Assembly (NCBI GenBank): GCA_021846605.1
Contig: JAJZWQ010000013.1
Span: 1-31,382 of the forward strand
DNA length: 31,382 bases
Source: Bacillota bacterium
Lineage (GTDB): Bacteria; Bacillota_E; RBS10-35; JAJYVN01
Direction of reading: 5' to 3'
Below, piece after piece: positions 1-31,382 of this stretch; the stretch's first letter is position 1, and every line of letters starts with the position of its first letter. The position numbers were made by a program, and so were the translations under genes. A model generated the notes under the pieces. The model was not told where the DNA came from, ran no database searches, and saw only the letters and a program-made list of their open reading frames with translations.

Positions 1-68
1 GGCGAGAGCCTACGCTGGCGCCCACTCGCCCGCCAGGGCTGCGCAAGCCGGCCGTCGCCACCAAGTGC

Positions 69-108
69 TCCGGTGACAGGGCGCAATGCCCTTCGGCATC
101 CGGTGACA
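69..108. repeat. Two 10-bp direct repeats flanking a small hairpin
   Basis: TCCGGTGACA occurs at 69-78 and again at 99-108, exactly 30 bp apart. Between them ATGCC (86-90) and GGCAT (95-99) can pair with a 4-base loop. It lies just downstream of the PIN pseudogene. No function can be assigned. Confidence 0.35.
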
Positions 109-118
109 TGGAATCCCG

Positions 119-545
119 TCAGCTACACACCACCAGCCCGGAGACAGCCCCCAGGTGGCGCTGGTCGCGCGTCTCCACGGGGCAGTCCAGTTCCAGGGCC
201 CGTCGCCGCGATGAGCGCATCCACCACCCGTCGCGCCCGCGCGTGGGCACGCAGAAGCCTCGCCGCCACCGTGCCCGTCGCCACGGTCACCGGCGCCGGC
301 GCGAACATCCCCAGGAACTCGGGCCCCGCATCCCCACCGGCGGTGTCCAGGGCCTCACCGGCGAGGAGTTCCGCCCACGAGACGCGGCTCCCCCGCAGGT
401 CTGTCCCGATGCGCACATGCGCCATCAGGAAGGATGTGCCCGCCGCATTTCCCGGCAGGTGGCCGATGAGCACGGAGGAGTCAACGAGCCGGTGCGCCTT
501 GATCCCGCACGGCAGGGGACGGGCACGCCGCCATCGCCCGCTCAA
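119..545 (-). pseudogene. VapC-like PIN-domain toxin, frameshifted
   Basis: The minus-strand frame from a TTG at 545 reads like a PIN-domain ribonuclease of the VapC type. An early LVDSSVLIGHL carries the first acidic residue, SWAELLAGE the second, and RRVVDALIAAT the third. After IAAT the frame loses similarity, but shifting by one base restores a typical PIN end (ALELDCPVETRDQRHL) running to a TGA at 119. A single extra G in the run near 198-202 explains this. In the unshifted frame the ORF ends at 123. PIN toxins cleave RNA and normally pair with an antitoxin encoded just upstream; no VapB-like gene is visible upstream (545-900). The gene is therefore probably an inactive orphan remnant, unless the shift is a sequencing or assembly error. 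The N-terminal extension before LVDSS is of doubtful reality. Confidence 0.6.
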
Positions 546-1098
546 GCCTCAGGGGCGCTGGCCTAACACACCCCCCATGGAACGTGGAGGCAGGAAACGG
601 CGACCCTTTCCGGAGGAGATCGGCAGATGCCCCAAGGTGGGGGACCGCAGTGGTCAGGGGCGAAGGGCCCGCCGCCCCCGCCTTCACCATCACGGGAGTG
701 TCGGGGACGTGGGCCTGGCTCTTGGTCCCGGCCCGGGTGGCCTGCCACACCACCGACGGCGAAAAGGCCTTGACAGGACGGAGGGGTAGCCGACCACCCG
801 CTCTGTGGGCAGGGAGCGGGCAGCCGGTGCATGGGCACATCACCCGTGTCGGTGGACGGTGGGGTGGGGGCATGAGAAGGCCCGCGATACCGGGCAACAA
901 ATGGGTGGCGCAGGTCGCTCACACGCGCCCGTCACGGGAAAGCCCTTCCGCTGAACAGCGTGCCGGCACCCCGTTTCCGGAGCGTCCGGCCGCCACCCCT
1001 TCTATGACCACTTATAGCTATATTGGCACCCGTCAGGCAGCAGCCAGACATAGCCCCATCGGATGGCTCTAGCAGGAGTTGGGGCTAGGATCGGGAAT
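546..1098. other. Long intergenic region without recognisable gene
   Basis: About 550 bp upstream of the sugar-binding lipoprotein gene. Open frames exist on both strands, but their translations are Pro/Arg/Gly-rich and resemble no family I recognise, as expected from chance open frames at this GC content. No transposase motif was found. An AT-rich island at 1003-1024 contains the perfect 10-bp palindrome TATAGCTATA (1013-1022) and is the likeliest place for a promoter or operator of the downstream operon, although no convincing -35/-10 pair could be fixed. Confidence 0.5.
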
Positions 1099-1112
1099 GT
1101 GACAGGTATCAC
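1099..1112. promoter_or_regulatory. Imperfect inverted repeat overlapping the RBS region, possible operator
   Basis: GTGACAGGTATCAC has 4-bp inverted arms (GTGA/TCAC) separated by 6 bp. It lies directly upstream of the AGGAGG at 1113-1118 that serves the GTG start at 1127. A repressor bound here would block expression of the lipoprotein-LacI-oxidoreductase operon, and the LacI protein encoded 1.5 kb downstream is the obvious candidate. The arms are short, so chance is possible. Confidence 0.25.
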
Positions 1113-1126
1113 AGGAGGGGTTTTGG

Positions 1127-2533
1127 GTGCCTACACACCGGATTGGCGGGATCCGAGGGTCGCGGCGCTGTTCCGGGAGTGCAGCGGATCGGAGGTTGGG
1201 ACGCCGCGCCTTCCTGGTCGCTGGCGCCGCGAGCGGCGTCGGTGCCGTCTTGACGGCATGCGCACGCACCGTGCGGACGAGCAAGGGTGCCCGCCCGCAG
1301 GTGACAACCCCGACCGTCACGCTCGTGGTGGACTATGTCGCCCCTTTTGTGGGGTGGCCGGAAACGGCCCTATCCGAGTTCAGTTCCATGTTCGATCCCT
1401 GGCGCCAACAGCACCCAGGCGTGCTGTTGAAAGTCCTCCCCAACAGTCCCTACCAGGGCAACCTTGAGGCAATGCTCAGCGGTACCGCGCCGGACATCAT
1501 CATGGACCGGGATGTTTCCACGCTTGTGGGCAGCAAGCTGCTCGCGGACCTGACCCCCTACCTGACCAAGGACAAGGTGGATCTGTCGATCTTCAACTCG
1601 GGGCAGATCGTCGCCCTGAGTCCCGGTGGACACACCTACGGACTGCCCGCGTTCACCAACGTGCTGGTCACCACCGTCAACCTTGGCCTCTTGGATGGCC
1701 TGGGCTATTCGCACCCCAGTCCGAACTGGACCTTCACCGAGTGGGCGACCCTCGCTAGGCAATTGACCGTCACGTCCGGCAGCACGCCGCGCCGAGGCGC
1801 ATCCATCTTCACGCCGACGAATCCCAACGTCGGGGGCCAACTATTTCCCGCCGAGTCGTACTTCCGTGCCTGGGGTGGCGCATACACCGACAAGAACCTT
1901 GGAACGACCTGCACCCTTGACAGCACCGCCGCCATCGACTGCGCGAACTTCTTCTTCCCCCTCATGACGCAGAAGGTGCTGGCTGCCAACTGCCTGCCGG
2001 CCTGCTTCAACTTGGCACTCAATTCGGGCGAACCCGTGAGTATGGCCGCGGAATGGAGTACGCCCTTCGCCGCAGCCGTTGCCTATCAGGGTCTGGTCTG
2101 GGACTACTATCCGGTCCCTCGGGGGCCGGCAGGTAGCTTCTCCTTCACAAATCGCGACTTTCTCGGCATCTGGACGGGCACCAAGCAACCCCAGTTGGCG
2201 TGGGACCTGCTGTTCTGGATGTCGGTGCAACCGGACTTCCAGCGCCGGATGCTGCTGTACACGGGGTACCTGCCCCCGCTGGTCAGCCTGCAGCACCAGT
2301 GGATCGCCAAGGTGCGCACCGTGGCGCCACCCTTGCAGGACAAGAACCTGGAAGTCTATCTGGAAACCCTACCCACGGCCCATCCCAACCGGCAGTTCAG
2401 CGTGAAGAACGTCAACGCTGAAGGCCTGATGGGGCAATGGGCCCAGAGCATCCTGGAACAGAGCACCTCCCCCACGGGAGGCATGATCTCGTTGACCCGC
2501 CAGATCGACGCGCTGGAAACCGCCGGAGGCTGA
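1127..2533 (+). CDS. ABC transporter sugar-binding lipoprotein with Tat-type signal
   Basis: A 468-residue extracellular solute-binding protein of the family-1 carbohydrate type. The GTG start at 1127 follows AGGAGG at 1113-1118 with an 8-base spacer. Residues 24-45 (LGRRAFL, small hydrophobic stretch, LTAC) combine a twin-arginine export signal with a lipobox, so Cys45 is probably lipidated after folded export. The mature part has features usual for the family: a beta-strand start (TVTLVVDYV), APDIIMDRD, the segment around YGLPAFTNVLVTTVN, and a C-terminal helical region (SVQPDFQRRMLLYTGYLPP). It captures a sugar or oligosaccharide at the membrane surface and passes it to an ABC permease. 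No permease or ATPase gene lies next to it; the nearest permeases are at 9557-11423 beside their own binding protein. It is the first gene of an operon with the LacI regulator, 68 bp downstream. The exact ligand cannot be told. Confidence 0.88.
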   Translation: MPTHRIGGIRGSRRCSGSAADRRLGRRAFLVAGAASGVGAVLTACARTVRTSKGARPQVTTPTVTLVVDYVAPFVGWPETALSEFSSMFDPWRQQHPGVLLKVLPNSPYQGNLEAMLSGTAPDIIMDRDVSTLVGSKLLADLTPYLTKDKVDLSIFNSGQIVALSPGGHTYGLPAFTNVLVTTVNLGLLDGLGYSHPSPNWTFTEWATLARQLTVTSGSTPRRGASIFTPTNPNVGGQLFPAESYFRAWGGAYTDKNLGTTCTLDSTAAIDCANFFFPLMTQKVLAANCLPACFNLALNSGEPVSMAAEWSTPFAAAVAYQGLVWDYYPVPRGPAGSFSFTNRDFLGIWTGTKQPQLAWDLLFWMSVQPDFQRRMLLYTGYLPPLVSLQHQWIAKVRTVAPPLQDKNLEVYLETLPTAHPNRQFSVKNVNAEGLMGQWAQSILEQSTSPTGGMISLTRQIDALETAGG

Positions 2534-2601
2534 GCGGACAAGGGCACCCCCGGCAGAAGAAGCCACGCGCTAAGGCGACCAGTGTCACAGGAGGTGGGTA
2601 C

Positions 2602-3699
2602 GTGCCGCGCGCCAGGGTCACGACCTCCGATATCGCGCGGATGGCCGGGGTCTCCCGGGCCACGGTGTCATATGTCCTCAACGGACAGAGCAAAGTGCCC
2701 GTGGCACCTTCAACTCGGGAACGAGTACTCAAAGCTGCGTATGATCTGGGATACAAGCCAGATCCCCTGGCCCGCGGTCTCCTGGGCCAGCAGACCTTCA
2801 CTCTGGGTCACGTCGTCGGGAGCATGGACTCCAACCAGGTCTGGGTAGATATCGCCCGGTCCGTCCAGGTAGCGGCACGGAGCGCTGGCTACGACATGCT
2901 CTTGACCAACGGGGCGGGCGACCCCGAGGAAGAGCTTCGCCAAGTCCGTCTGCTGCTCGACCGGGCCGTCGACGGCTTCTTCTTCAACGGTCCCCTGTCG
3001 GCCGAGTCCTGCAGTGCGGCTATCGCCGCGGGCGTGCCCACCGTGCTGCTCGAGCGCTACCCGCAGGTGGCCGAGACCCTGCGCGTCCGCACCGACAACT
3101 ACACCGCCAGTTGGCTGGCGACACAACACCTCCTCGACCTCGGGCACCTTCGGATCGCCTACATTGGACTGGCGGACCTTGAGATCATCGACCGGGAGCG
3201 GTTTGCGGGTACCGCCGACGCGTTGCGGCACGCCGGTACCCTGCTCCCGGACGCATGGACGCTGCGTGTCCCCAACCAGGATCCGGCGCCGGTGCAGGAA
3301 TTCGTGCGGCGGCTGGTCGGTAGCCCGCATCGCCCGACCGCCATCTATGCCGGCGGCAACCTGTTCGCGATCGCTGTGCTGCAGGCGCTTGCGCAATCGG
3401 GGTTGCGCGTCCCCAAAGACATCTCCTTGGTCGCTTACGACGAGCAGTTCGCCCTCTACACCGAGCCGCCGTTGACCACCATCAGCGCCCCGGCGGAGCA
3501 GATCGGAGAGGTCGCGGTGCATGCTCTGCTGGAACAAATGGGGAACGACGGAGGCGGCCAGAGGGAGGGTGAGGTGTTGTTGCAACCGGTACTGCGCGTG
3601 CGTGGCAGCACGGCTCCCGCGCCGGACCGGGTCGCGGTCTCTGCACGCAAGCGCGTCACCGGCGCGCCTGCCGACAAGGTGGGGGAGGCGAATACGTGA
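2602..3699 (+). CDS. LacI-family transcriptional regulator
   Basis: A 365-residue repressor-type regulator. The start is the GTG at 2602, 7 bases after AGGAGG (2589-2594); the frame is open further upstream, but the helix-turn-helix begins directly after this start. Residues 5-60 form the LacI DNA-binding domain (TTSDIARMAGVSRATVSYVLNG, then STRERVLKAAYDLGYKPD with the hinge helix). The rest is the periplasmic-binding-protein-like effector domain (VDGFFFNG, TDNYTASWLATQHLLDLGHLRIAYIG, the ISLVAYDE signature, and PPLTTISAPAEQIGEVAVHALL). Members bind palindromic operators and release them when a sugar ligand binds. Genes on both sides suggest local control of the lipoprotein-oxidoreductase operon and perhaps of the convergent beta-galactosidase operon; this is inference. 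Its stop overlaps the next start (GTGA), indicating translational coupling. Confidence 0.93.
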   Translation: MPRARVTTSDIARMAGVSRATVSYVLNGQSKVPVAPSTRERVLKAAYDLGYKPDPLARGLLGQQTFTLGHVVGSMDSNQVWVDIARSVQVAARSAGYDMLLTNGAGDPEEELRQVRLLLDRAVDGFFFNGPLSAESCSAAIAAGVPTVLLERYPQVAETLRVRTDNYTASWLATQHLLDLGHLRIAYIGLADLEIIDRERFAGTADALRHAGTLLPDAWTLRVPNQDPAPVQEFVRRLVGSPHRPTAIYAGGNLFAIAVLQALAQSGLRVPKDISLVAYDEQFALYTEPPLTTISAPAEQIGEVAVHALLEQMGNDGGGQREGEVLLQPVLRVRGSTAPAPDRVAVSARKRVTGAPADKVGEANT

Positions 3700-4823
3700 C
3701 CAGTGCAGGAGATTCCGTGGCATCCCGCCCGATCCGGGTCGCTGTCATCGGGCTTGGGCTGATCGCCCAGGCGATGCACCTGCCCAACCTGCGCACGCTG
3801 CCAGACCGGTTCGAGCTCGTGGGCCTCTGCGATCTGTCCCCAAGCCAGGTCGAGCGGGTCGGTGCGCTGTATCCCTGGGCCCGTCAGTACACCGACCACC
3901 GCGTCATGCTCGAACGGGAGCATCCGGACGCCGTCCTCGTCCTCATCGACATCCCACACGGAGATGTAGTGGTGGACTCCTGTCAGGCGGGGGCACACGT
4001 CTTCGTCGAAAAGCCGTTCGCGGTCAGTCTCGAAGAGGCCGACGAGATGATCCTGGCCGCAGCCACAGCGCGCGTCCAACTGATGGTCGGCCTGATGAAG
4101 CGCTACGATCTGGGCTACCGCAGCGGTTTGCGGCGCATCGCCCAGGCGGAGGCGCCGTGGCTGGTGGAACTGCACTGTGTCAACGGCCCGAATGATCCCT
4201 TCATCTGCGACGCCCACCGCATCCTGCGCGGGTCGGGAGACTTGCCAGCCGACGTGCTGCGGGCTGTTGGTGCCCGACGCGAACAGCGCCTGAACGAGGC
4301 GGTCGGGGGATTGCCGGTGCCGCTGCGCCAAGCCTACATGCGGATGCTCGGCCTTTCCACGCACAACACGGCGATGCTCCGCGGCCTGATCCGCTATCCG
4401 CGGGCTGTCGCGTCCACCACGATCTGGCTGAATGGGGACGCGTTTGTGAGCACCATCGAGTGCGACCAGCCGACGACCGCGCTCTACTACACCGGTCCGA
4501 GTCAGAGCAAGGTGTTCGACGAAAGCCTGACCGCGCACCAACAGGGTCAGACAGTGACGATCACCTTTCCCAGCCCGTTCCTCCCCAACGCCCCGACCAC
4601 CGTCGACTGCACCAGCATGGAGGGCGAAGAGATCGTCTCCACGCGTGTGGTGGCGTCCTTCAAAGGTTCCTTCCGAGAAGAACTGCTGCACTTCCACGAC
4701 TGCATCGTGCACAACCGTGAGCCTGAGACCAGCGGCCGGGATACGCGCAACGACCACGCGCTGCTCCTCGCCATGTTGCGAGCGTCCAGCCACGGACGCC
4801 AGGAGCTTCCCGCTCCCGTGTGA
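3696..4823 (+). CDS. Gfo/Idh/MocA-family NAD(P)-dependent oxidoreductase
   Basis: A 375-residue member of the glucose-fructose oxidoreductase / inositol dehydrogenase family. The N-terminal Rossmann fold starts with IRVAVIGLGLIAQAMH, followed by ELVGLCDLSPSQ, and ends at the family hallmark VEKPF, whose Lys takes part in catalysis. The C-terminal alpha/beta domain (RYDLGYRSGLRRI, then a long beta-sheet region and FREELLHFHDCI) shapes the substrate site. Such enzymes oxidise or reduce sugars, sugar acids or inositols with NAD(P). The GTG start at 3696 overlaps the LacI stop; an in-frame GTG at 3717, preceded by AGGAGA, is an alternative that removes seven residues. Position in a sugar-uptake operon supports a role in converting the imported sugar. 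The substrate cannot be predicted. Confidence 0.9.
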   Translation: MTSAGDSVASRPIRVAVIGLGLIAQAMHLPNLRTLPDRFELVGLCDLSPSQVERVGALYPWARQYTDHRVMLEREHPDAVLVLIDIPHGDVVVDSCQAGAHVFVEKPFAVSLEEADEMILAAATARVQLMVGLMKRYDLGYRSGLRRIAQAEAPWLVELHCVNGPNDPFICDAHRILRGSGDLPADVLRAVGARREQRLNEAVGGLPVPLRQAYMRMLGLSTHNTAMLRGLIRYPRAVASTTIWLNGDAFVSTIECDQPTTALYYTGPSQSKVFDESLTAHQQGQTVTITFPSPFLPNAPTTVDCTSMEGEEIVSTRVVASFKGSFREELLHFHDCIVHNREPETSGRDTRNDHALLLAMLRASSHGRQELPAPV

Positions 4824-4844
4824 TTGTGGACGAAACCGTGCCTG

Positions 4845-5161
4845 TGGAAGGGCGGTCTATCAGCAGGCCGTGCGCGCGGGGGCCACATCCGCTACCCCGG
4901 ACATGGCGCAACTCCAGGTGCCGGTGGGCTGGTACTACGGGTTTGCGGTGCAAGGAGCGGTCCTGGGCGCGGCGACGTTCATCGGCGGCTGACATCGTGG
5001 CCGCGCGACGTGGAGGCCGCGATCCTCGGCCCTGGATGGGTGGCAGAAATTCACCGGAATGCGATCACTTTGCCGCCCTGTGGCTTCCCTTTGAGCACGT
5101 GCAGGCCTGCCGTGGCAGCCTGGGCGAGGGCGGGCCGGAGGCACCCCGAGCCATCAACTGA
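4845..5161 (+). pseudogene. Decayed coding fragments, possibly from a Gfo/Idh/MocA oxidoreductase
   Basis: Between the two convergent operons, short stretches read like protein in different frames. One, ending at the TGA 4990-4992, contains VPVGWYYGFAVQGAVLGAATF. A second (5010-5066) reads VEAAILGPGWVAEIHRNAI, closely resembling the start of the nucleotide-binding domain of Gfo/Idh/MocA dehydrogenases. A third, in another frame (from 5063), reads DHFAALWLPFEHVQACRGSL and stops at 5161. None has a start with a ribosome binding site and no full domain can be built, so these look like relics of one or more deleted genes. Chance similarity is not excluded. Confidence 0.35.
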
Positions 5162-5163
5162 CT

Positions 5164-5179
5164 ATGCCGACTGTGGCAT
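5164..5179. other. Small hairpin in the convergent intergenic region
   Basis: ATGCC and GGCAT (5164-5168 and 5175-5179) can pair around a 6-base loop, 30-45 bp beyond the stop of the beta-galactosidase gene. There is no T-run on either side, so a terminator role is weakly supported. Confidence 0.2.
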
Positions 5180-5208
5180 TATCCCGACCTCGCCGCCCGG
5201 AGCCTCGT

Positions 5209-7863
5209 TCAGGGGAGCGAAGCATGTATAACCCCCTCGTGCTGGACCCAGCGCACCGCGTCGGGCGCACGCCCCTCTTCGTCGAACAGGATGAGGGTGT
5301 TCTCGGTCCGGAACCATTCGTGGGGCACAACCAACGCCGTCTGGGGACCCACGTTCCAGTAGCGCCCCAGGTGGTGCCCGTTGAGCCAGGCCACCCCCTT
5401 GCCCAGACCGGCGGGGAGGAGTTGCAGCGGAACGGCGTCGGCGGGCAGGTCCAGGTGGAAGGTGGCGCGATAGAGCGCCGGACGTCCCTCCACCGGCCGC
5501 GACGCCTGCGGTCCGGCACCGCCGCCGCGCCGCCAGCCCACCTCCGTGAAGGCCGCCTCGCCGGCGTCGATGTCGCTGTCCTCGCCCACGACCCCGCCAT
5601 ACACCCGCCAGGGGCCGGGCAGTTGCCCCAGGACATGAAAGCGGACGGCGGCGACCTGCGGGAGGTCCCCCCCCTCCCCCCGCACCTGCAGCCAGAGGGT
5701 GTTGCCGCCGGGGCGCAGGTGGGGCGTCAGGTCCAGTTCCACCCACTCGTCGTCGTCCCCGATACTGCGGTGCCGGTGCAGCTCCTGCCCGTCGAGCCCC
5801 AGGGTGGCCGGCCGGTTGGATAGGCCCCAGATACGCACCAGCAGGCCCTCCCCGGGCCGCCAGCGGATCGGGAGCTCGTAGCGGCGGGCGTCCGGGGTCC
5901 CCGCGCCGTGCGTCCCGGCCGCGCGCCAGGGCTCCAACTCGACGGCGCTTCCGCCCACGTATGCGCTGCCCAAAAGACCCTTCGTCTCGCCCAGGCGCGC
6001 AGTGAACGTATACCGTCCCAGGGCGTCGAGCAGCACCAGCAGGTCGTTGCGCCCGGGGCGCGTGCGCACCGGCAGCCGCGCGAAGGCGGCGAAGGATCCG
6101 ACGACGCCCTGGCACTCGCCGTTGAGCAGCACGGTGGCCCGGTCGTGGACCTCCGTCAGGACCAGTTCGCACGGTCCGCCGGCGTGCTCGAAGGTGGTGC
6201 GGTACCACCCGTACCCCTGGTGGACCCCGAACTCCTCCAGGGGGCGCGGCCGCGGGGTCGCCTGGCCGGCCCGCCGGTCCAGGAGATCCACGGGATCGGC
6301 CGCCTCCCAGCGCAGACGGGGAAGGTCCACCGGCGCGCGACGTCGCACCCCGTACCCGGGATCGATGCGCCAGCGCCGTTCGCCCTGGTCCCCCTCGATC
6401 CAGGTCACGCGCGCGGTTTCCCGCGCGAGCAGGACGAAGTCCACGTCGCCGATGCGGTGGACCGCCGCGCCCCCGTCCCGCGGATAGGCGAGGGTCCACG
6501 CCACCGGCTCGGCACCGTCTACGGCAACGCGCAGTTCGCAGGGTTCTCCCGCCCCGCCATACATCAGCAGCGCCGGCTGCCGCCCGTCGACCAAGGCCAG
6601 CACCTCCCCGCTGCAGGCCCCCAGGACCGTCCGCGCCGTCAGGCGGCAGTCCCGCAGGAGCAGGAGGGTCTGACCCGCGGCCAGCGGCAGGTCGAAGGAC
6701 GCGGGGAAGCGCCCCCCCTCGCCCCCCGCCCGCTGGAGATGCACGCTGGCGGCCCGCTCCGTCCCGTTGCGCACAGACACGACCGCCCCGGCCGGCGAGG
6801 AGCGTTCGGTGACGGACACGTCCTGGGCAGAGGGGGTCCACGGGCACTCGGACTCCGCCGCGCCCGCAAAGAGCTCGGGCAGGCTGCGCGCCAGCCAGTT
6901 CACCAGCCGGCACTCGTAAAATTTGGCCGTGAGGTTCCCGGTCTCGCCGATGGGGGCGTCGTAGTCGTAGCTGGTGGTGATGAAGGCGCCGTATGGGCCG
7001 CCGGTGGTCCGCCCGGCGAAGTAGCCGTGGTTGGTCCCACCCGCCCACATGTAGAAGTTGTAGTGGCCACCGGCGGCCAGCACCTCCCGGAGGGCCATCG
7101 CGACCTCCCTCGCCGACCGCACGTGGTGCCCACCGTGCCAGGCGTCAAACCAGGCCAGCCAGAGCTCCGAGATGAAGGGGAAGGCGTCGGGCTGCGCGCG
7201 CCGCAGGGCGGCCACGGCGTCGCGGAACCCCGAGCCGCAGTTGCCGCACTTGAGGGTCCCGGGCACGACGAACCCGCGTCCCGGCCAGTCGCAGGTGGTC
7301 AGCGGCACCTCGATGCCGCGGGCCGTCATGGCGTCGCGCAGGAACTCGATGTACGACAGGTCCTGCGCATCCTGGAAGTACCCGTACTCGTTCTCGATCT
7401 GCGCCAGGATCACGGGGCCGCCCCGCGTCCACTGGTGCCGGGCGAGCAGCGGCAGCAGTTCGTCATACCAGCGCGCCACATGGCTGAGGTAGACCGGGTT
7501 GGCGCGACGGAAGGCCACACCCGCCTTCAGCGGGAGCCAGGAGGGCAGCCCCCCGCTGTCCCACTCGCCGCAGATATACGGGCTGGGCCGGACCATGGCG
7601 TAAAAGCCGAGGTCCGCGCAGAGCGTCAGGAAGGCGTCGAGGTCGCGGTTGCCGGAGAAGTCGAACCGGCCTTCGCGGTACTCGTGCACGTTCCAGGGGA
7701 CGATGGTCTCGATGGTGTTGAGGCCCCCGTGCCAGGACTTGCGCAGGCGGTCCTCCCACTCGCGCCGCGGCACGCGGAAGTAGTGGAACGCGCCGGAGAC
7801 CAACTGCAGCCGCCGGTCGCCCAGCCAGAGGCTCCTGTCGTCATAGCGGATCGTCCTGGCCAT
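5209..7863 (-). CDS. GH35-type beta-galactosidase
   Basis: An 884-residue glycoside hydrolase predicted to remove terminal beta-galactose. The ATG at 7863 is preceded by a G-rich Shine-Dalgarno-like stretch and starts right before the catalytic barrel; the frame is open 28 codons further upstream, but that part is Arg/Gly-rich and looks non-coding. Residues 1-330 form the (beta/alpha)8 barrel: VSGAFHYFRVPRREWEDRL, NTIETIVPWNVHE, ICGEWDSGGLPSWL. Glu159 in QIENEYG matches the family acid/base and Glu233 in ISELWLAWFDAW the nucleophile. YMWAGGTNHGYFAG and DYDAPIGE are further GH35 signatures. The long C-terminal part contains beta-sandwich domains usual for this family. There is no signal peptide, so it should act in the cytoplasm on imported galactosides, fitting its place 336 bp downstream of the sugar transporter genes on the same strand. 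Confidence 0.93.
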   Translation of the reverse strand: MARTIRYDDRSLWLGDRRLQLVSGAFHYFRVPRREWEDRLRKSWHGGLNTIETIVPWNVHEYREGRFDFSGNRDLDAFLTLCADLGFYAMVRPSPYICGEWDSGGLPSWLPLKAGVAFRRANPVYLSHVARWYDELLPLLARHQWTRGGPVILAQIENEYGYFQDAQDLSYIEFLRDAMTARGIEVPLTTCDWPGRGFVVPGTLKCGNCGSGFRDAVAALRRAQPDAFPFISELWLAWFDAWHGGHHVRSAREVAMALREVLAAGGHYNFYMWAGGTNHGYFAGRTTGGPYGAFITTSYDYDAPIGETGNLTAKFYECRLVNWLARSLPELFAGAAESECPWTPSAQDVSVTERSSPAGAVVSVRNGTERAASVHLQRAGGEGGRFPASFDLPLAAGQTLLLLRDCRLTARTVLGACSGEVLALVDGRQPALLMYGGAGEPCELRVAVDGAEPVAWTLAYPRDGGAAVHRIGDVDFVLLARETARVTWIEGDQGERRWRIDPGYGVRRRAPVDLPRLRWEAADPVDLLDRRAGQATPRPRPLEEFGVHQGYGWYRTTFEHAGGPCELVLTEVHDRATVLLNGECQGVVGSFAAFARLPVRTRPGRNDLLVLLDALGRYTFTARLGETKGLLGSAYVGGSAVELEPWRAAGTHGAGTPDARRYELPIRWRPGEGLLVRIWGLSNRPATLGLDGQELHRHRSIGDDDEWVELDLTPHLRPGGNTLWLQVRGEGGDLPQVAAVRFHVLGQLPGPWRVYGGVVGEDSDIDAGEAAFTEVGWRRGGGAGPQASRPVEGRPALYRATFHLDLPADAVPLQLLPAGLGKGVAWLNGHHLGRYWNVGPQTALVVPHEWFRTENTLILFDEEGRAPDAVRWVQHEGVIHASLP

Positions 7864-8199
7864 ACCGCACCCTTCCCCCGGGGCCCGGCAACACCGCGGG
7901 CGGCCGCCGCGTACCCACGCCCCGCCGACAGAATTGCGGTCAGGCACGCCGCCTCCTGCAGCGCCGCGGCGCCAGCCGCCATTCCGGCCACGGGGAGACG
8001 GAGGGGGGATAGGGCCGGGGCGTGCCGGCTGACAAGCCGGGCCCCTGGCCCCTGCGGGGGACAGGGAGGGCGGGGCGCCCGGGCACCCCGCGGGTGGAAG
8101 CGGTGGAGGACCCCGTCCCCACGGGCGGCGGCACGTCGGCCACCGCCCCGCCGGGGGCGTGCGCCGGGTTCGCGCCAGCGCCCCCGCTGCTTTGGGGCG
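7864..8199. other. Intergenic gap between binding protein and beta-galactosidase, with hairpins
   Basis: This 336-bp stretch separates two same-strand genes. It holds two small GC-rich inverted repeats: CGCCCC/GGGGCG (8179-8184 and 8194-8199), directly after the stop of the binding-protein gene, and CCGGCT/AGCCGG (8025-8030 and 8035-8040) with a GACA loop. Neither has a U-run in the minus-strand transcript. They could attenuate read-through into, or protect, the upstream transcript. No gene is seen. Confidence 0.35.
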
Positions 8200-9501
8200 T
8201 CAGACCGCCGTTTTGCCGGTCAGGTAGCCGTGGTCGGTCTGGTCCAGGGAAGCCAGTGTGCTGTGCATCGGGTCGGCACCCGTGACGATCTGATAGAAGG
8301 CGGAGTCCACGGCGGACTGCACCTCCTGGTAGGCCGAGGCGACCGGACGCGGGGCGGTGTACGGGGAGGAGGCCTCCTGGATCGAGACGGCCTCGGCCGG
8401 GTTGGCCTGCAGCCAGTTGGAGGGGATGGCGGCGGCGCCGGCCGCGCTGACCGGGGCATAGCCGCTGTTCATGGCCCAGTACGCCTGCTGCGTGGGGCTC
8501 ATGAACCACTGCATCCACTCCCACGCCGCCTGCTGGTCCGCGGCGGGGTTGCCCGTGAAGATCACAAAGCCCAGGCCCTGCGCCATATTGGCCGAGTGGC
8601 CCGAGGTACCGGCCGGGTAGGCGAAGGCACCGACCTTGAACTTGCCGCCCGCCGTGGCCAGGATCTTCTGGTACCCGGCCGAGGTGCCGTCGGCGATCGC
8701 CAGCTTGCCGGCGCCGAAGTCGCTGCGGATCGTGCTGCCGTGGGCCAGGATCATCCACTTCTTCTGATACAGCGTGCGGAAGAAGCCGAAGGTGGTGAAG
8801 CCGGCGGTGGAGTTGAAGGCGGTGGCGGTGCCATTGCTACCGGGGGCGAGGTAGTGGCCGCCGTTGGCGCGGAAGGCGCTCAGGATATGGGCGGTGCTGT
8901 CTTTGAAGGCCAGCGGGGTGACGCCCAGCGCCGCCAGCTTGGGAAGGATGGCCTCCAACTGGGTCCACGTGGTCGGTGGCTGCACCCCGGCCTGCTGGAA
9001 CAGCGACTCGTTGTAGAAGAACTCGCTGACCTTGAGGTCCGCCTGCAGCCGGTACTGCTGGCCGTTCACCTGGCCGTTGGCCTGCACGGCCGGATACAGG
9101 CTGGAGAGGGGCAGGGGATTGTTCCCCGTCTTGCCGCTCATCAAGGGGTTGAGGGGGATGACCGCACCGGAAGACACATACTTGTTGTCGTAGTGGCTGA
9201 TCTCGGCGATCAGCGGCGGGGTCCCGGCGGTGACGGCCGCCAGGGCCTTGGTGCTGGCCTTGGTGATGTTCAGCTTCACCTGCACGTGTGTGTGGCTGAT
9301 ATTGAACTTCTTGATCAGCGCGGACATGGTGTTGGCCACCGGGCCGCCGGCGTGGGACTCCCAGAGCGTGACCGTGATGGGCCCGGTCGAGGCCGCGGGC
9401 GTCGCAGCCGCCGAGGCGCATCCGGACAGCAGCAGCAGTCCCCCCAGAAGGCCCACGCGGAAGCGATGCGCTGGACGCCGCAATGTGCGTCGGTCGAACA
9501 C
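8200..9501 (-). CDS. ABC transporter carbohydrate-binding lipoprotein
   Basis: A 433-residue family-1 solute-binding protein. The GTG start at 9501 is preceded by AAGGAG with a 10-base spacer. A signal peptide ends in a lipobox (LLLLSGC, Cys28), followed by a short Ala/Thr/Ser linker and the typical first strand (ITVTLWESHAGG). Other family features are PPLIAEISHYDNKYVSSGAVIPL, TWTQLEAILPKLAALGVTPLAFKD, and a C-terminal WEWMQWFMSPTQQAYW region. It should bind an oligosaccharide or monosaccharide and deliver it to the two permeases encoded immediately upstream (gap 55 bp). The beta-galactosidase gene downstream suggests a galactose-containing ligand; this is inference. No ATPase gene is present, so a shared MsmK/MalK-type ATPase encoded elsewhere probably energises uptake. 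Confidence 0.92.
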   Translation of the reverse strand: MFDRRTLRRPAHRFRVGLLGGLLLLSGCASAAATPAASTGPITVTLWESHAGGPVANTMSALIKKFNISHTHVQVKLNITKASTKALAAVTAGTPPLIAEISHYDNKYVSSGAVIPLNPLMSGKTGNNPLPLSSLYPAVQANGQVNGQQYRLQADLKVSEFFYNESLFQQAGVQPPTTWTQLEAILPKLAALGVTPLAFKDSTAHILSAFRANGGHYLAPGSNGTATAFNSTAGFTTFGFFRTLYQKKWMILAHGSTIRSDFGAGKLAIADGTSAGYQKILATAGGKFKVGAFAYPAGTSGHSANMAQGLGFVIFTGNPAADQQAAWEWMQWFMSPTQQAYWAMNSGYAPVSAAGAAAIPSNWLQANPAEAVSIQEASSPYTAPRPVASAYQEVQSAVDSAFYQIVTGADPMHSTLASLDQTDHGYLTGKTAV

Positions 9502-9556
9502 GACTCGTTCACTCCTTCGTCGCTTGCTGGGCCCTGCCAGCGGTGGTCAACCGCCC

Positions 9557-10384
9557 CTAACCGGTCAGCCCCCCCTCCAGGTCGCCGATGACGGCAGCCA
9601 TGATCTGGCGCCGCGCGGCGACGAAGAGGGCGACCAGGGGTACCACGGAGATCAGCACCGCCGACGCCATCCGGCGCCAGTCGGACTGGTAGGTCTGGCT
9701 GAAGTGGGCCAGGACGACCTCGATCGGCTGGATGGCGCGCGTGCTGGTCACGATCAGCGGCCACTGGAACTGGTTCCAGGTGGCGATGGCGACCAGCAGG
9801 GCCACCGCGTAGGTGATGCCCCGCGCCAGGGGGAAGGCGATGTACCAGAAGTAGCGGAACTCCCCGCAGCCGTCGATGCGGGCGGCGTCGCGGTAGTCCG
9901 CGGGCAGTGTGAGGAAGAACTGGCGGTACAGGAAAATCCCAAAGCTGTTGAACAGCAGCGGAAGCACCTCGGCCAGGTAGGTGTTCAGCAGGTGCAGGCT
10001 GTGCACGACCAGGTAGCGCGGCACCAGCAGCGCCTGCTCAGGCACCATGGCCCCCGCCAGCAGCAGCAGCATGGTGGCGTCGCGCCAGCGGAAGCGTCCC
10101 TCGGCCAGGGCATATCCCGCCAGCGCCGAGGTGATCACCGTGAACAGGATGGTGAAGGCGGTCATGCCGCCGGAGTTGGCCAGGTAACGCCACCAGGGGA
10201 AGGACACCCAGGCGGCGACCAGCGGCTGGAGGTCGAAGTGCGGCAGGAGGGTGGGCGGGATGCGGTAGACATGGCCGGGCAGGTTGGTGGCGGTGACCAC
10301 GATCCAGTACACCGGAAAGACGAAGAGCGCCGCGACCACCACCTGCACACCGACCTGCAGCCCCCTGATCCAGGCGCGCACCAA
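9557..10384 (-). CDS. Carbohydrate ABC transporter permease (MalG type)
   Basis: A 275-residue integral membrane protein with about six hydrophobic segments, beginning with VGVQVVVAALFVFPVYWIVV. It carries the permease EAA-like loop (YRDAARIDGCGEFRYFWYIAFPL), which contacts the ATPase subunit, and the NQFQWPLIV segment common in MalG/UgpE-type proteins. Start: TTG at 10384, 9 bases after AGGAGG; a GTG one codon later (10381) is equally possible. It forms a heterodimeric channel with the permease encoded just upstream, 16 bp away. Confidence 0.93.
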   Translation of the reverse strand: MVRAWIRGLQVGVQVVVAALFVFPVYWIVVTATNLPGHVYRIPPTLLPHFDLQPLVAAWVSFPWWRYLANSGGMTAFTILFTVITSALAGYALAEGRFRWRDATMLLLLAGAMVPEQALLVPRYLVVHSLHLLNTYLAEVLPLLFNSFGIFLYRQFFLTLPADYRDAARIDGCGEFRYFWYIAFPLARGITYAVALLVAIATWNQFQWPLIVTSTRAIQPIEVVLAHFSQTYQSDWRRMASAVLISVVPLVALFVAARRQIMAAVIGDLEGGLTG

Positions 10385-10400
10385 GGACCGCCCCCTCCTG

Positions 10401-11423
10401 TCAGCGGTAGAAGACCCAACGGCTGCTGACGACCTTCTGCACCAGCGTCCAGCCCATGATCAGCGCGAACAGGACGACGCTCATGGCGGCCGCCAGGCCG
10501 AAGAACTGGTACTTGAAGGCGGTGTAGTAGAGCAGGACGGCGTCGGTGGTGGTGCTGTAGGCGGGGCCGCCCGCGCCGCCGTGGGTGCCGCCGGTCATCA
10601 GGAAGATGTAGCCGAAGGACTGCATGTTGGCGATCGTGGACAGGACCGTCACGGCGAAGATGCTGGGAGACATCAGGGGCAGGATGACGCGGCGCAGGCG
10701 GGTCCAGGCACCGGCGCCGTCCACGGCCGCGGCCTCCAGCACCCCCTTGGGGATGCGGGCCAGGGCCGCGATCATGATCAGCACATACAGGCCGACGGAA
10801 TGCCAGATGGTGGTCAGCGACACCGCCGGCAGGGCCCAGGCTGTCGACTCCAGCCAGTTCGGGCCGGGTAGGCCCAGCCAGTGGAGCAGGGAGTTGGCCA
10901 GACCGAACTGCGGGTTGAAGATCCAGACCCAGATCAGCGACGTGGCGATGACGGGGGTGATGTGCGGGAGGAAGACCCCGGCCTGGAGCCAACCGGTGAC
11001 CCGGTTCACCGAGCGCGCCAGCACCAGGGCCAGCAGGATGGAAAGCACGACCGTGGGCGGAACGACCATCAGGGCGTAGAGGGCGGTCTTGCCGATGCTC
11101 CGCCAGTAGAGGGGTTGGGCGAACAGTTGCGCGTAGTTGTGCAGTCCCACCCAGTTGGAGGCGGTCAGGGTAAAGTTGAAGTGCAGCAGGCTCACCACAA
11201 ACAGGGAGATCGTGGGCCACCCGACCATCAGCGCAAAGGTCGCCAGGCTCGGCAACAGATACACCATCCACCACAGACGCCCCAGGCCGCGGAGACCCCG
11301 CCGGGCCTGGACGTGGGTCCCCGCCTCCTCCAGCGGGAGGGCGGCGCGGGTCGCGATCGACGACAGTCCCTTCACCTCCACGCGGCGTATGCGCGCGGTC
11401 ACCGTCGCCGAGTCTACGGACAC
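10401..11423 (-). CDS. Carbohydrate ABC transporter permease (MalF type)
   Basis: A 340-residue membrane protein of the MalF/UgpA group. An Arg-rich cytoplasmic N-terminus (about 55 residues) precedes the first membrane segment (LWWMVYLLPSLATFALMVGW). Five more segments follow, with the EAA loop (LEAAAVDGAGAWTRLRRVILPLMSP) and a NWVGLHNYAQLF segment typical for the group. It pairs with the MalG-type subunit to move sugar through the membrane. The assigned GTG start at 11423 lacks a strong Shine-Dalgarno sequence, so the true start could lie a little further inside. It is the first gene of the permease-permease-binding protein-beta-galactosidase set. Confidence 0.92.
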   Translation of the reverse strand: MSVDSATVTARIRRVEVKGLSSIATRAALPLEEAGTHVQARRGLRGLGRLWWMVYLLPSLATFALMVGWPTISLFVVSLLHFNFTLTASNWVGLHNYAQLFAQPLYWRSIGKTALYALMVVPPTVVLSILLALVLARSVNRVTGWLQAGVFLPHITPVIATSLIWVWIFNPQFGLANSLLHWLGLPGPNWLESTAWALPAVSLTTIWHSVGLYVLIMIAALARIPKGVLEAAAVDGAGAWTRLRRVILPLMSPSIFAVTVLSTIANMQSFGYIFLMTGGTHGGAGGPAYSTTTDAVLLYYTAFKYQFFGLAAAMSVVLFALIMGWTLVQKVVSSRWVFYR

Positions 11424-11638
11424 GACGGACGGGGCCGGTTGCGCCAGCGGGGAGATCGTGTGCAGGCACGGCGAACGTTCCGTGAAGATTGTGGGATGAG
11501 AGGGGCGCAGGCCGTGCGGCCCTACGCCTCATGACGCATGGGGGCGGGGCGCGAGGAACCCCATGTCGGATGGGCTGATTCTACGCACCGTGTGCGCGTT
11601 GGGGGTGTGCGGGGGGCACGGAGAGTCTGGCCGTCGGC

Positions 11639-12580
11639 TCAGGCGTCCAGGCGGTCGACAAGCGCGCGCGCCAGCCGCAGGTGCTCGGCAGGGATGTCGT
11701 CGGGAACCGAGCACCCGCCGGCCAGGATCAGGCGCCGGCCGCCCGTCTGGCCCACCGCATCCCGCATCTCCACCCGGAGCGCGGACTCGTCCCCGCGCAC
11801 GACCGGCCCCGCTTCGTCGATCCCGCCCATCACCACCCGGCCGGGCAGGGCACGCGCCACCTCATCCAGCGGGATGCCGGTCTGGCGGTCGCTCCAGGAG
11901 AACACCTGCACCGGGTAGTCGGCGGCCAGCCGCCAGCGCAACCCGCGGGGACCGTGCATGTGGGCGATGTTGCACCACCCTGGCGCACAGGCCTCCAGGA
12001 CCGCGAGGTCGAAGGGCCGGCCGAAGGCACCGTAGACCTCGTCACCGTTTAATAAGGCGTCGCCCTGCCCCGCGGTGGCGAAGTACACGCCATCGGCGCC
12101 GGACGCCAAGGCGGCCTGGCACAGGGCGGCCGAGTTCTCGGCAATGATCCGCAACCCGTGCAGCACCGCGTCGGGGTCGCTCCGCAAGAGCCCCAGAAGT
12201 GGTGCGGCGCCACCGGCAAAGCGCAGGGCGATGGCCAGCGGCGAGAAGACGGTCATCAGCACGACATGGCCCGGGGCGCCACGCCGCACCAAGCGGACCG
12301 CCTCGGGCATTCCGCCCAGGGACTCACCCGGCCGGGTCCCGAGCTGCGGCAGGGCCCGCCAGTCGGCGGGGGCGCCCAGCGGGAGCGGCGCCGGCTCCGG
12401 GTAGGGCAGGTCCGGCATGATCTTGCAGATGTCGAAGTCGAAGTCCTCCGCAAACGCCAGTGTCGCCGCCGCCAAGGCCTCTGGCGAGCCGGCGGGCCGG
12501 AAGTGGTGCCAGAGCACGAGCGGGGGCCGGTCGACGGGCTCCCCGGACAGCGCACGTCGAACGCGTTCCCCGTGGGTCAT
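11639..12580 (-). CDS. Uroporphyrinogen decarboxylase-family protein (UroD/MtaA-like)
   Basis: A 313-residue protein resembling the UroD/MtaA superfamily. The ATG at 12580 follows a GGGAG motif by 7 bases; the frame stays open far upstream, but that part looks non-coding. It begins MTHGERVRRALSGEPVDRPPLVLWHHF, close to family starts, and has DFDICKIMPDLPYP, the His-containing NIAHMHGP segment, and the SWSDRQTGIPLDEV ... VVMGGID segment near the C-terminus. True UroD makes coproporphyrinogen; MtaA-type relatives transfer methyl groups to thiols using cobalamin. No heme genes lie nearby, so heme synthesis is unlikely. Related proteins of unknown role are often found beside sugar-catabolism genes. 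It lies 215 bp upstream of the permease genes on the same strand and may belong to the same regulon. Confidence 0.82.
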   Translation of the reverse strand: MTHGERVRRALSGEPVDRPPLVLWHHFRPAGSPEALAAATLAFAEDFDFDICKIMPDLPYPEPAPLPLGAPADWRALPQLGTRPGESLGGMPEAVRLVRRGAPGHVVLMTVFSPLAIALRFAGGAAPLLGLLRSDPDAVLHGLRIIAENSAALCQAALASGADGVYFATAGQGDALLNGDEVYGAFGRPFDLAVLEACAPGWCNIAHMHGPRGLRWRLAADYPVQVFSWSDRQTGIPLDEVARALPGRVVMGGIDEAGPVVRGDESALRVEMRDAVGQTGGRRLILAGGCSVPDDIPAEHLRLARALVDRLDA

Positions 12581-12798
12581 GCCGCCACTCCCTCGCTGTT
12601 GGCTCACCTGCCTCCATGCTACGGTCCCCGGGAGCCGGGCGCTCCGGCCGTACGGCCATGGAGGGTAGGTCCATTGGTGCCGCCTGGAGGCCCGGAGGGG
12701 GCGGGCGGAAGGCTGCGCCGCTGCGTCACGGCAATCGGGCCTGGGCCCCCGCGTCCCTGGCGGTTGGTCTGGCGGGGCTGTCCGGGCGCCGGCGCGCG

Positions 12799-14628
12799 CT
12801 AGCCGGGGATGGTGGAACTCCCGGTCCCCGACGACGTAGCCGTCGACGCGCCGCCCGTCCCGACACCTGCGGTGGCCCGGGCATATCGCCCGTCCTGGAA
12901 GAGCCAACCGGAGTCCGGTCCGTTGCCCTGGGGCACGAAGATCTCATAGGGGGTATCCGGGGCCGGCTGCTGGATGAGGGGTGGAGAGGTCGTCCCCACC
13001 CCCACCATCTGTCCGATGAGGGTGGCCTGGGTGCTCCCCAGGCGATACACGGATACGGCGGTCCCGGCGGGCGCCCCGGCGCGTTCGGGCGGCACGTTGG
13101 TCCAGAGGACGAGCGAGGTGCTGCCGTCGCCCGTGAGATCGCCACAGGCCACCGGCATCGTCCCCATGGCCAGTCCCGGCATGCTGATGCCCGTCAGGGT
13201 CGTGCCAGCCGGCGTGCGGACCTGCACGGTGGAGGTGCGGGCCTCAAAGGTGAACCCGTTGTTGCCCATCGGTTGCACCGGACCGACCGTCCAGGTCACG
13301 GTGTCGCCGCCACAGGTGAGCGAACCGTGTGCCGACGCGGACTGGGCGGGAGAGCCCGGGTGCAGGATCGTCGGGGTCTGAAAGTGCACGGACTGCTCGG
13401 CAAGGATCGCGGGGCCCGTGGAACTCGAGCCGACGGTGTACCGCAGGACCCGCACGATGGTGCCGTCGGCGCGCTCGTCGACGACGACCCAGTCCTGGCC
13501 GTCGGCTCGCCGCCAGGCATCGGCGATGCTGAAGGCCATGGTGGGTGCGGGCACCGTCGCGGCGGTACGGGCGCGCGCCGGGTGGAGCACGCGGCCGGCA
13601 TCCGCCCAGGCCTGGAGCAGCTGGCCCCGGACCAGCGCCCGCCAGAGCGTGCGCCAAGGACCCAGGACCGGGGCCGGGGCCGGCGGACGCAGCAGCGCGT
13701 TCTCGCGCCGCGCCACCAGCGCCTCGGCCGCAGATGGGGAAACGGGCGCGGATGCGGCGGCCGGCTGCTCCAGGCTGGCGTCGACCACGAGCCGCAGGGA
13801 GTCGAACAGCCCGGTACAGGTCACCAGTTGCAGGACAGCCGGCCCACCGTGCGGCGACAGCACCGAGCCGTCGGCGGGCTGGACGCTTTGCGCGCCGGTG
13901 ACCACGTAGGTGAAGGTGCTCTGCGGGGTCTGGAGGATCACCCTGTCGCCGGGCACGAGGCGATACAGGTTCTGGAAGACCGAGCCCCAGATGTTGACGT
14001 GGCCCAGGATCACCGCATTGCCGCGGGCGCCGGGCAGGGCGGAACCCGCCACATGCGCCGGCCCCCGTTGCAGTAGCCCATTCCAGGCCGACGAGTCCAG
14101 CGGCACGCCCTGCAGCACATAGGTGTCCACGCCGATGGCCGGGATGACCATGCGGGCCAGGGGCCGCCCGGGCTCCACCGCCGGGGGCGCGGCAGACGTG
14201 CCGCTGCCGCTCATGGATGTGCCGTTGGAAGCGGCGCCCCTCGCCAGGGTGGTCTCCGGCGGGTCGGTCGCGGCCGCGCCGCGCTCCTCCTGGGCGAAAC
14301 GCCGGGCCGCCGTCGCCTGGGCGACGGCGTTCCAGCCCGCAGACCACAGGGGGGTGGTGGCGAGGACCGTGCCCACGCACATGGCCGCCAGTCCCCCCGT
14401 CAGGCGCGCCGTTCCCCACCCCAGCCGGGCCGCGCGCGACGGCGGCGCCTGGTGGCGCGCATGCCGTCGTCCCTGTTTGCGGGCACGGCGCGATGGAATC
14501 GGGATCCTCCCCGTCGGGTTGTTCTCCGAACCGGCATCGGGCGCCGCGCCGGTCCGCCGCGCGTCGACAGGGGCCGCACTGCGGCCATCCCGCCCGGCGT
14601 CCTTCCCCGGTCGTACCCCCGTCGCCAC
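12799..14628 (-). CDS. Sortase with long C-terminal extension
   Basis: A 609-residue protein, much larger than common sortases (about 200-300). GTG start at 14628, preceded by AAGGAG with a 10-base spacer. Order: Arg-rich cytoplasmic tail (1-70), a single membrane anchor (about 75-95), a linker, then the sortase barrel (about 155-285). The catalytic residues are visible: His210 in ILGHVNIWGSVFQNL, Cys271 in LQLVTCTGLF, and Arg279 in SLRLVV. It should cleave a sorting signal and attach the protein to the cell wall or to another subunit. Beyond residue 290 come about 320 extracellular residues unusual for sortases: Pro/Ala-rich linker, a beta-rich region, the CGDLTGDGSTSLVLW segment resembling an FG-GAP/VCBS-like calcium loop, and a Gly/Ser/Thr-rich tail. 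A substrate gene (15042-15488) lies just upstream on the same strand and a second at 21892-22686. Confidence 0.88.
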   Translation of the reverse strand: MATGVRPGKDAGRDGRSAAPVDARRTGAAPDAGSENNPTGRIPIPSRRARKQGRRHARHQAPPSRAARLGWGTARLTGGLAAMCVGTVLATTPLWSAGWNAVAQATAARRFAQEERGAAATDPPETTLARGAASNGTSMSGSGTSAAPPAVEPGRPLARMVIPAIGVDTYVLQGVPLDSSAWNGLLQRGPAHVAGSALPGARGNAVILGHVNIWGSVFQNLYRLVPGDRVILQTPQSTFTYVVTGAQSVQPADGSVLSPHGGPAVLQLVTCTGLFDSLRLVVDASLEQPAAASAPVSPSAAEALVARRENALLRPPAPAPVLGPWRTLWRALVRGQLLQAWADAGRVLHPARARTAATVPAPTMAFSIADAWRRADGQDWVVVDERADGTIVRVLRYTVGSSSTGPAILAEQSVHFQTPTILHPGSPAQSASAHGSLTCGGDTVTWTVGPVQPMGNNGFTFEARTSTVQVRTPAGTTLTGISMPGLAMGTMPVACGDLTGDGSTSLVLWTNVPPERAGAPAGTAVSVYRLGSTQATLIGQMVGVGTTSPPLIQQPAPDTPYEIFVPQGNGPDSGWLFQDGRYARATAGVGTGGASTATSSGTGSSTIPG

Positions 14629-14897
14629 GCTATCAGCGCTCCTTCAACTCCCGCCCAGCGGCGCCCGGGCGCCAAGTCCCATCCGCCGCCCTCTGGTGCT
14701 GGACTGGACGTCCTCCCCACGGCGAAAGCCGGGGATTCCCGGTGATCGCCCACCGGGGCTTCCTGCCTTGCCGGGTCTGCCTGCTCATCATGGCCCCCGC
14801 GGGTCTTAGCGCCCCTCCACCGGCAGCCGCCGCCAGCCCGGCGGCCAATGGCTTGGTTCCGCGTGGTTTGCGCGGCGTGGTGCCTCGAACGTTTTGC

Positions 14898-14919
14898 GCG
14901 CCAGAGGGCTCTCTGGCGC
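14898..14919. other. Perfect 9-bp stem-loop in the sortase leader
   Basis: GCGCCAGAG pairs perfectly with CTCTGGCGC around a 4-base loop, with further partial pairing outside (TTGC/GCAA). It lies about 270 bp upstream of the sortase start. No U-run follows on the minus strand, so it is not a textbook intrinsic terminator. It may still end transcription of the upstream gene or act in the sortase leader. Confidence 0.5.
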
Positions 14920-14954
14920 AACGCCATACGTTCCGTTGCCCAGGTGTTGACCAG

Positions 14955-14963
14955 ATTCTACCA
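14955..14963 (-). promoter_or_regulatory. Candidate extended -10 promoter element for the sortase gene
   Basis: The minus strand reads TGGTAGAAT, a TGn-extended -10 box (TAGAAT), about 330 bp upstream of the sortase GTG. No clear -35 is visible. The very similar TGGTAGACT precedes the tryptophanyl-tRNA synthetase gene. Confidence 0.35.
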
Positions 14964-15041
14964 CGCCCGCGGGCACGGGGCGATTGGGAACTGATCGGCT
15001 TATCCCCATGGCTGCCGCCAGGGGCTCCCGCGTCTGTCCGG

Positions 15042-15488
15042 TCAATGGCGTTCGCCGCGGAGCAGCCGCCAGCCCCCGAGGACCGCGCCCAACCCGAGCA
15101 GGGCCAGGATCCCGCCAGCCACCGGCAGGAACGGGTTCTGCCCCGTCTTGGGGATGCCCGCACTGCTCGTGCTGGACGACGTCGAGCTCGAGGCCGTGGA
15201 ACTGGATGCGGTGCTGGAGGACGTACTCGACGTCGTGCTCGAGGCCGTGCTGCTCGGCGTGGTCGAGGAACTCGACGTGGAACTGGTCTGGCTCGACGTG
15301 CCTCCCCCGGCGCTGGAGGTGCCGCTCACGCTGGAGGTGCCACTACCGGCCGTGCTGGACGACGTGTTGGCGGACGTCTTGGCGCACCCCGCCGCAACAA
15401 CCAGGGCGGCACCGAGAACGCTGGCGGCGAGCAGCCGGGAGCGGCGTCGGGCCCGACCTGAGACGGAGACCACACTCGGGGAAGCCAT
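15042..15488 (-). CDS. Small Ser/Thr-rich protein with both lipobox and sortase signal
   Basis: A 148-residue exported protein starting at the ATG at 15488, preceded by AAAGGGG. Residues 12-35 form a signal peptide ending in a lipobox (VVAAGC, Cys35), predicting N-terminal lipidation. Residues 36-109 are almost only Ser, Thr, Gly and Ala, a flexible stalk with no folded domain. Residues 112-116 are IPKTG, followed by a hydrophobic segment (FLPVAGGILALLGLGAVLGG) and a basic tail, the classical tripartite sortase sorting signal. If both signals work, the protein is tied to the membrane at one end and to the wall at the other. It lies upstream of the sortase gene on the same strand and is presumably its substrate. 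Alternatively Cys35 is not lipidated and a signal peptidase I site is used. Confidence 0.85.
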   Translation of the reverse strand: MASPSVVSVSGRARRRSRLLAASVLGAALVVAAGCAKTSANTSSSTAGSGTSSVSGTSSAGGGTSSQTSSTSSSSTTPSSTASSTTSSTSSSTASSSTASSSTSSSTSSAGIPKTGQNPFLPVAGGILALLGLGAVLGGWRLLRGERH

Positions 15489-15838
15489 ATCCAGAACCCC
15501 TTTCTGTCGGCGCAGGTCCTGCGTCGCGTCTGCCCCTGCGGACCCGGGTCGTTCGCGTGGCCGCCGACCCTTCACCCGATATCGCATTCGCAGTGAAATC
15601 GTCGATGGTGGGTGTTGGATTGCTAAGCTGGAAACAGGCCGCGCACTTTCCCCGGGCCCAGGACGCCACGCGAGGCGCGTTGCCGGCCCTCCGCTGTGGC
15701 ATAGACGGCTGTTGAGGCATTCTGGTTCCCGACACGGACACGATTCTTGTCGCCTGCGCGCGGAACGTGGTCTGGAGGTATGGTTCGGATGCGTGGCCCC
15801 GCTCTGCCCATGGCCACGCGTACCAGGGAGGGTCCGCC
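15489..15838. other. Divergent intergenic region
   Basis: These 350 bp separate the divergently transcribed sortase-substrate gene and the large lipoprotein gene and should hold both promoters. A moderately AT-richer patch at 15590-15640 includes TGCTAAGCT on the plus strand, a possible extended -10, but no full promoter can be assigned. No gene is supported here. Confidence 0.4.
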
Positions 15839-17206
15839 ATGCGCATCCGACCGCTGATCCTGTTACTCGCCGCGACGCTGGCGCTGGCCGCCTGCGGCCC
15901 GGCCCCCCAGCCAGCGCCCTCCGGTCGCCCCGCCAGTCCCGTGGCCGGCCGCGCCTCCACTTCCGCGACGGGCGACTCCGCGGCGGTGCACGCGTCCGCG
16001 TCCACGTCCGCGGCGGCCGGAGCACCCGGGGCCGACACTTGGAAGGTCGTCCCGCTGCCCTCCTCGGGCGTGGCGGGGCAGGCGCTGGCCACGGTCGGCC
16101 GACTCCGTTTGGATGCCGCCCCTGGCGGCGCCACGCTCCTGTTCAGCGGTGCGACGGCACTCTGCTGCCTGGTGGCGGGGACCAGGGCGACGCCCACCGG
16201 GAGTGTGCACATGCTCGGCAACGCCACGTGCGGGCACCTGTGCAGCCTGATCGCCGCGGGAACGGGCATCTTCGCCGCGGATCAGATCAGCGGCAGCAGT
16301 TGCGGGGAGATCTTCTACCGGTCGGCCGGTACGTGGCAGGCGGTCCAGGCTCTGGGCACCCTCTGCGCCCCGCCGCCCTCCGGCCTGGCCGCCCCTCCCG
16401 GCGTCGCCTGGAAGGGTTGGACCGAAGGGGTCATGACGGCTGGCCGCCAAGGACTCTGGGTCTGCCTGCAGCATGACGGCTCCACCTGGGACCTGGGCCA
16501 CATCACCGCGGCGGGGGTCCTGGCCACCGCCAGGCTCCCGGGGGCCTGCGAGGGCATGGTGTCGGCGCCGCAGGGCGTCCTGCTGGCGATCCGGCCGGCC
16601 GGCGTCGTCCCGGCACAGACCACCGCCGCGGGCGAGGTACGGTTGGGCGCGGAGGCGCGGCTGCCCGGCAGCCCCTGGACCGGGACGTTCAGCGGACTCC
16701 CGGGCACGCTGGCGGCCGGCCCGCACGGCAGCCTGTGGTACCTGAGCGCGTCGGCGTCCGGAAGCACGCGGCTCTACCGCTGGCAGGCCACCACCGGCGC
16801 GGTGCGCTCCTGGAACGCGAGCCGACCGTGCAGCGGAGACTACGCCCTGGCGGCCGCGGCGGGCGGCGTCTGGATGGGCGTTCCGCGCCTGCCCGGCAGC
16901 CAGTGCGCGGGTTCCCTTTCGTTCTTCAGCCCGGCGGGCGACGGGCAGTGGACGGCCGCCCCGGCCGCCTTCGGCGCGACCATCCCCCGCCCGGCCCAGG
17001 TCGGCCCGCGGGGCGGCCTGTGGGTGTCGACCGCGACGGGGGTCACGGCCGTGCAGCCGGATGGCGCCGCGCAGGCCGCGTCCCAGGGCTGGCCCGCGGG
17101 ATACACGGCCGTCTCGGTGTTGGCCGACGACGGGCTCTGGGTGGCCGCCCGCAGCGGCGCGGCGGGGGCCTACCGGTGGGCGCTGTTGGAGCGGGTAGCG
17201 GCCTGA
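15839..17206 (+). CDS. Large secreted lipoprotein of unknown function, propeller-like
   Basis: A 455-residue lipoprotein. The ATG at 15839 follows GGGAGGG with a 6-base spacer; the frame opens 24 codons earlier, but the signal peptide starts here. Residues 1-19 are a short signal peptide with lipobox (LALAAC, Cys19). A Pro/Ala/Ser-rich linker runs to about residue 60. The rest is built of recurring short strands with Trp and Gly (GLWVCLQHDG, GSLWYLSASASG, GVWMGVPRLPG, GGLWVSTATGV, DGLWVAARSGA), suggesting a beta-propeller or similar repeat fold. Such proteins often bind ligands or partner proteins outside the cell; no enzyme motif is seen. It ends 12 bp before the stop of the convergent histidine kinase gene. 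I do not recognise a specific family. Confidence 0.82.
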   Translation: MRIRPLILLLAATLALAACGPAPQPAPSGRPASPVAGRASTSATGDSAAVHASASTSAAAGAPGADTWKVVPLPSSGVAGQALATVGRLRLDAAPGGATLLFSGATALCCLVAGTRATPTGSVHMLGNATCGHLCSLIAAGTGIFAADQISGSSCGEIFYRSAGTWQAVQALGTLCAPPPSGLAAPPGVAWKGWTEGVMTAGRQGLWVCLQHDGSTWDLGHITAAGVLATARLPGACEGMVSAPQGVLLAIRPAGVVPAQTTAAGEVRLGAEARLPGSPWTGTFSGLPGTLAAGPHGSLWYLSASASGSTRLYRWQATTGAVRSWNASRPCSGDYALAAAAGGVWMGVPRLPGSQCAGSLSFFSPAGDGQWTAAPAAFGATIPRPAQVGPRGGLWVSTATGVTAVQPDGAAQAASQGWPAGYTAVSVLADDGLWVAARSGAAGAYRWALLERVAA

Positions 17207-17218
17207 CGCGGAGCGCGG

Positions 17219-18682
17219 TCAAGGGCGCCGCCGTCGCAGGCGGGGACGCACGGCGCCGATCGGCGGACGGCGCCGCCGGGGTTGCAGGGGCAGGCGCACC
17301 GTGAAGGTCGCGCCCTCCCCCGGAGGGCTCAGCACCGTGATGTGCCCGCCCATGGCGCGCACGATGCGCTCGCTCAGAGCCAGGCCGAGCCCCGTCCCCC
17401 CCGGCTTGGTGGTGAAGAACGGGTCGAAGATGCGCGGGAGAACCGCCGGGGGGATGCCGCACCCCTGGTCCCGGATGCGGATGTCGAGCCATCCGGGCAC
17501 CGACACGTGCACGAACACTTCTACGGACGCCCGCGCGGGGGTGGCGTCCAGGGCGTTGCTCAGCAGATTCAACAGGACCTGCTCCAGGCGCGCGGGGTCG
17601 CCCCAGACACGCGGCAGGTTACCGCCCAGGTGCGCGACCAGGGTCACGCCGGCGTCGTCGGCCTGCGGACGCAGCAGTTCTGCCACGCCGCGCACGACCC
17701 CCGCGATGTCGCAGGGCACCGGCGGCTCACCGCCCGCGCGCGACATGAGCAGCAGGTCTCCGGTCAGGCGGTCGATGCGGTCGATCTCGCGCTCGACAAT
17801 CTGCAGGTAGTGCGCCTGCTCCTGGTCGTTGAGCCGGGCCGACACGAGTTGGAGGAAGCCGCGCACCGCCGTCAGCGGGTTGCGGATCTCGTGGGCCGCA
17901 CCGGCCGCCAACTCGCCCAGGGCGGTCAGTTGCAGCCGCGTCCTGTCGCCGGGCCTGCCGCGCGCGCGTGTGAGGTCCCGGATGAACACGGAGACCTGCC
18001 CGGTGGCCGCTCCCCCCTGCAGGGGGTGGACGGACACGGCCAGACGCACCTGGCCCCGGCGGCCGGGGAGCAAAACCGCCCGCGCGCGCGGGCGGCGTCC
18101 CTCCAGACAGGCCGCGATGTCGGCGAGCAGGGCGCGGCCCAGGAACTCGGCCGCGCCGGCGGAGGGGCGACCCATCAGCAGGCGGGCGCCCCGGTCGGCC
18201 GCCAGGACCTCCCCCTGCTCGTCGCACACCAGCACGCCCTGCGCGAGTGGGGGACGGGGGGGCACGCGCCGCCGGCGCAGGAGGCGGGAGTACTCCAAGA
18301 GCAGCAGGCCTACGGCCGTGAGTTGCGCACGGGATTCCGGGCTCAGCGCGGAAAAGGGGAGGCTGCGGCCCAAAAGGAGGACGGGGAGTTCGGCCCCGTG
18401 CGTCGGCAGGGGGAGGCACAGCAGGTAGCCCAGTCCGGCGCGCTCCGCCCAGTCGCGGAAGGGCGCCGCCGGTTCGCCTGCGACGCTGCCGATCTGCAGC
18501 GCGCCCTGGCGCAGCGTCTGCGCCAGCACGCCTCCCGCGCCGAATTCCAGCGGCGCCCCGGACTCGACGGGCAAGAACCCGACGCTCTGCAGCACATCCA
18601 GGCCCCGCGCCGCCAACCGGCCCACCAACAGGGCACCGCCCGGGACCAGGGCCCTGGCGACCGTGCGCAGCAGGGCGTCCAC
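17219..18682 (-). CDS. Soluble sensor histidine kinase (GAF-PAS-HisKA-HATPase)
   Basis: About 487 residues if the GTG at 18682 is used; the frame is open to 18880, but that extra stretch looks non-coding, and no start has a good Shine-Dalgarno. Residues 1-135 resemble a GAF-like sensor, and 145-240 a PAS domain (GVLVCDEQGEVLAADRGARLLMG). The dimerisation/phosphoacceptor region follows with His264 in AAHEIRNPLTAV. The ATP-binding domain shows the N box (LLNLLSNALDA), G1 (DQGCGIP), F box (FDPFFTTK) and G2 (GGTGLGLAL). It autophosphorylates on His264 and passes the phosphate to a response regulator. There is no clear membrane segment, so it should sense a cytoplasmic signal. No response regulator is encoded in the window, making it an orphan here. 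Confidence 0.92.
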   Translation of the reverse strand: MDALLRTVARALVPGGALLVGRLAARGLDVLQSVGFLPVESGAPLEFGAGGVLAQTLRQGALQIGSVAGEPAAPFRDWAERAGLGYLLCLPLPTHGAELPVLLLGRSLPFSALSPESRAQLTAVGLLLLEYSRLLRRRRVPPRPPLAQGVLVCDEQGEVLAADRGARLLMGRPSAGAAEFLGRALLADIAACLEGRRPRARAVLLPGRRGQVRLAVSVHPLQGGAATGQVSVFIRDLTRARGRPGDRTRLQLTALGELAAGAAHEIRNPLTAVRGFLQLVSARLNDQEQAHYLQIVEREIDRIDRLTGDLLLMSRAGGEPPVPCDIAGVVRGVAELLRPQADDAGVTLVAHLGGNLPRVWGDPARLEQVLLNLLSNALDATPARASVEVFVHVSVPGWLDIRIRDQGCGIPPAVLPRIFDPFFTTKPGGTGLGLALSERIVRAMGGHITVLSPPGEGATFTVRLPLQPRRRRPPIGAVRPRLRRRRP

Positions 18683-18868
18683 ATGCCCAGTTCCGCGCGA
18701 TTCCACGGTGGTAGACAGCAAGCCCCAGGCCCCCCACGCGCGCCACCCCGGCCGTGCGCCTCGTTGGCAAGAGTCCACTGGTCGGGATAAGCTTCGCACC
18801 TGGGTTGGACCAAACCTTTGGAGACGAGAACCCAAACGTTCGCCGCCTTGTGCCCCTTTCCGACGTTG

Positions 18869-18884
18869 CATCTTGCACAAGATG
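18869..18884. promoter_or_regulatory. 7-bp inverted repeat, likely operator between kinase and trpS
   Basis: CATCTTGCACAAGATG consists of perfect 7-bp arms with a 2-bp centre, typical of a binding site for a dimeric regulator. It lies in the 280-bp divergent region, about 40 bp upstream of the candidate -10 of trpS and 185 bp from the kinase start. Which gene it controls is unknown. Confidence 0.45.
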
Positions 18885-18920
18885 TCACGAGGGCGGCCGT
18901 TTTCGCTCTGGGGCGCGTCG

Positions 18921-18929
18921 TGGTAGACT
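18921..18929 (+). promoter_or_regulatory. Candidate extended -10 promoter element for trpS
   Basis: TGGTAGACT is a TGn-extended -10 box lying 33 bp upstream of the trpS ATG. The -35 region is poor (TTTTCG-like), which extended -10 promoters tolerate. Confidence 0.4.
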
Positions 18930-18962
18930 TCTGGCCGTATTTGGGACGGAGGGGGTCAAGGC

Positions 18963-19952
18963 ATGCGGGTGCTTTCCGGGATTCAACCCTCCGGCCATCT
19001 GCACCTGGGCAACTATCTGGGCGCCATCCGCCAGTTCCTGCAGTTGCAGCAGCGTGCCGAGTGCCTGTTCTGCGTCGTCGACCTCCACTCCCTGACGGTC
19101 CCCCAGGACCCGGCCGAACTGCGGCAGCGGACGCTGGAGGTCGCCGCGCTCTACCTCGCGGCGGGAATCGACCCCCGGCGCGCTACCGTGTTCGTGCAGT
19201 CGCAGGTGCCCGAGCACACCGAACTCGGATGGCTGCTGGGCTGCGTGGCGACCTTCGGAGAGTTGCAGCGGATGACGCAGTTCAAGGACAAGGCCTCCGG
19301 GCGCGATTCGGTGTCCCTGGGGTTGTTCGCCTACCCCGTGCTGATGGCCGCCGACATCCTCCTGTACCGGGCAACCCACGTGCCGGTGGGCGACGACCAG
19401 CGGCAGCACCTGGAGTTGACCCGGGATGTGGCCGGGCGGTTCAACGCGCGGTTTGGCGACACCTTTCCCCAGCCCGAGGCCCTGATCGGCGGGGTCGGCG
19501 CGCGGGTGATGTCCCTGCAGGACCCGGCGGAAAAGATGAGCAAGTCCGCCGCAGACCCCACCGGGCGCATTGAACTGCTGGATCCCCCAGACACCGTCCG
19601 GGCCAAGCTGCGCCGGGCGGTGACGGATTCCGAGCGCGAGATCCGCCACGACCGCGCGCGCAAGCCCGCGGTCAGCAACCTGCTGGAGATCCTGGCGCTG
19701 GTGTCGGACACCAGCCTGGCCGAACTGGAGGGGCGCTACGCCGGGGCGGGGTACGGCAAGCTCAAACAGGATCTGGCGGAGGCCGTGGTCGCCCTGTTGG
19801 AGCCCCTGCAGGCGCGCCACCGCGAACTCCTGCAGGCGCCGGACCACCTGAGGGCAGTGCTGCGCGCCGGCGGCGAGAGCGCCCGCACCCTGGCCGCGGC
19901 CACCATGACGGCGGTCCGGGACAGGGTCGGGCTGCTCCCGGCGGCACGCTGA
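18963..19952 (+). CDS. trpS: Tryptophanyl-tRNA synthetase
   Basis: A 329-residue class Ic aminoacyl-tRNA synthetase that charges tRNA-Trp with tryptophan using ATP. It has the usual length for bacterial TrpRS. PSGHLHLGNYLGAI near the N-terminus is the HIGH-type ATP motif and EKMSKS the KMSKS loop; YPVLMAADILLY and VGDDQRQHLELTRD line the tryptophan and adenylate site. The ATG at 18963 follows GGAGGGGG. The gene stands alone: divergent from the histidine kinase and convergent with the cupredoxin gene, whose stop is only 5 bp beyond. No T-box leader motif (such as GGTGGNACCGCG) is found upstream, so control probably differs from the T-box type usual in many Bacillota. Confidence 0.98.
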   Translation: MRVLSGIQPSGHLHLGNYLGAIRQFLQLQQRAECLFCVVDLHSLTVPQDPAELRQRTLEVAALYLAAGIDPRRATVFVQSQVPEHTELGWLLGCVATFGELQRMTQFKDKASGRDSVSLGLFAYPVLMAADILLYRATHVPVGDDQRQHLELTRDVAGRFNARFGDTFPQPEALIGGVGARVMSLQDPAEKMSKSAADPTGRIELLDPPDTVRAKLRRAVTDSEREIRHDRARKPAVSNLLEILALVSDTSLAELEGRYAGAGYGKLKQDLAEAVVALLEPLQARHRELLQAPDHLRAVLRAGGESARTLAAATMTAVRDRVGLLPAAR

Positions 19953-19957
19953 CTCGC

Positions 19958-20497
19958 CTAGGTGACCGTCAGGCGGCCGACCATCCCGGCGTCCGCCTGG
20001 CCGGGCAGGCCGCACGCGAAGTAGTAGGTGCCCGCGCGCGTCGGCGTGAAGCTGACGGCCGTCGTCGTTTGCGCCGGCAGGGTCACGTTCACGTTGAAGG
20101 CGGGCACTTGGAAGTTGTGCGGTTCGGTGGACAGGTTCTTCACCTGGAGATGCACGGCGGTCCCCGCCTTGACGGTCAGCGCGTTGGGCTGGAAGTAGAA
20201 GTCTCCGGCCTGGACCGCCACCGGCATACCCGGGGTGATCGTGACCTGTGTGTTCTCGTTGAACAACTGGGCGAACTGCGCTCCGGTCTTGGCCACCATG
20301 CCCGCGGCCGTCCCGGCCGCCCCGGTCCGCCCCCCCGAGGTGCCGGAGCCGTACGCGGAACTGCCGGGGGCCGAACTGCTCGGCCCCGGCATGTAGCGTC
20401 CCGTCGTCCCGCAGCCGGCGGCGAGGAGGAGTCCGGCCACGGCCAGGAACACCCCCGTCCGGCGTGCCGACCGGGCCCGGATCAAACTCCCCTGCAT
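19958..20497 (-). CDS. Cupredoxin-domain lipoprotein with altered copper site
   Basis: A 179-residue exported protein. The ATG at 20497 follows GGAG by 7 bases. The signal peptide ends in LLLAAGC (lipobox, Cys29); a Gly/Ser/Ala-rich linker follows to about residue 65. Residues 85-179 form a cupredoxin domain: DFYFQPNALTVKAGTAVHLQVKN, then TEPHNF, then TYYFACGLPGQADAGMVGRLTV. In type-1 copper proteins the ligands are His, Cys, His and Met. Here His127, Cys162 and Met172 are present, but the second His, expected at 167 in a PGH motif, is Gln. The domain may bind copper differently, bind another metal, or have lost electron transfer. It would sit outside the membrane. Its stop lies 5 bp from the convergent trpS stop. 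Confidence 0.9.
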   Translation of the reverse strand: MQGSLIRARSARRTGVFLAVAGLLLAAGCGTTGRYMPGPSSSAPGSSAYGSGTSGGRTGAAGTAAGMVAKTGAQFAQLFNENTQVTITPGMPVAVQAGDFYFQPNALTVKAGTAVHLQVKNLSTEPHNFQVPAFNVNVTLPAQTTTAVSFTPTRAGTYYFACGLPGQADAGMVGRLTVT

Positions 20498-20525
20498 ACC
20501 CTCACTCCCCGTGGCCACCCCGCGC

Positions 20526-20753
20526 CTACCCGCTGGCCGAACTCGAGCTCGTGGAGGTGCTGCTCCCGGCAGCGGACGAGGATGTCCCCGAAGTCGTGCT
20601 GGAGGCCGTGGAGCTTGTCGCCGGAGTGCTGCTGACGCCGGAACTGGACGTCGACGAGGTCGCCCCGCCCCCACACCCGGCCAGCAGCGCCGTGACCAGG
20701 AAGAATGGGGCTGCCCACAGCAAGCCGCGCACCAGAGGCCCGTGCTGGCGCAA
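20526..20753 (-). CDS. Small Ser/Thr-rich lipoprotein
   Basis: About 75 residues from a TTG at 20753, which lies 6 bases after AGGGAGGGG; a GTG start at 20795 in the same frame would add 14 residues. A signal peptide (LLWAAPFFLVTALLAGC) places the lipidated Cys at residue 27. The remaining 48 residues are nearly all Ser, Thr, Gly and Ala, like the stalks of the sortase substrates, but there is no sorting signal. It lies 28 bp upstream of the cupredoxin gene on the same strand, so they may be co-transcribed. No enzymatic role is expected; a surface spacer or glycosylated coat is possible. Confidence 0.7.
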   Translation of the reverse strand: MRQHGPLVRGLLWAAPFFLVTALLAGCGGGATSSTSSSGVSSTPATSSTASSTTSGTSSSAAGSSTSTSSSSASG

Positions 20754-20902
20754 ACCGATCCCCTCCCTCAACCCGCGGCAGGCGCGCCGGCACACCGACG
20801 CCCCGCTCTTCAGGCTTTAGCTTTTTCCAGGTGCACAGGACGGCATGCATGCCGTCCCAGTTCGGGCGGTCGATGGGCGCCCGCCAGAGGCCGCGGCCTC
20901 CG

Positions 20903-20911
20903 TGCTATGCT
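20903..20911 (+). promoter_or_regulatory. Candidate extended -10 promoter element for the HAD gene
   Basis: TGCTATGCT is a TGn-extended -10 box (TATGCT), 56 bp upstream of the predicted GTG start at 20968. No good -35 is seen. Confidence 0.3.
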
Positions 20912-20967
20912 GTTGGCCGCCGAACGCGCGCTGCGGGCGTGCGGACCGGGACGGCGGAGGCGATGGC

Positions 20968-21684
20968 GTGGCGGCGGCAGCGGTTTTCCTGGACTTCGAC
21001 GATACGCTGCACGACTTCAGCGGGGCCTATGACCGCGCGTTCGCGCGCGCCGCGGCGCCGGTCTGCGCCCGCGCGGTGGCGGTCACGCCGGCCGAGCTAC
21101 TGCTCCGCTGCCGCGCCCCGTGGGACGCCGTCTGGGAGGACTTCGTCTCCAGACGGATCGACGAGCGGGGGCTGTGGGCGGCACGCAGCGCGGCCGTCCT
21201 GGCGCTCGCCGGCCTGGCGCCGGATGCCTCTCTGGGCGCGGCGTTTCACGACGCGTACCGGGCCGCCATGGACGAGGAGCTCTGCCTGTTTCCGGACGCG
21301 GTCACCGCGCTGGACCTGGTCCGGGCGACCGAACCCCGGCCCTGTCTGGCCATCCTCACCAACGGCCCGGCCTCGGTTCAGCGCCAGCGCATCCTCCACC
21401 TGGGTTTGGCCGAACGGGTGGACTTCGTCCTGGTCTCGGGCGAGTTCGGCGTGGCCAAGCCCGACCCCGCCTTCTTTGCCGAAGCCTTGCGGCTGGCGGG
21501 CGTGCCGGCGGCGGCGGCTGTGATGATTGGGGACAACCCCGCAGCCGACGTCGGCGGGGCCAAGGCCTCCGGATTGCGGGCAGTGTGGCTGGATCGGAGC
21601 GGCGCGGCCTGGCCGGGCGGAAACGGGGGGCCGGACGCCATCTCCCCCGACCTGCTGCATGCGGTCCGTTGGGCCCTGGGCTGA
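20968..21684 (+). CDS. HAD-superfamily hydrolase
   Basis: A 238-residue haloacid-dehalogenase-type phosphatase. The GTG at 20968 follows GGAGG (20956-20960) with a 7-base spacer and starts just before motif I; the frame is open 41 codons further upstream, but that part is not conserved-looking. Motif I is FLDFDDTLHDF (nucleophile and acid Asp), motif II ILTNGP, motif III VAKPDP (Lys), and motif IV MIGDNPAADVGGAKASG. A helical cap between motifs I and II makes it similar to YjjG-type nucleotidases and phosphoglycolate phosphatase-like enzymes. It should remove phosphate from a small metabolite in the cytoplasm; the substrate is unknown. Confidence 0.92.
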   Translation: MAAAAVFLDFDDTLHDFSGAYDRAFARAAAPVCARAVAVTPAELLLRCRAPWDAVWEDFVSRRIDERGLWAARSAAVLALAGLAPDASLGAAFHDAYRAAMDEELCLFPDAVTALDLVRATEPRPCLAILTNGPASVQRQRILHLGLAERVDFVLVSGEFGVAKPDPAFFAEALRLAGVPAAAAVMIGDNPAADVGGAKASGLRAVWLDRSGAAWPGGNGGPDAISPDLLHAVRWALG

Positions 21685-21811
21685 CCCCCCCGGCGGGCCC
21701 GCGCGCCAGCCCTGTCCCAAGGCGGTCTCCGCTCCAGCGGGCCGCGCGCCCCGGGTCGCCCTCCTGCGACTCCACCCCCAAAATGATGACCGCTGAGGAC
21801 CGCTAATGAAC

Positions 21812-21834
21812 CGCGGGGAGGGAGAGCCCGCGGG
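21812..21834. other. GC-rich hairpin upstream of the wall-anchored protein gene
   Basis: CCGCGGG pairs with CCCGCGG around a 9-base loop. It lies between the HAD gene (130 bp after its stop) and the next gene on the same strand and could end transcription of the first. A short AT run (GTATATA, 21841-21847) right after it might be the promoter of the second. There is no T-run. Confidence 0.35.
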
Positions 21835-21891
21835 GGCGGAGTATATACCCTTGTCTGGCCGGGAGGAGTGCCGCGCGCACTCGCTCGAAGC

Positions 21892-22686
21892 ATGGACATT
21901 CGGGGGTGGGATGGCGTGTCGAATGAACTTGGTCCCAGGCTGAGGCGGCTGTCTCGGAACGTGGCGACGGTGGGAGCAATCGTGGGCTTGGTGGGAGCGG
22001 CCTCGATGGCGTCGGCCGCCACCGCGAGCAACGTATCCTGTACGCTCTCAAGCACTCCGACGTGTACCGGGCTGACCATTGAGGCGCCGCATCAGGCGGA
22101 CAGCGACTTCACCAGCGGCACGGTCGGAGGGGAGAGCGCGGACGTCTTCAGCACGAACACGGCCGCGCCGACCAACCCGGTTTCGTATCTGTATTTCCAG
22201 GTGAGCAAGAGCTTTTTAGCCAGCAACCCGACGACGCTCTACCTCACCGTGGATTACTACGGCCAGGTCTCCAGCAACCCGACCTGCTCGAGCAAGACCC
22301 TGAACTGCGCGCTGATCGCCAACTATGACAGCACCACCAGCCTGGGCGCCTACGGACAGGTCGGTCCCTTGGAGGTCAACCAGGGCGCCTCGTGGCAGTC
22401 CGTGACGTGGAAACTGACCCAGTCCTCCTTCCATGAAGGGGAGAACAACGCGTCCGACTTCCGGCTCGGCGGCTCGCCGGGGGTCGCCGTCCACAGCGTC
22501 ACCCTGAGCCTGACGGCGCCGGCGGCCAGCTCGAGTTCGACCGCCTCCTCGACGACGTCCGCCAGCAGTTCCTCGTCCGTGCCGAAGACCGGCGGAAACC
22601 CCCTGGTCCCGGTCGCGGGGGGGGCCGCCCTGGTGGCGGGAGCGCTCATGCTGATGAATCGGCGCCGGCCGAAGCACGCCGACTGA
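21892..22686 (+). CDS. Cell-wall-anchored protein with sortase signal
   Basis: About 264 residues if the ATG at 21892 is used; the GTG at 21868 has its purine-rich stretch too close, so the start is uncertain. The signal peptide has a basic region (GPRLRRLSRN), a hydrophobic core (VATVGAIVGLVGAASMAS) and probable cleavage after ASA. The ectodomain (about 150 residues) is beta-rich with several Cys (SNVSCTL, TPTCTGL, NPTCSSKTLNCAL), suggesting disulfides. It ends in a Ser/Thr-rich stalk, then VPKTG (230-234), a hydrophobic segment and RRRPKHAD, the standard sortase sorting signal. It is presumably anchored by the sortase at 12799-14628. The ectodomain resembles no family I can name. Confidence 0.85.
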   Translation: MDIRGWDGVSNELGPRLRRLSRNVATVGAIVGLVGAASMASAATASNVSCTLSSTPTCTGLTIEAPHQADSDFTSGTVGGESADVFSTNTAAPTNPVSYLYFQVSKSFLASNPTTLYLTVDYYGQVSSNPTCSSKTLNCALIANYDSTTSLGAYGQVGPLEVNQGASWQSVTWKLTQSSFHEGENNASDFRLGGSPGVAVHSVTLSLTAPAASSSSTASSTTSASSSSSVPKTGGNPLVPVAGGAALVAGALMLMNRRRPKHAD

Positions 22687-22708
22687 CGGTCGCGCCAAGC
22701 GGCGCATG

Positions 22709-22752
22709 ACGGAGAGGGGGCGCGGGGGAATTCCCCGACGCCCCCTCTCCGT
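22709..22752. terminator. Long perfect hairpin between convergent genes, probable bidirectional terminator
   Basis: A 14-bp perfect stem (ACGGAGAGGGGGCG with its complement) encloses an inner GGGG-AATT-CCCC stem. It sits 23 bp beyond the stop of the wall-anchored protein gene and about 40 bp beyond the stop of the convergent isomerase gene. No T-run follows, but stem strength and position strongly suggest termination for both. Confidence 0.75.
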
Positions 22753-22790
22753 GCCGTCCTCGTTCACCCGACCGGTCGCCGGACCAGCGG

Positions 22791-23456
22791 TCAGGAGGAA
22801 GAGGACGAGGTGGAGGAAGTCGTGGAGGCCGCGGTCTTGGACGACGACGGCTCCGGTCCGGTGTGGATCGTCACCGAGCGCATGTATTCGTTGCTGACAG
22901 GCATGTGGTGGCTGCCGGTCACCGGGTTGGTCGTCACGGCCACCGCGGCGAGGCTCTGCGCCACAGAAAGGCCGCTGGTCACCTTGCCCAGTTCGGTGTA
23001 GTTCGGGGGGAGGCTGTTGCACTGGGAGCCCGTGCAGATGAAGAACTGGCTGCCGTTCGTGTTCGCGCCGGAGTTGGCCATGGCCACCACGCCCGGGGCG
23101 TAGGGCACGGTGGGCGGCAGTTCGTCGCCGAAGCGGTAGCCGGGACCACCGGTCCCGTTGTTGCTGGGATCCCCGGTCTGGACCATGAAGCCGCTGATGA
23201 CGCGGAAGAAGCGCAGGCCGTTGTAAAAGCCGTGATCAGCCAGGAACACGAAGTTGTTGACCGCAACCGGATCACGGCGGGCAAACAGGTCGAGCATGAT
23301 GGTACCCTTGCTCGTCTTGATCGTCGCCGTATAGGCCGTATTCGGTTTGAGCGTGATGGCGGGCGCCGCCGGCCACGAGAGCTGCGTCGTCTGCGCCCCG
23401 CACCCGGCCAGGATCAGCGCCACTCCAGCGAGCACCGGAACCGCCCAGCGCCGCAC
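22791..23456 (-). CDS. Cyclophilin-type peptidyl-prolyl cis-trans isomerase lipoprotein
   Basis: A 221-residue exported foldase that speeds proline isomerisation in proteins outside the membrane. The GTG at 23456 follows GGGGGGA with a 7-base spacer. The signal peptide ends in LILAGC (lipobox, Cys19). The cyclophilin domain shows FFRVISGFMVQTGDP with the catalytic Arg and the Phe/Gln pair, GGPGYRFGDE, and GSQFFICTG. The region after GPEPSSSK is an unusual Ser/Thr tail ending in five Ser. It follows the PfkB gene by 16 bp on the same strand, so it may be read from the sugar operon, although its role is general protein folding at the surface. Confidence 0.95.
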   Translation of the reverse strand: MRRWAVPVLAGVALILAGCGAQTTQLSWPAAPAITLKPNTAYTATIKTSKGTIMLDLFARRDPVAVNNFVFLADHGFYNGLRFFRVISGFMVQTGDPSNNGTGGPGYRFGDELPPTVPYAPGVVAMANSGANTNGSQFFICTGSQCNSLPPNYTELGKVTSGLSVAQSLAAVAVTTNPVTGSHHMPVSNEYMRSVTIHTGPEPSSSKTAASTTSSTSSSSS

Positions 23457-23472
23457 CTCGCAATCCCCCCGT

Positions 23473-24444
23473 TCAGGAGTCCCGCACGCCCGACCCGGCC
23501 ACGAAGCCCGACACCTCGGCCGCGGACGGCATGGACCCCATCGCCCCGGGCCGCAGCGTGGAAAGGGCGGCCGCGGCGTTACACCAGGCGAGGATCCGGG
23601 CCATCTCAGCCGGCGCGGGCGCGTCCGCCGCGCGGCGCTCCGCCCATTGTGCCAACAGGTTACCGGAAAAGCAGTCCCCAGCGCCGATCGCATCGACAGC
23701 ATCCACCTGGAAGCCGGGATGGTGCACCTGCGCGTCCTCGGTGACCCACAGGGACCCCCGCTCCCCCAACGTCACCACGACGGCCTGAGGGCCATCGGCC
23801 AGCAGGCGGCGCGCGCGGGCGGCGGGATCTCCGCCCGGGCCGGCGACCAGCTCCAATTCGGTCTCGTTGCACTTGACGACCCGGCTGCGGCGGATCGCGG
23901 CCCGCAGGACGGGGAGCGCGGTATCGACGCCCTCCCACAGCGCCGGCCGCCAGTTCACGTCGAAAAGCGTCCAGGCGCCGCGGGCGGACGCGGCATCCAG
24001 CGCGGCCAGGGTCGCCTCGCGCGCGCCCGGCGCGGAGAGCGAGACCCCCCCACAGCCGAAGGCCGTCACCTCGGAGAAGGCGTCGGACGTCAGGTCCTCG
24101 ACGGACAGCGCCGCGTCGGCCCCCCGGTTGAACTGGAAGCCCAAGTCCCCGCGCACGGCGGGCATCACGAAGGCCAGCGTGGTGGGCAGCCGCGGATGCT
24201 CACGCAACCGGACCGCGTCCACGCCCGCCCCCTCCAGGGTCCTGCGCAACAGCCGGCCAAAGGCATCGGCCCCCACGCACCCCAAAAAGCCGGTGCGGGC
24301 GCCGGCACGCGCCGCGGCCACGGCCGCGTTCGCCGGGGCGCCGCCGGGTTGCGGCCGGAAGGCGCGGGCCTCCTCCAGGCTCTGGCCACCCTCGCCCAGA
24401 AAATCCACCAGGATCTCGCCGACCAGCAGCACTCTCCCGCCCAC
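23473..24444 (-). CDS. PfkB-family carbohydrate kinase
   Basis: A 323-residue ribokinase/fructokinase-type enzyme that phosphorylates a sugar with ATP. The GTG at 24444 starts VGGRVLLVGEILVDF; nearby in-frame GTGs at 24456 and upstream are alternatives. The first family signature is GGAPANAAVAAARAGARTGFLG, and the second, with the catalytic Asp, is VDAIGAGDCFSGNLLA. VKCNETELELV and VVTLGERGSLWV are also typical. It lies 20 bp after the unrecognised gene in the catabolic operon. Its likely task is phosphorylating the free sugar or sugar acid released upstream in the pathway, for example a fructose-, ketodeoxygluconate- or deoxygluconate-like compound. The sequence alone does not choose between these. 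Confidence 0.94.
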   Translation of the reverse strand: MGGRVLLVGEILVDFLGEGGQSLEEARAFRPQPGGAPANAAVAAARAGARTGFLGCVGADAFGRLLRRTLEGAGVDAVRLREHPRLPTTLAFVMPAVRGDLGFQFNRGADAALSVEDLTSDAFSEVTAFGCGGVSLSAPGAREATLAALDAASARGAWTLFDVNWRPALWEGVDTALPVLRAAIRRSRVVKCNETELELVAGPGGDPAARARRLLADGPQAVVVTLGERGSLWVTEDAQVHHPGFQVDAVDAIGAGDCFSGNLLAQWAERRAADAPAPAEMARILAWCNAAAALSTLRPGAMGSMPSAAEVSGFVAGSGVRDS

Positions 24445-24464
24445 GCCAGTCCCCACCCTTCCGA

Positions 24465-25193
24465 TCAACACCCCTCCAGGAACAGCGGCACCCCCACCAC
24501 CAAATCGACCTGGCGCGCACCGTCGCTCCAGGTTCCGCGCCCTCCCTCGGCCGCCAGGACCGCGCGTCCCCCTCCGCGCAGTGCGATGCCCGCCAGCGTG
24601 CGCCGTCCGGGGGCGGGCGCGCCGGGCGGCAGGCAGGCCTCCAGTCCGCCCCGGACCCGCCGGAGCCCGAACCAGTCCGTCCACACGCCCGCCAGCCACG
24701 CCGGTGCGTCGCCGCCGCCACCGGGGGCCGGGGTGGGGCTCGCGGCGGCGCGCTCGGCCCACCGGGCCGCGTAGAGGTAACTGTCTGTGGGGTCCAGCGC
24801 GCGGAAGAGGTGGGCCAGAAGGGCGGCGGCCTCGGCGTCGGCCGCCGGGTCGCGGCCCCAGGCGGCCACCACCGCGTCGTCGGCCGCCGCGATCAGGCGG
24901 ATGTTGCCGGCAAAGGCACCCAGAAAGGCGACCCCGCCGCCTGCCTCCAGGTGGGCGGCGGCCAGGCGGAGGGCCGCCAGCCCGTGCCCCCCGGCGACCG
25001 ACCGCCGGCAGGCCGCCTCCATGCCCTCGGGCAGAGCGAGGGCGGCCGCCGGTCCCAGGCGGGACAGGGGATCGGGATCTCCCGCCCGCCACGCGGCCGC
25101 GATCTGCTCGGCGGCCTCGACGTACGCGCGCTCGGCCGCGGGTAGGGCCGGCGCGGTCAACTCCATCAGCACGGGGTCCATGGCCGCCGTCAT
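24465..25193 (-). CDS. Unrecognised protein in the hydrolase/sugar operon
   Basis: A 242-residue protein I do not recognise. The ATG at 25193 overlaps the stop of the phosphodiesterase gene (ATGA), so it is almost certainly translated and coupled. Residues 1-150 look helical and Ala-rich, with segments such as ERAYVEAAEQIAAAWRAG, ALRLAAAHLEAGGGVAFLGAFAGN and PTDSYLYAARWAERAAA. After a Pro/Gly linker, residues 170-242 look beta-rich (WTDWFGLRRVRGGLEACLPPG ... GARQVDLVVGVPLFLEG). The second part is faintly like the C-terminal beta-sandwich of some glycoside hydrolases and phosphorylases; this is only a hint. No signal peptide or membrane segment is seen. Confidence 0.8.
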   Translation of the reverse strand: MTAAMDPVLMELTAPALPAAERAYVEAAEQIAAAWRAGDPDPLSRLGPAAALALPEGMEAACRRSVAGGHGLAALRLAAAHLEAGGGVAFLGAFAGNIRLIAAADDAVVAAWGRDPAADAEAAALLAHLFRALDPTDSYLYAARWAERAAASPTPAPGGGGDAPAWLAGVWTDWFGLRRVRGGLEACLPPGAPAPGRRTLAGIALRGGGRAVLAAEGGRGTWSDGARQVDLVVGVPLFLEGC

Positions 25194-26623
25194 GCGGGGG
25201 CGTCCCTCCACGTCCGGGGGTCGACAGCGCGGCCCGCGATGCCCGGCGGGGCCTCCAGGCCCAGGTGCGCGCAGATGGTGGGCGCGATATCCACGAGCCG
25301 CAGGCCGTCGACCTGGCGGCGGGGGCCCCGGCCGGTGCGCAGCGCCCCGCCGTCGATGGCGGTGAAGCACCCGTACTGCGCATGGTTGGCGCCGTCCGGG
25401 CCGGTGTCGTTGTGGCGGGTATACACCTGCTCGGGATCCTCGGGCAGGGAGGCCAGCGCCCGCCAGTAGAGGTCCCCTGGATAGAGGAGCAGGTCCGGGG
25501 CGAAGCCCTGCACCTCCCGGTAGATGCGGTCGGGGAAGAAGACCCGGTTGCGCGCGTCGGGGCTGCCCCAGGGGAGTTGTTCGGCCTCCAGGCGGGCGGC
25601 GAGTTCCTCGCGCAGCGCCCGCACGTCCTCCGGGGGCACCGTCCCCCGCGGCTCCCGCCCGGCGACGTTCAGGAAGATGCGCCCGTAATACCCGCCATCC
25701 CCCCAGGCGCGCGTGTGCGCCCAGTCCACGTCCTCGGGCCGCAGGCGCCCAGGGCCGGTGCCGGGGTGCAGATGCAGGTAGCCGTGGCGCCGCAGCCAGG
25801 CGTTGAGGTGAAAGCCGCCGTCCATGCGCCGGGCGCCGTGGTCCGAGACGCACAGGAGGAGCGTGCCCTCGTCCACAAAGCGCAGAAGTTCGCCGATATG
25901 GCCGTCCACCATGCGATAGTACTCGCGGATGGCGCCGGCGTAAGGGCTTCCCGGCTCGTGCAGGACGTGCTCGGGGTCCATCAGGTGCCAGAAGGCGTGA
26001 TGGGCCCGGTCGGTACCGATCTCCACCATGGCGAAGAGATCCGGGTCGCGCGTTTCCAGGAGGTGCGCGGCCAGCTTCCAACGCTGGGCGGTCATCGTGT
26101 GGATCTCCCGCAGCAACGGGGCGCGGGCCTCGGTGCGGGCGTTCTCCACATCGAACCGGTAGTCGCCGACCAGCGAGAGCACCTCCTGCCGCAGCGCGGC
26201 CGGGTACGCGAAGTCGCTGTCCGACCCAGGGGTCATGAAGCAGCCCACGAACTCCCCCCGCACCGGACGGGGCGGGTACCCGGGGGGCACCCCGATGATG
26301 GTGCTGTGCAGGCCGGCGGCGCTGGCCAGATCCCACACGGCCGGGGCCGTCGACGCCGGGATCCCGTCCGAGAAGGTCAACTGCAGGGGGTCGTAGTTCC
26401 AGCCGCTGCGGTTGCGGAAACCGTAGACGCCCAACTGCCCCGGGTCCCGGCCGGTAAAGGCGCACATCCACGCCGGGCAGGTGATCGGGGGGTAGATGCT
26501 CTCCAGGCGGCCCCAGGCCCCACCGGCAATGCGCTGGAGGTTGGGCATGTCGTCCCGGTAGCGGTCGAAGGCCAGGCTGGGCTCCAGGCAGTCCAGCCCC
26601 AGCACGATGACGCGCGAACGCAC
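25190..26623 (-). CDS. Type I phosphodiesterase / nucleotide pyrophosphatase-like hydrolase
   Basis: A 477-residue member of the alkaline phosphatase superfamily. An ATG at 26629 has AGGAGG only 1 base away; the GTG at 26623 has an ideal 7-base spacer and is preferred. VIVLGLDCLEPS holds the first metal-binding Asp. PPITCPAWMCAFTG puts Thr48 at the nucleophile position, as in nucleotide pyrophosphatase/phosphodiesterases. GTDRAHHAFW and SDHGARRMDGGFHLNAWL carry the remaining metal ligands. NHAQYGCFTAIDG and LVDIAPTICAHLG are common in the group. It should cleave a phosphodiester or phosphomonoester of a small molecule. There is no signal peptide. It follows the sulfatase-like gene by 29 bp and overlaps the unrecognised gene. 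Confidence 0.9.
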   Translation of the reverse strand: MRSRVIVLGLDCLEPSLAFDRYRDDMPNLQRIAGGAWGRLESIYPPITCPAWMCAFTGRDPGQLGVYGFRNRSGWNYDPLQLTFSDGIPASTAPAVWDLASAAGLHSTIIGVPPGYPPRPVRGEFVGCFMTPGSDSDFAYPAALRQEVLSLVGDYRFDVENARTEARAPLLREIHTMTAQRWKLAAHLLETRDPDLFAMVEIGTDRAHHAFWHLMDPEHVLHEPGSPYAGAIREYYRMVDGHIGELLRFVDEGTLLLCVSDHGARRMDGGFHLNAWLRRHGYLHLHPGTGPGRLRPEDVDWAHTRAWGDGGYYGRIFLNVAGREPRGTVPPEDVRALREELAARLEAEQLPWGSPDARNRVFFPDRIYREVQGFAPDLLLYPGDLYWRALASLPEDPEQVYTRHNDTGPDGANHAQYGCFTAIDGGALRTGRGPRRQVDGLRLVDIAPTICAHLGLEAPPGIAGRAVDPRTWRDAPA

Positions 26624-26652
26624 GGCCATCCCTCCTCGTGCAGTATCGCAGA

Positions 26653-28008
26653 TCAGTATCCCAGATTGGCCAGGCGCCGGGAGACACGCTCCCGATCAGC
26701 GGCCCCGGGCCCGGCCGCTTGCGGGGCGGGCGCCGAAGGCGGTCCGATGCGGCGGGAGGCCACCGGCTGGACGCGGAGGGGGTCTGGCCGGCCGGTCTGC
26801 GCGACGCGGCGGGCCACGTGCGCCTCCATCTCCCCCAGGAGCGCGGCGGCCCGCGCCGGCTCCACCGCCGCCAGGTTGGCGGTCTCGCCGGGGTCCCGGT
26901 GCAGGTCGTAGAGCTCCAGGTCCGGGCCCCCGTGGAAGTCCGGCTCCAGGGCGGAGATGAGCTTCCATCCCTCGTCCAGCCAGAAGCGCTTGCGCTGCCA
27001 GGTGCACTCTGTCCCGTAGACCGGCCCCAGCGGCGACAGGCCCCCGCGCCAGGCATCCGCAAGGTCGCGGCCGGGCAGTCCGGCGGGTGCGGCGACGCCC
27101 ATCGCGCCCAGGATGGTGGGCGCCACGTCGAGCAGGGTGACCGGCTCGGGCACGACCACGCCCACCGGCACGCGGCCGGGCGCCCACAGCGTCAGGGGGA
27201 CATGGAGGTTCTCCTGATACAGCCCGTGGTGGTCGAACCACACCCCGTGCTCCCCGAGCAGTTCGCCGTGATCGGCCAGCACGACGACCAGGGTGTCCGC
27301 AAGACAGCCGGCGTCCGCCATCCGGGTCCAGAGCCGCTCCACCCCCTGGTCCAGGGTGCGCACACACGCGGCGTACTGGGCCCGCGGGAAGGCGGGGTCC
27401 GTCACCCCCGGCATCCAACCCGCGAAGTATTCGAGGAAGGGCCGGAACGCCCAGACCGCATCCATCCCGTGGGCGTCGGCCCGCCGCTCGTCGCCGTCGT
27501 AATACAGGCGGGCAAAGGGCGGCGGGGGGCAGTAGGGGGTGTGGGGATCCCAGAAATGGAAGAAGGCGAAGAAGGGTTGGCCGCGGCGCGCGGCGGCGCC
27601 CAGTGCGGGTACGACCGGCCCCGCCGCCGCCAGCACGGCGTCCGCCTTGCGCCAGTATCCGTCCGCCGAGGGCTCCAGCGTGAAGCGCGCATACTGCTCA
27701 AAGCCCCGGGTGAACCACCGGCCGAGGCTGTCCACGGCGGCGGTGAACACGCCGGCCTCTTTCAGCCGCTGCGGCAGCCAGGGGAGGTCGGAGGGGGGTT
27801 CGGCCCCGCCCCCGTGGGCCACGACGCCGTGGGAGAACGCGTCCTGCCCGGAAAAGAGCGTGGTGTGCGCCGGGTGCGTGGGGATGTGCGGCGACAGGGC
27901 GGCGGTAAAACGCGTCCCCTGCGCCGCCAACCGCTCCATCCATGGGGAGAAGCGGCCGTTCCAATGGTCGGCCCGCAGCGTATCGCACAGGATGACGATC
28001 ACGTTCAA
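26653..28008 (-). CDS. Sulfatase-like hydrolase A, Thr at the nucleophile position
   Basis: A 451-residue protein with the sulfatase fold. The TTG at 28008 follows GGGGGA by 7 bases; a GTG at 28002 is possible. NVIVILCDTLRADH at the N-terminus and VVVLADHGELLGEHGVWFDHHGLYQENLHVPLTLW provide the metal-binding Asp/His residues. Genuine sulfatases carry C/S-x-P-S-R, whose Cys or Ser becomes formylglycine. Here the aligned segment is THPAH (residues 44-48): Thr for the Cys and His for the Arg. It therefore cannot form formylglycine in the usual way and more likely hydrolyses a phosphate ester or diester. The C-terminus (LELYDLHRDPGETANLAAVEP) is typical of the family. There is no signal peptide. 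It is a paralogue of the neighbouring gene at 28039-29379. Confidence 0.92.
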   Translation of the reverse strand: MNVIVILCDTLRADHWNGRFSPWMERLAAQGTRFTAALSPHIPTHPAHTTLFSGQDAFSHGVVAHGGGAEPPSDLPWLPQRLKEAGVFTAAVDSLGRWFTRGFEQYARFTLEPSADGYWRKADAVLAAAGPVVPALGAAARRGQPFFAFFHFWDPHTPYCPPPPFARLYYDGDERRADAHGMDAVWAFRPFLEYFAGWMPGVTDPAFPRAQYAACVRTLDQGVERLWTRMADAGCLADTLVVVLADHGELLGEHGVWFDHHGLYQENLHVPLTLWAPGRVPVGVVVPEPVTLLDVAPTILGAMGVAAPAGLPGRDLADAWRGGLSPLGPVYGTECTWQRKRFWLDEGWKLISALEPDFHGGPDLELYDLHRDPGETANLAAVEPARAAALLGEMEAHVARRVAQTGRPDPLRVQPVASRRIGPPSAPAPQAAGPGAADRERVSRRLANLGY

Positions 28009-28038
28009 CGCCGGATCCCCCGCTTCCCCCCGCGCTCC

Positions 28039-29379
28039 CTACTGTCCCCCGGGTGCCTCGGGCTTGCTGGCGGGGCCCGGTGTCTTGGTCTCGCCGATAT
28101 GGCGCATGGTGACCCCCTGCGTCCGGATCGGGGCCAGACGCCCGGTGGCCTCCTCGCGGCGCCGCAGGTGGGCCAACAGGCGTTGCTGCAGGTCCGCCAC
28201 GACCTCCGGTCGTTCCGCGGCGAGGTTGTACTGTTCCCGCGGATCGCTTGGCAGATGGTAGAGCTCCACTTCGGGCCGCTGGTGGAAGTCCGGCTCCAGC
28301 GCCCAGATCAGCTTGTATTCGCGTGTGCGCCACCCGTGTTTCCGCATCCAGCTGGACTCGCTCAGGTACAGGCCGTCCTCCCAGGTGCCGGTGCCGGGTG
28401 GGGTCTCCCCCCGCATCAGGGGCCACAGGCTCCGCCCAGCCAGCCCCAGCGCCGCGGGATCGACGCCGCCCGCCTCCAGGACGGTGGGCGCGATGTCGTA
28501 ATGGGAGACGGGCGCGTCCAGGGTGCGCGCCGGCACCTTGCCCGGCGCCCACAGAATGAGGGGCACGTGGATGTTCGTCTCATACAGGCCGTGGTGGTCA
28601 AACCACATCTGGTGCTCGTCCATCTCCTCGCCGTGGTCGGCGAAGAAGACGACCAGCGTGTCGCGGTCCAGTCCGCGTGCGGTCAGCATGGTCCACATGT
28701 GCTCCAGGCAGGTGTCCATGTAGGCGATCTCGGCGTCGTACTGGCTTTTGGGGAACTCGATGTCCGTGACGCCAGACATCCACTGGGAGAAATAGTCGCG
28801 GAAGGGCGCGAACGCCCACAGCGCCTCCATCGAGCGTTTGGCGGGGTCCTTGGGGTCCCCGTCATGAAACATCCCCCAGAAGGGGGCCGGCGGCAGGTAC
28901 GGGGTGTGGGCGTCCCAGTAGTGCAGGAAGCAGAAGAAGGGCTTGTCCTGGGCGGCGATCGCGGAGAACACGGTGTCCACGGCGCGATTGACGCCCTCCG
29001 CCTTCGGCCAGCGGCCCTGGGCGTCGGTCCCCCACTCGTACGATTGGTAGAGGTCGAAGCCGCGCGAGAACCAGCGACCCAGGTTGTCCGCCGCGGCGGT
29101 GAAGTACCCGGCGGCCCGCAGACGCTCGGCCAGCGTGGGGAGCGCCTGATCCAGTTCCACAGGCCCGCCGTGGCTGACGATCTGGTGGTCGAACACGTCG
29201 CGCCCGGTGAACACCGTGGTGTGCGCCGGGTGGGTCGGGATGTGCGGCGCGATGCAGGTGCGGAACAGGCTGCCGCCGGCCGCCACCCGGTCCAGGTGCG
29301 GCGAGGTGAGCCGGGGATAGCCGTACGCGCTCAGATGGTCGGCGCGCAGGGTGTCCAAGCTGATCAGCACCACGTTCAC
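28039..29379 (-). CDS. Sulfatase-like hydrolase B, Thr at the nucleophile position
   Basis: A 446-residue paralogue of the downstream gene. The GTG at 29379 follows GGAGGGG by 8 bases and overlaps the stop of the oxidoreductase gene (GTGA). NVVLISLDTLRADHLSAYGY and VVFFADHGEEMDEHQMWF supply metal ligands. APHIPTHPAHTTVFTG again has Thr (Thr49) where sulfatases carry the formylglycine Cys, and His for Arg. The C-terminus (VELYHLPSDPREQYNLAAERPE) is family-typical. Paralogues A and B share the segments around THPAH, the D-N/S-LGRWF region and DHHGLY, which suggests tandem duplication followed by divergence, perhaps for two related substrates. There is no export signal, so it should be cytoplasmic. 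Confidence 0.93.
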   Translation of the reverse strand: MNVVLISLDTLRADHLSAYGYPRLTSPHLDRVAAGGSLFRTCIAPHIPTHPAHTTVFTGRDVFDHQIVSHGGPVELDQALPTLAERLRAAGYFTAAADNLGRWFSRGFDLYQSYEWGTDAQGRWPKAEGVNRAVDTVFSAIAAQDKPFFCFLHYWDAHTPYLPPAPFWGMFHDGDPKDPAKRSMEALWAFAPFRDYFSQWMSGVTDIEFPKSQYDAEIAYMDTCLEHMWTMLTARGLDRDTLVVFFADHGEEMDEHQMWFDHHGLYETNIHVPLILWAPGKVPARTLDAPVSHYDIAPTVLEAGGVDPAALGLAGRSLWPLMRGETPPGTGTWEDGLYLSESSWMRKHGWRTREYKLIWALEPDFHQRPEVELYHLPSDPREQYNLAAERPEVVADLQQRLLAHLRRREEATGRLAPIRTQGVTMRHIGETKTPGPASKPEAPGGQ

Positions 29380-30431
29380 GACCTGATCCCCTCCGGTACT
29401 GCCAGACTGATGCGCCGGCCCTCTGCGGCCGCGGTGTAGGCCCCGAGCACCATCGCCACCGCCTGCCGGCCGTCCCAGGCGGTCGCCGTGGGCTCCCCGC
29501 GCGCCAGGGCGTCGAGGAACCCGCGCGCCACAGCGGCGATGCGGTCCCCGTGGCCGGGCGGGATGGCCAGGCCCTGGTCCTGCCAGCCGCGTTCCGGCTC
29601 GGCCCGGCGATACAGCTTGAGCAGGACCGCCCCCTGCGGACGCACCGCCCCCGTGCTCACCAGGTCGTCGTGGTTCTGGATCAGGACCCCCTGGTCCCCA
29701 TATACCTCGCAGGTATTCTCTCCCATCAGGGTGGTCGAGGAGTTGGCCAACTCGGCCAACACCCCGCTCTGGAAGCGGTAGACGGCCAGACCCGTGTCCT
29801 CGATGGGCGCCAACTGCGCCCCGACCTCGGCAACCACCGAGACGGGCTCGCCGAACACCCACCGCAGGAAGTCGGTGGCGTGGACCGCGTCGTCGAAAAA
29901 CATGCCCCGGTTCTGGGCGGGATCGGCGTGCCAGCGCGCCGCCCCGCTGGTAAAGGCCGCGTCGAACAGGACCGGGATGCAGTGGCGCCGGCGGGCCCAG
30001 CCGATCCGCCCCAGCGCACCCCCCTGCACCAGTTCGCGCAGGCGCCGGTTGGCGGGGTCGTACCGCATCTGGAAGGCCGTCTCGAAGTATGTCTCGGACC
30101 GCCGCACCGCCTCGACGATCCGGTCGCATTCCTCCAGCGTCAGGGCCAGGGGTTTCTGGCAGAGGACCGCCCGCCCCGCGGCGACCGCCTCCAGGCAGAG
30201 GGCCGCGTGCTGGACGGTCTCGGCCGTGACGACGACGGCGTCCGAGTCCCGCAGGACGTCGGCGGGCGCGGCGGCCACCTCCATGCCGTAGGTGGCCGCG
30301 AACTCACGCGCGCGCTCGGGATCGCGGTCGTAGACCCGCCCCAACACGGCATCGGCGAACCCTCGGAACCGCTGGGCGTACGCCCGGCCGTGCCCGTGCG
30401 CGACACCGAGATAGCCGATCCGCACGCTCAT
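29376..30431 (-). CDS. Gfo/Idh/MocA-family oxidoreductase
   Basis: A 351-residue NAD(P)-dependent sugar or polyol dehydrogenase. The ATG at 30431 overlaps the stop of the isomerase gene (ATGA). The Rossmann part begins VRIGYLGVAHGHGRAYAQRF, which departs from the usual GxGxxG; a His replaces one Gly region. The family motif appears as CQKPLALTLEECDRI, with Gln instead of Glu before Lys-Pro. Further on, RYDPANRRLRELVQGGALG and DDAVHATDFLRWVFGEP (with the His and Asp expected in the substrate site) match the family. It differs clearly from the oxidoreductase at 3696-4823. Position and overlap show it works in the same pathway as the isomerase and the sulfatase-like hydrolases. Confidence 0.93.
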   Translation of the reverse strand: MSVRIGYLGVAHGHGRAYAQRFRGFADAVLGRVYDRDPERAREFAATYGMEVAAAPADVLRDSDAVVVTAETVQHAALCLEAVAAGRAVLCQKPLALTLEECDRIVEAVRRSETYFETAFQMRYDPANRRLRELVQGGALGRIGWARRRHCIPVLFDAAFTSGAARWHADPAQNRGMFFDDAVHATDFLRWVFGEPVSVVAEVGAQLAPIEDTGLAVYRFQSGVLAELANSSTTLMGENTCEVYGDQGVLIQNHDDLVSTGAVRPQGAVLLKLYRRAEPERGWQDQGLAIPPGHGDRIAAVARGFLDALARGEPTATAWDGRQAVAMVLGAYTAAAEGRRISLAVPEGIRS

Positions 30432-31237
30432 TGGCCCAGTTCCCGCAGGATCCGCGTCAGGTACCCCCAGCTGCCGGCCCCAATCGCCATCTGGGCCACC
30501 GGGTCCAGGCCGGCGGCGCCGATGATCTCCAGGTCCAGGTAGGCGCTGTATCCGCCGTCGGCCAGTGCCCGCACCACCGCCGGCAGGTTCACCAGGCCGC
30601 GGCCAGCGGTCTGCAGTTCGGGCGGGCCGATGCGGGTGTCCGGGGAGGAGTAGTCGCGGATGTGCACGTGGGCCAGGTGCGGGGCCAGAGCGCGCGCCGA
30701 CGCCGCAGGGTCCTCGCCGACCCGCTGGAGGTGCGTCGGGTCGTAGTTGAGGCGCAGGGCCGGCGCATCCACCTGGCGCATCAGGGACAGCGCGGTGTCC
30801 GTGCTATACACCGCGGCGCCGACGTGCGGCTTGCACGCCCAGACGACCCCGGACTCGGCCGCCTGCCGGGCCACCATCCGGGCCAACGGCAGGAAGGCCT
30901 CCAGGGAATCCGGCGTGGAGGTGCCGGCCGACCCCGTGGTCACCACGGGGATGCCCAGTTCGCCGCACAGGGCGAACACCCGGTAGACGCGCTCCCGCGC
31001 CGCCTCTTCGAAGAGATTGGTGGCCGCCTCCACGGCCGCCACCTCCAGCCCGGCGGCGTGGGCCGCCTCGACGGCGGCCCGGCTGGTCGCCGGGTCCTCC
31101 GGGGCCAGGTGCAGGGCCGACCCGGGGAGGGAGGCCAACTCGACCCCCCCGAAGCCCGCCAGAGCCACCCGGCGCACCGCATCCTCGACGCTGGAGCCGG
31201 CAAAGAGCACCGTGTTGCAACCCAACCGCATCGCCAT
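30428..31237 (-). CDS. Sugar phosphate isomerase/epimerase-like TIM-barrel protein
   Basis: About 269 residues from the ATG at 31237, which follows GAGGAG with a 10-base spacer; an ATG at 31255, directly after the upstream stop, would add six residues. It belongs to the xylose isomerase-like / AP endonuclease 2 barrel family. Metal- and substrate-binding acidic and His residues are visible in GFGGVELASLPGS, VWACKPHVGAAVYST, RLNYDPTHLQRVGED, HLAHVHIRDYSS and AYLDLEIIGAAG. Members isomerise or epimerise sugars or keto-inositols. It overlaps the oxidoreductase gene by 4 bp; such dehydrogenase-isomerase pairs are common in inositol and rare-sugar catabolism. Confidence 0.92.
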   Translation of the reverse strand: MAMRLGCNTVLFAGSSVEDAVRRVALAGFGGVELASLPGSALHLAPEDPATSRAAVEAAHAAGLEVAAVEAATNLFEEAARERVYRVFALCGELGIPVVTTGSAGTSTPDSLEAFLPLARMVARQAAESGVVWACKPHVGAAVYSTDTALSLMRQVDAPALRLNYDPTHLQRVGEDPAASARALAPHLAHVHIRDYSSPDTRIGPPELQTAGRGLVNLPAVVRALADGGYSAYLDLEIIGAAGLDPVAQMAIGAGSWGYLTRILRELGQ

Positions 31238-31255
31238 CGCGCTCACGCTCCTCAT

Positions 31256-31382
31256 CTACTCCGGAAGCAGTTCGCTCAGTTCCACGATCCGCCGCTGGTT
31301 GAAGGAGATGATCGCCGCCTCGACCACCGCCAGCGCCTTCAGCCCCTCCTCACCCGACCCGCTGACCGGACCGCCCGCGGAC
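31256..31382 (-). CDS. C-terminal end of a Gfo/Idh/MocA-type oxidoreductase (partial, runs off the window)
   Basis: Only the last 41 codons are present. They end at a TAG (31256-31258), and the gene continues beyond the right edge. The translation contains SGEEGLKALAVVEAAIISFNQ followed by RRIVELSELLP, which matches the usual C-terminus of Gfo/Idh/MocA dehydrogenases, where GlxAlxvveAa precedes a final VxL strand. It would be the first visible gene of the operon and the third oxidoreductase of this family in the window. Confidence 0.7.
   Translation of the reverse strand, partial: SAGGPVSGSGEEGLKALAVVEAAIISFNQRRIVELSELLPE

Follow-up and report, generated by a model that had tools for sequence, protein, structure and literature searches.

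Gene organization of the operon

Within the window (the whole stretch of DNA that was analysed, 31,382 nucleotides), eight neighbouring minus-strand genes run from 31382 to 23473 in the order GfoB end-TIM-Gfo-SulfA-SulfB-PDE-UNK-PfkB (Table 1). Overlaps of 4 bp join TIM with Gfo, Gfo with SulfA, and PDE with the orphan UNK, and the gaps measure 30 bp between SulfA and SulfB, 23 bp between SulfB and PDE, and 20 bp between the orphan and PfkB. The spacing of GfoB and TIM is 0, 9 or 18 bp, depending on the TIM start (31255, 31246 or 31237), and the GfoB stop codon TAG adjoins the longest TIM ORF. Several of the listed ORFs were too long at the 5' end, and better starts were placed at 29379 (GTG) for SulfA, which overlaps Gfo by 4 bp from there, at 25193 (ATG) for the orphan and at about 24444 (GTG) for PfkB. 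With gaps of at most 30 bp, this layout bears out the operon of overlapping or nearly abutting genes described in the initial annotation, and the families and order of the named genes were as described there. The operon is real and is presumably read as a single transcript. By eye, the proteins start at the first strand and have no leader, which is consistent with the cytoplasmic look ascribed to them earlier. A cyclophilin-type isomerase is encoded downstream of the operon (22791-23423); the downstream site (cyclophilin, HAD and TrpS) appeared by eye to be partly common to the window and two relatives, G003 and G009.

Table 1. Genes of the operon, listed in the order of transcription
Gene	Product	Position	Strand	Evidence
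GfoB	C-terminal end (41 aa) of a Gfo/Idh/MocA dehydrogenase	31256..31382	-	translation; tblastn to relatives
TIM	TIM barrel, xylose-isomerase-like, PF01261	30428..31255	-	Pfam E 1.7e-25
Gfo	complete Gfo/Idh/MocA dehydrogenase	29376..30431	-	PF01408/PF22725/PF02894
SulfA	Thr-type PF00884 'sulfatase-like' hydrolase	28039..29379	-	PF00884 E 3.4e-45; T49
SulfB	second Thr-type PF00884 protein	26653..28008	-	PF00884 E 7e-32; IPTHPAH motif
PDE	PF01663 type I phosphodiesterase / nucleotide pyrophosphatase, predicted NPP fold	25190..26629	-	PF01663; fold model
UNK	orphan protein without family	24465..25193	-	no Pfam or NCBIfam match
PfkB	sugar kinase of the PfkB family, final operon gene	23473..24444	-	PF00294 E 4.2e-54

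The 41-aa GfoB end alone gave no Pfam match. By tblastn its counterparts are the GfoB end of L001 (73% over 37 aa) and a GfoB remnant in L003 (77% over 39 aa), and a full-length GfoB homologue lies at L107:6830-7825. Because the end matches that of GfoB in relatives, the earlier inference of a second Gfo/Idh/MocA oxidoreductase was right, although only 41 of its residues are inside the window.

The orphan had no Pfam match above the cut-off and no NCBIfam match; its one Pfam match, CAF17 C-terminal (E 0.027, under the cut-off), was taken as chance. Its structure model was poor (mean pLDDT 57.1), and by eye its end presumably resembles the C-terminal region found in some glycoside hydrolases. 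Its homologues were P0002, the one protein recovered with 7998 candidates scored, and L107:14140-14868. Of the 13 genomes searched in the order only one carries it, which makes it dispensable; a role as key enzyme was rejected on these counts.

Conservation of the gene set

The top three of the genome scan were Bacillota MAGs, and 13 genomes from the order of the first, a group of uncultured Bacillota, were searched. SulfA-type genes occurred in six of them (E up to 1e-40) and PDE in the same six (E up to 1e-60), and the remaining seven had neither. The conserved co-occurrence expected earlier was thus found for PDE and SulfA-type genes, with a close SulfA (71-74% identity) in three genomes only (G001, G009 and G011). 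Since the SulfA-type matches of G003 and G010 were paralogues of 47-49% identity located on other contigs, and the PF00884 gene in the G002 operon is a SulfB without any SulfA, presence in six genomes does not amount to six intact operons.

The gene order is GfoB-TIM-Gfo-SulfA-SulfB-PDE-PfkB in G001 (L105), Gfo-SulfA-SulfB-PDE-PfkB in G009 (L106), where the contig stops upstream, and GfoB-TIM-Gfo-SulfA-SulfB-PDE-UNK in G011 (L107), where it stops after the orphan. Shortened sets were found in G002 (Gfo-SulfB-PDE) and G003 (a GfoB remnant, then PDE-PfkB), and G010 holds the end of PDE followed by PfkB. A gene order not conserved in relatives had been set beforehand as the refuting outcome, and this test did not refute the operon: the order is kept in three relatives as far as the contigs extend, and in part in three more. 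As G003 keeps only the GfoB remnant, PDE and PfkB, and G002 is without SulfA, the gene set is not obligatory.

When genomes were searched for similarity to SulfA, 37 of 251 from Armatimonadota had matches (38 places, E up to 1e-135), as did 5 of 201 from Chloroflexota (six places, E up to 1e-110) and all five earlier-chosen Armatimonadota genomes (nine places, E up to 1e-90). From these, 32 neighbourhoods (20 of the 38, five of the six and seven of the nine places) were picked by SulfA similarity alone, some of them cut by contig ends. Gfo/TIM homologues lay at most 2 kb from the SulfA-family gene in 12 of the 32 loci, in ten of them on the same strand at no more than 500 bp, and none was found within 2 kb in the other 20. 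Matches numbered 15 in 120.6 kb near the SulfA family (0.124 per kb) versus 8 in 282.8 kb far from it (0.028 per kb). The arrangements included SulfA-GfoB-GfoB-TIM (L131, L132), GfoB-TIM-SulfA (L134) and Gfo-SulfA (L137), and in one Armatimonadota locus, L138, SulfA and PDE are 9 bp apart. The gene set exceeds chance, as it recurs in relatives and gene pairs recur in other phyla.

Inspection of single loci by eye placed the SulfA-family gene of L142 among apparent housekeeping genes. In L130, and by eye likewise in L111 and L116, a formylglycine-type sulfatase (CVPAR motif in L130) stood by Thr-type or Gfo/TIM genes.

Thr-type hydrolases

SulfA and SulfB are 48% identical in the alignment and carry the same IPTHPAH motif. 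T49 of SulfA occupies the formylglycine position and is invariant in all 20 aligned rows of the SulfA/SulfB family, each of which has the motif T-x-P-x-[HYF]; the formylglycine motif C/S-x-P-x-R was absent from all 20. Compared with PF00884 sulfatases and phosphonate monoester hydrolases, SulfA and SulfB have Thr for the formylglycine Cys and His for the motif Arg. Because Thr replaces the Cys in both, they are not classical sulfatases, and a classical sulfatase operon was rejected, the Cys/Ser motif being missing. Their likeness to PF00884 sulfatases lies in the Pfam family and in the better PDB matches of SulfA, which were 4upi and 4upl (named sulfatase family protein), followed by several sulfatases. 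Chains named phosphonate monoester hydrolase ranked lower (4upk, E 1.6e-20; 2w8s, E 4.3e-20), and the formylglycine nucleophile of those enzymes is not present in SulfA or SulfB, where Thr is aligned. The Thr-type 'sulfatase' family is large (5363 of 7999 scored candidates match), and the source names of the Thr-type PF00884 and PF01663 families, where given, were generic (arylsulfatase, AlkP superfamily phosphohydrolase). For the Thr-type PF00884 proteins, 'sulfatase' is probably a misnomer.

The NPP pattern consists of a Thr nucleophile and two-metal ligands ordered D, T, D, H, D, H, H. In the PDE alignment D13, T50, H211, D263, H264 and H416 were invariant and D207 was conserved in at least 90%, an order of residues by which PDE appears to have the NPP nucleophile and metal ligands. 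With T50 conserved in 26 of 26 aligned PDE rows, as T49 is in the SulfA/SulfB-family rows, the initial annotation was correct in calling these enzymes Thr-type hydrolases. A confident structure model predicts the NPP fold; the structure match list (VIA-align) is a match of fold and not of function, and families missing from it are not thereby excluded. PF01663 was the sole Pfam match, with no Pfam sulfotransferase domain (canonical PAPS sulfotransferases) in PDE. A single-sequence search gave no PDB relative and a profile search only weak matches, and in comparison with NPP/ENPP phosphodiesterases (XacNPP, ENPP4-7), PDE is 14-18% identical and without leader. The PF01663 family met here is large (3081 of 8000 scored candidates match), and any diesterase or pyrophosphatase activity of PDE is putative.

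PDE relatives and sulfate activation

The neighbourhoods of PDE relatives were compared in the best 80 of at least 552 loci, chosen by PDE similarity alone. In 26 of these best 80, ATP sulfurylase and/or APS kinase was detected by tblastn within 1.5 kb of the PDE relative (APS kinase in 25 of the 26, ATP sulfurylase in 17). Across the same 80 loci, 43 such matches fell in the 224.4 kb near PDE and 3 in the 593.9 kb lying more than 4 kb away; 32 of the 43 near matches were at most 200 bp from the PDE relative and 42 were on the same strand. For L010 only, the identities were confirmed with Pfam (PF01747, 335.1 bits; PF01583, 203.9 bits). The linked loci among the best 80 spread over eight named phyla: Chloroflexi, Thermoactinomycetes (Bacillota), Methylomirabilota, TA06, Zixibacteriota, Latescibacterota, Verrucomicrobia and Omnitrophota. 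Some of them (L026, L028, L030) hold glycosyltransferase, dTDP-rhamnose, sugar-transferase or UDP-sugar-dehydrogenase genes, and in Thermoactinomyces (L026) the pair of APS kinase and PDE sits in a rhamnose/glycosyltransferase cluster. In L010 and L028 the operon has the make-up ATP sulfurylase-PDE-APS kinase.

A quick tree built from 91 PDE rows placed the clade of the window (eight rows, support 100) on a long stem and the linked rows scattered across the rest; its base was weakly resolved. By tblastn, neither ATP sulfurylase nor APS kinase was detected in the window, L001-L003 or L105-L108, and the ATP sulfurylase genes of G001-G003 sit on other contigs. The link to sulfate activation therefore belongs to the PDE family at large and not to the operon of the window, and the company of sulfate-activation and, at several loci, glycan-making genes outside the clade of the window points to a biosynthetic use there. 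Sulfotransferases of two families, PF13469 and PF00685, were sought in 17 genomes (G014-G030), mostly MAGs, which cover 17 of the 26 linked loci. PF13469 and PF00685 each matched in 5 of the 17, one PF00685 match being under the cut-off, and neither was found in 10 of these mostly MAG genomes. The lack in linked-locus genomes of a sulfotransferase of these two families able to make PDE unnecessary is suggestive only.

Relationship to levoglucosan and inositol pathways

In the passages on levoglucosan catabolism in PMC10066097, C3 is oxidised by LgdA, LgdB1 carries out an elimination and LgdC a reduction, and the cassette consists of two Gfo/Idh/MocA dehydrogenases and a PF01261 protein of about 270 aa. 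The same Gfo + PF01261 + Gfo cassette is present in L105 and L107, and the window shows the GfoB end only; the difference lies in the esterases and kinase, which those passages do not mention. On the levoglucosan dehydrogenase equivalog NF052479 (cut-off 650), Gfo scored 54.2 bits and the GfoB proteins of L107 and L105 scored 70.6 and 62.3 bits, and at such scores (54-71 bits) a levoglucosan operon proper was rejected.

IolG was the best NCBIfam model for Gfo (113.9 bits) and for GfoB of L107 (131.1 bits) and L105 (122.3 bits), with a cut-off of 355. TIM matched hydroxypyruvate isomerase (30.6 bits) and IolE (29.8 bits, cut-off 290), both far under the cut-off, and PfkB scored best with IolC_N (188 bits, cut-off 300), its PDB matches being 1tyy and fructokinases. 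The operon thus resembles inositol catabolism (IolG/IolE/IolC) in the best or near-best models of Gfo, TIM and PfkB, but differs from it in that all scores are under the cut-off and IolB and IolD are missing from the operon. No operon member scanned attained the cut-off of any substrate-specific NCBIfam model (equivalog). No PfkB in six genomes exceeded the IolC cut-off; on this count and on the scores, a plain inositol operon was rejected. In G003 and G009 another PfkB outscored that of the operon on IolC_N, and in G001 the PfkB of the operon scored best. Four of six genomes of the order have an IolB match that exceeds the model's cut-off. Since the scanned enzymes miss the curated levoglucosan and inositol cut-offs, only the logic of the levoglucosan pathway is borrowed here.

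By eye, IolB of G009 is near Gfo, IolE-like and IolD-like genes. IolB sits away from the operon, and in G001 and G003 it has by eye no iol-like neighbours.

Discussion

The gene layout, its conservation, the enzyme families and the positions of the nucleophiles are established in this study, as is, by model, the NPP fold. We tentatively propose, with somewhat less than even confidence, that the operon serves the cytoplasmic catabolism of an ester-decorated (phosphate- or sulfate-) sugar or cyclitol. PDE would use its Thr nucleophile to open a diester or to cleave off an ester of nucleotide-like or head-group type. The ester groups that remain, most likely phosphate, would be stripped by SulfA and SulfB via a covalent intermediate on Thr. 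On the freed ring, GfoB, TIM and Gfo would act like LgdA-LgdB1-LgdC, with an oxidation, an elimination or isomerisation, and a reduction, and PfkB would phosphorylate the product into central metabolism. We infer this order of steps, the chemistry at each step and the substrate. Such catabolism is the most economical explanation because a diesterase and two monoester-type hydrolases lie ahead and a sugar kinase behind. It agrees with the tight co-directional genes, the conserved order, the Thr conserved in every row, the DH metal motif, the predicted NPP fold, the Gfo + PF01261 + Gfo architecture published for levoglucosan (PMC10066097), and the SulfA family beside Gfo/TIM and once beside PDE in other phyla. 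Against it stand the shortened sets in G002 and G003, the 20 of 32 SulfA-family loci without Gfo/TIM within 2 kb, the apparent housekeeping surroundings of the gene in L142, the higher rank of true sulfatases over phosphonate monoester hydrolase chains among the SulfA PDB matches, and the sulfate-activation and glycan-making company of the PDE family outside the clade of the window. An uptake system and a downstream enzyme are also missing from the operon, and no scanned member attains an equivalog cut-off. The complete route suggested in the initial annotation is not supported: no transporter, aldolase or downstream enzyme was seen within the operon, the orphan is dispensable and no substrate-specific NCBIfam cut-off was attained. 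Neither the completeness of the route nor its substrate follows from sequence.

The same company of the PDE family would suit a biosynthetic explanation, in which the three Thr enzymes serve as transferases or editing enzymes in the synthesis of a glycan bearing sulfate or phosphate, while the dehydrogenase and isomerase genes prepare the sugar for decoration. Transferases are known among Thr-type AP enzymes, phosphoethanolamine transferases being an example, and the 26 linked loci of the best 80, some with glycosyltransferase-type and sugar-nucleotide genes, fit this view. However, neither sulfate-activation gene was found by tblastn at the operon loci, no glycosyltransferase adjoins the operon by eye, and a PfkB kinase for free sugars is a poor fit, so that we regard glycan synthesis as unlikely. 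There is a slim chance that the PDE family forms an NPP-fold class handling sulfuryl groups or PAP(S), which the clade of the window has re-used in an undescribed ester-stripping sugar catabolism; PDE might then be a PAPS-dependent sulfotransferase working via Thr-O-sulfate, or a dedicated PAP phosphatase, and might operate in this clade with two Thr-type PF00884 partners. Desulfation of a sulfated sugar by SulfA and SulfB without formylglycine would suit the nearest Pfam family, Sulfatase, several of the better PDB matches and the formylglycine-type sulfatases beside Thr-type or Gfo/TIM genes in relatives, but the absence of the formylglycine motif from every aligned row makes it very unlikely.

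Catabolism of an inositol phosphodiester (e.g., glycerophosphoinositol or di-inositol phosphate), with cleavage by PDE, dephosphorylation by SulfA and SulfB, and IolG/IolE/IolC-like roles for Gfo, TIM and PfkB, would account for the leading NCBIfam models, among which IolE was second for TIM, and for IolB and the iol-like cluster of G009. Operon scores well under the curated cut-offs, the better IolC_N-scoring PfkB in two genomes and the location of IolB elsewhere count against it, and we consider it quite improbable. To the same small degree, the genes may merely adjoin and be co-transcribed while acting on separate substrates, since the orphan, SulfA, SulfB, TIM or most of GfoB is missing from the operon of some relative; the recurrence of SulfA-Gfo, SulfA-TIM and once SulfA-PDE pairs in other phyla argues otherwise.

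Among the literature matches listed (titles and abstract starts, by which absence is not proven), none concerned this operon or an AP-superfamily protein beside ATP sulfurylase. The operon is real, conserved and, within the literature searched, uncharacterised, and is a new combination of known enzyme kinds. It supplies a defined enzyme set and a testable order of steps. Furthermore, the linkage of ATP sulfurylase, PDE and APS kinase offers a direct test of an AP-superfamily enzyme in sulfate activation or transfer.

Linkage of PDE Relatives to Sulfate Activation Genes

Among the best 80 of 552 loci, chosen by similarity to PDE (the PF01663 protein of the operon) alone, ATP sulfurylase and/or APS kinase genes were detected by tblastn within 1.5 kb of the PDE relative at 26 loci (L008, L010, L013, L026, L028, L037 and L057, among others), spread over eight phyla as given in the record titles. 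Several of these linked loci carried extra PF01663 paralogues. In 17 searched genomes, mostly MAGs and carrying 17 of the 26 linked loci, PF13469 and PF00685 sulfotransferase matches were both absent from 10.

PDE relatives were also found in other gene settings. The sulfatase of a cassette from Poribacteria, present at L015 and similar loci, is of the formylglycine type with a CVPAR motif, which was found at 14 loci. A different set, with E1/E2-like genes, was observed in one Actinobacteria and one Thermoleophilia record (L048 and L072), with a cupin detected at L048.

Locations and composition of the features observed
Feature	Location	Composition or remark
PDE relative near ATP sulfurylase and/or APS kinase	L010:8797-11982	
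Single tandem run	L028:8722-20374	ATP sulfurylase, APS kinase, six PF01663-type homologues (tblastn)
Poribacteria cassette	L015:4283-11401	In this order: Gfo/Idh/MocA, UxuA-like TIM barrel, GNAT/FemAB, sulfatase, PhyH, PDE (Pfam)
E1/E2-like set	L048:10001-19202; L072:1546-8166	PDE, then PF00884-family protein and E1 alpha, E1 beta and lipoyl-domain E2-like genes
Sugar-uptake and -use cluster	window 1301-12580	Two solute-binding proteins, LacI-type ligand-binding protein, two ABC permeases; a further Gfo/Idh/MocA gene, GH35 beta-galactosidase, URO-D-family protein
Sortase-domain protein	window 12799-14382	
Small secreted-type protein	window 22006-22686	LPXTG-anchor match, weak and under the cut-off (E 0.0061)
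Reduced operon, G003	L003:9546-12486	End of the dehydrogenase gene GfoB, then PDE, PfkB kinase

Related Loci in the Window and Its Relatives

The sugar cluster of the window is distinct from the operon. Within the order of the window's relatives, Thr-type PF00884 genes also form another group (L109-L114), several members of which adjoin TIM-barrel or Gfo/Idh/MocA genes. The operon was reduced in G003, a Bacillota MAG of that order, where it appears to occupy the same chromosomal site.
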